Origin: Mesodorylaimus sp. YZB2_4
Lineage: Eukaryota > Nematoda > Enoplea > Dorylaimida > Dorylaimidae
Direction of reading: 5' to 3'
Assembly (NCBI GenBank): GCA_030248295.1
Contig: JASANH010001034.1
Coordinates: forward strand, 186,001-250,000
DNA: 64,000 nt
The translations under genes and the position numbers were made by a program. Within the stretch, counting starts at the first letter, position 1; the number at the start of each line of letters is the position of its first letter. This document shows, piece after piece, positions 1-64,000 of this stretch. Under the pieces are notes generated by a model that saw only the letters and a program-made list of their open reading frames with translations, was not told where the DNA came from and did no database searches.

Positions 1-45
1 AGCGTGCGAGGCAGACACCTACCCGCTAAGCCACGACTCGAGTAA
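1..45 (-). repeat. tRNA-derived SINE head, cut by window edge
   Basis: Read on the minus strand, this begins near base 42 with a tRNA A-box-like stretch (TGGCTTAGCGGG) followed by GGTGTCTGCC. The same GGCAGACACCTA block recurs at about 61494-61510, next to a B-box-like sequence, so this looks like the 5' head of a tRNA-derived SINE running off the window. It is not a plausible functional tRNA. Confidence 0.45.
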
Positions 46-46
46 T

Positions 47-1543
47 ATGGGCAGCCACTCTGCTCGACATACAGTATCTACTGCGACAGAATCGACCAGA
101 TTTTTACTAGCATTCAGAACTTTCCATTTTCTAGTCTGTCTCTTGTCGTCCAATTTTGATGGCGCAACACCGACGACTGGCCAAACGCAACCCAGTGAAG
201 GCGTATTACAAAATGCTACCACAGCAATGCCCGTTGATGAAACATCAACTGATGCAAAGCCCAGCGAAGAACCAGAAATCGACGAAACCACATCCACTGA
301 ACCACCAGGAGGGACTGATGCGACAACACCCGAAGAAAATATTAAGAACGGGCCGAGCGAAGGTACAACTGGTCCAGATGACACAACTGCTGAAATGGTG
401 ACTGAGGAGACCATAACGGGCACACCGGGAGATGACAATGATGAAACCAGCACACAGAACGGAGAAGAGCCAACCACTCCTGAGTCTAATACAGAAGACA
501 CTGGGTCCACCGCGAGTGAAATCACTGTCACAGAAGAGTCAACCACAACTGCGACCAATATGGAGGAAGCCAGAACGGCTACTGATGAGGTAGAAAGCAA
601 TTCCAGTACAAGGCCAACAGTGGACGAATCCACATCCGGTCAAGAAATCTCTACTCTACCACAGGATCAAGACATCACAACCCCATCTGGCAGCGATCAA
701 GAGCTATCTACATTATCCCAGGCTAAAGCCATTACTGAAACTACCAGTCTCGACAATCAAAGTTCTGTAACTACTGAATTGCCAGATCAGGAATTTAGCA
801 GTACTTCTATCTCTGGGGAAGAAGTCACAGAAGAGCCAGTGTCAACGGTTTCCGACTCAGCCACCACAAACGCGATCAGCCAAGAACCTGGTCCAAGCAC
901 CACAACCGAAAGCAGCACTGACAATGCCACAGATGGTCTAACACCCGTCATTCCAGCTGACAACGTCACTGAATCGCCTTCTCTCACCACCACCACCACT
1001 GCGCCAGCCGAAGAAGATACGTCCACTCCAATTCCTTCAACCGAAGGAACTACTGAGTCCACAAATGAATCCACAGGAGGAGGTACACCCACAGCAGAAT
1101 CCTTAGAAAACTCAACGACGGCACCCTCCGGGGAGGGTAACACAACAGGACCCTCTGAAGTGAACAGTCCAACACCAGGGCCCACTCCCGAACACAACTC
1201 ACCTTCACCTCCGACTCCTTCTGATTCCGTCTCAACTTCAAGCCCAGAGCGCTTCTTCAACCCACCGTCTCCGCTCAAACAGGAAACAATCGTTCGTCGA
1301 GTTGCAAGGCGAGGCATCGAGTCCAACCACCGGGACACTTCCTTCCCTGCCCATTACATGATACTCAGCGAAATTAGCTCTCTCTCATCGTGTCAAAATT
1401 TCCTCATTTTCACCAACGACGAACAAGAATATTTCCGGACACTCGACACAATGGTCATGCAACAATTGCGTCTTCTGGCTGCCGACAGTGAAGTAAATCC
1501 ATTGCAGTACATCGGGTGTCCATGCGGCTTTAGTCCATTTTGA
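47..1543 (+). CDS. Thr/Ser-rich mucin-like secreted or surface protein
   Basis: A 498-codon open frame. From about residue 45 to 400 it is dominated by Thr, Ser, Pro, Glu and Gly (repeated TTE, STTT and EESTT runs), the composition of an O-glycosylated mucin stalk, with several N-x-S/T sites. The last ~90 residues differ: a basic VRRVARR stretch around residue 423 that could be a furin-like processing site, then a compact tail ending in CPCGFSPF. A hydrophobic stretch near residues 25-33 (FHFLVCLLS) could be part of a signal peptide, but the true start is uncertain. The ATG at 47 directly abuts a SINE head, and an acceptor-like CTAG at about 133 in the same frame suggests this may be a 3' exon of a longer gene. 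Family not recognised; a structural or protective coat role is inference from composition. Confidence 0.7.
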   Translation: MGSHSARHTVSTATESTRFLLAFRTFHFLVCLLSSNFDGATPTTGQTQPSEGVLQNATTAMPVDETSTDAKPSEEPEIDETTSTEPPGGTDATTPEENIKNGPSEGTTGPDDTTAEMVTEETITGTPGDDNDETSTQNGEEPTTPESNTEDTGSTASEITVTEESTTTATNMEEARTATDEVESNSSTRPTVDESTSGQEISTLPQDQDITTPSGSDQELSTLSQAKAITETTSLDNQSSVTTELPDQEFSSTSISGEEVTEEPVSTVSDSATTNAISQEPGPSTTTESSTDNATDGLTPVIPADNVTESPSLTTTTTAPAEEDTSTPIPSTEGTTESTNESTGGGTPTAESLENSTTAPSGEGNTTGPSEVNSPTPGPTPEHNSPSPPTPSDSVSTSSPERFFNPPSPLKQETIVRRVARRGIESNHRDTSFPAHYMILSEISSLSSCQNFLIFTNDEQEYFRTLDTMVMQQLRLLAADSEVNPLQYIGCPCGFSPF

Positions 1544-1713
1544 TATGTGCCTGCTTAGATTAAGCTTGCTTCTGCTTTTTATTAGCTTTTCCTTACCAAA
1601 TCGAGATGCCACTGTTCGTCGGACATCGTTTATTATCGAGTACAGGTACAGTACATTTTGGCAGTTACTGCAGCTTGGCAATCGGCTTGTGTCTTCATAT
1701 GCAATGCCAAAGT

Positions 1714-1719
1714 AATAAA
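1714..1719 (+). promoter_or_regulatory. Polyadenylation signal AATAAA
   Basis: An AATAAA hexamer lies about 170 bases after the mucin-like stop codon, a reasonable 3' UTR length, and supports a plus-strand transcript ending here. Confidence 0.5.
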
Positions 1720-2882
1720 GATGGCTGACTGATGGAGTCAGTCACATTACTGTAGGGCACAACCAGATGGGGATGGGTTGGACGAAAGTCAGGCGAGGTT
1801 ATTCCTCTCAGAACGGCGGTTTGTTTGAGCATCCTTGTCTGATGGCAGATCTGGAGATTCGGAACGCTGGGGGTACTGTCTACATATGACTGTGCGCTGT
1901 TTCAATGTGCCCCTAATAAGGGTCACATTTGGCGTGAACGAACAAGGCATAGAAACAAGCCGGCTGGCGGACATTTGCCATGCTCGCGCAATAGCACAAA
2001 ATGCTGCATGCTCATTTTATATCTTATTCACGAAGGAGCCTTCCTGACTGTCTCTCACAAATAGAAAAAATTTGCGCGCAAGCATATTTTGGCAAGAATA
2101 TATTTGGCTGCCTTTTCTTAGCGGACCCCAATTGACCCAAAAAATGATTAAGTCCGATTTCTCGGAGAGTCCCTTGTCAGTGTCACGATCCTCCAGTCAG
2201 TCTGGATTGGAGGGGGGGGGGGGAAGGTACAGACTCGTTCGGCAATCGATCCTCGCACATAACCTGCATTTTTTGCCTCGCGTGCACCATACATACGCCA
2301 CATACCAGGAGTTTGGTGTTTTGGCATCGGCAGTGTATGTGGCTGCCTCGTAATTAGTTGGACTCTGGATACACACCTCCAGGTAAGGTCGAAACTGGAG
2401 ACTACACGCCCATACGCCTGCGAGACCATACCAGCGCCGTCGAAGTATCCACTGCCTGAAGAGGCTGGTACCCAGCCCATGCCTTCATGTGGAATTATTC
2501 CGAGTAATAACGAATGCAGATGCCGTCCTCAGCAGGCACTGCTTGACTGCTGTCTTGGTGTGCTTGGCTGTTGTGCGTTTGTGCTTGAAGCACAAATCCT
2601 GCACAGTTGGGCCACGTAAGCATTGAACTTTTTAATAGAAAAGTTTCACCACCTAGAAGAATAGTGACATGTCTTGGTTTAAAAGAACCACTCGAAACCC
2701 GGTTAATTAAAGAGCTAGCCAATACAGGTATAAAAATCTAATTGCGACAGTATACTACACTGCCTATGAACCACCTCTTCCTGTACACTCCTCCAACAAA
2801 ATCCCAAGTATCGAATCACGCCTCGCCACTTCGATCACATGAAAAAATGCAGATCTCCAACTCTAATCATTTGATAGTCCTA
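1720..2882. other. Intergenic region between convergent genes
   Basis: It separates the 3' ends of the mucin-like gene and HTRA2. It holds a poly-G run near 2212-2222 and short open frames without coding character. No gene seen. Confidence 0.5.
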
Positions 2883-5800
2883 TCACGAGTCGTCGATGGT
2901 GGGTTCCACATCGATCTCGTAAATTTTTGTCTTTCGAACCACGCGCAATTTCAGCGTATCGCTGGCTGCCTCTAAATAGCGTTGGCAATTTAAGCAGAAA
3001 AGGCACACACACACCAATCATCTCAATAACTGCGACCATGCAATTTGAAAAATTAGCTCCTTTTTACTGCCTCTGTAACCAGCGCATTCTAAGGCGGTGG
3101 GAGACATGAGGGACCGAAGTCTCTAGGACAAAACCACCGACTGGCACAAGCTTTAGACTACTGTACACCTGCGGCTGAAACATCAACCCGAAGGGTTAAC
3201 GTCCAGCCAAGGGAAGATAGCCAATCTCCCGACCGCCATAATTCCTGGTTACTCCTCAAAAACTACAGTAACATATCCAAAACAAGTGTCCAGTCTCAAC
3301 TTACCAACAGCATCTAATAGATCTTTACTCGTCCGCACTTCCTTGCCGTTCACGTGCGTGATCACATCGCCCGGTCGAATGCCGCTCCTAAATGGCACAA
3401 ATTTCAGAGGTCACACTGTACTGCGTTACAAGCAGTAAATATTAACCGCCCGAACACCAATCTACAGCGACTAACATCGTCAGATCGTGCCTGCACGGAT
3501 CTGATTGTGAGTGATTTGATTTGACCTGCTCATGTTCATGTTTTAGCATTCACTCCATTCCGACGGTCACCAGTCCCACCACGTTGTGAATTTGTGCAAC
3601 GGCATCGATTTAACCAATAACGCAGCCCAATGATGCGTCAGATCACACAGTAAATCTGACCCAACCCTCTACTACCCATAAATATCCCCAAGAGCCCCAC
3701 CTCCTCCTGGTTCTGCAGCAATGCAAACGTGCACAGGGTTCCTTCGTACTTCACTTTTCACACGTGAGATCCTGGAAGCTGCGCAGAAAAGATAGGAAGA
3801 AACTTTGCTGCACGCGTGTGTGTCTCATCTGCCCACCTGGCCATCTAACTGCTTTCTCCCTACCCTTTCAAGTCTTCTAACCATCCCCATTTCCAACCCA
3901 AACCTTGCCAGACACATATTGCCATTCAAACTTACTCGTGCGCAGGTTGACCGATGACGACAGTATGTATCAATACGCCTTTCGTCAGGTCGGGGAACGT
4001 TGGGTCATACACGCGAATGGCCGCAACTGTGGCCTCGTCCAATTGCATCATGACAATACCGATCCTACGACGACCACGTCCAGGACGGACCAATTCCGTA
4101 TGCTGGTCGGACTTCTTTCCAAACAACCAACTCGAACTACGACCTAAAGCGATCATACCCTCTCAATCCAGCATCACGATCTGCTCACGTGTATAAATCA
4201 GACATCTGATGTGCTTATCGATTTATAAAAGAACTTGAAAAATTCCTCCGGGTATCAACCTCGCAAACTAAACCTACAAGTCGTGTGTTCAATAATCGAT
4301 TGACTTATAATATACTAGTCCAGTGATAGATCCATAGCAAGCCCTCAGCAGCCTTCTCTCGCAACGAAAACTCAGAATCTTTATTAATCTGACATTAGTC
4401 CCCGAACTTATTCCGTACCAGCGATTCACTCGGCGAAAATCCAACTTTATAGTCTAGTTATATCCTAATTGAAGCGGGACCTCTCTCCTGCACTAATATC
4501 ATCATAGGCTGTTATGCGCTTAGCCATTCACTCACTCATCATGCACCGCTGACCTACTGCACTTGCTAATTTGCAAAACCCTGGCACATACCTTTCGCTT
4601 TCTCCTCCAATTCAGCGCATTGCACCAAAAATTCCTTGGCGTAGTTCGATGGTATGGCGAAGGAAATTCCATCAGTCACTTTCATACTATTTATACCAAT
4701 CGCTTCGCCATCCTGAAATGAAAAACTTACGATACGAATACACACTGCCTTATCTGTGAAGCGTTTCGTTGTCAGTAGTTGATATATCCATCACCGCCCC
4801 CTTCCAACTAGGTCAGCCCTTCTACCCATGGATTTCTAGGAAAATCCCCCTTTTACTACTCCTGAGAGTGCAATATCGCTAGCAGGTGCTATACCCCATT
4901 TTTTGTGACAAGCAGCGAGAAATAGTTTCTTCGCCAATAAAACCATTTAAAAAATGGTGTGAAAATTTGCATTTACAGGACACAAATCACACATCCTCAG
5001 CGGATCTTAAATGCTACCCATGGGACTGGAATCGATCACTCACTGTCCAAGTCCAATTTCAGGTGACTCACCAAATTGACCAACGGTCCTCCACTATTTC
5101 CGAAAGTGATCAAAGCATCAGTCTGAATATAATTGACCGTATTTCCTAATCCCAAATCCGATCCGCGTCTCATCACCGACGATATAATGCCCATGGTGAC
5201 CGTATTGGTCAACGAGAATGGACTGCCCACAGCGATCACCCATTCGCCCGGCCTCGCCTTCGAACTATCGCCCAGTTCCAATGCTGGCAAGTCCTTCTGA
5301 AACAATCTGCACACTGACACATATCCGACCTGGGTGGCGTGTGATTAGGGTAGCGTTCGTTCGGGATCGGGACTTTCATGTTTCAACAGGGAGCCGGACT
5401 GGTGTGTCGGAAACGAGCTGTAGGGGCGAGAATGGCATAATCGAATGAAAGTATTTCACAAAATGCAAAAGCACTGCAGTACAATTTGCGTAAAGTTGGA
5501 TATAGAAACAGCCCGCATTTGCCATTGCCTGTCCAGTCACTAGATGCTGGGCCATAATCTGCTCCCAAAGCACGACATACTGATCAAAATGTTGCAGAAG
5601 GAGAAATATAGAGACTGGCGGATGGTTGAATTGATAGAGGAAGGGAGAAGGGATTTGTTTGCTAATGCAATGATGACTTTAAATGCCATGATAAATACTG
5701 CACTACAAATTATCCAAGGAAAGGCAACCTCTGATTTTTATTTGCTGGTCACTCAGGGTGGGGTGTAGGTCATCTACACCGGTTGAAAAAAAGCTCTCTT

Positions 5801-7895
5801 TAAAAATCCCGATCCTGATCGGGAATGAGCGAGTCCCGATCCCAATCCTGAACAAACGCTAGATTAGGGCCTTATGACAACCACCAGCCATGATCGACAT
5901 ACCGCATTGATCCGCACTAAAGCCAAATCACCAGCCGTGTCCATATAAGTCACGTATCCTTCGTAAATAGTCCCGTTGTGCAAATGCACTCGCAATTTTC
6001 GACCGCGAACACCTTCTACCACGTGGGCATTGGTCAAAACGTAGCCGTCCGATCGAACAATGAAACCAGATCCACTCGTTACCGACTGCTCGCCGAAAAA
6101 TGGTAATCTAAAAATACAAGATATTCATAGCAGACATTGATGCAAGATGGTCATTTATTCATATGTTACACGTGGTCGATAAAATTCGTGATATAATCAA
6201 TGCGAATCGATAATCGATCGATACCTGATCATAATCGATAGTGAGGTGATTAACCAAAGGTCTGATGACAAAACTGATCACAACACCCGCAGAAGCCACC
6301 CAGCCCAGCGCTTTTATCGACTGCAATGTACCCAGTTATCCCACTTCGAAAATGAATCTACTGAATCCTGAGTTTTTCCTTTTTGATACAGTCTTTTTGG
6401 CTTTTACAGCTGTCCCTGATTTTACATCAGTGTTTGTTCACTGTGTATGTGCAGCATAAATACCACTTACTTTCCAACTGCGTCGATGAAAACTACAGCG
6501 GGAGAAACTTTTTCAACTACGTCGGCAATAAAATTCAGTTGCGCCTTGGGCGATTTTCCTTCCTGCTCAGGCATGTCGATCAGCTGCAACAGAAAACAGA
6601 ACATTCTGTGTTACAAGACCTGAACATAGTCCAACACAAAACCCTACATTGGATGCTACAGCCTACTTCCAAGAATGACAAGCTTTTTCTGAAAGAATGG
6701 AGATACGTTAGTGGTACAGCAGAGGACTGACACAGGGCAGGGCAGACCAGGCCATGTATAGGCATTCACTGGGCTTGATCGGGTAAAACGTTGGCAATGG
6801 TGTTTCTTGTACCCTCAATCCCCACTATTCTTGTTTCCCCTATCTGGAGAAAGGCTCCCTGGCCACGACAAAAAAATCAAGAAAAGTGAATTATCGCATA
6901 GCTAGAAATACAGTTTCTTCGACAAAAAAGGCCAGCTGATGAAATGGGGGGGGCTGGCATATACTGTATGCAAATTAACCCGTGATCTCATCAGAATCTG
7001 GACTGTCCCCAACCATGGGCTTCGAGTGGTGGATGGTGAACGAAAAAAAATGAGCAACATGAGGGGATCTGTTTTGCCAAGAATTCTAATCTTATGTCGA
7101 GTGAATGTTCTCTGCCGCTGATTTATGGAATTCTGTGCCATGGAAATACCCTGGGCCGACTTTTCGTGAATTTGGTATTAACTTTATTTCCTGCATGATG
7201 AGCTTTGACTGATCATTTCCCAAGTCAAGTGCAGGTACATAAGTGCTTGGGTAAGGAGTAAAATGATGATGGAGTGAATTTTCACAGCATTGAATTAGAA
7301 CATATAAACATATTTGTTGCCTCTGCCAGCCTTCAACTCTACCTTCACCGAAGATAGATGATGATTTGCTACAGCTTACCTTGGCTGCATTCACAGCAGG
7401 CACTAGATCCAACAATTTGTTCTTCCACGTCGAGGCAGTCCAATTTCGATCACAATTTAACACAAAGAAGATGCCACCCGCGGCTGCTCCGATCAATCCG
7501 TACAGGACATTCGAACTCGTCCATCGATTTCCACGTTGCCGATGTTTGCCATTATGATTCGATAAATTTGAAAATTCGCGTCGCTGATTCAACAAAGTAG
7601 TGTGAATAAAAGAGCTGCTGGCAATAATTGGCGACCAGTTGCGAAAGGACAAAGGATGTCGACAATGATGTTGGAGAACCGATTGTCTATTGATTGAGCG
7701 CAAATCAGATGTTAAGAAGGGTGCAGCAAGCGAAGTTGCTGAAATTAAATGTCTCCATGTAGGTAGCCTAAATTTTGCAGCGGGAAGCTGCAACATTATT
7801 TCGAGCCACAAAATCAACTTATTGTAACATTTAGAAATACCCGTTAGAAATCGGGATCTAAACCGCATAGCGCAATGTGAGTCTTCTGAACCCAA
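2883..7895 (-). CDS. HTRA2: HTRA2/Omi mitochondrial serine protease, 8 exons
   Basis: Exons on the minus strand: 7380-7895, 6471-6583, 5903-6107, 5072-5296, 4592-4712, 3936-4143, 3305-3387, 2883-2971. All junctions are GT-AG and the sum is 520 codons. The encoded protein has a basic, Ser-rich N-terminus typical of mitochondrial import, a membrane segment at residues 130-147 ([16 protein letters not shown]), the block [17 protein letters not shown], and the HtrA catalytic triad: His238 in TNAHVV, Asp270 in AGDLALV and Ser346 in [10 protein letters not shown]. The C-terminal PDZ domain contains [15 protein letters not shown] and SGIRPGDVI. The order matches human HtrA2, an intermembrane-space quality-control protease. 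The start could be Met1 (7895), Met10 (7868) or Met34 (7796); Met34 gives the most typical targeting peptide. It is head to head with SLC25A17. Residues 167-170 (AVNA) sit where the IAP-binding AVPS of human HtrA2 would be. Confidence 0.95.
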
Positions 7896-8409
7896 AGATG
7901 CACACAGTGCTGCTGTCTTTTGTTGGTGACTGACTTCACATCATAACCGACTTCCAGGATTGATTGCATCATTATCAAATCGATTAGCCTTACCAAAACT
8001 CGACTCCAGACGTAATTTCGCCAAATCCAAACTGGAGGCATTTCTAATCGAAGTGCACGGCGATGTTCGAAACGCGAGTCCAATGCCTTTGGAAATGGAC
8101 GCCATCACACGACAGGCAATAAATTGATGATAGGTCAATTTGATTTGACGATTTCACGGGAAAATCACTGACAACGAGGCCTCTGGGTGTACTGGCGAAC
8201 CAGTTTCTGTCCGATTCCTTTCTGCCTTGGATTTCCTGGGAGTGATTACCGCTAAAAAGCAGACAGCACGAGAGCAGCTCGAACCTGAACATTCATTGTC
8301 TGCTAGGCGCGGCAAAAATGAAACGACACGTCTTGCCTGACACCCGGATCTACTCTGCAATCAGTTCAGTAGTAAGTAAGTAGAGGGGTGTTTGCCACGA
8401 TCGAATGTG
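7896..8409. promoter_or_regulatory. Shared promoter interval of HTRA2 and SLC25A17
   Basis: About 514 bases separate the outermost possible HTRA2 start (minus) from the SLC25A17 start (plus), so both 5' UTRs and promoters must lie in or near this interval. No clear TATA box was identified. Bidirectional regulation is inference from geometry. Confidence 0.45.
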
Positions 8410-11400
8410 ATGGATATATTCACCTACAAAACATTGGTTAAAGCCATTGCTGGAGCTGCGGTAAGCTAATTTATCCTGGCTGACTTCTTTTTCTGCCGTT
8501 ATTTGTCGGGAGCTAGGCTGGCCGAAGGCCGACTTGCATGCTTACGATTAGATCAGTCTAGTCTCGAATCGTCCGATCGATTGTCCGACTGTCCGATCGA
8601 TCGGACATTTTGAGCCCCTCGTCATTTTTTGTAGTCTTCATCACCACACCCTAATCGCGATGATAAAATTCAAAGGCATTTACAGATTTATCGAATATAG
8701 CTTAGGTACTGCAGGTATCACATCTGGAAACATGGAACTGTTCAGACCGGTATATATTTCTCTCTCACATGTCGGGCTTTAAAAATTTGTGGTGGCATGC
8801 CTAATAAGTATACAAATTCCGAACTTTTATGAGGCTTCTAGCGATAGATCGTCTCTGATAGGGCCCCAGCTATCAGGCCCTCCTGGGGTCTCTATTTGTT
8901 TGCTCTACTGATAAGTACTTGTTTATCCGTACCCGCCTGTGTCAACTGTCGTGGTAATCAGATATTAGAATCAGGTTTAGGGACCACCAGGTGTGCCCCT
9001 CCCAGGGTTAATATTTCGGCTAGCACTGACATCCATGTTTGCTGTCGCGTGTCTGTTTTAAAAAACTATATTCTCTGTTTAGGGCAGCACATTTTCTCTG
9101 AGCGTCTTTTATCCGTTAGATTTATTACGTACTCAATTGCAAGTGGGTGCTTTGCCATGCGATCGATCGGCGTTTCGTCTGCTGCAAATGATTGCTGAAA
9201 AACATGGAATGTAAGCAGTGTGCGTTGAGTCTGTCGCAGTGGCACACAGGTGCGGTTACATGTCTATCAGCATCGACCACTGACCATGTCCTGTTTAGCT
9301 GTACACACTTGGGTGATGCTCCTATAGACCAGTGTCACTTGTATCAAGAGCTGTGAGCTTGTATTTACGAAGCAATTGACAGCTGATGGGCCTGTCGTCA
9401 GTAACCAGCAGGGGTGGTTGTTGTAGCACTGCAGTATTCTGTGTGAGGTTGTGTATTTCGCGTTGTGCTTTTCACCATACTTTTTAGTTGAGGTGCCTGA
9501 ACTACGTTGCTGTCTGATCACGAAATCACTTCATTACAGAATTTTTTGCATGTAGTTGGTTTTTAGATCAGCGCTGTATCGCGGTATCGGCCCGAACCTG
9601 GTGGCCTTGGGTGTGTCGAATTTCATCTACTTTTACACATTCCATGGATTGAAGCATATGTGGTCTGAGGCGAAGCAAGATGCGAAAAAAGATTCCTTAT
9701 TCTCTTATATGGCTGGTAAATATAAAATTCGAGTTCGTGCGGGGTACCAGGACTGCTGATCAGTGAACAGGCTGTGCTCGGCTTGCAGTGTACAGTTTGA
9801 GTTGGAAGATGTTCAGAAATAGTAGTAGACACGTGACAAAAACTTCAACCCTGCATTGGAATCGAACCTGCATCTGTCAAATTACCAGTCCAGTGGGCTA
9901 CCTGCTGATGTTATGTTGCCATATGGTCGCTGCAGCTGCCATATGGTCGCTCCCTAAAAGCTGGCAATCAGCACTCAAAGAAAAACGACAAACTGTTTAG
10001 TCTGCTTCCACTTATGAACTTGTGATATGTTGCATGCAATGCGAAGTGCTTTGTGCCACACTGGACCGTGGGTTCGAATCCCTCTCATGACTTGACTTCT
10101 TGGCTGTTCTTTTTTTTATGTACACCATGTAGAGAACGTTAGCGTGGGATGGAAAGATATGTGTAGCGATGTTACGCAATACAAATGACCTTTTTAGGCA
10201 CTATCAACGTTCTGATCACTACTCCGTTATGGATGACGTCAGTTCGACTGAAGTTACAGCAGCAAGATCTCGACGCTAGTGGTCAATCAGAGAACACTGG
10301 TGCTGCGACACGATACAGGCGACACTACACTGGTTTAATGGGTAGGTAGGCTTTAAAAGCGTCTTTTCCCGCAAGCTGCATATCGACTATTTATGTGGTA
10401 TTCTCTTTCAGATTGCCTTATTGACGTGTATAAACACGAAGGTGTACGCGGGTTATGGCGAGGCGCCATTGCCTCAATTCTGCTAGTTTTCAATCCTTCC
10501 GTCCAGTTCACTATTTATGAAGCCTTGAAGAGACAGTATTTGATACTGTCTGGTGTTAATGTAAGTGCATTTGGGTGCCTTGTTGTTACTGACCCTGATC
10601 TTGGAGGAAGTCAGTTCAGTTGTGAATAGTGGTTGCGGGGTTGACGGGGTTGTGGGAAGTTCATGCTGGCTGTAGCTGCGCCAAGTTAGCCCACGCTTTT
10701 AAGCTCTATGCTCCTTACAAGATAAAGTGTCAGGGGGATATTTGTGCAATTGTGAGTTCTGTCTGAAAAATGTGATCATTGCACAGTCCATCAGGTCAGT
10801 GTAGTCAGTTTTATCTGGGTCTTTTAAATGATAGCTCCTGCCTTCTGTGCAGTGCAGGGTCCTCCAATGTTCCCCTTTACGCAGTCCGCAACCCGGTATA
10901 ACCTGAGGTTAGTCCTGACGTTAGTTTTCGGCAAATATTTTTGTTGCTGCAGTATGTTACGATTGCTGCCCTGGTAGAGATCGTCGTCGTCTTGGCTACC
11001 GATGGCATGTGTATCCCTTGACTTTGCGTGTATTTTAGGTGATTCCTGGACCAGTGGCATTCGTGTTGGGCGCTGTGGCCAAATTCATAGCGACAGTGCT
11101 GACATATCCGTTGCAAGTGGTCCAATCAAGACAAAGGGTGAGGGTCGATGTTTTGCCTGGTTCTATTTATTGGATGTTGGCCAGAATTGAAAACACAACC
11201 CATACGTTATTGGTGGGTTTTCAACTCATGGCTGGGCTATTATTTCGGGCATAGTATGTCCCCCCATCACCATCGGGTGCTCATACTCCTGGGTGCCTTT
11301 GGTAATGTGGTGTGAACATGTAAAAATTACCAATATCAATTGATGATGCAGGACAAGATGGGACCCTGGGCTTCTCTGGACACTGATCGAGAGTGCCGTC

Positions 11401-11987
11401 TAAAGCTGAGCTTACACTTAAGGCAGCCGTGTTCCCGCCGCGCAGGCTTACACTATGGATATAGTGCCCGACTCTTGGCTGGTCGAAGGCTTGCGCATCA
11501 AGCTACAACTTTGTGTTGCATCTACTGCATGAAAGCTCGTAGTCTTCCTGCAGGTTAATCGTAAACACGCGGGGGCTGCGTTGTGTAGAGTCGGAAACAG
11601 TCATAGAGTGACAAAGGGATAGAGCCACAACTCGTTCCTTATAGTACTGGGGAGTGATGACTATGCAGGAATGTACAGTACAGGTGCGGACAAAGTAGAC
11701 CTTCACAATGCGTTATGAAGTGCTTGACACTTTTCTGTCATTTTCTATCTTATCCCTGATCTATTCTTGCCCTCTCTCACATCAATTTTTTTGCATTATA
11801 GTCTGGACGTAACGAGGCACCTAAGACATCACTCCAAGTGCTTATTGAAGTGTTCAACAAGTCTGGCATTCGAGGATTATTTTCTGGATTGGAAGCGAAG
11901 TTGTGGCAGACTGTGCTCACTGCGGCCCTTATGTTTTTAACTTATGAGAAGTTAACCCAGTTTATATTTTGGATGCTGAGAGGATAG
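8410..11987 (+). CDS. SLC25A17: Peroxisomal membrane carrier PMP34-like (SLC25A17), 7 exons
   Basis: Exons 8410-8460, 9083-9210, 9567-9715, 10198-10341, 10412-10560, 11039-11137 and 11802-11987, all GT-AG with consistent phases, give 301 residues (human PMP34 is 307). The three mitochondrial-carrier repeats are visible with their signature helices: [24 protein letters not shown] and [11 protein letters not shown]. The degenerate second and third signatures are characteristic of PMP34 rather than other SLC25 members. Other family blocks are [27 protein letters not shown] and [21 protein letters not shown]34 exchanges CoA, FAD, NAD and adenine nucleotides across the peroxisomal membrane, from family knowledge. 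The last exon is duplicated at 28838-28987. Confidence 0.95.
9850..9905 (-). repeat. tRNA-like SINE fragment in SLC25A17 intron 3
   Basis: On the minus strand an A-box-like TAGCCCACTGG is followed after about 20 bases by the B-box GGTTCGATTCC. The spacing is about 12 bases too short for a functional tRNA, so this is a degenerate tRNA-derived repeat. Another canonical B-box (GGTTCGAATCC, plus strand) lies at about 10072-10082 without a good A-box. Confidence 0.4.
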
Positions 11988-12353
11988 TGCGCATGATAGC
12001 GTGAGCAGGGCGAGATGGTTGTCTTGGTTTAGGGTGAATCGTGTCAGTGCCATGAACTATAATTTTGGTAGTGTGGGGCCTGGCTGTACAGTGCGACTGG
12101 TTGGCTGATGCGGATGCATGCTGCCGCTGATGACCGACTGCACAGATTTCTTGATATGGGAGTAAATTTCACATGGTTTGCATTTTACTGTTGTAACTGC
12201 GCTTTTGTGCAGGTTCGGAACACTCGGGTGCTTATCCTTTGTCATGCGTTTCAGTCATACTCCTACTGTATGTGCATACGAACACCGCTAGACTAATGAA
12301 CCAAGACACACCTCTCTACGCATCATGTTAGTACGGTCAATATGCTCGATTTA
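11988..12353 (+). repeat. Duplicated 3' flank of SLC25A17, copy 1
   Basis: Downstream flank of SLC25A17 that is nearly identical to 28988-29446, including short open frames in both. It is part of a larger duplicated block that starts in the last SLC25A17 exon. The conserved short frames have no recognisable product. Confidence 0.75.
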
Positions 12354-13170
12354 CCCATAATTCATGACTCATCCTTTTTCTGTTCATCAAAATGGTGTTG
12401 TTCGTTGATACGCACGCGAGGATCAGTGCAACCATGCCTGGCAGGCGTAGGAGGGAGGTGGCCGACCGAAATCAGTGTGATAAACACTCCGACTGGAGTG
12501 GGCAAGTCTTGCGACTTTACATACGGCCGGAACATCAACCCGAGAGGTTGACGTCTCCCAGCCAGGGGATTCTCTCTGGCTCCATGGCCCCTCGGGCAGT
12601 GAGGTTACATCAGTCCTTGCTGGCTTTGTCCCCTGGATCTTGTTGATGTCCGAGCGATGGGCGGTCGTCCTCTCATCGCTTGATCCCTGTCTCGCTTGAC
12701 ATGACTTGAACTTTCGATCCGAAGACCACAGGGTGTCCAAGTAGTGCTCACCACCGCACCAAGGAGGCCATCATGTCTGATTAGTCATTTTCTTCTCACC
12801 TAATTACATCCTGTGTAATTAGCTTATGTAGAGTTGTAAGTAGCTTTTTAGTACTGTACAATATAACACTGCCCTTCTGTTCTTCTCGATGCGAGCATGA
12901 AGAGGTCACGATGGTTCGGATCACGCGCAGGGAAAGCCAAGAAATAAGCAGACACATTGGCCGTCCACCCCATTAGGCAGGGATAATGCAAAAAACGTAG
13001 CTGTCAACTGTCAACGAACCCGACAAGCCGACAAGACAGCAGAAAGACCCGACCTCAGGTCACACGCAGAAGCGACCCCTGGCAAGATTTACTACCCTGG
13101 CGTTAGTGACAACATTGATGGTTCAACGGGCAGACAGTCTCCTGCCGAGCTAACTGAGGCACAAGATAGA
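12354..13170 (+). repeat. Dispersed repeat R, copy 1
   Basis: Starts with CCATAATTCATG and contains the blocks CATCAACCCGAGAGGTTGACG, GGTCACGATGGTTCGGATCACG and GACAACATTGATGGTT. Related copies lie at 15066-15360 (partial), 28225-28837 and 29447-30260. Non-coding; the origin could be a non-autonomous transposon or simply part of the duplicated block. Confidence 0.7.
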
Positions 13171-13329
13171 AAGCAGTGGAGCATGTGCTGTTTTCGCTGT
13201 GATAGGACCAGGGCAGCAGAGCATAATAGCCTGAAGATAGTGCCAAGTATGGAGTGCAAACTGAAGTTTTATTGTGCAATCAATCAGTTTTTGTCAGAAC
13301 CAACGCACTTTTGCATTTGAAGAGCCTGG

Positions 13330-14533
13330 TTACTGGACATACACGCATTGAATTGGCGAAAAGTAACAGTTGACGAAAATTCGACTTCCGTATCTCAGTT
13401 CGACCTTATTTTTCAGGACACCTGGCTTTAATTGACTTTTGATGGCTAATAGTTTGAACCTGCCAGACGACCACTTGACCACACGTCTCTCTTTGTGGCC
13501 TAATTGATCTGATGATTTGAAAGATAATGTGGTCGGTTTCCTTAAAAAGCATTATAAAGCAAAAAGCACTGTAATTCGCAATGAAGGGCCGCCTGGGTGG
13601 TGTAGCGGTGAAAGGCGTGTGTCACGGTTTGCCTGGCTGAGGTGGAAACCGGTCCGCCCTGAGTTCAACTGGTCAGAACTTGGTGAAGTTCTCTCTGCGC
13701 CTTGCACGCCTGGCGGTGGGTGACTCACCCTTCATCCCTCCGGGGTCCATAAACGAGGAGAGGCCTTATGGGGTGGGAGGCTCTCGGATTTGAGTCCCCT
13801 CATGGGGCACGGGGTGGGTATGATCACCGACATCGCGGGGTAGCGACTAACAGGCGCCCGTGCCCGGCATGCATCCCGGCTTGACCATAGTCGATGGCAA
13901 GATAGGGTCAGCTAACAAGCCCGCGGAGAAAGGGCCAAAAATCGACCCTCGCCTGGACTGACCAGGATGGGTTTAAAAAATTGGCATAAAGGCAGGCAAA
14001 GTAAAGGAGCTTATATACCTACGTTGAGGGGACTTGAATTCCCAGCGGACTCACTGATATCTTATCAGAGCCTCTAGATCAATCAGTATGTGTCACTGCT
14101 TGGCCAATCCAGACCTGACGACCCAATTGCAGCAGTTATTTGTGCTAGATGGATGCAGGCAGCTAGCGGCTAATCGTACTGCCCACTTGACCCATCAGTA
14201 AGTAAGCGAGAGCAAGGCTCAGATGTAAGGAGGGTAGGGATACAAGGGAATGCGATTTTCTTCGCTATTGAACTATTTTTGACAAAACTTGAAAACATGC
14301 ACTGCACATGCGCCCTTGGTAGCTTTTAGCCGACCAAGCCCAGCGGTTTTACCCCTACCCTCCTTACGATGCCCGTACATGCAGTACAGTACTATATGTA
14401 GGCCCAAAAGATATATACATTAGTCTTACTGATCGTGAGAAGCGTCAACCATCGCTATCGTCGATGAGTCACCCAGCACATTGGCAGCTATGCACCAAAG
14501 TACAAAAGGGAGGAGAATACCGAACCAAGCCAT
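13330..14533 (-). CDS. Allatostatin-C-like neuropeptide precursor, copy A
   Basis: Two exons, 14430-14533 and 13330-13540, joined by GT-AG with phase 2, give 104 residues. Exon 1 encodes a signal peptide (MAWFGILLPFVLWCIAANVLG). Exon 2 begins KPTT and has a dibasic-like KERR, then VVKWSSGRFK, a variable linker, and the C-terminal peptide IFVNCYFSPIQCVYVQ after an SR. Cys-x6-Cys enclosing Y-F-S-P-I-Q matches the allatostatin-C core (C-Y-F-N-P-I-S-C), a disulfide-looped inhibitory neuropeptide family related to somatostatin. The second exon has no internal start codon, so this gene is easily missed. The gene structure is well supported by two intact paralogues; the peptide-family assignment rests on the core motif and precursor layout. 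Confidence 0.75.
13589..13975 (+). repeat. SINE-like element inside the intron of peptide gene A
   Basis: Begins GGTGTAGCGGTGAAAGGCGTGT (split A-box-like head), followed by a B-box-like GAGTTCAACTGG and a GC-rich body ending near a short A-rich stretch at 13975. GC content is clearly above its surroundings. A tRNA-derived SINE is the best explanation; boundaries are approximate. Confidence 0.45.
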
Positions 14534-14600
14534 GATGAGGTACGATCGATTTTTCAGTCGCTGCTTGGCGAAGAATATTAGACTATAAGGCAGATCTCCT

Positions 14601-14613
14601 GGCTTATATCCAT
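14601..14613 (-). promoter_or_regulatory. TATA box of peptide gene A
   Basis: The minus-strand ATGGATATAAGCC lies about 70 bases upstream of the ATG. It is identical at the corresponding place upstream of copy C (31133-31145) and slightly altered in copy B (17889-17900). Confidence 0.6.
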
Positions 14614-14820
14614 TTGGTTAGCCGTTCAAAAGCCTCTTGGCAAGCTTTCCGTCAAAGTCGGTCTTGATGTCGCTGGAGGCAACTGATATTTCGCAAAGGG
14701 CGCGCAAGGAAAAGACCATTAAAGGTTTGCATGCCGCGCCGGATCTTTGTGCTATTTGGAGCTGTCAGTGACGCCATACGCTTTTGCTTAAATCGTTGAA
14801 AGCGTTGATAATTGTGTGAT

Positions 14821-14850
14821 GATGTCAAATTTGTAATGCGTCGCATGTAA
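14821..14850 (-). promoter_or_regulatory. Conserved upstream block, peptide gene A
   Basis: ATGTCAAATTTGTAATGCGT followed by CGCAT (plus-strand orientation) lies about 290 bases upstream of the start. Matching blocks lie upstream of copies B (18069-18095) and C (31352-31378). The intervening sequence is more diverged, so selection on a regulatory element is plausible but unproven. Confidence 0.45.
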
Positions 14851-15065
14851 CGATCAGCATGCCATGCCTCTCCGAAAACGTTCTGTGCGTACTGCAGCAC
14901 AATCATCTGTTGACCCAAGCTACCACAGGTTTGTGCCATTGAAAATGCAATTCACCCTAACTCCCCGCTTTCTCGTCATCCCAGGGGCTATAGGGTTTCA
15001 AAGAGGGGCGACATGGAAGTACAAACCTTAGTGGCGATAGAAAACCCTCGATAGCTCATTGCCTG

Positions 15066-15360
15066 TTGATCCATAATTCATGATGTGCCCTTTTTACTAA
15101 AATAGGTGCTACCCGTCGTATAAAATGTGTCCCTTCACCCTCGAGTGCGCAGAAGCGTGGTAAAACATGAACATGAACCCTTTGATACGCACGCAAGGAG
15201 TAGTCCTTGCTGACTGCGTCCCATGGACCCTGTTGTTGAGCGAGATCATCCCCTTTATCACTTGATCACTGACACGATTGACTGGAATGTTCCATCTGGG
15301 CAGCACAGGGGTCCCAATACTGCGTACTACCAATAAGGGTAACTGTCACGCCAGGTTAGT
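15066..15360 (+). repeat. Dispersed repeat R, partial copy 2
   Basis: Contains CCATAATTCATGATG, the ACTAAAATAGGT block also seen at 28260, and GTAGTCCTTGCTGACTGCGT. Bases 15112-15180 also match, in reverse complement, the SINE body at about 61365-61435. Confidence 0.5.
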
Positions 15361-16925
15361 CACTTCCCTCACCAGGTCAATCGACAAGGGCTAAGACAGT
15401 TAAGAAACCACTGTCTTTCTGATCAGTCAGACTCTGACGAACACGAAAATCCATAATTAAGAAGTCATAAGCATCATCGCTCCAGTGCTTCAAAAAGGTT
15501 GTAGCCTGAGTACCTTCCGCATAAGCTGCAGCAGTGAAATTTGTACTTGACACTGCCACACATCCCACAAGAATCCCTACAAAAAATCACGCTGACTCGT
15601 AAATACCAGAATCGTGTGGCTTGGCTTAGGCGTGTGCCAGTCACGCCAGCCGGGTAAGTCGTTTCGTGTTTTTTTTCCCCCCCCCCCCCCCCCCCCGAGT
15701 GCGCAGACCCACATTTTGATTGCATCTGCCTTTCGAATGAGTTTTTCTCAGAGAGCAAATTAAATGTATCCTCTAGGCATAGAGAAACATGCGTTACGTG
15801 TTTGCAGAATTGTTGTATTGCTGACTAAAAGTCTAGTGACAGCAAGTTCAACGAGGCTAAAATTTCTCCAACTTAATTTTTACCTGATCAGATGATTAGT
15901 ATATATGAATATGCATTGAGGAAGTATGATATGCCGATCGTGCGAGAGTGCAAGCGAGGCATGATAAATTTGACATTATCCATCTATAGTCGGTTCATTT
16001 TCACGCGAACGGTTAAAGCATTAGGTCTGATAACTCCGAGTGACATAAAAGTAGACCTTTAGCGACCATCCTCTGAGCCTTAGCGAATGTTACTGCCTCC
16101 ACAAACCAATAACATATTCGACAAAACCTAGTGAGCTCATCGACTGGTGTCGAACACAGTACTTACGTAATTTGGGCTCGCTTACAGTGCAGTACTAATC
16201 ATTCTCTGTCCCATTTGATTATTATCTCGGGGTTTTGACAGCAATCAGCTATGTAAGCAGCTTCTTGACTAAAGTCGGACCAACTGGACCGTGGTACATG
16301 GTTTAGACGAACTTCTGTTGCGCTATTCTGTTGAAGACAAACGTAGAGGGGTACGCTGATTCGGATCTGACACAGAGCAAGCCTAGAGCAATCAGAAAAT
16401 GGCTATCCGCTCTTATTTGATGCAGGGCATCGTGTTCAACCTCAATGCAGGGCATCGTGATCACGATCGTGTTCAAGCTTAAACTACAGCCTTCAGTCGA
16501 GGGAAGTTGACGAGACTGAGACTTAGAGGAGCTGAGGTATACTGTAGGCAGCAAAGGCAAACCTATTATCGTTGGAGACAGGTGGAAAAAGTTAGGCGCA
16601 CTCGGGTCAGGTCCCTGGCTAGTATTTTAGAAGGCACAAGGAAGGACGGTCTCGTTACATGCCAAGGAACACGTGGTCGAAGTTGGCGTTTCCTCCGTAA
16701 TGGAACTTAAATTGTCTATGCTGAGGAACAAATGCAAAATGGTCTAGAAAGAGGCTTCAAAATTTTTTGAATCAGGATATATGGCGGAACCTAAAGCTGA
16801 TCCAGCGGAGCGTGACTTGAACCCGCGCGAAGGATCTGCGCTGACTGTCCCTGCAAGAACCCCGCCAGCAGTACTGCGAAATGACGCATGTAGATTAGAA
16901 AAATATGATCATTCGCAGAAAAGGG
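15361..16925. other. Intergenic sequence between peptide genes A and B
   Basis: No gene seen. A poly-C run at about 15678-15697 creates a spurious minus-strand frame rich in Gly. A short direct duplication (GCAGGGCATCGTG) lies at about 16422-16458. Confidence 0.5.
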
Positions 16926-17813
16926 CTACCGCACATACACGCACTGAATAGGCGAGAAAAAACAATTAATGAAAGTTCGGCTTTTTGACCTCAGTATGAT
17001 TTTGTTTTTCGGCTTGTTTGGCTTGCCTTTCGCTTTGATGTTCGTCCACACCTTGAACCTCCCAGTCGACCATTTTGCCACACGTTTTTCTTCTTGCTTC
17101 AGATGGGACGTTAAAGCTGAAATTGGTTTCCTAAACAGAAATAAGGAGCGCTCGATATCTTGTAAATCTGGTGACATTATTATTTCCCAATGAGCCTGAC
17201 GATGAGGCTGGGAAATTCTTTGACGAATCAATAGTTACTGTATATGGGGACTGAACTTTGAGGCACATTTCGGCATGGAGGTTCTGGGAAAGAACTCATA
17301 ATTAAAATCAGTCCAAACACCCTTTTAGTAAAATGAGTCCATCAATATCCTTGGTTTTCCTCCTTCTTCACTTCCTGCTTTGCCGGAGACGACATGGCAG
17401 GGTGTCTCGAGTGTCCACTGCACACACCCCATACTGTCTCACTAGTTTGGGTAAGCTATTCGAGGGGGGGGGGAGGTTACACCAAAAGGGGCCTGGAAAG
17501 AAAGCTGAACGATATATTTGCACCTTATTATATGCGCATCAGGTCTCTGGAAACGAACAAATCAATGGTCTGGCCAATCAGTGCTTCAGGCCTTCTGATC
17601 TGAGAACTCAGCTGGCACAAGAGGGCAGATGCCTTTTCTCATCGCAGCTTATCACATGGGCACGCATAGTATGTATTGTCGGCTCAGGTAACATTTTATT
17701 TCCGATCAGCCTTACTGAGGAGATTGAACCACAGTAGCCGTCAGCGTATCACCCAGCATCGATGACAGTACCAGCCAAACTACAAAAGGGAAACAAATGC
17801 TGATCCAAGCCAT
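16926..17813 (-). CDS. Allatostatin-C-like neuropeptide precursor, copy B
   Basis: Exons 17716-17813 and 16926-17130, GT-AG, phase 2, give 100 residues. The signal peptide is MAWISICFPFVVWLVLSSMLG. Exon 2 starts KPIS, then has EEKR, VAKWSTGRFK, a Lys-rich linker, SR, and TFINCFFSPIQCVYVR at the C-terminus. The Cys-x6-Cys core is CFFSPIQC. Identities with copies A and C concentrate in the signal peptide, the KWS-x-GRFK block and the terminal peptide, while the linker varies, as expected for a prohormone. Intron length is 585 bases. It is the most diverged of the three at the upstream region, suggesting an older duplicate. Confidence 0.75.
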
Positions 17814-17888
17814 GATGTGGCACAACGGTTGTTTCACTCGCCGCTTGCAGTAGGATACTGAAAACACCAGTTTAGACTCCTAGACTTA

Positions 17889-17900
17889 CTGTATATCCAT
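17889..17900 (-). promoter_or_regulatory. TATA-like box of peptide gene B
   Basis: The minus-strand ATGGATATACAG lies about 80 bases upstream of the ATG and aligns with the ATGGATATAAGCC of copies A and C. Confidence 0.5.
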
Positions 17901-18068
17901 TCTATTCATGTAAAGCCTGCTTGGCAAGCGTTTTGTCAATAATACTATCGACTGACATTTCGTGAAGGTCACCAGCACAAGGTCGCTAAAAGTTTGCTTT
18001 TATGTCGATTGGACCAATCAACAACATCGTGACCTTCCGCGTTAGAAGGAAGCAATAATTCATGAGGT

Positions 18069-18095
18069 AATGTCAAATGTGTCATGCTTCGCATT
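18069..18095 (-). promoter_or_regulatory. Conserved upstream block, peptide gene B
   Basis: AATGTCAAATGTGTCATGCT then TCGCAT, about 260 bases upstream of the start, aligns with the blocks of copies A and C. Confidence 0.45.
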
Positions 18096-18129
18096 GCTCA
18101 CAATCGGCGGAGCATATGTCCCAAGCAGT

Positions 18130-20768
18130 ACAATATATACTGTAGTCATCTATCGACACCCACATTCCACTGGATCAAATTGGATCCTGTATGATTGGAT
18201 TAGATTGAACTCAAAATTGGCTTAAAACATTTTAGCGGTGTACTAAAATGACTGCGTTTCATGTTTTTATAGATCACAAAACGCTCACAAATGCTCTCTC
18301 GAGGGGGGGAAGAGACACATTACACACATAACCCAAAGCTTGATGTGGTGGCTTAGGTGCGCTTGCTGTTGCAGCGCGCGGCCGCTGCCATCCAGACAAT
18401 TATCGCTTTCTACATAATGAGCCTAGACGCCGAAACCCGTATCAGGGATCCCAGGGAGGGTTGACGCAGGTAATGCCGGGGAGCTTACGCTCCAGATACA
18501 ACTCAAAGCAGCAGTTTCTGGCTTCTCGTTGCCAAAGACCAATGAACACGACACTTCTGCCTGTCGACCCCCCACTCTCCTGGCTCAAGCGCACGGGCCA
18601 CACTGTAAATTCACCACCCCGAGATCAGCATTGCAATTCGAACGAAATATTCGAGTGCTTAAAACAGGTTTCATGCGTGATCCTGCATGGGTGCCCATAC
18701 TGCACTGTACCTGCTGGTCCCTGAAAGCATTTCTCTCAACAAAATATCTGCAAGAACTTCCATGAATATCTTCTAGCAATCATCTTCTTAAGCTATTAAC
18801 TTCAATGACGATGTTATAATCAGTACACCCACGCCCAAGTGAAAGACCGAAGTCTCTGTGACAAAAAACTCCGACAGGACGAAGCTGATAATGAGTCTCA
18901 AGACTACACCTGCTGCGGGAGCATCAAACAGCCAGATGAGAGATTGATCTCACAGGAATGAGTGCTGGTCACAGAGTTGTCATGGCTGCATGTTAACCCT
19001 AAAAGCGCGAGTAGTTGCACGTGAGCAATGAATAGCCAGCAGGATCCTTCTTGATCTTCTTTTGTGCTGCATGTCCTATCTCCACAGTTTTGCTTCATGT
19101 TTTTTTCTAACTCCTGTAATAGGCTGGATAGCTCTACATTGAAGATAATACCGTGGGGCGAGGATGGCCTCAAAACCCCTCCACGCAGGCATCCTAGTCG
19201 GCAGGAGACAGCAACTGGAAGTGACGTCTCCATCCTCGTCTGCCTCGCCTGGAGGTGCGTATTGAGTGGCCAACGAAGGAAATTGATTCGCTTAAGCGGC
19301 GGCTAGCTAAGGCATCCAAATACAGGCTTATCCACAGGCCTATTTCATTCCTTTTTTAGCCCAGATTTTTCTCTACCTATCCACTGTACCAATGCGGAGT
19401 TCTGCCCGCTTTCGAGCGCATGAAATATTGCATGTTGCTTCTTCTACGAAATGTGTTCAGTGGTGGGCGGGCACCGACATGCAAGGCACTGGCACCGTTA
19501 GCCAACTGACTCCTCAAATACATTTTCCTGAATTTCCTCCCATTTTTAATTCCAGTTTGCGATGAAAGAGAATTTTTAGTCCGCGCTTCCGTGTCCAAAA
19601 ACGACAGAGTAGTAACACCATCATCATCATCATGGTTTATTCTTGGCCAAACACTGACAGTGCACTTTAAGATCAGAGGCATGCAGGGCTACGGAACGTC
19701 AAAAAAGAGAGAACACACCATATGGAGACGTTACTGATTTGAGTTTCCCGCCGTTAAAGTATATTTTCACTCGTCCCACAGGTGTTGTAAACATGCATAA
19801 CAGCTTCCACCACGAACAAGTAGTGATGCTACCAACATATTTTGAATTTCCCGCCACTTTTCTGGCAGTGTATGCGGTGTAAATTATGGAGATTGCATAT
19901 CTTCTGCTCCTTCATCTTTGTGTGCCTATTCCCACCCATGGCTATATAGCCATGTTCCCACCACCCTACAACGATCCGGGGCAACACCCTGTCAAAACAG
20001 TTGCAAAACAGGGGAGCAACAATGCTAGTTTGTCGCTTGAACATGTAGCTGGATCCCGCTCAAACAAAGCTCATAATCGACGTCGTGCTCTATTGGACGT
20101 AAACGTAAAAAAGTTATCCAACTTTGCGCCCATAAAAAAAACCAGGAGAGATTTTGAAAAGATTTTTGGCACCCACTGTCCTCGACGTCTCTATTGACAG
20201 TACTAGATATATTTCGTTGGCTCGTAAATCTTATGTGCGTGCATTTGCATAGCAAACAAAACAGAATGAGTCTTTATAATTACTGAACTCTTTTTTTAGT
20301 TTCTTCCATAAAAACTGTTTCTTGGGGAGGTTAGTTCGGCAGTCTTCAATAATCTTAATCTGGGATATCGGATTGGGTACAGCAAACCTATACTATCTGT
20401 TTTCTTTGGGAAGGTAAGGTACACGCAGCACTGAGAGGCACTCGAAGGGCGTGCATATTCTCAAGGAGAACAGGATGTATACACTACGCAGTTGCAAATA
20501 CAGATTTATGAATCTAATGTTACAATATTGCATGAGAGCATCAGGTTGATGAACGAGGTTTATTTTACTTTTGATTTTAAAAATACCCTCTTCAAACAGA
20601 TTGTAACCATTTGATTGCAAGGCGGGGTGTTCTGGTACAGCCACCGTACTGTAAGTGAATAATGCATATTGCACGTATAAAGTTCCAAAAAAAGTTTATA
20701 GCCTTCCAAAAAAACTTGGTTTCCCTAGGATTCTAGACTGTTCTGCTTGTAACCTTGTTAGTCTGGGC
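18130..20768. other. Repeat-rich intergenic sequence
   Basis: No convincing gene. Bases 19145-19330 are a minus-oriented copy of a repeat (here called G; GAGGCTGAAACCCGTCGGG and GGTTGCC-x-GACTGGCCGCC blocks) seen again at 41625-41900 and 60598-60815. A 103-codon plus frame at 19886-20197 has no recognisable features. A CATCATCATCAT microsatellite lies at 19618-19632. Confidence 0.4.
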
Positions 20769-21448
20769 TTATGCATAAGAGCAACGCGACAGGTCGATCA
20801 TCGATTCGATGATCGACTTGATCATCGATGAACTCCAATCGGCCATTGCATTGTACGCCAGGCATCCCCAGACCATGACATTACCACCACCGAATTGGAC
20901 TGTCACAAGGGTACAGCTTACCTTGTACGCTTCACCTGCCTTCCGCCAAGCTTTGGTTGGACAATCTGGACACAAGATTGAATTCGAATCGACCACAAGA
21001 TCTTTCTCCAATACTCAAAGGGCTTGTTCCCGTGTTCCAGGACGAAACGGAGGCGAGCTTTTATGTGCCGGTCGGAAAGGAATGGTTTTTTGCGGGCAGT
21101 GCGTGATCAGAATTCCCTCATGCAGACGTCGACAAATAGTTTTGGGCGAAATCGTGATTTTCTTGGATTGTTCGAGCTCCCTGGCCACTTGGACCGCCGA
21201 TATTGGCCGATCCGCCTTGACTTTGTTCACTATTTAGCGGCCGATTCTGGGCGTCGTCGTGCGTTTCCGACCACGTCCAGGCAAATCTTCGATTGCCTGG
21301 AGATTTTCGACTTTTTGATGAGCGAAAAAATGGTGGAGCGCTTTGAACCCGTAGCCTTTGCGATTTGTCCGTACAATTGACCTTGGTTCTTGCGATCGAC
21401 CACAAACGACCATTGTCCAATAGTCAAATGAGATTTGCGAGTCGCCAT
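20769..21448 (-). pseudogene. Tc1/mariner transposase relic
   Basis: Minus-strand fragments in several frames reproduce a Tc1-type transposase in order: an N-terminal helix-turn-helix (MATRKSHLTIGQWSFVVDRK and GSKRSTIFSLIKKSK), a GRKR linker, the second DNA-binding region (RPISAVQVARELEQSKKITISPKT), then the catalytic region with KAGEAYKVSCTLVTVQFGGG and VMVWGCLAY. Frames are broken at least twice and the first catalytic Asp region is degraded, so it is inactive. A 25-bp palindrome overlaps the C-terminal end at 20789-20813. Confidence 0.75.
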
Positions 21449-21859
21449 TTCGATGGTAGAAAAAAGGAGACACTGATATCCTATGCCTGAGGCACCTCTA
21501 TTCCCTTAGACCAGGAACCAAACCAAGACATGACTGCCCTTGGACAACAATGAAAAACCAGAAAGTCTGTAGCAGTGCGATTATTTTTGTCCCGGAAATA
21601 ATTGTGGCCACTCGTATTTTCTCTTGTCTCAATGATTAATGGTAAAAGATAACTGGATTCTGATTGATGGGCTATGGTAAATAAACAATTCTCTATCCAG
21701 CCATATCCTACTTATTGCCCTAAAAAAGGCGCAGATACCCAACTTTTTGCAGGTGCCCGATTATTTTTGTTTCCCATTTTTATTATCATGGCAGCGCCCG
21801 TCTCAAGGCTTTTCCACACTGCTCATCGCGGATCACTCTATTTTACAGGCTGATAATGT

Positions 21860-22520
21860 AAAGAAGAGGCATGCTGCTCACAAAAGACTGCTTGAGAGAG
21901 GCACGAAATTTTTTCACGCCAGGACGAAAATACAGTATCAGGGGCATGGACATTTCAGGACGCGAAAGAAAACTTGGCAATTACGCAGATGACACCAACT
22001 CGGTGACTGGATGTTCGAAATCGAGAGAACGAATTTTCTATGCCTACGATGTGGATAAACGAGCATCAGGTGCAACACTGAAACTGAAGACAACACAAAA
22101 GCCAAAAATTTTGCTTCTTTGGATCATCAACAGGCGGGAATTAGAAAAAGAGCTGATGCATTTTGTGGTTAATAAACTGAAAATATCTAAATAGATTTTG
22201 GATTAGCACGGATAGGCATGGAAATAGCCGAAAACTGGGCGTGTGTCACAGGTTACAGGGACTTGAGCGAAAGATTCCGCCCTCAGAAATTTCATATTTC
22301 GGCAGAATATCTGCGGCTAACATCTACTATTTATCAAAGCTGTGGTACTTGGCCTCAATGATTGGGTTAGAAGCTGACTGCCAAAAGTTCATCAAAAGGA
22401 AAATTAACAGTTACCTCTGGCACCCAGCAAAAGTCAATATGATGAATAAACTAGCTTTAAAGAGGAACAAGGAACAGGGAGTCCTGGGCTACTCCGATGT
22501 AGGAATGACTGCCTAGGCTT
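21860..22520 (+). pseudogene. Non-LTR retrotransposon (LINE) reverse-transcriptase fragment
   Basis: One frame (21871-22194) contains NYADDTNSV, the catalytic YADD of a reverse-transcriptase palm. A second frame (22241-22516) continues with KLWYLASMIGLEADCQKFIK and KEQGVLGYSDV, matching the thumb and connection region of LINE reverse transcriptases. A stop and frameshift between them and the absence of an endonuclease show a dead 5'-truncated copy. Confidence 0.65.
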
Positions 22521-22639
22521 TCAGAATAATGCTGCTTATTCAGAGCAAAAGTTTGTGTGTTACGATACTTATGATTATTTTGTTCACAAAGGCAGGTCTA
22601 CTTGCGACCAAATCAACTTGCGCATTTCAGCTGTATAAG

Positions 22640-22860
22640 GATACCAGAAAAGAAGAAAAAGCTGCTAAAAAAAAGCCCCTAAAACAGCACACTGGGGGGG
22701 GAGAAAAAGAGAAAACCAAAAAATATGAGTGTTGTTAGTCGCGAGAGAGCGAAAAAGACCCCCCTCCCGCGCGGCGGGGGGGGGGGGGGGAAGCTAACAG
22801 AGGGGGGGGGAGAAGAACACAACCCACCCCGGGCGGGGGGGAAAAGCCCCCCCCCACAGT
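22640..22860. other. Low-complexity poly-G/poly-C/A stretch
   Basis: Alternating homopolymers of G, C and A (several runs of 8-14) give a composition unlike any neighbour. It lies between the LINE fragment and the Tc5-like insertion. An assembly or base-calling artefact is at least as likely as a real low-complexity tract. Confidence 0.5.
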
Positions 22861-22899
22861 ATCGATCACTAAGACCCCGATTCCTCAACAAACCCCTCA

Positions 22900-23100
22900 C
22901 GAGGGAGGTCTCCTTGGTGCCCGACGCGTATGGTGGGGAGACTATACGGATTTTGTAGTCCTCTTATAGGCTCAACAGAACATAACATTCATGCGCGCGA
23001 ACGCGCGCTAGCGGCCGCTGTACAAACGAGTAAAGTTTACACTGATTTTGAAATTCCCGCCATCGTTTGCTGTTACATCGCGCTGTCTGCTGTGCGCGGG
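22900..23100 (+). repeat. Left terminal inverted repeat of Tc5-like element
   Basis: 201 bp, matching the reverse complement of 26142-26342 at 196 positions by hand alignment. It contains an internal palindrome-like GCGCGCGAACGCGCGC. Confidence 0.92.
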
Positions 23101-23292
23101 GGCGCGGACGACACGCCTTTTCACGTTATCATCACCCCTTTTTAATGGATTTAAAAATTTGATTTTGATTGATCGGGTTGAAAATCTCGGCGATTTCAAC
23201 TGGAGAAGAGAAAAACTTCATTTGAACAGGTAAAATCTTAAAGTTTCTGTTGCGGTTTTTGTCTTCATTTTGTCTCGCTCAGAAGTTTTACA

Positions 23293-24972
23293 ATGAGTGT
23301 TCCTAATATTCTTGCTTGTCTTGCTGAACTCGCAGATGTGCAGGCAATAATCGCACACGGCAGTAGTTTTTCAGAGAACGAAAAACTAATTGCGTCACAT
23401 CTCTGGCATTGTATGCAAGACATGGTGAAAAAAATGCAAAATGGAGAGTCTTTGCACAAATATACCTCACGATCAGTGCAATCCGACACAAATAATAGCA
23501 TGGGTGATGCAGGGTGTACTCACGAGTACGATATAAGCATGAACGAGGTGGAATCTGATCTGAAATCTGAAGAATCAGATTTAGATTCTAATGAATCAGA
23601 TTCAGATTCGGATGACCAAGTTGACTACCTTAAATCAGGTAAGCAAGCGATTGGAATTAAAGATTGGACTGTAGATGAAATAAGAAAGGTTGTTGAATTC
23701 GCTGATAGTCATCCGAATTACTCGTTTAAGTCCTTAAAGCAAAAATTTCGCAGACTTCAGGATCATAAGATGCTTTCTCGCATGCGCATGTACTTAAAGC
23801 AAAATGGATCACGACTTCAAAAGCAGCGAGGTATTGATGCAGCTGTGTTGCAACAGTTCAAAGATGCTCGCAATAATTTGCATTCAGTACATGATTCTGA
23901 TCTACGCCGGTGGGGTAAGATTGCAGCAAGTGAAGTAGGATGTAATAAGTTCAAAGGGAGCAAAAGGTGGCTTTCTGCATTTAAACAGCAGCATGGTGTA
24001 ACGTCTCGTAGAGTCACGCTGATCCAAACGTCCAAGCAGGTGACTGACAGCGCACGTATTGAGCAATCTGCACAGGAATTCCGAGCACAGGTGCAAGAAA
24101 AGGCTCTAAATTTTCCGCATGATTTGATTTTTAACACTGATCAGTCAGGCTTCAATTATGAATTTCATTCAACAAGAACTTTGTCCAGGAAAGGTGAGAA
24201 AGTAACTGCTGTAGGAGTGAGGTCAAAGGACAAGGGTACGCATTCGTATACCATTCAGCCGCTTATCGATTACAACGGTAGGATTCGAGGTAAATTGTAT
24301 GTTTGTTTGTGGGAGCCTAAAGGACGAATGGGGGAGCAAGTTGAGAAAAGTTACTTCAGAGCACCAAATCTTGAAGTAACGTGTAGCAAGTCGAGTAAAC
24401 TATCTGGCAGTTTATTTACGCGATACGTGGACTTGGTCTTTTTTCCAGTGGTAGATGATGACTGCTTGCTTTTGCTCGATTCTCTACCACTGCATCACAA
24501 CAATGAGTGTTTCGAAATTTTTGACCATAGTGGGAAGACCTGCGCCCGGCTAAAAATACCAGCTGGAACGACGGGTACTACCCAGCCTCTCGACGTGGGC
24601 ATTTTCAGGCAATGGAAAGGTGTTGTAAGGCGATGTTACGATTTTGTGAGTATGAATAGCATAATTGATCCAAAAACTGGTAAACAATTGAACATGACGA
24701 GCAGGGACAGTGTGTTAAAACTGCAGTCCCTGGTTCATAACCAGTTTACGTCGGATGCATTCGTTCCTATGGGGCACTATGCATGGTACAAGGCAGGTCT
24801 GCGCCCAGATGCGCCTGGTCCTTTCAAAAACGCTGCTGAGATTTTGTTTCCCAAAAACGAAACCAGTTGCTCTGTCAGAGGATGTCTGCATCCTTTCTTT
24901 ATCAGATGTGCGTTTTGTAACTCCAATTTATGCTTTCAAGATTTTTTCATCGGATATCACACTCATTTTTGA
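23293..24972 (+). CDS. Tc5-type DDE transposase
   Basis: A single 559-codon frame. An acidic segment (residues ~90-115) precedes the DNA-binding region. A CENP-B/Tc5-type helix-turn-helix is seen around residues 200-245 (FKGSKRWLSAFKQQHGV). The DDE_1-type catalytic core has Asp283 (FNTDQSG), Asp396 (LLLLDSLP) and Asp434 (QPLDVGIF), spacing D-112-D-37-D. The C-terminus has Cys526, 531, 539, 542, 547 and His556, 558, matching the cysteine-rich C-terminal domain described for Tc5 transposases. It catalyses cut-and-paste excision and integration at TNA sites, from family knowledge. No stop or frameshift interrupts it, and all three catalytic residues are present. The start at 23293 is the first Met after the left repeat. 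Confidence 0.9.
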   Translation: MSVPNILACLAELADVQAIIAHGSSFSENEKLIASHLWHCMQDMVKKMQNGESLHKYTSRSVQSDTNNSMGDAGCTHEYDISMNEVESDLKSEESDLDSNESDSDSDDQVDYLKSGKQAIGIKDWTVDEIRKVVEFADSHPNYSFKSLKQKFRRLQDHKMLSRMRMYLKQNGSRLQKQRGIDAAVLQQFKDARNNLHSVHDSDLRRWGKIAASEVGCNKFKGSKRWLSAFKQQHGVTSRRVTLIQTSKQVTDSARIEQSAQEFRAQVQEKALNFPHDLIFNTDQSGFNYEFHSTRTLSRKGEKVTAVGVRSKDKGTHSYTIQPLIDYNGRIRGKLYVCLWEPKGRMGEQVEKSYFRAPNLEVTCSKSSKLSGSLFTRYVDLVFFPVVDDDCLLLLDSLPLHHNNECFEIFDHSGKTCARLKIPAGTTGTTQPLDVGIFRQWKGVVRRCYDFVSMNSIIDPKTGKQLNMTSRDSVLKLQSLVHNQFTSDAFVPMGHYAWYKAGLRPDAPGPFKNAAEILFPKNETSCSVRGCLHPFFIRCAFCNSNLCFQDFFIGYHTHF

Positions 24973-25189
24973 CGGAGAGAAATAATTTTCGATTTATCGT
25001 GCATTAAAAGTAAGTATCGGTAAGAATTTATTTCATATTTGCTTTCAAATTATTCCCGGCTGTTTGATTTATTGAGACACTGCTACACGGTCATTTAGCT
25101 TTTCAGTTACTCAGATTTCAGCCGTTTGTTTTTAGATGGCTTTCGTATTCCGCATATTCGCTGTTTCTGTATGCATGCTTGCCGTTTTG

Positions 25190-25378
25190 CCGATGATGGG
25201 ATCTGGACGGCCCCAGTGCGGGAACCCGTAGCCTGTTGACCATCTAGCATTGCGGCACTGTCCTGTCTTTCGTGTTCCACGTTGTTCTGCATGCCCCTTG
25301 TTCTTGTCGTTGCCGATGATGGGATCTGGATGGCCCCACTGCGGGGACCCATAGCCAGTTGACCATCTAGCATCAATT
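25190..25378. repeat. Direct repeat pair inside the Tc5-like element
   Basis: Two ~65-bp copies (about 25191-25252 and 25308-25373) share GCCGATGATGGGATCTGGA and GTTGACCATCTAGCAT. They lie in the non-coding part 3' of the transposase. An antisense frame covers both, but all five differences within the compared stretch change amino acids, so no coding constraint is evident. Confidence 0.6.
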
Positions 25379-26141
25379 CCAATTCCGTTTGCATGTTGTT
25401 CCGATTCCTTTTTGTTTGCTTCACGATTTCACCCAACCTCCACGTGGTGTGAAGCGGGAACTGGTACCATGCATGCGGTACCTGCTGATGGGGTGAAAAT
25501 CAGGTAAGGATTCTTTCTTTTACAGAAAATAGGACGAGGAAGAGGTGGCGATCAGTCACCTCAGCGATCATTGCCTGGACAAGGTAACATTTTTACGTGA
25601 GCGTCGTCCCACATCAAAGGAATAATCGATGGATTCATGATAAACTGGATTTACCACGATATTTTCACTAGCTTTGTAGGGCTTTGTATAATATACCTGT
25701 CTCGTGAAATAGTTTTTTCCTTGGCTTGATCGAGCAAAAAAACGAAAAAGATAGCTGTCACAAAAAATTCGAGTGACAAGTATTTTAGCTCACAAGTGTA
25801 ACTGATCAACTCTGCAAAGTGATATGAACAATGATGCTTCGCTCAATATATGACAATCTTTCGGCTGGCCGCGCAACTATCAATACCATAATTAACCTGC
25901 CATCGATTTCCCATATAATTACACGTCGAATCCTAACTACTGAATTTCTAGCTCGATAAATTCGCTGCCACTATCGAGAGTTTGTAATCTTTGATAATAC
26001 TAAACTGTGCTACCTTTTCGGAAGGCAAAATTGTTATGTAATTGAAACGCAAAACTGCTTCTTTCAACAAAAGAGAAGCATATATTGTCTGATTCGGGCG
26101 GGGTAGTAATCGTAAAATAATGACTTGACTAAAGTCGCACT

Positions 26142-26342
26142 CCCGCGCACAGCAGACAGCGCGATGTCACAGCGAACGATGGCGGGAATTTCAAAATCAG
26201 TGTAAACTTTACTCGTTTGTACAGCGGGCGCTAGCGCGCGTTCGCGCGCATGAATGTTATGTTTTGTTGAGCCTATAAGAGGACTACAAAATCCGTATAG
26301 TCTCCCCACCATACGCATCGGGCACCAAGGAGACCTCCCTCG
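26142..26342 (-). repeat. Right terminal inverted repeat of Tc5-like element
   Basis: Reverse complement of 22900-23100 with five differences; ends CCTCCCTCG before the TCA duplication. Confidence 0.92.
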
Positions 26343-26870
26343 TCAGGCGTGTTTGCCGCACCTCCCAAGGGTGCCTGCAACTGCTCTGTGCTATGGTTTA
26401 CTAGCCTGGCAGCTGGTCGAATGCACCCGGTCCTAAGATGCCTGTGCTGACGAACAGCTCCACTGTCGATGGCGTAGTAAGGACTCAGTCAGCACCAGAG
26501 GATCCTTTACGAAGCACAACAATGCACGACCATGTCTCAACAATCCTAGATCTTACCCATAGCGAAATCCGCAAACAAACCAAGTACCTGCCCTGGAGTC
26601 AACTCCTATACTTTTCCAGTATGAACCGAAGGAAACGACGACCGCAGAGGCCCTTTGAGAGTATGCTAATCGAAGTCCCTGGCGGGCGCCTGACCTGCCC
26701 CAGAGTTCTGCTAATGGGGTGGACAACACAAGGGGTGGCTACCCACAAATTCAGAACAAAACAGATTGAACCGAATCGAGTGAAAACGAGCTAGGAAGAG
26801 CCCCGATCCCTCCCAGCGGCCTGCTCTTATACTGCCCTGGCTCCTCCTTACCGAGCCAAAACCAAAACGC
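26343..26870 (-). repeat. Dispersed repeat H, copy 1 (right part, split by the transposon)
   Basis: Reverse complement matches 58370-58900 through blocks such as CAGTTGCAGGCACCCTTGGG, CTTCGTAAAGGATC and CCAGGGCAGTA. The remainder of the same copy lies left of the transposon at 22861-22899. A 118-codon plus frame (26438-26794) is not conserved as such in the other copy. Origin unknown. Confidence 0.65.
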
Positions 26871-26944
26871 ATTTATACCACTTTGTCGATAAAAAGGCAT
26901 CGAAGACAACCAGGGGCCATGCAACAATACTGGAGTGGTAGTGC

Positions 26945-27030
26945 AATAGGCGTGTTTGGCCGGTGGGGAAGGTTGTGTATTTGGTTGCCTTTACTGGCTG
27001 CCTTATACACGGAGCAGCGCCAAACATGCC
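26945..27030 (+). repeat. Repeat G fragment
   Basis: GGCGTGTTTGGCC then GGTTGCCTTTACTGGCTGCC and TTATACACGGAGCA match the start of the copy at 41625. Confidence 0.5.
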
Positions 27031-27299
27031 TATTGCATCCCTCCCTCCGTTAGGAAAGCGATGTCAACATCGCTTCCGCCCAGAGAGAGAGGAGAAACAG
27101 GTTCAAACGCGTGGCAGCGTCTGGCACCCGGAAGCTCTAGGCATCGCATAGAACACCCTGCGACCTCACGGTCTGGCCCATACTGGCAGAGCCATCGCGA
27201 AGATGGTTAACTGGACAGGGGTTCTCGACGCGAGCACACCCTACACACGGCACATAATAACACGCCCTACTCGTGACGCCAAATGCAACAGGCTGAACG

Positions 27300-27420
27300 G
27301 ATCTGCTCAAAATTTTGGATCGGATCATCCGATCCGAATTTTTGGATGGTGATTCTTCGGATCAGGTCGGATCGGATATCTGATTCGAACGGATGGTATC
27401 CGATCCGATCCGGCTGTGAA
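27300..27420. repeat. GGATCGGAT-rich cluster
   Basis: A 120-bp stretch built of variants of GGATCGGAT and its complement ATCCGATCC, giving many overlapping inverted repeats. Its function is unknown; a degenerate tandem array is likely. Confidence 0.5.
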
Positions 27421-27816
27421 ATGTATTGTATAGGCCCTGCAAGAGTTACCAACCAAGAAAAATCTTTAAGATGGGCATACAAGGAGGTAATGTCAATGCT
27501 CTCTGAGATGGGTGGTCGTTGTCATCGCTTGGTCACACGATTGACATGACTTGAACTTTCGGCCACAGGGATCCAACTAATGCATAGTACCACTTCGCCG
27601 ATTAGTCACTTCTTTCTTCGTCAATAGACAGTATTGCGCACGTACATGCTGTGAGATAGGTGTTATATTTCAGCTACTTTTCGAGTATGAGCATAGTATA
27701 TAGCCAACTGCTGCCTTATTCGTGTCGTGTGTGAAACAGCATATAGGGGGGGGGGGGGAATAAGATGGCTCAAGCCCTAAGAACTGGCCTCACTCTAATA
27801 CAGATAAATGCGCCGT

Positions 27817-27864
27817 ATGCACGCTCAACACTCTGGAAACGTTTTCAGAGTGTTGACCGTGCAT
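27817..27864. repeat. 48-bp near-perfect palindrome
   Basis: The 24-bp arms 27817-27840 and 27841-27864 are adjacent with no spacer and pair at 22 of 24 positions (ATGCACG-x-TCAACACTCTG). It could extrude as a cruciform or form a transcript hairpin. It lies in otherwise featureless DNA within a short 61-codon frame. Confidence 0.75.
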
Positions 27865-28224
27865 GGTTGCACAATTTTTACGCAGGTTGCTTGCTTGCTG
27901 ACCTTGCCTTTACTGCTGATCTTGTGAGCTGCACATACTGTATTTTTTGATCAACGAGAATCGTCCTTTGTGCGTCTGGTTGGGTGGTCGAAGCAGACAC
28001 CACCCGGTGCCTGCTGATAACAGGTAAAATTCCGTTGCTTTCGAATCAAAGTAAGCAGCATCACTGAAAAGCGCACGCTAACACTCCAATACACCTTTAC
28101 CACAGCTACCCATCAACTACAGAAGTTTATTCCAATAGATGGTCAAAGCACAGTTGTCTAGCTCCTGATAGCATCACCTTGTTATGGCAACAAAAATTCT
28201 TGATGGCGTGTGGGTTGTCAAAAT

Positions 28225-28837
28225 GCTGCATATCCATGATTCATGGTGTTTTCTTTTTTACTAAAATAGGTTTAATGGGTTGATCATGCGTGCGTGAGGA
28301 TTAGTCCTTGCTGACAGCGTCCCATGGCTTGTTGATGTCCGAGCGGCGGGTGATCGTCGTCATCGGTTGATCACTCTCGCGCTTGACATGAATTGAATTT
28401 TAGATCCGAAGGCCGAAGGGTCCAACTGCACCAAGGGTGGCCATCAGGCTAGTCAATTTCTTATCTATCCGTACATGCTGTGTACTAAACCGTGTGTCTA
28501 AGGTAGTTTTTTAATGCCGTACCATAGAATACTGCCGCTTTGTTATTTTCAAAGCGAGCATAAAGAGGTCACGATGGTTCGGATCACGCGCAGCGGAAGC
28601 CAAGAAACAAGCAGACACAATGGCTGATCGCCCCATTAGGCAGGGATAATGCAAACGTAGCTGTCAACTTTCAACGATCCCGACAAGTCGACAAGACAGC
28701 AGAAAGACCCGACCTTAGGTCAGGCTGCACGCAGAAGCGACCCCTGGGAAGATTTACTCCCCTGGCGCTAGTGACAACATTGATGGTTGAACGGGCAGAC
28801 AGTGTCCTGCCAAGCTAACTGAGGCACTCCTTAACTG
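28225..28837 (+). repeat. Dispersed repeat R, copy 3
   Basis: Starts at CCATGATTCATGG and ends CCAAGCTAACTGAGGCAC, immediately before the SLC25A17 exon copy. Its presence on both sides of that exon copy (also 29447-30260) implies a tandem duplication step. Confidence 0.7.
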
Positions 28838-28987
28838 AGTGCTTGTTGAAGTGTTCAACAAGTCTGGCATTCGAGGATTATTTTCTGGATTGGAAGCAAA
28901 GTTGTGGCAGACTGTGCTCACTGCGGCCCTTATGTTTTTAACTTATGAGAAGTTAACTGAGTTTATATTTTGTATGCTGAGAGGATA
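28838..28987 (+). pseudogene. Duplicated last exon of SLC25A17
   Basis: Nearly identical to 11838-11987, keeping the reading frame through [18 protein letters not shown] and the same stop. Only the 3' ~50 codons are present, joined upstream to repeat R with no carrier exons, so it cannot make a carrier. Few substitutions imply recent origin. Confidence 0.9.
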
Positions 28988-29446
28988 GTGCGCATGATAG
29001 CGTGAGCAGGGCGAGATGGTTGTCTTGGTTTAGGGGTGAATCGTGTCAGTGCCATGAACTATTATTTTGGTAGTGTGGGGCCTGGCTGTACAGTGCGACT
29101 GGTTGGCTGATGCGGATGCATGCTGCCGCTGATGACCGACTGCATAGATTTCTTGACATGGGAGTAAATTTCACATGGTTTGCATTTTACTGTTGTAACT
29201 GCGCTTTTGTGCAGGTTTGGAACACTCGGGTGCTTATCCCTTGTCATGCGTTTCACTCATACTCGTACTGTATGTGCATACAAACACCGCTAGACCAATG
29301 AGCCAAGACACACCTCTCTACGCATCATGTTAGTATGGTCAATATGCTCTATGTGGACTTGAGTGATGCCTGTTCGAGGTGGGCAAGACTTGCTGTCTAA
29401 TCGAACAACTCGATGACTCGTAGGCACTGAACGAATGTTATTAACC
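28988..29446 (+). repeat. Duplicated 3' flank of SLC25A17, copy 2
   Basis: Matches 11988-12353, with an extra stretch of about 100 bases near 29350-29445 not seen in copy 1. Confidence 0.7.
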
Positions 29447-30260
29447 CATAATTCATGGATCATCCTTTTTCCGTTCATCTAAATGGCGCTGCCAGTTGAT
29501 GCGTACGCGAGGATCAGTGCAACCATGCCTGGCAGGCGTAGGAGAGAATGTGACCGACCGAAATCAGTGGGACAAAAACTTCGACTGGAGTAGGCAAGTC
29601 TTGCGACTTTACAAACCGCTGGAACATCAACCCGAGAGGTTGACGTCTCCCAGCCAGGGGAGATCACTAATCGTCTCTGGATCCATGGCCCCTCGGGCAG
29701 TGACATCAGTCATTGCTGACTTTGTTCCCCGGGGTCTTGTTGATGTCCGAGCGATGGGCGGTCGTCCTGTCATCGCTTGATCCCTGTCTCGCTTGACATG
29801 ACTTGAACTTTCTATCCAAAGACCACAGGGTGTCCAACTAGTGCTCACCACCGCACCAAGGGGGCCATCATGTCAGGTTAGTCATTTTCTTCTCACCTAA
29901 TTACATCCTGTGTAATTAGCTTATGTAGTGTTGTAAGTAGGTTTTTAGTACTGTACAATATAACACTGCCCTTCTGTTCTTCTCGATGCGAGCATAAAGA
30001 GGTCACGATGGTTCGGATCACGCGCAGGGGAAGCCAAGAAATAAGCAGACACATCGGCTGTCCACCCCATTAGGCAGGGATAATGCAAACGTAGCTGTCA
30101 ACTGTCAACGAACCCGACAAGTCGACAAGACAGCAGGAAGACCCGACCTCAGGTCACACGCAGAAGCGACCCCTGGCAAGATTTACTACCCTGGCGCTAG
30201 TGACAACATTGATGGTTCAACGGGCAGACAGTCTCCTGCCGAGCTAACTGAGCCACAAGA
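29447..30260 (+). repeat. Dispersed repeat R, copy 4
   Basis: Matches 12354-13170 closely throughout, including GGTCACGATGGTTCGGATCA, and is followed by peptide gene C exactly as copy 1 is followed by peptide gene A. Confidence 0.75.
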
Positions 30261-30411
30261 TCGAAAGCAGTGGAGCATAAGCTGTTTTCGCTAGGGCAGC
30301 AGAGCATGGTATCGGGGTGACAGTATGTACTACATATAACTTATGGAAACTGGAAAACATGTCATTAAGGTCAAACTATATTTTCACACACCCGTAATTT
30401 GTAGAGCGTGG

Positions 30412-31067
30412 TTACCGCACATACACGCATTGAACAGGTGAAAAGTAACAGTTGATGAAAGATCGACTTTCAGATCTCGATAAAATCTTGTTCTTTGAGT
30501 CGCCTTGCCTCTCTTGCGTTTTGATGAAGAACACCTTGAACCTGCCACTCGACCACTTGGCCACGCGTTTCTCTCCCTGCTCCAGCTCGGGTGATAAGTT
30601 CGAAACCATACTTGGTTTTCTAAGAAAATAGGGAAACCTCGAAATAGTTGTCTGTAATTAGGAAATGCTTAACTACAACAGGAAAAAGCACTGAGTCCTG
30701 TCGAGGGATACAGTATTTATACTGTTCTCTTATGCTGTTTGACAGATCTCTACGAACTTCGAACATACTATCGATCGTTTGAGTCAATGTCTGGACTGTG
30801 ATCGTACTGTAGGACCTGGCATCTCAACATTTTTATGATAATCAGCCCCTAAACACAGCTGTTGGTCCAACTCAAATGCACAGGCCCGATCTAAAAACGG
30901 ATCAGGCTTGCTTATTGGCATCATCCATTATGCAAGCCCTGAAAACTTATCCACATCAGCCCCTCTTACTGAGAAGTCTCAACGGCAGCCGTCGTCGGTG
31001 TATCACCCAACACATTAGCAACTAATAACAAAAGTACAAAAGGGAAACACATGCCGAAGCGAGTCAT
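30412..31067 (-). CDS. Allatostatin-C-like neuropeptide precursor, copy C
   Basis: Exons 30970-31067 and 30412-30619, GT-AG, phase 2, give 101 residues. The signal peptide is MTRFGMCFPFVLLLLVANVLG. Exon 2 starts KPSM and carries GEKR, VAKWSSGRFK, a linker with ERQGDSKNK, and after ESR the C-terminal peptide SFINCYFSPVQCVYVR. The loop CYFSPVQC differs from the classical allatostatin-C loop CYFNPISC at only a few positions. Intron 350 bases. Upstream and downstream flanks match those of copy A, so C and A derive from one segmental duplication. The reading frame is intact in spite of duplication, supporting function. Confidence 0.78.
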
Positions 31068-31132
31068 CACGAGTCACGACTGACTTTCCTTTCGTCGCTT
31101 AATGGGGATAATGAGAGGTATGGAAATTTTCT

Positions 31133-31145
31133 GGCTTATATCCAT
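31133..31145 (-). promoter_or_regulatory. TATA box of peptide gene C
   Basis: The minus-strand ATGGATATAAGCC lies about 70 bases before the ATG, identical to the copy A box. Confidence 0.6.
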
Positions 31146-31351
31146 GTTATCCGTTTAAGCTCGCTCGGAAAGCTTTTTTGTTTTTTGTCTGTTTTTGATA
31201 AATATCGCTAGGAGGCACTGATATTTCGCAACGGACGCTGTAGCAAAAAGATGCTAAAAGGTTCGCATGCCGCACCGGGTGTCGCTTGGAGTTGTCAGTG
31301 ACGCCATACACTTGTATCTACCTCGTTAAAAGGAACAGATAATTGGTTGAT

Positions 31352-31378
31352 AATGTCAAATTCATCATGCGTCGCATA
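31352..31378 (-). promoter_or_regulatory. Conserved upstream block, peptide gene C
   Basis: AATGTCAAATTCATCATGCG then TCGCAT, about 285 bases upstream of the start; matches copies A and B. Confidence 0.45.
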
Positions 31379-31399
31379 GTCACGATCAGCGTGCCATAC

Positions 31400-32013
31400 T
31401 TCGACGCCAGTACAATGGACTGTGCGCATTGTACACAGTCGGCTATGACCCTAGGCAATCGCAATGCAAGGTTTTGTGATTTGACCCCACGCAATTTTTT
31501 AAATGATCGCCAGCAGAGTTAGTCTAGCCAACGAGATCCTTTCTTATTTGTAGATCTGTCGTTATTCAAGCCATGCACAGTCGTTGACTGAAAGTGATCG
31601 ATAGAATGGGAGTCGTCCTTTACCAACCTAAATTTCAATAAGAGAATCCAAACTGCAGTGACTACAAAGCTAGCTTTATTACCCTGACATCACGCTGCAT
31701 TAGTTTGATCAGCTGTCTTTGGCTGCAGTAGATCGGCAACATAGCCTATCCCCAGTCCTCTATGTCTGTATCTATTTGTCTGCAAATCCCGCAAAACAAT
31801 TACACCCATCTCAGTACACTTCCACACTTCTAGCGGCACAGAAATAGAAGCGAACTTGCACATCGTTAGCAGTTCTGCAAATTCATGCAGCCCAATCCAT
31901 GGGCTTCTTGATCGGGCTCGACCTCACGGTACCAGGCAGGGTCCTGCACGGGTATGAAAATCGTACCCTACCCGCACCCGCTGGACGACCTCTGTACCCG
32001 TACCTGGCACGCC
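31400..32013. other. Intergenic region, no gene seen
   Basis: AT-rich sequence between peptide gene C and the MULE gene. GC-rich palindromic fragments with GGTACC and CCCGTACC appear at 31925-32020, next to the MULE stop codon. Confidence 0.4.
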
Positions 32014-33391
32014 TTACCCATTCTTGGCGACAATCGAGCTGAAGCGTTTGTTCCAAGCTTCTAAATCATTGTTGGTCCTTCGACGAACACCATACATATT
32101 CCATGAATTTAGGGCGATGTCGCCACCCAGCCACTGGTTCTCGAAATATGTGAACAGTGGGCGAACAGCCAAAGGCGCATCGTCAGTCAAAAGCTCGAAA
32201 GTCGGGCGGACCATTGGAACTGGCAAAAACGCTAGCGCCATCAGCATCCGGATATTGATGCGGGCATTTTCGTCGTTTTTGTACAGATCGGAAAGTCCTG
32301 CAATTTGCAATAGTTTTGAGATGCTACAAGGTAGATGTGGGACTTATAATTATTTATTAGAGCCGCTGCGCTTACCTAGGTTTTGCACCTTTCGATAAAC
32401 ACACTGGCAGAAGTGAAAATAGCATCCCAAATGGCGAGCGTTGGGGAATTCGTCCCTAATTGCTGGCAGCAAACCACTTTCGAAATCTGACGTGATAATT
32501 TGTGGCGAAAATTGCAAGTGCTGTTCTACCGCTTTGTCTTTCAGTAACCTAACAAAAAAATCGCTATGGCCCAGGAAAAATAAGCAGGGCGAAATGCTTA
32601 CCTGAATAATGCCACGTAAATGTTTCGAGTCTTCTCTGGCAGCAAGCAGTAAAGCAGTGGATACTGCTTATTTCCAATGAATGAATTGATCGTGAAGACC
32701 TGTCGGAAGAAAGGCGGGGCGACGGAAAACGTTCCATCCATGAAAATTCGTTGAGCACCACATAACCTAAAACGGTGTAGGTATAATAAAGGTCAGGTTA
32801 GATTGCTAACACATGCATGTTGTACCTTACGAAGTTTCGGGGCGTTCCGAATACCATAAATCGATTACCGTTATCAGAATGGAAAAGCATGTCGTCGCCA
32901 GTTCCAGTTGTACGCATTGCGCGAGGAATATCTATAGCTTCTCGGGATTGAGGCAAAGGTGGCATGCTCTTGTGACGGCTTGCGTATAGAGCTGTCGATG
33001 CACTCTTGAAAGTCGGGAAAACAGCCGCAGCGCATTCATTGTTTGCCAAGCTTGCAGCTAAAAAGACATATTACAAATCTTTTGGTATGATAAGGTCTCA
33101 CCAGTCAAAATATAGCTTACCTGCTTCCACATGTATCTTCGGAATGGGCGTTGATTCGTGTTTGGCTCGTTGTTTCATGGCCGAAACAGTCTTCTTTACC
33201 AGAGCTTGAACGGGATCTGGCATGTGATTGTGATCACCACGCGGCATTGGATCAGTCGTCCACAATTTGCCTGTGCAACTTTTCTGATTGCAACGCCACC
33301 GCTTCCTCAGATTATTAGTTTCAGCCAATCGATAGATGAACCCTCCAAATGAACAGGCTTCCTTATCTTTCTCAGTTGCAAAAACTTCCAT
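32014..33391 (-). CDS. FLYWCH/MULE transposase gene, 5 exons
   Basis: Exons 33121-33391, 32826-33057, 32602-32766, 32376-32548 and 32014-32297, all GT-AG with matching phases, sum to 375 codons without a stop. Exon 1 is a FLYWCH zinc finger (FGGFIYRL, RWRCNQKSC, DHNH). Exons 2-3 contain the MULE transposase start CGAQRIFMDGTFSVAPPFF, and exon 4 contains SDFESGLLPAIRDEF and HLGCYFHFCQCVYRK. Exon 5 ends with NNDLEAWNKRFSSIVAKNG. The Asp of MDGTF and of SDFE are the expected catalytic residues. Terminal inverted repeats were not found. It is either a recently active Mutator-like element with introns or a domesticated gene; no sequence evidence decides. Confidence 0.85.
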
Positions 33392-33499
33392 GATGAAGTA
33401 AACGATGGATACGACCGACTGGAAATCGAATATATCGACAGGTGGACTTTACTAATTGATTCCATGTTTTTTCTGGGTTTTATACCAAAGTGACAATAG

Positions 33500-33670
33500 G
33501 CAGATGACCCGGCTCAATCAAACCATAGATGACCCGGCTCAATCAAAGAGCGGCGCAACAGAGAGAAGCGCAACTCGGGACTGGCGCAATTAGGACACGG
33601 CGCTAAACAAAACAGCACAAATCGGTCAGCGCAATTAGGAACGGCGCAATCGGGAACGGCGGAACTGGCC
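33500..33670. repeat. Degenerate tandem repeats upstream of the MULE gene
   Basis: ATGACCCGGCTCAATCAAA occurs twice in tandem (about 33504-33549), followed by several copies of GGCGCAAT with GGAAC variants. They sit about 110 bases beyond the MULE start and may belong to its promoter or element end. Confidence 0.5.
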
Positions 33671-35580
33671 TACACCCCCATACCCATACCCGGCTTTTTC
33701 GATAAATGAAAATAATTACAGAAAACCAGAGTTTTCAACGAAACTCATTCAATTTTCATTGATTTTTATTCACCAACCATTTCATTCATTTTTATTCACT
33801 TTTTATTCACTAACCATTCATTTCATTTTTAATCACTATCGGAAGAAAAAAGTCTTTAATGAAACAGTTATCTTACAATTAGCCAAATGCTTTGGCGCTG
33901 AAAGCCCGAATAATGTCTATTTTGAGTAATGTATTGGCTTTCTTGCTCCCTTGGAGATGGACGTCTCAATTTAAACCTGTTAGGGGGTTAAAAGCCTGAA
34001 GCTGACAACAACCTGGCAATCTAAAACCCTGCATGGAACTGCATTCATGTTGGAGAGGGTAACCAAGTTAAACTTGATGAGGAGTGCCTTTTCAAATGTT
34101 TAGCTCAAGGCATTATGGCTGACATATGACCCAAAGGTGACCCATGCGTGCAGTCTGCAAGGAATAAGTAGCTGCCCTATGACACCTAGATTCGTGACAC
34201 TGCTATCAAACGTGCTAGTGAAGCTTGTATGCAGAGGTCAACAACAACTACTGCAGATAAAACAAGTTTGTGTGCAGAAGGCAGTTTCACAATTCGATGA
34301 GACTTGTCTGATTGTGAGTCGCAGGACATGCACACAAGAAAGTCCTATCCTACATCAAAGCGACTCTGCTGTCCTACTGAGGGACCGCCGTACCTAAGAG
34401 TGAAAGTGACTTGGATCCTGCAAAGAGTCAAGGTTGCTGCACTGGTGCGTATCTGTCATGTATGAACAAGTATGGACCCTTTTCCCCTCGGCCCCCTCTT
34501 AGAAGCTCAGAAATACTCGTTTCAAAGTTTTCTACTAGGAGATGCTCTGCTGTATTTTTTTCTCCCAGATAAATTTCCACTTAAATCCATTAAATTTTTT
34601 TGTCGATGCTCTGATTGGAGCTTAGACAGATAAGCAAGAAGTCAGTCAGTCGTGTCGTGCCGTGACGCACCTCTAGGGGTCTTGACGTCCTCCACGGATG
34701 GCGCCATAGCGACTCAAAGCAGGCTCTTTTTTTGCAGTAAGCAACCATTTTCAAATATCAAAACGTATCTTTTTTTTAATCAATATCTTTGTTGTGAAAA
34801 TATTTGATTTATAACCTGTTTTCTTTGAGAATTTACACGCCCTTCACGTGCCGCGTGTATATTCCATAAGAAAATAGATCGTACTGTAGATATGGATATC
34901 CCTAAAGATATGGATGAGTATGATTTCGATATCCATATGTCAAATGATATCGATATCGATGATATAGATATGTGTATGGATATCAACAGTAGTCACAACT
35001 AGCCTCAAATTAGCAGACACCAGAACTGTTTCGCTAAAACAGCCACAAAATGCATAAGACTTAAAAATTTGCAGCGCTGTCATAAATATGAATAAAAAAA
35101 TTAAACAAGAACGAATACTCGCACCCATGCAGGACTCTGACGAGGAAAGAACACAGGGTGGCAGAATTCGTCACGTAACCCGTAAAATAGAACACGACTA
35201 ACTACGATGTGTACAGTATGTCGCACTCGCAGAGGAGCAGGGGCTAAGTGAACAAAGCGTGTTCGAATTGAGACTGATCCGTGCGTTTTCACCTGCCTGC
35301 AAGATGACGTTACACAGTGGCAGTTCACAATCAGATGTCCACTTGATGGATTGTTCTCGCAATGAGACAGTCGGCTCATGCAAAACACAGCGACATACCC
35401 CTCATTTTGTAGCATTTCTCACAAATTCTGTGGGCTCCCCTTTATAAGAATGGCTTTATCAGCAAGACTTCTCGTCAAAGTTCGATCTGCCTGGAGAAAA
35501 TTTTAAAGTTGGCGGGACTTTTGATCAAGGCAGTATTCTAAAAACTGTACTGCGCTGCGTTGTTTGACTCGTTTTTGAGA
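33671..35580. other. Intergenic sequence with simple repeats
   Basis: TTCATT/TTTATTCAC repeats at 33740-33840, and a GATATC/GATATGGATATC-rich tract at 34885-34985 that yields a spurious Ile/Ser-rich minus frame. No gene seen. Confidence 0.45.
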
Positions 35581-35584
35581 AGAG

Positions 35585-35590
35585 TATAAA
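35585..35590 (+). promoter_or_regulatory. TATA box upstream of arsenite methyltransferase
   Basis: TATAAA about 410 bases before the start codon. A pyrimidine-rich acceptor-like TTGCTGTTGCAG at 35907-35918 suggests a 5' UTR intron between the two. Confidence 0.4.
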
Positions 35591-35995
35591 GCGCGGTGAT
35601 GATAAAATTCTTGCATTTGCACCCAGGATGGTGTCTTCAGACCAGCATCACACGATCATCAACAACCGGCGTCGCACGTTCTTGCGCCGGCTTCGGCACT
35701 GTGTGCACACATGCGGCATGCAGCTCGTCCTCCCATCTTCCACTGCCTACTAAACTGGTGGCCTAGGAACGGATGATAAACGAGAAACTGTTGCTGAATA
35801 AACAGGGTATGATGGATAAGAAGGCTAGGCACCTCAACTTGCGCTTGGCGTACTGGTACCTACCTACTATACGGTGAGAGTTAGGTGTTTGGACTAACAC
35901 CCTCAGTTGCTGTTGCAGTGTCGGACCCGACTAGCGACTAACGGGAAGAATCTTTCAAGTTGTGTTTGGACTACATATTGTCTCCGCGAAAGGCC

Positions 35996-36820
35996 ATGGA
36001 AGAGGATAACAAGATCAAGCAAGCCGTTCGCGAGGTTTATGGTCGCGTGGCCGAAGAGACCGCCCAAGGTCGTTCATGCGGCAATACCCGCAGCTGTTGT
36101 GGTGCATCGGCTGAACCCGATTTGGAATACGCGTCCGAGTTGGGCTATTCGAAAGAAGAATGCCAGTCGGTCCCAGCCGAAGCTAATATGAGTTTGGGAT
36201 GTGGTAATCCAACGGCCTTGGCCAAATTGAAACAAGGCGAGGTTGTGTTGGATTTAGGAAGCGGTGGTGGCTTCGATTGCTTTCTGGCCGCCAAAAAGGT
36301 TGGTCCGGAAGGCAGGGTCATCGGCGTTGACATGACACCCTCTATGATCAGCAAAGCCAGATTAAATGCTGAGAAGGGCGGGTATGGGAACGTGGAGTTC
36401 AGATTGGGCGAAATCGAGTATTTACCTGTGCCCGATAAGCATGTGGATGTTATTATTTCCAACTGCGTCCTCAATTTGTCAACCAACAAACCGCAAGTAT
36501 TCAAGGAGATGTACAGAGTGCTGAAACCAGGAGGACGGCTAGCCGTTTCGGATATCGTGGCCAGTCGCCCTTTACCAGAATCGGTCAAGAAGGATCTGGC
36601 ACTGTATGCTGCATGCGTGGCTGGGGCAATGTCCGTGAACGAAGTGACCAAAATATTAGAAGAAACTGGTTTTACTCAGATTAAGATCGACTTAAAAGAG
36701 ACCAGTCGATCTTTTATTGAAAAGTGGCTGCCTGAAGCTAGCAGTGAAGTGGCCAGTGTGGATGTAGCATCGGCAAGTATTGAAGCAGTGAAGAAATGCT
36801 GCGCCGGGGCATGCGGGTGA
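35996..36820 (+). CDS. AS3MT: Arsenite methyltransferase, bacterial ArsM/AS3MT type, intronless
   Basis: 274 residues from MEEDNKIKQAVREVYG; an in-frame Met 12 codons earlier is less like the family. It transfers methyl groups from S-adenosylmethionine to trivalent arsenic in the cytosol. SAM-binding motifs are [25 protein letters not shown] and VLKPGGRLAVSDIV. The arsenic-binding cysteines of the family are present as Cys69 (LGCGNP), Cys157 (SNCVLNL) and Cys207 (YAACVAGA), with the last two 50 residues apart as in human and algal enzymes. Further Cys clusters are near residues 29-35 (RSCCG region) and at the tail (KKCCAGACG). No intron interrupts the frame, unlike most neighbours, and the compact length resembles bacterial ArsM; horizontal acquisition is an inference. 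A 168-codon antisense frame inside it is a shadow. Confidence 0.93.
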   Translation: MEEDNKIKQAVREVYGRVAEETAQGRSCGNTRSCCGASAEPDLEYASELGYSKEECQSVPAEANMSLGCGNPTALAKLKQGEVVLDLGSGGGFDCFLAAKKVGPEGRVIGVDMTPSMISKARLNAEKGGYGNVEFRLGEIEYLPVPDKHVDVIISNCVLNLSTNKPQVFKEMYRVLKPGGRLAVSDIVASRPLPESVKKDLALYAACVAGAMSVNEVTKILEETGFTQIKIDLKETSRSFIEKWLPEASSEVASVDVASASIEAVKKCCAGACG

Positions 36821-37868
36821 TAAGAGTGATCAGTCAACCCGGATGCTATCGAGGATTAAGGCGACTTGAAAATGATGGAAAATGATATCTGGATCATAGG
36901 TTTTGCCAACGTCATGGTATTTCAAGTAGTACTTACGAAAAACTCATACTGTATCTGATATAGTTGCAAGAAATTGTTGAAGTCAAGGGTGTGGATATCT
37001 GGTCAGCAGAATACAACCACGGACACACACACGCAGTGATAATCACAGTGTTGTAATTAGACGGTAAGCTGGAGTTGTGACGGCTCGCCGCAAGTCTTTT
37101 CGACCGACGCAGATGTTTTGACGCAGACTTTTTATCGCATGAGATTTGACGCAACGACGTTTCGATGCAGCTCAAACACGCAGCGCGCAAACATACGCAA
37201 ATATGCAGCGCAAAATTATAACTCCTGCTTTCACACTCACATCAGATGATCTGACAATGAGAGGAAGAGTTAGAAATATCACTCTGCCAAATGCTCTCAC
37301 TCTCACATGTGCGAGCATCAGATCCCAAAATATTTCCCATGGTTTTTAGGAATTTATAAGAAATATTAGCACTTCGCTAACTCGCTAATTTGTGTACTCA
37401 AAATGTGGGGTGCTCCTGTCACGGCTGTAGTATATCACATTATGTTCCCCTTTTGACCTCTCGCTCTGATCATTTTCTAATATATCGAAATGTACTCATT
37501 GGCAACTTCTGATTACGATTAGAATTTAAATTGCACAAAGTGATACATTAGGGTTATGCGGACTCAGCTATATTTAGAGTTTGACCTGTATAATCACCGT
37601 GTGTCTCACGACAGGAATACCATGGCGCGTTACGATTAGATGATTGTGCAACGGGCGGGATATCTTATCTCTCACTGATTGAGGGAAATGGTCTGCCTCA
37701 CCGAGGTCAAACTATTTCCTGACCTCCTGAAAGAAATATTTCTTACTCTTGAAATTTAGGATGACCATATACCTTGTGTGTAATGGCGGACAACTTCTAG
37801 TACGAGTGCAACTCCTCAGGCCAACTACCTGAGTCCTCCTAAACCCTTCCCTAGAACCAGTTTCCGAT
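36821..37868. other. Intergenic region, no gene seen
   Basis: Bases 37430-37530 share GCTCTGAT, ATTTTCTAAT and AAATG-ACTCATT-GGCAACTT blocks with 47520-47570, so a dispersed repeat is present. Confidence 0.4.
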
Positions 37869-38138
37869 GTGGCGGTATGGCAGTCGATATTTTCGATGTG
37901 GTCGGAGAAGGTTGGTCTAAAATGCGTTCTTAGCGCGCTTCGAAAATTGCCAACGTGGCAGTTGAGGAGAGAAAGAATTGTTCAACGTCGATTATATGAC
38001 TCTCAAAAGATCATTATCTCTGGGCTGATCAAGGAGCGGAAAGAAGCCGAAATTCAGACAATTTTAAATCGCTGGAGGCTCCCCATGCAAGATCAAAGAA
38101 AAAGCCTTAACGAAAAGCATGAAAGAATGCAAGAATAG
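37869..38138 (+). CDS. Hypothetical 89-residue open frame
   Basis: The frame has a protein-like composition rich in Lys, Arg, Glu and Gln, and its second half (LIKERKEAEIQTILNRW and KSLNEKHERMQE) could form an alpha-helix or short coiled coil. It may be an exon of the gene whose Ser-rich exon lies at 38728-39007. No family recognised; it could be chance. Confidence 0.3.
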   Translation: MAVWQSIFSMWSEKVGLKCVLSALRKLPTWQLRRERIVQRRLYDSQKIIISGLIKERKEAEIQTILNRWRLPMQDQRKSLNEKHERMQE

Positions 38139-38359
38139 TTACGGTTTCGATGCTGGTGGGTTTGCAGTTTTGTAACATAAAGGCGGTGACTATGTGGCTG
38201 CTCGGAATGGGCCGATCACCTGAGCTGGCCCTGCAAATACACCCTCCCATTTTCCTTCCTGGGTAAAGGCCACCACGCAAACTGAACTTCTCTGACTAAT
38301 AGGGGTAGACTATGCGGGCTGTAGGTTAGGGTGAACGACCAAGAAACGCGACCAGGGAG

Positions 38360-38510
38360 AAAAAGGTTGGTCCGGAAGGCAGGGTCATCGGCGTGGACAT
38401 GACACCCTCTATGATCAGCAAAGCCAGATTAAATGCTGAGAAGGGCGGGTATGGGAACGTGGAGTTCAGATTGGGCGAAATCGAGTATTTACCTGTGCCC
38501 GATAAGCATG
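38360..38510 (+). pseudogene. Duplicated internal fragment of arsenite methyltransferase
   Basis: 151 bp identical to 36293-36443 except one base (GTTGAC to GTGGAC). It encodes the stretch from [13 protein letters not shown] to LPVPDKH only, with neither start nor stop, and its flanks are unrelated to the parent gene. Identity of 150/151 implies a very recent event or an assembly artefact. Confidence 0.9.
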
Positions 38511-38727
38511 GGTTAGGATTAGGGTACGCTCGATCAGGATCCCAAGGATGCTCGTAACAACTGGAAGAAATGGTCTTGCAAGTTTTGGGTGAAGGAACAG
38601 CGGGGCAACAATCGTGAAGCAGGAATATTGAGGTGCAGGGAAGTGAACTTCTCTGTACGAATAGGGAGATCGGGTTGCATGGACAATATATCGATGGCCC
38701 ATGCATGCAGTGGTGTTGTTTTTACAG

Positions 38728-39007
38728 GCAGCTTACATTGTCGCGTGCATTGTCGCCAATGATGCTGTCTCAATCCTCAAAACTGATCTCCTCATCGCCA
38801 GTCCAGTCGTTAGCGCTTAGTCGATCGCCTACGTCTCGTCTCATTTGCTCCCCTGAGCTGAGATCAGCGAATAATAAGCCTGGCGCCTCGCTTCCGCTTA
38901 CCAATCGCCTTGACAACATCAATGATGGGAGAGCAAAGCAAGAAATTCAAATGATATTTGATTTAGCAAGCGGATGGGAAGAAATGAGTGATGAGTGTCA
39001 TGTCTGA
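38728..39007 (+). CDS. Possible terminal coding exon of an unrecognised protein
   Basis: Follows an acceptor-like GTTGTTTTTACAG and reads through a Ser-rich segment (SQSSKLISSSPVQSLALSRS) into a more ordered tail (RLDNINDGRAKQEIQMIFDL, then ASGWEEMSDECHV) and a stop. The Ser-rich part is typical of disordered regulatory regions. Upstream exons were not identified; 37869-38138 is a candidate. Confidence 0.4.
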
Positions 39008-39334
39008 ATTCAAAGTGTGTATTGTGAGTGTGACAAGCTAAAGCATAACAAAGAGTTTCATATAGACGACACGACTAAGGGCAAGTCAAAACCTAGCTGT
39101 GGTTGGTGCCGCTGAGTCAAGTGAACGTCCAGGCGCACGCGTTTGCTCTCTCGTACCGGCCATCAACCAGTTTTGCGTGCAAATGCTCACGAACAGCACC
39201 CGTGAATCGATGAATCGAACGCGGCAATATGAATCATGGACGCTTAGACATGCGTATCGCTTGCTGCTCGAAAATATTCGCCTGTAGCTAGGTGCGGGAG
39301 TGACGATCTTCGTGCTGTTCTACTGGACTCACAA

Positions 39335-39762
39335 GGGAACATCGCCAACCGTCGAATTTTGGAAAACCAAAAGTTGTAATACATATGGTCCCACTGTAGG
39401 TGCAAAAGAAAGCTCTGTGCGAAATATTAGAGGCGTCTGGTCAGCTATGGTCAGCGCGTAGAGTACAGTAAAATTTTCAAATTCTGCTGGATTTTTTGGG
39501 TACGAAAACACATGCCAATGCCCGAGTGTTGGAAGCTTCAATTCGACACTCGAACCCAAAAACCGAGTTTTAAAGAACTCTGCATGTTTTTCTCAACGCT
39601 CAGCTTCGTTAACACACAAAAATTCGGGACTTTAGACGCTGACCACTGCTGACCAGTTGGCCAGACGCCTCTAATATTTTGCACAGAGCTTTCTTTTGCA
39701 CATAGGAACATATTACAATTATTGGTTTTCCGAAATTCGACTTAACGGTTGGTGATGTTCCC
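39335..39762. mobile_element. MITE-like element with ~125-bp inverted ends
   Basis: The left arm (39335-39460) and the reverse complement of the right arm (39625-39762) share GGGAACATC-x-CCAACCG, GTGCAAAAGAAAGCTCTGTG and ATATTAGAGGCGTCTGG. The interior has no coding frame. A miniature inverted-repeat element or fold-back element fits; no clear target duplication was found. Confidence 0.65.
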
Positions 39763-40644
39763 ATTTCATGCTATATACATATAGGGGCCAATCGATTGGT
39801 GATAATATCCATGTTAGCATCACTGTGAGTGTGAGCTCGACACTGACTGCAAGGTGGTGGCAGATTGAAATTTATTGTTGGCTTGAAAATTCGACTGCTC
39901 GCCGAGGTGCTCCTCGCCGTCGCTGTCATCGTTTGAACCCCCAGAAGATCAAACACTTGATACGTAGCAAAATGCTCATAAATCGAGTAACAATTAGTGA
40001 GCGTGGGGATAACAACAGACAATTGACAACAAGGCAGGAGGATTACTGTAGGCACCTGATGTATTGGTTGATTTGTGTGCCAACCGCACCAGTAACAACT
40101 TCCTATTCGCTTGAGCGGCAAGATCAAACTTGACCTAAACAGTTGTCCCAAAAATAAAAAGGCGATAAAGCACCGCGACCTCGCTTGAATTTTTCCCCGT
40201 CTTTAGCCGATTTTAGGACAACTTTTCGTTTTCGCGCCGGCTCCTACGATACCCGTTTTATACGCATTTACTGTACAGTATATGCTACAACACGCGAAAA
40301 CTACTTGTCCTGAACAGAGTTGTCCTAAAAGTTGACCTAAATTAGTCGAGTTGACTTGTCCTGGCTTTTATGCAACGGGGCCCTGGCGTTCGGACTTACT
40401 CGCACGTATTCCATATAATCAACATAAAATCCCACTAGCACTTAGGATGCATATCTTGTGACCATCGCATTAACGTTTCCCCCATAGGATGTTCTGGGAT
40501 CGGAAAGAATCCCACATGGGCCTCTCGCTAAATGATGTGAGCCCTACGCCAGCCTACTTGCTTCCATTTCTCCATGTCAGGCGACCATCCCATGTGAAGA
40601 TCATATGGGGTGACATGATCCCATGTGGCATTTTGACCCCTTGT

Positions 40645-40710
40645 GATACCAACACGGGCCCAAGTTGGTATCAAATTGGGCGAGGAATCTGGCGCCCAGA
40701 TTCCTCGCCC
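40645..40710. repeat. Two consecutive perfect hairpins
   Basis: First: arms GATACCAAC/GTTGGTATC (40645-40653, 40664-40672) with a 10-base loop. Second: 15-bp perfect arms, GGGCGAGGAATCTGG and its complement (40678-40692, 40696-40710), with a 3-base loop. The preceding 100 bases carry further CCCATGTG/CACATGGG pairs. A structured RNA or repeat end is possible. Confidence 0.7.
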
Positions 40711-41624
40711 GGAATCTAGCCTATTTTATCAAACCTTGGCCAAAACTATCTACAGACTGAGATAAATTCGGTGAAGCTAAATAGGCTGGTCTCACGTGGA
40801 TTTGTTCAAGGATGATGTTCTTGCAGTTACAGGAACTTGTTCGTGATAATCAAAACTGCTAAACCAAAGGAATGTCGACTGATCATAAAGAAATACAAAT
40901 AAGCGGACATACTTTGGTCATCAGCAGCAGTGGGCATTAGCAGCAATATGATAATAAAATGGTAGTTTCCAACCTGAAAATCTTTATAAATTTCCGCTAG
41001 CAACCTCCCCCTCGGCCTTTCCGACCCGGCAAGTACAGTACTACTTCACCGAACTGGAAGTACGACACGACTCTAACCGAGAAAAGTGCAGACACTCCTT
41101 CATACTACCTGAGCTAGATCAAGTTACATGGGGCTGAAATATGACTATCTGCTTCTTCTTTACTTGACATGACTCCTTATCAGGGTAATCTGTGACTTTA
41201 GACTCACGATCAGAGCGGGTGCAGGTTATTAGATCACTACACACCTTGGAGCGCCATCAGACTCATTACATATTATCCAAATTTTATCATCTGCACCCTA
41301 CGACCATAAGATCATGTTTGCACCCGTGCGTTACTGGAAAGCTTTCGCGTCCGACTGTAAAAGCCAATATATAGCAAAATTGACATCTACCGTGTATATG
41401 CACTCATCGTTTGCGCAGCAGCCACTGATGAATCCGACGGTAATTTTTGAGGCCTTGGAGCCGCAGCTGATTTCCTGGATACCGCAAGTACTGTCCTCTT
41501 GAGCAGCTAGTCAGAGCCAGAGCCAGACGATGACTGGAGTTGCTTTCTCACTCAAGATTCGGATTGCGTTTGAGGCTATTGCCTGCCTGCACATAGACAA
41601 GTTACGTACATCTTTGTAGTAGGC

Positions 41625-41900
41625 GTATTTGGCCTGTGGAGAAGGTAGTGTATCTGGTTGCCTTAACTGGCCGCCTTATACACGGAGCAATATGTGGTTG
41701 CCTTGACTGGCCGCCGCATACAGCGTATCAGTTGCCTTCGTTGGCCGCTCGATACGCTCCTCCAGGCGAGGCTGAAACCCGTCGGGTTGATGTCTCGGGC
41801 ACCTACGACTAGGTGACCTGCCCAGAGGGTTTTCGAGTCCATCCGCTCCTCTTGGTATCCTCTCCAATGTAGGGTTAGTCCGCCTATTACATCTTGCATG
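41625..41900 (+). repeat. Repeat G, longest copy
   Basis: Contains GGCCTGTGGAGAAGG, two GGTTGCCTT-x-ACTGGCCGCC units, GCGTATCAGTTGCC and CAGGCGAGGCTGAAACCCGT. Shared with 60598-60815 and, inverted, 19145-19330. Likely a SINE or a 3' fragment of a retroelement. Confidence 0.6.
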
Positions 41901-42291
41901 TTTTGGTAACCCCGCATCACCTAAACTAGTTTTGTTCCAACCCCGAAATCCAAACAAGCCTAAAGCTTATCCCTTTCTGCGTCATTTCCGTACATTCTCA
42001 CTCCAGACATTTTACCATCCACCCACAAGACATGTGCGCACCTTGTGGCCAACATTAGGTGAACAACCACCCTCCTCTCAACGAAAACAGTTCGTGTTGA
42101 CGGATAAACACCCTTAGGCTTCTAAATTCAATTACAATGATGTCGGAGTGGGAATATTTGTCTGTCGCTCTATATAAGGGAATATGATCCCGTCAGAACT
42201 CACTAGTCTAATTCGCCTGCTGTTTTCAACGGGAAGGCACCCTGTGAAGTGCGACCCAGTGCAAACCCTTGAGTCCGTGATTCTGTGCTTC

Positions 42292-45164
42292 ATGATGATC
42301 AAAATATCAATTATTAGTTTCGTCATTTTTGCAACGAACGGTCAGCCACTCCGTGCGCCGCCACCTCCGCCACCACCTTTCGGAATCCTGTTGCCGGATA
42401 TGGGAAGACCAGAACCGCATTCAGTGGATTTTAGCTCGCTACTTGGAAGCGATCGCTTATCACCACCACCGCTGGGGTGTCTTGATGAGAATGCAGGTAT
42501 TGCATAAGCTAGTCTTATCTAATTTATAACAATACAATTTGCCTGTTTAGCATCGCAAAAGTTCGTTAATGATACATGTCAGCTCGATGATGACTGTGGT
42601 TATACAATGGCATGCAGGAGCCGGGCATGTGTATGTCGCGATCAGTACTTCCCTCGTGAGATCAAGACTCGGGATGGTGCCCGTTATCTTTGTCAATCTG
42701 GTAAGCATACTACGGCCTGTAAATTTCCAAAGCACTGCATGTTGAGACCTCCTTGTGACAAGAGTGCACTACAATAAAGTAATTTCAAGGCAACAAATCT
42801 AACTCCCCCCCCCCCAGCATAATCGTCTACATGCAATTACTCACTTATCCCCCTGTACCCTATACTGTAGACCTACGAGGTACGTGTCTCTGTTACCCTG
42901 CACACACGCACACAACAGAGGGGCTGATCAAGCGAGTCCGCTGCAACGGCACACGATCAGGCCATAAAGGCATCAATCCAATTTTAGTCCCGCGAATGTA
43001 CGAAGCGTGCGATGACTTCTGTGAGAAACCAACGACATGCAAGACTGTCGAATCCTCTGGCGTTCGACCTCCGTTCGATACAGTTCCTAAACGATGCGCT
43101 TGCGAGCCACCTGCCATTTGAAAAAATGGGCTGTGTCTTCTTGGTAAGCTGCAGTTCAGCTGTCCAGTCAAATGTGTTAACTTGACTTTCCTGATTTAGA
43201 CTGCAACGATGACGAAGCATACATTAATGGCCAGTGTGAGAAACGGTGCTCTGCGGACGAAATCAGGATTGATGGACATGGATGCCTGAAAAGTATGGAC
43301 CTGTTTTTTTCCTGACATATCTTTTTTGGTCAGAGGGTATGCACAGCACTGATGTGCACTAATCAGCAAAGATATGGCAGCTGATGCAAGCCTGCGGCGG
43401 TTTCGACAGATCAATCATTCTTGGGGTCGATAAGTTCTGTCTGAAGGGGGCAGATATAGCAGTGAGACACTAACAGGCTATCATTTCAGGAGCCGGACTG
43501 GGGCAAGAATGTGAAGACCATCGCCATTGCTCCTCTGCTTACAGCGAGTGCTCCGTTGGTGTATGCAAATGCAAAAGCGGATTTTCAGCCAGTAAAGGAA
43601 AATGTGAAAGCAAAAGTAAGTCGAATTGATGTTTTTAGGTTTCAGAACTAACTCAGAAACATTTTTATGTTTGCTTACACTTGCCCATATGGCGACCCTA
43701 TCATGAAGGACGGCGCTGTGGTCGAATGCAGATATTTCGAATCATCCAAGATTTTTGCCCCTACTTCCTGGGTTGTTGGATCGTCCATGTCACCACCCAC
43801 GCTTCCTCGATCTCGATTGGAGGACACTTGGGGTGACGATCAGTGTTGTTTGGCTGAAGATCAGAGACGTGTGGAAGGTTCGAGGGGACATTGCTGCCCC
43901 AAAGAAAAAGCACGATGTCCAACTGGATTGCCCCATCCTACCGCTTCTTGCGACCCTGAGGCCCCGGAAATGCTACTCTATGTCCTTACCAGACTCACTT
44001 CTGCTACACGCCAAACACCTACCACGGCCGAAGCGTGTGCTGCCCTAACGCATGCACTACCTTGACTGTCTTGATCGATGGAGAGTGCTTGCCAATGGTT
44101 CAGTATGGCGATGCTTGCGAAGCAGATGCTCAATGTAAAGGACATAATGGAGTGTGCCAAGATGGTAAGTGAAAGTTTTGCTTTGGGTTGAATTATGTGC
44201 TGCACATGCTACCATGTCACGGCCATTCAAATCATGCAAAGGATGCTTCGCTGATGTATGTACTGTGCGTCAATCATAAACCTGAGCCCTAAGTCTACTC
44301 ACACGTATGAAAATGAGATGTCGCAGTGTGAGTCCAGGAGGTTCATGATGGGTTCGATACCGCTAAGGGCTCACATTTTGATTCTGCGTTTTGAGATCTT
44401 TTTCTGAACTTTTCTCGAATTCTATAATGTGTACGGCATTCTAATATGGCACTTTTCAGGAAAATGCACTTGCATTGGAAACGCTACTGCCGAATGTTCC
44501 ATGTTCAAGTACTGTCGACTCCATTGCTCCTTGGACGAGGTAGAATATAACAACCGTTGCTACCCGAGACTCAAAGTGGGCGATGCCTATCAACAAGGCA
44601 CTATTCAATGCCCCGTAAACTCATATTGCAATTCTAAGAATACTTGCGTTTGTCGCTGTGGTTTTCAAGCCTTGGGCGACAGCCTTTGTGGGCCACCACC
44701 ATCTTGCACTAACAGATCCTTCCGAGGACTCGTTCCAATGCCATTACTACTCGGCGTCGAAAGCGAAGCTAGTTTGAATGCTTCCAAGCCCACCGTAGCT
44801 CCTGTGCAAGATAAATTGAACAACAACACTTTCTGCAAAATATCGCAAAACTCTAAGGCACCGTTGTCCACTGCCGTCGATCAATGCCCAAAGGGTGAAC
44901 ATTGCTATTATTATATGCAAAATTTAGGCGTCTGCTGCACAGTGCCAGGTAAATCGCCAACTACTTTTTCATAACCAACAGATTTTGCATACATGCCTTT
45001 CATTTGCAGAACCCTTCTGTTCCTCTGGATCTGAAGTGATGGATCAAAAATGCGGTCCAAGCGTTGAAAGCGGATGCTGACAAGGCGCATACTGTTTCCG
45101 ATATTTCACACCAACTAATACGAGTGGCACCAATTTCGGCTACACTTGCTGCCGTCGGTACTGA
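42292..45164 (+). CDS. Secreted EB-module/lustrin-like cysteine-rich protein, damaged
   Basis: Exons deduced: 42292-42496 (signal peptide MMIKISIISFVIFATNG, then a Pro-rich segment), 42551-42700 (EB module, CQLDDDCGYTMACRSRACVC), 43200-43292, 43490-43615 (EB module, CEDHRHCSSAYSECSVGVCK), about 43657-44164, 44460-44948 and 45010-45164. Phases agree except around the fifth block. There cysteine-rich text of lustrin type (CPYQTHFCYTPNTYHGRSVC) is reached only by changing frame near 43965, and probably also near 43755 and 43840. In the last exon the frame meets TGA at 45078-45080 between ESGC and QGAYCFRYF, although homologous-looking sequence continues to the next stop. EB and lustrin-type domains are extracellular disulfide modules common in nematodes. 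It is either a decaying gene or erroneous sequence. Confidence 0.72.
42919..43121 (+). other. Possible alternative terminal exon of the EB-module gene
   Basis: Preceded by an acceptor-like CACACAACAG and in phase with the EB exon at 42551-42700. It reads EGLIKRVRCNGT through ACDDFCEKPTTCK to KRCACEPPAI and a stop. The six cysteines suggest a small disulfide domain, perhaps trypsin-inhibitor-like. Use of this exon would give a short secreted isoform. A donor-like GTGAGA at 43021 would instead make it an in-phase internal exon. Confidence 0.4.
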
Positions 45165-45460
45165 TTTGCATGAACACTGATTGTGAGTTTAACCCGTCTT
45201 ACACAAACCTCATTGATTCCAGATTTTCGAGGTCCAATTTGCAAAGACTAAAGACCTGACCGACCCGAATAAACAAATAATTTTTGGGAGATGCTTGACG
45301 GAGCATGTGTATTTTCTGACGCGATATCTGTATTTCATGACACAACGTACCTGTAATGAAGGAAGAAGTCATCGGAGCTTGGAAGTGATGCTTGCACACT
45401 TAATAGCCCAGCACTCCTTACGGTGACATGTTTTTTCTAATCTTTTTAACCGGTTGCTTA

Positions 45461-45466
45461 AATAAA
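45461..45466 (+). promoter_or_regulatory. Polyadenylation signal AATAAA
   Basis: About 300 bases after the last cysteine-rich exon; another AATAAA lies near 45268. Confidence 0.45.
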
Positions 45467-45647
45467 AGAACTCTAAGAATCAACGCCTATTGCCCGCGGG
45501 GTAAACTTGAGGTGGAAGAACCTACTGTGTCCTACTAAAGCGCGCCTCATGCCACAGCATAGCATTCTTATATTGATTTTGTGGACTCATAATAGCTACT
45601 GTACAGGGGTAGCTGCACTGCGATCGATCGGTATGTGAGCAGGTTGC

Positions 45648-46019
45648 TCACATTCCATCTATTTGCAGTTGCGCCGTGTATCCGTAGATGTTCACAACAC
45701 TGGCAGCCTGGGCTTGACCCAATAAAATGGGATCACCAATAAAAGCTCTGATGTGGACGGAAATCATTGCAAGCATTCGTCCGACGATTCGTCCTCGTCG
45801 AATCGTCTGGGTATACTCGTATGCTGCTTTGAACGCCATCCCTGTTAGGCATGAGCGAGAACTGATAAATAAGATGCTGGGAATGTTGAAAAGTAACAGC
45901 AACGAGATCGTCCATAGGTGTTGCACGAGCGCAGTGATTTCTGATGCAGTCTCTCCTGTCACAATATTTGATGGATTCAACTCGGTGAAACTCGAAAATC
46001 GGAGAAGCGACCCAGTCAA
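45648..46019 (-). CDS. Hypothetical 123-residue open frame
   Basis: Contains a hydrophobic segment (HLWTISLLLLFNIPSILFI) that could span a membrane. Two other frames over 95 codons overlap it on both strands, so openness alone is weak evidence. No family or splice support seen. Confidence 0.2.
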   Translation of the reverse strand: MTGSLLRFSSFTELNPSNIVTGETASEITALVQHLWTISLLLLFNIPSILFISSRSCLTGMAFKAAYEYTQTIRRGRIVGRMLAMISVHIRAFIGDPILLGQAQAASVVNIYGYTAQLQIDGM

Positions 46020-48173
46020 TAAATAAATGCCTTGAGTGCAGCCAGGCGCTCTGACGTTTCAGGGATAGGTTTGTCAGGCTGTGAGCACTACTATCTCTGG
46101 TTATTACCAATAGCGTTGAGATACAGCTCAATTTCGAGTTGCCGCCTTCCCTGGCGAGCTTGATGACTATTTCTTAAATGGCTAGCTGCAAGGTTTCCGT
46201 GGCCTACAGAGTCTGAGCATGCAAGTTATGCCCTGTGAGCAAACGGTGGCCCGCTGATGAGACTAGGCCATGTGGGCGAGTCTTTTCCTTACCAAAACCA
46301 GTACGTACGTTATCCAGAAATCAAAGTCCAGATTACCAGTGAGTCTTATATGCTCGATCTTCGCGCTCAGCCTTCAAACGTGCGTTTCACACAAAACAAT
46401 CAGGCAGTCATTGTCTGTTATACATAGGGGAGCTAAGCCACCCTCACGCTGATGATATCGCATCCCACTCATGATCAGCCCCAGGTCCTGGCATACCCAG
46501 TGTCCCCCGTCCCCCATTCATAGAACCCAGTGGTGGTTCTATGAACGGCTACGCGCACTGGTAGCGAGCATGTGTCCTGATTCAAGGACGGTGATCCTGC
46601 TCAGGGGTGCAGAATTTGTATGGTTCATTGGTGGATTGATTGATTTGCATTTTGCCGTGGGTGGCTCATCCGTTAGTTGAAAGATGGAAGCAGACAATCG
46701 AAAACTAGGTGCTATGATCTAATTGTGAGGAAGATAGGGTCTGGTCCAGGATTTTCTGTTGTTGGGCATCCCGAATGAAGACACGGGGAGCTACTGCGAG
46801 TAGATGTGATTGCTGGCCAGGGTAGTCCATGGGGAAAATTTTGAGCCTGACAACCGACCCTTATTATTTCATGAAGATCCTAATGCGTAATACACTCGTC
46901 GCCCAATCCTAATGTACGTGCCGCATTATCTTTATCTCTGCTTATCTTTTGACCTTTTCTTATCTAACAACTTAGAATTCCCCTTCCTTACTAATGTCGT
47001 TATCCCGTTCAGCCATCCCGAACAACCTCTGCAGGTCTATTTGACCTTTACTTGTCTACGGTCTTCGCCTTTATGCAAAGTGGATACTCGAAATTTTGTG
47101 TCTCATTATAATTCTCTCCGCACATTTGAGTCGCTCTGTTCTTATTGCTCTCTCCTCACAGTACACACTGTTAAACTTCGGAGCGCGCAATGCTGAACAC
47201 TGGTCAAAGCTGGACACACACACACACAAGCGTGGACTATCAGAGAAATTTTCTTCGACCTCGCGCCTTCTCCCATCGCTAATTGGCGGGAATTCGAAAA
47301 CTTTGGGTGGATCTCTTGAACGTAGAAATTAAACCCTTTTTAAATGAGTTCAATTTTCTTATTGTCTCTTAATCATGGCGAATGCGCAGTTATTTCTGGA
47401 ACTCCCTCTCGAATATGCCGCTTTGCTATGTGTACACTAATCAACTTCAAGGCCTGCTCCGGTCGCGGCCTTCATAATCACATGGCATTCTCCCTTCTCA
47501 CCCATTATCTTTTGAACTTTCGCTCTGATTGCATTTTCTAATCACAGTCGAAATGAACTCATTATGGCAACTTTCACTCATAATGTGTAAAATACAAGGC
47601 ATAGGAAACAGTGGAGAATGGCTCTACAACTTGTAATGGGCGTATTTCTTCTCCCACACTCTACACATACTTTGCGATTGCACTGACTTCACTGCACCAA
47701 AGTGCACACAGCACAGTCCTACTGCACTTTCAGAAGTCTATAGCGCTCGATTTATCATTTCCTGGCGACCGCTAAAAAGTTCACCAATGCTGTTTGAGCT
47801 ACAGCTTCTGTAAAATAGGTGACGCAAAGGGCGGAGGTTTCAAAATCTGATTCTGCCGCTTCTTTTTTAAACGCCAATCATACAGTAGCTAGGCACATTA
47901 ATCATTGCTTTTAGTAGTCTAAAGGCGCTAAGAGCACCTTTTGTAGAGGTCTATGATAAAAGACTAAGTTTTCATGTCTTTAATGAGAACTAGTTTCCAT
48001 TCATGGTCATTTTTCATTTCATGCCACGTATAAAACTGGCCTTTCTCTCCCCGCTTTCTTTGTCGGTTATCATTGTTCACTGACGCTAGTCTTCTCCACT
48101 CCATCTTCACCTTTTCTTAGGTGCGCCGCTATCTAGTATCAACTGATTCGCTTTGCTTCACGCTGTCCCAAAC
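46020..48173. other. Intergenic region, no gene seen
   Basis: A second copy of the repeat noted at 37430-37530 lies around 47520-47570. No convincing coding sequence. Confidence 0.4.
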
Positions 48174-51133
48174 ATGGCCGTGCCGAAGTCGGTTTTTATC
48201 ACTGGAGCTAAGGCTGGAATCGGACTGGCATTTGTACAAGCATTTGCTGGCTGCCAAGACAGCCCAGAACACATATTTGCGTCTGGAAGGAAAGTAAATG
48301 AGGCGAAAGAATTGGTCGACTTGGCTAGCAAGCACAAGAATGTGCACTTGGTGGAGTTGGGTAAGCTCTGACCTGAGTGACTGGCTGCTAGGATGGGTCG
48401 GGAAGAATGATTTTGTACGAGTCTGATCGAGCCTGAGATTATCAGCAAGGCTGCTATGATTCTTAGCTCTGATAACAAACCAGGGATCTCTGAAGCCGTG
48501 ATCTCCAAGTTTATGGCCCTCAAATCCCAGTCCTGGAGTAAATGAGGGCATATGCATACCACTATACTAAAGGGTGGGACTAACGGAACTTTTGCACCAC
48601 GCCAAAAAACACGGAGCAACAGCGTTTCCAGAAGGGGCACAAAATGTATTTGACCTCTGTAAACCAGAAACGGTGCCGCAACACGAGCCCAGGGGAAAGT
48701 GGGATTGGTTTGGACGCCCAACAAAAAATAACACCAAAAGATTCTTTATCTCCAGCGAGAAAGTATCGATATGACCTAATGGCCAGGGATGACCCCGATA
48801 AACACCAGATTGATGCCCGAGGGGGTAAGAACCTCTTAAAAAGGGGAGCCCCTGCGTTTCCGCAAAGGCTCGCTCGCCGATCCTCTTTACTGGCCCATAT
48901 CACTAAAGTATTTTTTTGGAGTCAAGTTTTATTAGGTGAAGTGCAAAATATTTAAACTTTGATAACAACCAAAAGCATCGTTAATCGAAGTAAGGCCAAT
49001 GTAAGATATACGCTATAAAATGAAGCGCTGAGGCTAAATCGTAAGCTGGAAGAAGGACAAGGAATACACGCTTTCAGACAAGGTCGTTTATACGCATGGC
49101 GCCCCAGATCTGCTTGCCCCTTATATAATAAGCAATACAGTAGCCACATTTTTTTGGCATTGGAACAATAAGTGATATTTACATAGCCAAGGATTAGTGG
49201 CAAAAACTGATCGATAATGTCTTTTCCATGCATAATCTTTTTCTCATTAGACGTTTGCAACGACCAGCAAGTTCAACAAGCCGAAAAGTTGGTCAGCAGC
49301 GTGGTCGGAGACGATGGCCTGACGCTACTGATAAATAACGCTGCAATTTTCAAAGCAGAGAATGGTTACTTTCCCAGCATCACCAGAAACACAATCAGTC
49401 ACCATTTCGATGTGAATGCCACATCGCCTCTGATTTTGGTCCAGGTAAACGGGAACTGGGGCGAAACGGACGGGTTCTATTGCAAGTCGCTCAAGTAATT
49501 TTGACTTTTATCCCGCCTTCTTTTACGACTTGCCAAATTCTAATGTGACCAGCCCATTCCTTTACTATGTGTATACCGTGGCACCTTGTTCGATGAGGTA
49601 AAGGTTAGGCATGGTTATATCGAGTGAAGGAGTGCCAGTACAATAAAGCCTGTACTCCGCTTGTTGTTATTCCCAAATACTATTTTAAAATTATAAATCC
49701 TCACGTTATCCCTGGGGCAGAGGGGTCAGATTCCACGAAGTAGCAAGATGGGTCCATTCGGATACCAAGTGAGCATTACATCCCACGACTCCCTGGGATA
49801 CAAGCGATGATTTAAGATATGACTGACTCGCCTACAAGATGTTGTTAGCAGCTTCTCCCCTCCCCACTGACCTCATCCGGTGGCACTTCCCCGAGTGGCC
49901 TACATTTCCCGATTTCTTACAGTGCTAATGAGCTTCAAAAATTTTTCATGCCACCTTAATAATTAAAACTTTTTGCTCAAATTGAAAAAATGATCTATTA
50001 GCCCTACAAATTTCGATTTTGACATGGCCTGCTATGTTTGCATCGCACCCAATGTATCCAAAAATCCAATTTTTGAAACTTCATGCTAGCGGCAGTGCGG
50101 CAGGAAGAATCGGGAAAAGGTAATTCATACCCTCAGATATTGACGCACGTGAGTTGCTTTTTTAGACCTTCTACCCTCTTCTGCGGGAGGCAGCTAATAA
50201 GAACTCATCTTTGCCACTTTCCGTTTCGAGAGCAGCAGTCGTCAACATTTCGAGCGAAGCTGGAAGCACCAGAATGAAATGGCCATTCAGCCCGAACGAA
50301 TCTGCGGGGTACTCTTACTCCGCCAGCAAGGTATGCTCACACATCATCACAAAAATGCATGGTCAAAATTGTAATCACTGGGTTGGGTCGTGTCCATGTT
50401 GTTTAGGGTTCTCACATGCCTTGAACTCTGCGTGGTTTGCATTCGCACGCGCGGGCTTCGTCTCTGGACAGGAATTGGCCTCTTTCTATGCTCTCCTCCC
50501 GTTTGGCGTGTTAATAAAGGTCCTAAACTGGAATCATGCATACATATGCTGAGTGTGCCGTGAACCCACTTATATAACAGGGGTATAAAATGCGTATAAT
50601 GGGTCTATCGCGGTTTAGAGGCCTGATAATAGGGACTTTGGTGCAGAAAAATACTGGTTAGATCTGTATGAAATAATACAGTATATCCCCAAGAAACAAG
50701 TAAGGAGTTATGACAAAACGCATACTGCACATGCCTATCCCACGATTTCACTGCTATCTAGCGGTTTCAAGTGGACCAAAAACAGGAAGCTCTTCAACAT
50801 GGCATATGATTTTTGCTGTTTCAGGCTGCCCTCAACGTACTCACGAAGAATCTTGGCTGTGATCTAAAAAAAGATGGTATTCTAGTTGTTGGCTTTTGTC
50901 CAGGCTACGTGGATACGAACATGGCACGTGAATTTCAAGAGCGGATGCTTCAAAAAGGCAAAGAGATTCCGAATACAGCAGCAGAATCGCGTCCGATCAC
51001 ACCCGACGATTCTGTGACGCAACTTCTGACCGTGATGAAAAGATTGACGGATAAGCACGCCGGAGGCTTCTTCAGACGCAACGGACAAAAGCTTGAAGAC
51101 TACGACTTTGCTAGCGCAGAAACTGATGAATGA
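48174..51133 (+). CDS. Sniffer-like short-chain dehydrogenase/reductase, 4 exons
   Basis: Exons 48174-48360, 49251-49444, 50166-50330 and 50825-51133, GT-AG, phases 1, 0, 0, give 284 residues. Start MAVPKSVFITGAKAGIG places the nucleotide-binding TGxxxGIG at residues 10-17; an in-frame Met seven codons earlier is less typical. Further family motifs are NNAA (91-94), the strand VVNISS, the catalytic Y178-x-x-x-K182 in YSYSASK, and FCPGYVDTNM after it. The sequence is closest in layout to the carbonyl-reductase group that includes Drosophila sniffer and bacterial C-factor. It likely reduces carbonyls with NADPH in the cytosol; the substrate is not deducible. Intact. Confidence 0.92.
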
Positions 51134-52299
51134 TAAGAGGTGATGGGATATGTACAGCTAGAACATAATGAAGGTGAGGACTGCATGGACAAACAGTAGA
51201 GAAGATATGGTGGAGTAGAGCTGGAAGCTGGAGGCTAGAGGAATATATATTTTATTTATGTACTGTAAAAAGAAAGTGGATGTTCTAGTGTGCTAGTGTA
51301 AAATATTTTGTTTGCAATGGAGTCAGTAGGGCTGCCCAATTGATGAAGGCACTTACTCATGATGCGGAAGAATCATTTGAAAAATTTTGATCTTAAATCT
51401 ACACCTTTTTCAGTTATTCGTCATAAAAAATGGGCTGAAATTTATCGAAATATACCGTATATCCTCGAAATTCTCTCCAGCAGAGAAATTTTTTCAAATG
51501 GGTTCCAGACGGGGGAGAATAACAAGAGGGGGGGGGGGGGGTAAGGATTTCCAGAGGGGGAGAATGATACTCAAACATTGTTCAGATGCCATCATAGAAA
51601 GACAGATAGCCTAAAGCTTAGCAACAAGTACCGCTAACTTTGTTTATTTTAATACTTCTCTTCCTGTATTCATGCAACTCATAACCGAGTTCAATCAATA
51701 TGCACGCTATCTATCCCTCTAACCCTTATATCCTTCACATTTTCCACACCTGATGATACTGTGCGGCAATTAATTCGTCCCCAGGGGGAGGTTTTTTAGA
51801 CGGGGGAGAATGAAGTTCAATCGGGGTCTTGACGGGGGAGAATAACCAGAAGGGGAGGATTTCGAGGAAATACGGTAACTAAAATTTGTCAAATATTACC
51901 AAGAAAAATGACTATATTTAGTGCATTTGTCGGATGAGCCTTGTTCGATTGGAAAGGTCGATACAAAAATGTGATTGAGAAAAGTGTATATTCCGGATGG
52001 GTAGATGCAGAAGAGATGGTGGATTCTTTAAAATTTCTTGATTTCAGTGTGTGAGAAGATTAAAAGAATGGAAATTGGCTAATATGCAATTATGTGTGGA
52101 TTTTTGCTATACTGCTCCTTTTACAGCGCTGTAGTTTCAAGTGCGCTTCAACCCCTGAAGTTTCAGGTCGCGCTGAACCAGATTAGTATAAAAAAATGCT
52201 GACATGAATGGTGGTCAATGGAATTATTACTGTGCAGATTTGGTGTTTGGAAAAAGAATTAATGCTAGGTTTTTCGATTGTGAGACGTTTCCCCCACAG
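51134..52299. other. Intergenic region, no gene seen
   Basis: Two G-rich blocks (51470-51560 and 51780-51865) share GACGGGGGAGAATAA and AGAGGGGGAGAATGA, so a short repeat is present; a poly-G run is at about 51530-51541. Confidence 0.45.
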
Positions 52300-52560
52300 A
52301 CGCCAGAAAGGAGCATCCGCTGCAAGCAGCATATCATTGGCGATGGTCTTCACGTTCTTGCCCCAGTCTGGCTTCTGAAATGACAGTCTGTTCAGTAGTG
52401 TAACTCTTCGCCATATCTGTCCCCTCTGGTCAAGAAAAATAGAACTTATCGACCCCGGGGTGACCGATCAGGCGGTAAACCATCGCAGACTTGAATCAGC
52501 TGACACACATTTGCTTATTAGTGCACTCGGTACATAGTATGGGTGCAGGCTGACTAAACA
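52300..52560 (-). pseudogene. Relic of an EB-module exon and its intron
   Basis: The reverse complement matches 43330-43550. It holds intron blocks (GTGCACTAAT-x-AGCAAA, GGGGTCGATAAGTTCT), the acceptor TGTCATTTCAG, then GCC-x-GACTGGGGCAAGAA and GAAGACCATCGCCA. The frame meets a stop after EDHRQ. It shows a second, dead copy of at least part of the EB-module gene on the opposite strand. Confidence 0.75.
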
Positions 52561-53300
52561 AGACCTTGTCATGAAATAAACCAAGTTCGTACTACAGTAT
52601 AGACAGAGTGCAAAAATGCTATTCCCTGCTATGCTGCCTTAAAAAGTTTTCGCAGCCATAAAAAATGAAAGCCTGATTGAAACCGCTCTACGTAGTGCCT
52701 GCCTGCATAAGAAAATGTCACACAATGTCAAACACCTACATTGAGGACAGCGGAAAGAATTTACATAATAACGTTACTGTACTTCGACGATTCATAAGGT
52801 ACAACATAGCAGGTTCGATATGCGTGTATCAAACTGCGTAATACACTGCTGAAATATTTCTAGGACGCTATGTGTGCAAAGCTATTAGCTACGTACAGCA
52901 TGACCAGTTTTTCTGCTGATCACTTGAAATCACCATCATCGTACGTTTGTCAGCAGCCATCAACCGCTGTTGGGGCTGGTCTCTTCAGAGGTCACTTATC
53001 GCGATAACACTGTGTTTACATCAATTCGATTGAGTCGATTGCTTCTGCAACAATCTAAAGAATTCGATTATTGCTAGAATTTTATGCCCTGTAGGTGCAT
53101 TTTTGTCCCTGTAGTTAGAGAAGCGGAGTAAACTGAGTGTTTGTAGTAAAGCAGCATTGTATCACATCATACAGTAATCTCGCATGAGCATCAAACCAAA
53201 GTGAATATATTGTTTTGAATTCAAACGTCACATTTACATTCGATCACATTTTTGTCTGGTGCTCGAATCAGTTACTGGTACTGTAATTGGTGAATCACCC

Positions 53301-55160
53301 TCAGGCTCCTGTCTTGGTATAATTGCCCACAGACATTTTAAGGTCGCATATAATTTCAGTCAATCTGTCAATATCTTGTCTGTGCATCATTTCTACCCGT
53401 TTAATTTCTTTTTTATAAAATCTTTTTAATTCTTTAATATTATTCCCATGACTTTCTTCCAATTTTTCCATGTCTCTTTTATGAGTTAATTCTAATTTTT
53501 CAAGGTCCATTTTTCGATGTTTTTCTAAACTCTGTAATAATTGTATAAAATTAGGGTCATTGCAGAGACTCTCGTCAATTGCAAAATTGGTAGTAAAATT
53601 CAACCAATGCCACTGCCAAGCCCACGAAAGCTTTCTATCGCCGTGTCTTGCTTGCTCAGCATCGATCCGATGTTGTTTCAATCGACGCCATCTCAAATAG
53701 CATTCGAGGAAAAATAAGAAAAAGAAAATTATGGATAAACCGCTAAGGTCTAAATACAAATTTAAAATACCCCCGATTTGTGATATGATGTCTTCTAATG
53801 AATATTTTAATGTTATATTAAATTCCAAATATGGTTCATTCACTGTCTGCAGTGATAATTGAAAGATCGGCATACTTTTATTTCTTTTCAGCCGATTTCC
53901 AGTCAGAAGCCATTGAAATGAAGTAAATATGCAAGCACGAGCGCATTCGTCTGAACAGTTATTGAAATTAATCAATTCTACAGCGCTGCAATTTTCGGGG
54001 TAACAATATTCAAAATCATTCGATCTTGATCGATCTGTTGCAATGTAATGTCGGGCGGCAAAAGGCACGCATCCGCACTTTTCGAAAATTCTATCGGCTC
54101 TGCATCGGACAGTGCAGTCCATGTGACTTTTATCCGCGTAACAGCTTCTTTTCTTTTCAATAACATTAGCTTGTATCGAATATCTCGCCGTCACAACTTC
54201 GGTTTCCAATGATTCTAATTCTTTCAGTGGCGATTCATAAATTTCTGTTGGTGAATAAGAATAAAAAGGATTTTCAATGTACAAGAAAAACTGTTTCCTT
54301 TTCGAAATATAATTCAGATAACTCGCATCAATTTCTAATGAAAAATCAGTGTAATATGATGGCAATTTAAAACAAAAATGTGGACTATCAGTTTTTAATA
54401 TCATGGAAGAATTTCTTATGGTTTCAAAGCAATTAATTTTAGCAGAACTTGTTGGTTTGCTACTTCCAAGCAGATGAATGAATTCACACATAAATTTAAC
54501 GAACTCTTCGAATAGGAAATCCAATTCTGATTTTGGTAAATTCAAGGTATTATCGCGTTCTTTTGAGGAAAAATAATGTCCATTTTCTAAAAATAAATCT
54601 CTGGTTATAAAATGCACATGTTCAAGTACAAATGCCGCAGCATCAATAATTGACATGTTCCAGTCAAAATCTGCCCTAAATGTATTCTTGACCGAATTAC
54701 CACGAAGGAAGTTATCAACTAAAAATCTGGCAATGACTGCTTTAGCATTATTTCGGAAGTTATAGTCGATATTGTCATAATCGATGCTAATATTTGAATC
54801 GGGCATTATCTGCCACATATTCCACGATATATTTTTTAACCCATCACAATATTGGCAGTTTTCAAAATCAAAGTTAAATTTGTTCGATAAGAAACTATCA
54901 GTCAAATTTTCTAAATATTGAAAGTTCGATAAGGGCATACAAAAATAAATTTGTGGTAATTTTTTATTCTCCCAATAATTTCGTTGTACCCGAATTTGCA
55001 CAGCTGTATTTTCATCCTCGTCAAAATAATCACGCATTAATGGATATAAGTCCTTGATAGTCAATGCGGTCATGACTAAAATTCCAACCGTCCACATCAG
55101 AATAGCAGTCCAGTGCGGGCATTGAATTCCTGCCACATTACGCAAATATCCTGGATTCAT
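53301..55160 (-). CDS. DEG/ENaC-type cation channel subunit, intronless
   Basis: One 619-codon frame. TM1 lies at about residues 17-37 after a short N-terminus, followed by LPQIYFC (family pattern [FL]Px[ILV]xxC). A large extracellular domain with many N-glycosylation sites leads to the cysteine-rich region (CYADKSHMDCTVRCRADRIF, then EKCGCVPFAARHY, FEYCYPENC, CSDECARAC). The pre-TM2 SLEDIISQIGGILNLYL and TM2 follow at about 455-490. The C-terminus (about 540-607) is a predicted coiled coil rich in Lys, Glu and Leu heptads. The usual selectivity-filter G-x-S appears as D-L-S, and the N-terminal HG gating motif was not seen. Trimeric amiloride-sensitive sodium channels are the family; gating stimulus unknown. 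A paralogue begins at 63086 in the opposite direction. Confidence 0.9.
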   Translation of the reverse strand: MNPGYLRNVAGIQCPHWTAILMWTVGILVMTALTIKDLYPLMRDYFDEDENTAVQIRVQRNYWENKKLPQIYFCMPLSNFQYLENLTDSFLSNKFNFDFENCQYCDGLKNISWNMWQIMPDSNISIDYDNIDYNFRNNAKAVIARFLVDNFLRGNSVKNTFRADFDWNMSIIDAAAFVLEHVHFITRDLFLENGHYFSSKERDNTLNLPKSELDFLFEEFVKFMCEFIHLLGSSKPTSSAKINCFETIRNSSMILKTDSPHFCFKLPSYYTDFSLEIDASYLNYISKRKQFFLYIENPFYSYSPTEIYESPLKELESLETEVVTARYSIQANVIEKKRSCYADKSHMDCTVRCRADRIFEKCGCVPFAARHYIATDRSRSNDFEYCYPENCSAVELINFNNCSDECARACIFTSFQWLLTGNRLKRNKSMPIFQLSLQTVNEPYLEFNITLKYSLEDIISQIGGILNLYLDLSGLSIIFFFLFFLECYLRWRRLKQHRIDAEQARHGDRKLSWAWQWHWLNFTTNFAIDESLCNDPNFIQLLQSLEKHRKMDLEKLELTHKRDMEKLEESHGNNIKELKRFYKKEIKRVEMMHRQDIDRLTEIICDLKMSVGNYTKTGA

Positions 55161-57600
55161 TTTTGTATCAGATAGGGACCTCAGTGAACGACTTTTGTAA
55201 GGACGCCAGCGATAATCCCGTGTGCAAGTTTAAAGCCTTGAATAAGGCTGACCTCTGATAGTTTAGATTTATCCTCCTTCGCTTAGGTCTGACTTGTCTC
55301 ACAACTAGTCCTGACGTGTTTGCGGGAAAAACGATACTGTTCTTCTTTAACCGACATACCTGTGCGCGTATTCAATGGATAGTACACTGGTGTTATCAAT
55401 AACACATCTAGGAAGAGGCACACTTACTTTTATTTATGGGCGTGTCATGGGCGGTGATTGATCGTCAAAAGACACGAAAAGTCGAAGACCTGAAATAACT
55501 GGTTTGGACTGGCAGTGGCATTCACGCTTATCATGCGCCCGTTGGACTACTCACACCTCATGCAAGTAAAAACAACACTTCATGTTCTAGTCGGATATTG
55601 TGCTCATGACTTCAGACTGGTATTGTAGCTGATAATTTGTTGGAGTCGCATGAGTGCATTTTTTCTTTTCCTCGGAAGAAGAGTAAAAACCAGTAGGAAT
55701 TCAAAATGCGTCTTAGAATTTAGTATTCTGAACCATAAGTGCTACAAGGCAGACCTAAGAAAGTTTTTGGCAAATCCAGTTATTGTTTTTGCCTTTATTT
55801 GGCACCATCTTCCCCGTCGAGATGTAGCTGAATGTTTATGTTTAAAAAATTTGAATGCCTTCGGCAAAAATAGCTCAAGAGTGGATAAAGCAACAAAAAT
55901 TTTTTAAAGCAATTAAAATGGTCAATGTTGCTGTTATTTTTCTAAAGCAATTATTATCGTAGACTAACGACTAAGGATCATTGGGCAACGTCGCCCAGGC
56001 ATTACGTCTTGCAGAAAACTGGTACACTCGACCAGGAGGTGGCCAAGTGAAAAATGTGACTTGTCCTGTTGACCCTATGGGCCGATAGGAGCCACATTGG
56101 AGTTGTGCAGACGGGGGTTCGATCGGCTCATAAGAATTTTCTTCCCGAGATATCGAATTTTTATGTTTCTAAACTGACCAAGAAATTCGGCTTTGGCGAT
56201 ATCACCAAAAATCAATTTTCAAAGCTGGATCGACCGCCACACATCATTCGAAAATGAACGTATTTTACAATGCACGTATCGGCATCTCCTAATTCCCTAC
56301 ATACGATTTTTTTACAAAAAACCGCGAAATTTGAATTTTCAAAAAACTTCTCAAATTTCAAAATTTCAAATTTTCAAAAAGTATAAAAAGTACTAAGTTG
56401 ACCAGCAGAAAAATGATTTTAATCAGGAATTATAGGGCACCCATTGGGCAACATCACAAAAAAAATGTTCGTCCAATTCGGTTACTTTAGATGTCTTACA
56501 AACGAAAAATTGCATTTTGCAAAATTTGTTTGTTTTTCACCGAGCCAACCAAGTCGGCCGGCCCTAAAATTTTGTCGACTCCCGAAACAAAGCACACTCT
56601 CAAACAAAACAAATGTTTGGTGGGTGGTGCATTTTCTGCACAAATTCCGCCTTCCTTGCGTCCCCCGTGAAGCACAACACATGCAGACCTGCACGCCGTG
56701 AGCGCTTTCATCGATCTGTAGAGGCAAGGTATAACAGGATATATCCACATAAAATCAGCCTTCAAACAAAATTCGGCTGATAACCGCATCAGTTTTGTGA
56801 CTTTGCATTGAGAGCTGTGGCCCACAAAATACCCCAGGGCTGTAAAGGAGCGATTCTTTCCTGGTATTCAGCCCCAGCATTTACATGATTCAATGACTAT
56901 GATTCTGATCGTCAGTATTTATTGCATGAATTGCTGCGAACTTTGGAAGTTTTGAACTATTTGTGTGGCAGTAGTGTGCAAAAAAAGTTGTTTTTTGGAA
57001 GAGAAATCAAATTCTCTCAGTATAACCATCGCAGATAGATTCCTACCGCGAGGTTCGATTGAGGTTTTGCATGCTTCCTGTATGGTTTCCAGAGTTTTCT
57101 TCCCTTAACCCAGAGTTGAACGCTGGTTTGACAAAACTAGTGTTGTGAGCATTGTCCCTTGGGGCGCCTGGAATTCGTGGGGGTGTGGCTTGGGCAGTTG
57201 GCTCGGTAATGCGCGATGCATACTCGAAAATGGAGACAAAATGAAGAAATTCCGAATGGAGACGGGTTCCTCGTGGACCATTCCAAGTGTTGCGCACAAG
57301 AAAAAATGTGCGCGTCTCCACTTACAGAATACTTATATTTCAGCTTAACACTACATAATGAAAAATGTACAAATAAATATAGTTTTTTTTTAAATAAAAA
57401 GCTACAGGATGTCTGACTGACTGGGAATTGAACAAATAATTAAAATCAAAAATTTTTTACCACAAAAGGATTCCAAAACGAGAGTACTGTACTGTATACA
57501 TAAATAAGTAAACACTTATTGCCAATAATTGATCATATAGTCAAGACAAATAATCGATTCGCTTGAAACGTCATATACTGTATCTTATACCTGGTTCGTT
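55161..57600. other. Intergenic region, no gene seen
   Basis: AT-rich, with an A/T homopolymer-like stretch at 56310-56400. An 85-codon frame at 55650-55907 has no recognisable features. The sequence between 57100 and 57300 shares short words with 58180-58280 (ATACT-x-GAAAATGGA). Confidence 0.4.
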
Positions 57601-57616
57601 CTCTTCTTTTACATAG

Positions 57617-57842
57617 GTTGCTAATAGACCCTGACCGCGTCAGTATCATGTTTGCCTCGAGCCAGCGATGCAGAATCATTGCGAATTTCATCATGTTGGA
57701 ACGACAGGTACTTGATTTTATTTTCCCGGCGTTGACATGTTCTTTTTTAGCTAAACCAAGGATTTCCTATCCGCGTTCTAGCCAACGTGATCTGAATTCC
57801 ATATCTGAAATAGGACCAACATATACACGGATTGATGATACC
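57617..57842 (+). other. Possible small exon pair with a 50-base intron
   Basis: Acceptor-like TTTTACATAG precedes LLIDPDRVSIMFASSQRCRI, then a possible intron 57708-57751 (donor GTACTT, acceptor CTTTTTTAG) and a second segment. Frames across the junction are ambiguous and no family is recognised. Confidence 0.2.
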
Positions 57843-58186
57843 TAGGCCTCTAATTTATCTAGCACATGATTGCGAAAGACGAAACCTTGCAAAACTTGTT
57901 CATAACAGTGCGGGTGAAATGACTAAACTCACGAAAAATGTGACTCTTTACGGTGGGGGTGCATTGTACAGCCATGCTGTATTTTTTAAGGCAACTCCTC
58001 AAAAAATTTGAGAAGTCAGTAAAATACAGATATAGCATACCTGGTTTTCTCCATTCATCGAATAAACATAAAGACACACGAGCCTGTACCTCCTCCATGG
58101 CCAAAACTGGCCGATTTCTCTCGAAATATTTCAAAATACGAAGTTTCAGAAATAATTTCCAAGTTCTCGCGTCGCGGGCGGCACGA

Positions 58187-58262
58187 ATGGAGACAGTCTC
58201 CATCAGGCTTCCCGTCTCCATTCGATGGAGGGACCATTCCCTCCATTTGGGTCTCCATTCCA
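58187..58262. repeat. Nested GGAGAC/GTCTCC inverted repeats
   Basis: GAATGGAGAC at 58187 pairs with GTCTCCATTC at about 58212-58222, and GGAGGGACC with ATTCCCTCC just beyond, giving overlapping hairpins within 75 bases. Function unknown. Confidence 0.5.
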
Positions 58263-58369
58263 GGCAATGTATACTAGAAAATGGACAGTTCGCGGAAAAG
58301 AGCGCGCACACCCCTGTTTTCTGTCTTGTTGAAATGGACTTTGGGTGTGCGCACGTTCTCCATTTCGAG

Positions 58370-58960
58370 TACACATCGCGCTTAAGGAAGAGCCAGGGCA
58401 GTAAAGCAGCAGGCCGCTGGGAGAGATCGTGGCTCTCCTTTGCTCGTTTTCACTCGATTCGTTTCCATCTGTGTTCTGACTTTGTGGGGAGCCACCCCTT
58501 CTGTTGTCCACCCCATAGGCAGAACTGTGGGGCAGGCCAGGCGCCAGCCAGGCGCCAGCCAGGGACTTCGATTAGCATACTCTCAAAGGGCCTCTGCGGT
58601 CGTCGTTTCCTGTGGTTCATACTGGAAAAGTTCAGGAGATGACTCCAGGGCAGGTACTTGGTTTGTTTTCTGGGATTTGTCTATTGGTAAGATCTAGGAC
58701 TGTTGAGACATCGTCGTGCTTCGTAAAGGATCTTCTAGTGCTGACAGAAGTCTTCACCACGCCACCGACAGTGGAACTGTTCGCCAGCGTGGCATCTTAG
58801 GACCGGCTGCATTCGACCGGCTGCCAGGCTAGTCGATGACTGCGCCGAGCAGTTGCAGGCACCCTTGGGAGGCGCGGCAAACACGGCTGAGGGATTTATT
58901 GAGGAATCGGGGTCTTACGGGTGTAGTGATCGATACTCTTCAGGAATAAGCCTTTCTACC
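58370..58960 (+). repeat. Dispersed repeat H, copy 2 (empty Tc5 target site)
   Basis: Matches the reverse complement of 26343-26870 and, past a single TGA at about 58888-58890, of 22861-22896. It therefore shows the uninterrupted form of the site where the Tc5-like element inserted. An internal duplication CCAGGCGCCAG lies at 58537-58560. Confidence 0.8.
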
Positions 58961-59456
58961 AGGCTTGGGCTATTGAAGACCTTGGACCGCTCGCTTGTAA
59001 GATCAACCCACACCCGCCGGCACGCGTCGAAGAAGATCTATCGTATGCTCAAATCGTCTCAGGCAAAAAGGGCGCATCCAGAAAGGGCTTATGGTAAAAA
59101 ACGCAAGTGTTTGGGAGTGTGTAATTTTTTACCTTGATTAGAAGCAGACAGACAAGAATTTATTTGGACCCTAACCGACTCTGACGAGTCTGACCAGCTA
59201 ATGTTTGCTCATTTCAGATACTCAAGTGAAGGTGAGGGCCACCAGCTCCGAGAAAGAGGGTGAGGGTTTAGTGGAGCAGCAAGAATGCCTGTGCGAACGC
59301 TTTGAGCAGCTGGGATTGAGGAATTGGTACATATATGGGTTCTTGGGATTTTGAACCGATTATAGAGGCAGCAATGAGTTGGATGACTGACATCTTGCGT
59401 GGCAACTGCTCGCTCAGTGATAGTTGATCGTTCTTTTCACGACTGCTTGAGGTGGA

Positions 59457-59610
59457 TCAGACGCATGGCTGTGATCGCATCTGTGATTGTTTGACTCCGT
59501 TCAAAACAGAGGCTTTTGGTTTGCTTGTAGATATTACATTTCCTCTCGACTTTTTCTCTATTTCTCTCTTTTCTCTCCCCGATAGATGTAGTATACGTGG
59601 TACAAACCTA
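59457..59610 (-). pseudogene. FLYWCH relic
   Basis: Minus-strand GREKREIEKKSRGNVISTSK aligns with the plus-strand relic at 61656-61710 (CRRKGRSIREKSTGNVIFAS). Only part of the finger remains and the terminal HNH is replaced. Confidence 0.5.
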
Positions 59611-60099
59611 ACTATGGGTTTTCGCTCGAGAGGTATGGTTTGGTAGTCGAACTGGACAGTCGAATGATTATAATACTCATTAAGATACCAATGGCTCACT
59701 TATACCCCCCCCCCCCCGTGCTTGCTTGCTTGCGCTATGTCCCTTAGTACCCTACCCTTCTTTTGCATGTTTGCTGTATAATCACTGATGCGCCCTTTTT
59801 GGATGCGCCCTTCTTGCTGCGCTCTTTTTGCGTGGAATCGCTCAAAAGGGTGCAGGCCGATTGCGCCATTCCACGACTGCGCGATCACCCTGTTCTGCTT
59901 TTTGCACTTGCGCTAGATTTCCATCCGCGGGTACCCACAAAGCTGCTCTTGTTTCCGCTGTCTTATATGCACTGGTTGAAAAGGGCAGTATTTGAAGCTG
60001 TTGTTGTTACGTTGGACAATGAGAGAGAGTCTATTCGTTATCGCTGTTTCTTTTCTCTCTCTGTTGACTCGAACGCACGAATTCCCAAGTTTGCATTCA

Positions 60100-60385
60100 T
60101 GGAAATTTTCAAGCCAGAAAAAGACGTAGATTCTTGCTCTTTTCGTGGATACGTTTACGGGCTGATTGGGAGCAACATTCGAAAGCGTTAAAGGTGAGTC
60201 AAGAAGAACTGCAATGGCAAGTTGTGGACAAACTTGGACAATTGGCAACCCACTTAACGCGGTGATCACAATCACAATCTGAATCCTGACCATGCTGTGA
60301 TCAAGTATCAGATATAAAGCAACGAGCGAGGGAAGAGACGACTCCAATTCCTTGGATTCATGTGGAAGCAGGTATGGTATGGCGA
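60100..60385 (+). pseudogene. FLYWCH exon relic of the 32-kb MULE type
   Basis: Starts MEIFKPEKDVDSCSFRGYVY, parallel to MEVFATEKDKEACSFGGFIY of the intact gene at 33391. After a stop and frameshifts it ends ETTPIPWIHVEAG next to a GTATGG donor, the same exon end as the intact gene. It is an inactivated paralogous exon 1. Confidence 0.75.
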
Positions 60386-60597
60386 CACTGGCTACATTCC
60401 GCTCAAAATATTAACAATAAAGATTGAGAATCCATTCTCAAATGAAGACAAAAAGAAGCATCAAGAATAGCTAGCTAAAGGTTTCTCCTGCCTTTTGCTG
60501 AGCCAGCCCGACCTGTTTCGTTCATGTTAGGCTAGCGCATCAGCATCAGCAGAAGCTAGATTGATAATAACTGATCTTTATCGTTGAAAGTTGCAAC

Positions 60598-60815
60598 GGG
60601 TAGGTGGGCTTGGCCTGTGGAGAAGATTTGGTTGCCATGACTGACCGCCGCATACAGCGTATCAGTTGCCTTTTTTGGCCGGTCGATACGCTCCTCCAGG
60701 CGAGGCTGAAACCCGTCGGGTTGATGTCTCTGCCATCTAGGACTAGGTGACCTGCTTGAATAGTATTTCAGTCCTCCCGCTACCCGCGATAGCTTCTCCA
60801 TCGTAGGGCTATTTC
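60598..60815 (+). repeat. Repeat G, third copy
   Basis: GGCCTGTGGAGAAGAT, GACTG-x-CCGCCGCATACAGC, GCGTATCAGTTGCC and GAGGCTGAAACCCGTCGGG match 41625-41840. Confidence 0.65.
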
Positions 60816-61359
60816 GCCTCATGCAAGCTCTTCTGATGTTTTATTTTCTTCTTGTTAGGCACTTTGTTTTTCAAGTAAACAGCAGGAAAGATGTCAGCGG
60901 AAGTTGCAAGGAATTTTGAAGTCTCCTATAGTGACGATGAAACTTATGCTTCGACAGCTTATACGCGTGTGGTATGAAGCAGCTTTCCGGGGTGGAACCA
61001 CACGCTGGGAGGTGTAGGTATGAATTCTCACCGCGGATCCATGTGGGCCGTATGTTTCCGAATTTCAATCAATATACTGAAGCTGCCGTAGCTGAAACAA
61101 AATTCTCGGGAATCTGGGTTGAATGGACAGAGCTTTTGATGGGGGTCGTATTCTACCAGCATCACGTTTATATTTCAGTCAGGCATGCAACTCTCAGAAT
61201 TAAAGTCTTCTGCTGGATCTGGCACGTCTTTCCTCGTGCTGTACGTACTGTAGAATTGACGCACAAAGGGCGCAGCAAAAAGGCCGCATTCAAAAAAGGC
61301 GCAAAAATGCAAAAGAGGATACTTAAAGGAGCAAGGAAGCATAGGCTAAAACACGGCCT

Positions 61360-61525
61360 CATAAGTGTCCATGTTCATGCTTTACCACATCACCAACGCT
61401 TACGCGCACTCGAGGGTGAAGGGACACATTTTACACAAAACGATTTACCGGCACCCGAGTCGAACACTCGCCCGTAACTGCGCACCTGGCGTGAAAGGCA
61501 GACACCTAACCCACCGGCCATTTAT
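61360..61525 (-). repeat. tRNA-derived SINE
   Basis: On the minus strand, TGGCCGGTGGGTTAGG (A-box region) at the head is followed by GTGTTCGACTCGGG (B-box) and a body that matches 15112-15180 in reverse complement. The head also matches bases 1-45 of the window. Confidence 0.6.
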
Positions 61526-61599
61526 GGACAGGTGACCATGACATATTTTCATTCCGACTGGTCAGCGGCAACTCTCGAATCATGCCTCTCGAATTCGTG

Positions 61600-62100
61600 C
61601 GAAAATCAGAAAGGCCATGCATGATCAGAGTTTGCATAACGGATATATCTGTCGAAGAAAGGGACGTTCTATTCGGGAAAAATCGACGGGAAACGTAATT
61701 TTTGCAAGCAAAGTCAAGGCCACTGTTTGGCTGAATGCAAACAGCCGGAGAAGCGATCACAACCATGCGCTCGATCCAGCTCGAGCATTCGTGAAAAGAA
61801 CGATCCCAAATATGAATGATCGAGCGGCTGTCACTCAAGCAGTTGTATACGATTCACGGAGTTCATTATCATAAGTTCATTCCATCAGTGTTTGCTTTAT
61901 GGCCACATAAGACTGAAGCGACATATACGCGTCTGTTGGCCGAGTTAAGAAATTTAAATCCAAATTTCAATCCGCAATCGGAAATTACTGACTTCGAGCT
62001 TGCATCAATCAACAGCTTTGCCTCGGAGTTTCCCAATGAGGCACGCCGCGGAAGATTTTGCTCTCCAAATGAGAAAATTGCCAGCTCTAACTAGCGTTTG
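61600..62100 (+). pseudogene. MULE transposase relic (second family)
   Basis: One frame holds a FLYWCH tail (LHNGYICRRKG, SRRSDHNHALDPARAFVKR). Another holds MULE transposase text (QLYTIHGVHYHKFIPSVFAL, WPHKTEATYTRLL, ITDFELASINSFASEFPNE). The MDGTF region between them is missing, so it is an internally deleted, frameshifted copy of a MULE distinct from the 32-kb gene. Confidence 0.75.
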
Positions 62101-63085
62101 TTCCACCACCTGACGTCGTCAATGCTTCCGAGGAATTATCCGATCATTTGCCCGTCGAAGCGCAGCCCGTCGCGTCGATTACTTTGAGTACACGAGGGCT
62201 GGTAGACAAAATTGTCGAGGAGTGAGGCGTAATCCAATATATCCAATTGAACTATGGAACTACCATGAGGCAATAACCAGCGGCCAATTCATGTATTTCT
62301 TCAACATAGCTTTGTATTCAAGACGAGCAAGTGCTCGGTACTTACTTGTTCTCTTCTTACCCGCCCTTTTCGATGCGCCCTTTTTGCCTGAGACGCATAC
62401 TGTAAGTTTAACGTGAAAACTGTAGCTGACTTTATTTTTTTAACACAGCTACTGATAATGGAACTGAAACTACTGTAGATCGTTTTCAAAACTGTAACAA
62501 CTTTAGGCATATGATTGGTACAAAGCACTACACGCTGTCCGAAAGAGCACTCATCTGATAGTGCCATTTGCATGTGATTCAGGCACGTTTTCTCTGTGTA
62601 TCCCCGCTGCGAGTACACCCTGGTGGCAAATACTAGCCTAGCTTAAAGTTGAAATCGGTGAAAACCACAAAAAGGACGGGGCAGACTTTGGTGTTGATTA
62701 GGTGAAGATGAACTGCACATTGTCAGCTGGTTCAGCATGATACTTCTTGAATTTGCATACCAGTTTCTAATTACTTGCTCGAATGTTTTGTTTTGGCAAA
62801 TTTTCAGAACGTGTGAGCAAATTACGATTGAGCTCCGACGCACAGATTCTTTTCTTTGGTTTCATAAATGCGCCTTTTATTTTTCCCCTCGCGAGAGACT
62901 AATTCATCGCCCATAAACAACCACTTTGTCTGCCGCTTCTGCTTTGCACCTCCCTGCCTTAAAACCGGAAGCGCACAGTCTAGTTTCAGGTCACGCCCTT
63001 TTTGATAGAACTTTTGGTGCCTTTTAAGAAGACTCCCCAGTTCTTTACGATTGGCCAGCCTGCTTAGTGCCAGTCTCACTCATCA
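62101..63085. other. Intergenic region upstream of the second DEG/ENaC gene
   Basis: No gene seen. GATGCGCCCTTTTT-type motifs recur (62366, 62990), as they do at 59070, 59785 and 61265. Confidence 0.4.
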
Positions 63086-64000
63086 ATGACGACTCGACAA
63101 TCATTTGTGGACTTTGTCGGACTGCAATGCCCCAGCAGGACAACTTCTCTCCTGTGGCTAATTGGGATCTCGTTTATGGTGGCCCTTGCCGTCAGAGATT
63201 TATGTCCAATAATAGGCGATTATTTCGATGAAGATGCAAATATGGCTGTTCAGATAGCTGTGCAAAACAGTCGTACCAAAAACCGATATCCCGATTTGTA
63301 CTTGTGTATGGCCTTATCAAGTACTTACAATGACAAGATGTATGAGTACGATGTGGTCAAATTGGCCTCAAATATTTCCGAAAATAAAGAGCCCACAAAC
63401 TGTGAAATATGCGAAGCCTTGAAGAACCAGTCATGGGATGTCTGGAATCAGTCCTATTATATCAATGACACTGGCGACCTACCGCTCAATCTGAGGAATG
63501 CTTTCCTGCGCAAATTAATTGAAAACTCCACTGATGATATTTTCAGTTCAAAAAATTTAGATTGGAGCAAACCAATTTTAGATTCTGTCATTTTATATAT
63601 GTACGAAACAATTTTTCCACGAGATTTCGAAATTTATGATCATTTAGAAACTTATCTATCTGAAACGCCCCATCTGGAATTATCGAAATCAGAGTTGGAT
63701 TGTTTATACAAAAAATTACTTGGTTTTATCTGCCAATTTTTGGACATAATACAATCCTCTGACACCTATTATCTTAATCGTATTGTCGAAATGAATTTTT
63801 CAGAATGTGTTCGCAATCTTTTCAAGACAAGCAGCGTTATCTCGATGAGAAACACTTTGGGAGACGTTCCGTGCTTTTGTTTTCGCCTGCCTGTCAATTC
63901 ACCTTACTTTGAATTAAACTTGGACAAATCTTATTTCGATTATATTGCTGATCGACAGCCATTTTTTCTGTACTCTTATGATAACCCTGCGTTTAGTGCG
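63086..64000 (+). CDS. DEG/ENaC-type channel, 5' part, continues beyond the window
   Basis: Open from ATG at 63086 to the window end, 305 codons without a stop or intron. N-terminus MTTRQSFVDFVGLQCPSRTT, TM1 at about 22-42, then GDYFDEDANMAVQIAVQ, almost the same as RDYFDEDENTAVQIRVQ in the 53-55 kb channel, and YPDLYLCMALS matching its LPQIYFCMPLS. Later landmarks match too: NCEICEALKNQSWD against NCQYCDGLKNISWN, and CFCFRLP against HFCFKLP. This is a divergent paralogue transcribed in the opposite direction about 8 kb away. The pore region is not in the window. Confidence 0.9.
   Translation, partial: MTTRQSFVDFVGLQCPSRTTSLLWLIGISFMVALAVRDLCPIIGDYFDEDANMAVQIAVQNSRTKNRYPDLYLCMALSSTYNDKMYEYDVVKLASNISENKEPTNCEICEALKNQSWDVWNQSYYINDTGDLPLNLRNAFLRKLIENSTDDIFSSKNLDWSKPILDSVILYMYETIFPRDFEIYDHLETYLSETPHLELSKSELDCLYKKLLGFICQFLDIIQSSDTYYLNRIVEMNFSECVRNLFKTSSVISMRNTLGDVPCFCFRLPVNSPYFELNLDKSYFDYIADRQPFFLYSYDNPAFSA

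What the first reader, a model, noticed from the sequence alone, without database searches (positions are those of the whole stretch)
13330..31067. Three intact allatostatin-C-like neuropeptide genes on one strand
13330-14533, 16926-17813 and 30412-31067 each have a signal-peptide exon and a second exon ending in C-[YF]-F-S-P-[IV]-Q-C-V-Y-V-[RQ], with identical phase-2 junctions and no broken frames. Seen in sequence: the structures and the conservation pattern. Established: the allatostatin-C/somatostatin-type core is a Cys-x6-Cys loop, classically C-Y-F-N-P-I-S-C. Inference: these are secreted looped neuropeptides with an unusual SPxQ core and a VYV tail in place of the usual terminal Phe, expanded locally. 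Their exon 2 lacks an internal Met, so gene finders may miss them.
Basis: partly seen in the sequence, partly recalled or inferred. Interest (0 to 1): 0.9.

Follow-up and report, generated by a model that had tools for sequence, protein, structure and literature searches.

The report
Over 100 allatostatin-C-like nematode peptide genes
Three small genes in this roundworm DNA look like makers of a looped hormone of the somatostatin/allatostatin-C kind, and the same genome holds over a hundred places with an almost unchanged copy of the loop, where crustaceans, for example, commonly have three such peptides.

Summary
Three two-exon genes lie on the minus strand at exactly the stated places: a signal-peptide exon, a phase-2 intron, and a second exon ending in C[YF]FSP[IV]QCVYV[RQ]. 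The genome is very probably a nematode's (133 cuticle-collagen N-domains). It holds at least 118 places with this C-terminal peptide; 98 of the 116 in the main table match C[YF]F[ST]P[IV]QC strictly, against 0.02 expected by chance. The loop is under strong purifying selection (pooled dN/dS 0.04) while the propeptide drifts (0.50). Close relatives cluster on the same contig. The likeliest reading is a hugely expanded somatostatin/allatostatin-C-type secreted peptide family. The genome also has units like C. elegans NLP-99. One TM7 query gave one strong somatostatin-receptor-like exon. No transcripts or peptides could be examined. Why there are so many (own signalling, or signals aimed at another animal) is open. 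Ten paper searches listed no report of it, but long listings were seen only in part and most subscription papers are not held.

The parts
14430..14533 (-). gene A exon 1: signal peptide MAWFGILLPFVLWCIAANVLGD..., donor TCA|GTAAGA, phase 2
13541..14429 (-). gene A intron (889 nt), ends TTTTTAAG
   Evidence: no transcript. The automatic scan chose another, phase-1 model
13330..13540 (-). gene A exon 2 with stop; propeptide and C-terminal peptide
13333..13380 (-). gene A predicted peptide IFVNCYFSPIQCVYVQ after an Arg
   Evidence: cleavage inferred
17716..17813 (-). gene B exon 1: signal peptide MAWISICFPFVVWLVLSSMLGD...
17131..17715 (-). gene B intron (585 nt), phase 2
   Evidence: no transcript
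16926..17130 (-). gene B exon 2 with stop
16929..16976 (-). gene B predicted peptide TFINCFFSPIQCVYVR after an Arg
   Evidence: cleavage inferred
30970..31067 (-). gene C exon 1: signal peptide MTRFGMCFPFVLLLLVANVLGD...
   Evidence: started five codons later
30620..30969 (-). gene C intron (350 nt), phase 2
   Evidence: no transcript
30412..30619 (-). gene C exon 2 with stop
30415..30462 (-). gene C predicted peptide SFINCYFSPVQCVYVR after an Arg
   Evidence: cleavage inferred

Best explanation
The three genes belong to a family of somatostatin/allatostatin-C-type secreted peptides that has grown to more than 100 loci in one nematode genome. Each precursor (100-104 residues in the window) has a signal peptide on exon 1, a phase-2 intron, a fast-drifting propeptide and a single C-terminal peptide. 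Inferred steps: cleavage after a basic residue just before [VTSI][FY]IN; a disulfide between the two Cys to give a six-residue loop; removal of a terminal Arg/Lys or conversion of a terminal Gly to an amide; release; binding of a conserved somatostatin/AstC-type G-protein-coupled receptor. Because the loop is nearly invariant while the rest drifts, the copies probably aim at one or few receptors and differ mainly in where, when and how much they are made. Shown: gene structure, copy number, conservation, selection, clustering. Inferred: processing, disulfide, receptor, place of action.
For: Gene structure of the three. 118 places with a related C-terminal peptide (116 after one chance match was dropped, plus L126 and L127). 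98 of 116 match the strict core against 0.023 expected. Of the 96 of 116 loci with at least 700 nt upstream, a signal-peptide exon with a usable intron was modelled for 71: phase 2 in 65, phase 0 in 3, phase 1 in 3; with the upstream DNA reverse-complemented as control, 9 of 96 (7 in phase 2, 2 in phase 1). One of the three phase-1 models is window gene A, whose hand model is phase 2. Core pooled dN/dS 0.044 against propeptide 0.50 over 92 related, non-independent pairs, saturated pairs left out. Best relative on the same contig for 41 of 103 against a shuffle mean of 2.1, maximum 8 (13 of 116 places on ten short contigs left out). Tails of six residues or fewer in 86 of 116, of which 37 end in Gly and 27 in Arg/Lys. 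Residue -5 is Arg or Lys in 68 of 116. Members such as L009 (KSFRSCYFSPIQCFLN) and L084 (NFRNCYFSPIQC) resemble arthropod AstC (recalled: RFRQCYFNPISCF) more closely. C. elegans NLP-99 shares FSP. A terminal GPCR exon with somatostatin receptor 2 as best solved relative exists.
Against: No RNA or peptide data. No Pfam match above cut-off for six proteins and no NCBIfam match for two. The N-terminal phase-0 intron that PMC7536072 calls a conserved trait of SS/ASTC genes is not in the gene models. The Phe that follows the second Cys in arthropod AstC (recalled) is present in 4 of 116. Orthology rests on a short core: a recalled arthropod AstC query found one place at E=0.105 and NLP-99 one place at E=0.26; convergence on short loops is possible. 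No exon 1 model for 25 of 96 loci, and the control leans to phase 2 as well. Only one strong SSTR-like TM7 exon was seen, which does not match a ligand expansion.
Confidence: 0.7

Rival explanations
1. Peptides aimed at another animal: the worm exports many copies of a somatostatin/AstC mimic to act on the receptors of a host or prey, as cone snails do with consomatins.
For: A very high copy number without a visible receptor expansion fits a high-output external signal; peptide mimics are reported in venoms and in plant-parasitic nematodes (passages of PMC12962067).
Against: Species and life style unknown. The core is almost invariant, whereas mimics under arms-race pressure tend to vary in the mature part (general knowledge). 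The loop shares FSP with nematode NLP-99 rather than the FNPIS of insects (recalled). Receptors were sampled with one TM7 query only.
Confidence: 0.2
2. Antimicrobial or defensive cyclic peptides that resemble AstC by convergence.
For: Large multicopy secreted families with Cys loops are typical of defence peptides (general knowledge).
Against: The mature core is mostly hydrophobic, not cationic, and near invariant with dN/dS 0.04; C-x6-C, FxP, C-terminal place and phase-2 intron are shared with ASTC genes.
Confidence: 0.08
3. A largely dead family: most copies are relics without function, spread with mobile or duplicated DNA.
For: One degraded copy, L104, has lost its first Cys and core Gln and has a stop upstream; several exon-2 frames are short (L054, L082, L083, L096, L097). 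DNA beside genes A and C is duplicated.
Against: Core synonymous changes far exceed replacements across 92 pairs; signal-peptide exons were modelled for 71 of 96; 9 of the 117 listed exon-2 frames reach less than 45 codons before the core.
Confidence: 0.02

Closest known systems
C. elegans NLP-99 (T05A8.3; GDGYGWNDCEFSPLSCLL), ligand of NPR-16
   Same: Signal sequence on the first exon and peptide on the second, C-x6-C with FSP, nematode (passages of PMC13082328)
   Different: The family here has Gln before the second Cys, FIN before the first, a VYV-type tail and over 100 places. Nearer NLP-99 relatives (YWNKCQYSPLTC and the like) lie apart at L125
Other C. elegans ASTC-type peptides
   Same: 'Several' are said to share FxP (section 5 of PMC8851493)
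   Different: Their sequences are in a figure that is not held; not compared, so a C. elegans counterpart of the present core is not excluded
Arthropod allatostatin-C (PISCF type; sequences recalled)
   Same: C-Y-F-x-P-I-x-C core; members such as L084 read FRNCYFSPIQC; a phase-2 intron is reported for Drosophila ASTC (PMC7536072)
   Different: Ser for Asn, Gln for Ser, usually [VL]YV instead of a final Phe; crustaceans commonly express three such peptides (abstract start of PMC11959706 in the listing)
Vertebrate somatostatin and echinoderm SS2
   Same: Disulfide loop at the precursor C terminus (PMC8851493 passages)
   Different: FWK/IWK motif (section 5 of PMC8851493), absent from the core here
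Cone-snail consomatins
   Same: Secreted mimics of somatostatin (passages of PMC12962067)
   Different: Venom peptides; their genes were not compared here

Membership tests
somatostatin/allatostatin-C-type peptide precursors | signal peptide | tested here: met
   All three window genes; 71 of 96 loci modelled with a hydrophobic leader exon against 9 of 96 in the control. Hydropathy only, no trained predictor.
somatostatin/allatostatin-C-type peptide precursors | peptide at the C-terminal end of the precursor | tested here: met
   Three of three in the window; 86 of 116 places have six residues or fewer after the second Cys, 30 have more
protostome ASTC-type peptides | two Cys with six residues between | tested here: met
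   Three of three, and 116 places (whose screen demands it). Lost in L104. The disulfide itself was not tested.
ASTC-type peptides of arthropods, some C. elegans peptides and echinoderm SS1 | FxP motif in the loop | tested here: met
   Phe 112 of 116, Pro 111 of 116 (the screen rewards but does not demand them)
C. elegans and Drosophila ASTC genes | phase-2 intron in the part before the peptide | tested here: met
   Three of three window genes by hand; 65 of the 71 modelled. No transcripts.
SS/ASTC genes generally (PMC7536072) | phase-0 intron in the N-terminal part | tested here: inconclusive
   Not in the models, which run from ATG to the phase-2 junction in one exon; no transcripts to check
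arthropod AstC (PISCF; recalled) | Phe directly after the second Cys, and C-terminal | tested here: not met
   Phe in 4 of 116 at that place (L009, L101, L110, L120), in each followed by more residues. Hence not filed as PISCF type.
SS/ASTC-type signalling | activates a somatostatin/AstC-type GPCR | not testable with these tools
   A candidate receptor exon exists (L128)

The most novel reading that the evidence does not exclude
A nematode has turned one neurohormone into a hundred-gene arsenal: near-identical somatostatin/AstC-type loops, each with its own leader and propeptide, either sent into another animal to act on its somatostatin/AstC receptors or used inside the worm as a gene-by-gene dosage or cell-identity code converging on one or very few receptors.
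Probability: 0.3. Interest if true: 0.9.

Novelty: new variant of a known kind. Interest (0 to 1): 0.72.

Why it matters
Somatostatin/AstC peptides are ancient inhibitory hormones; the papers seen here speak of three in crustaceans, two in a starfish and several in C. elegans. A genome with over 100 places whose loop hardly changes while everything around it drifts is a natural test of why a hormone gene would be multiplied: dosage, tissue-specific release, or export. Such small genes, with exon 2 sometimes lacking a Met, could be missed by annotation, so similar expansions may be overlooked in other nematodes. It also gives a large natural set of loop and tail variants for receptor studies.

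Tried and rejected
A tardigrade origin was my first guess: a recalled SAHS1 query found nothing (no positive control, so weak), Lipocalin_7 likewise (no control rang); then 133 Col_cuticle_N matches pointed to a nematode. Arthropod RR cuticle proteins were not found (no control rang). Diapausin, recalled as a Pristionchus marker, was not found (no control rang); the species stays unknown.

Relatives outside this genome: the viral scan had 358 pattern matches and no confirmed relative. The prokaryote scan had 129 pattern matches and one confirmed locus, L132, which lies in a long bacterial frame that looks like an adenylate cyclase by eye and is taken as chance. A PDB sequence search with the peptide found none.

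Paper searches for core strings: no paper for CYFSPVQCVYV, YFSPVQC, YFSPIQC, FFSPVQC or FFSPIQC; 15 papers for SPIQC, SPVQC or TPIQC, none of which by its listed title concerns nematode or AstC peptides (listing only). Searches for AstC in tardigrades or nematodes listed no such expansion by title and abstract start; of these, searches showed only 20 of 66, 15 of 128 and 15 of 215 papers. Koziol 2018 on tardigrade neuropeptides, Koch 2022 and Beets 2023 were not held.

The automatic model of gene A chose another acceptor and phase 1; the hand model is preferred and the automatic one is kept in the count. The tail counts mixed long and short tails and were redone.
Full report
What was checked. 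The three reported genes were re-read from the sequence. All are on the minus strand. Hand models are: A exon 1 14533-14430, intron 14429-13541, exon 2 13540-13330; B 17813-17716, 17715-17131, 17130-16926; C 31067-30970, 30969-30620, 30619-30412. Each donor is TCA|GTAAG, each intron is phase 2 and rebuilds a Gln codon, each spliced frame is open. The precursors are 104, 100 and 101 residues long; identities are 50 of 99 (A-B), 56 of 101 (A-C) and 56 of 99 (B-C), dN/dS over the whole precursor 0.34, 0.44 and 0.32 with dS 1.12, 0.72 and 0.86.

The family is genome-wide. The window lies in an unnamed assembly of 145,146,385 bases in 1067 contigs. Protein queries found 51 places at E<=0.001, 95 at E<=10, 87 at E<=1 and 31 at E<=1; these overlap. 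From the loci and stretches fetched cores with C-x6-C and at least four of six family residues were listed. One of them, on contig C61 at 162820, I dropped as chance, leaving 116 places on 65 contigs. L126 and L127 add two, making 118. L104 is a decayed copy and is not counted. The searches are lower bounds by the tool's own statement. Ten pairs are 95.9-100% alike over 245 nt; eight of them involve contigs under 27 kb and may in part be alleles, so I would say more than 100 distinct genes or gene remnants.

It is not chance. 98 of 116 match C[YF]F[ST]P[IV]QC strictly; 0.023 are expected in six frames of the genome from base composition. In the 116 the two Cys are fixed by the screen; Gln is found in 115, Phe in 112, Pro in 111, and Asn before the first Cys in 104. 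Over 92 related but not independent pairs (saturated ones left out) the eleven-residue core has pN 0.041 and pS 0.539 (dN/dS 0.044), the propeptide pN 0.260 and pS 0.429 (0.50). The DNA is thus well diverged while the peptide is kept.

Gene structure. For the 96 of 116 loci with 700 or more upstream bases a simple search for a hydrophobic leader exon with donor and acceptor found a model in 71: phase 2 in 65, phase 0 in 3, phase 1 in 3. With the upstream DNA reverse-complemented it found 9: phase 2 in 7, phase 1 in 2, none in 87. The control thus leans to phase 2 too, though it finds few models. The scan gave gene A a different, phase-1 model, which I replaced by hand but left in the count. 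25 loci gave no model; some of these have a short exon 2 frame.

How it spread. The nearest relative by exon-2 product lies on the same contig for 41 of 103 genes (13 places on ten short contigs left out) against a mean of 2.1 and a maximum of 8 in 200 shuffles. A tree of 110 exon-2 products (those with at least 25 codons before the core) has a clade of 28 with support 0.985, whose members listed include VYINCFFTPIQCIYLGG types, and a looser clade of 41 (0.832) that holds the three window genes.

Processing, by inference. The residue at -5 is Arg or Lys in 68 of 116. 86 tails are six residues or fewer; 37 of these end in Gly and 27 in Arg or Lys. With the usual convertase, carboxypeptidase and amidating enzymes these would give peptides like [VTSI][FY]INC[YF]F[ST]P[IV]QC[VL]YV, free or amidated, with a loop closed by a disulfide. 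None of this was observed directly.

Which animal. 133 Col_cuticle_N matches, all over the cut-off, point to a nematode. The window's Tc5, DEG/ENaC (ASC) and EB matches, and a FLYWCH match just below its cut-off, are at least compatible. Species and life style are unknown.

What it is. C. elegans NLP-99 (GDGYGWNDCEFSPLSCLL, disulfide C9-C16) is described as the somatostatin/AstC orthologue, acts on the Gi/o-coupled receptor NPR-16, and has its signal sequence on the first exon and its peptide on the second (passages of PMC13082328). Arthropod ASTC peptides and several of C. elegans share FxP (section 5, part 1, of PMC8851493). Protostome ASTC peptides have six residues between the Cys, and the C. 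elegans and Drosophila genes have a phase-2 intron in the C-terminal part besides an N-terminal phase-0 intron (passages of PMC7536072). The present family meets these points except the phase-0 intron, which the models lack. The genome has, separately, three NLP-99-like units on contig C139 with YWNKCQYSPLTC, QYWSKCQHSPLTC and EYWSKCRHLSLTC. Members such as L009, L084, L095 and L121 (FRSCYFSPIQCF, FRNCYFSPIQC) look closest to arthropod AstC as I recall it. Direct searches with a recalled arthropod AstC and with NLP-99 gave only E 0.105 and 0.26; the core is short, and this does not prove orthology.

Receptor side. One TM7 query of somatostatin-receptor type gave 38 matches at E<=0.01, the first at 1.8e-9 and 75% identity, the next two at 3.8e-6 and 57%. 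The last exon of the first (L128) has somatostatin receptor 2 chains as best solved relatives at 1.3e-10, with galanin, chemokine and opioid receptors close behind. Four of the 38 were fetched and one was compared with solved structures. There is no sign of a receptor expansion to match the ligands, but this is a thin test.

Conclusion. Somatostatin/AstC-type secreted peptides, massively multiplied, with strong selection on the loop. That they act on a somatostatin/AstC-type receptor is likely but inferred. Why there are over 100 is open: own signalling is the default; export to another animal is the bold alternative. Ten paper searches listed no report of such an expansion by title and abstract start; long listings were seen in part only, and subscription papers are mostly not held, among them Koziol 2018, Koch 2022 and Beets 2023.

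Noticed in passing
window 22892-26350: DNA transposon of about 3.5 kb: 215-nt inverted ends at 96% around an open Tc5-type transposase frame at 23242-24972.
   Followed up: partly
window 11837-13198 and 28838-30292: A block downstream of genes A and C is duplicated, its pieces 88-97% alike, while the matching gene ends are only about 75% alike (13315-13492 against 30397-30574), so the block seems much younger than the gene duplication; a related 229-nt piece lies at 28494-28722.
   Followed up: no
window 53301-55229 (-) and 63068-64000 (+): The first frame, 642 codons, matches the amiloride-sensitive (DEG/ENaC) channel family; the second resembles the first by eye but had no Pfam match. Some channels of this class are peptide-gated (general knowledge).
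   Followed up: no
window 35942-36820 and 38360-38510: Single-frame methyltransferase gene (Pfam), arsenite-methyltransferase-like by eye, with a 151-nt piece repeated 2 kb downstream at 99%.
   Followed up: no
L125 (G000:C139:104716-106663): Three NLP-99-like units (YWNKCQYSPLTC, QYWSKCQHSPLTC, EYWSKCRHLSLTC) within 2 kb, a second and smaller AstC-type cluster.
   Followed up: partly
L104 (G000:C1:2367183-2369545): Decayed family member: first Cys and core Gln replaced, stop upstream.
   Followed up: yes
window 44408-44974: Cys-rich frame with an EB module just over its cut-off.
   Followed up: no
window 2-1543: Long Ser/Thr-rich mucin-like open frame without a Pfam match.
   Followed up: no
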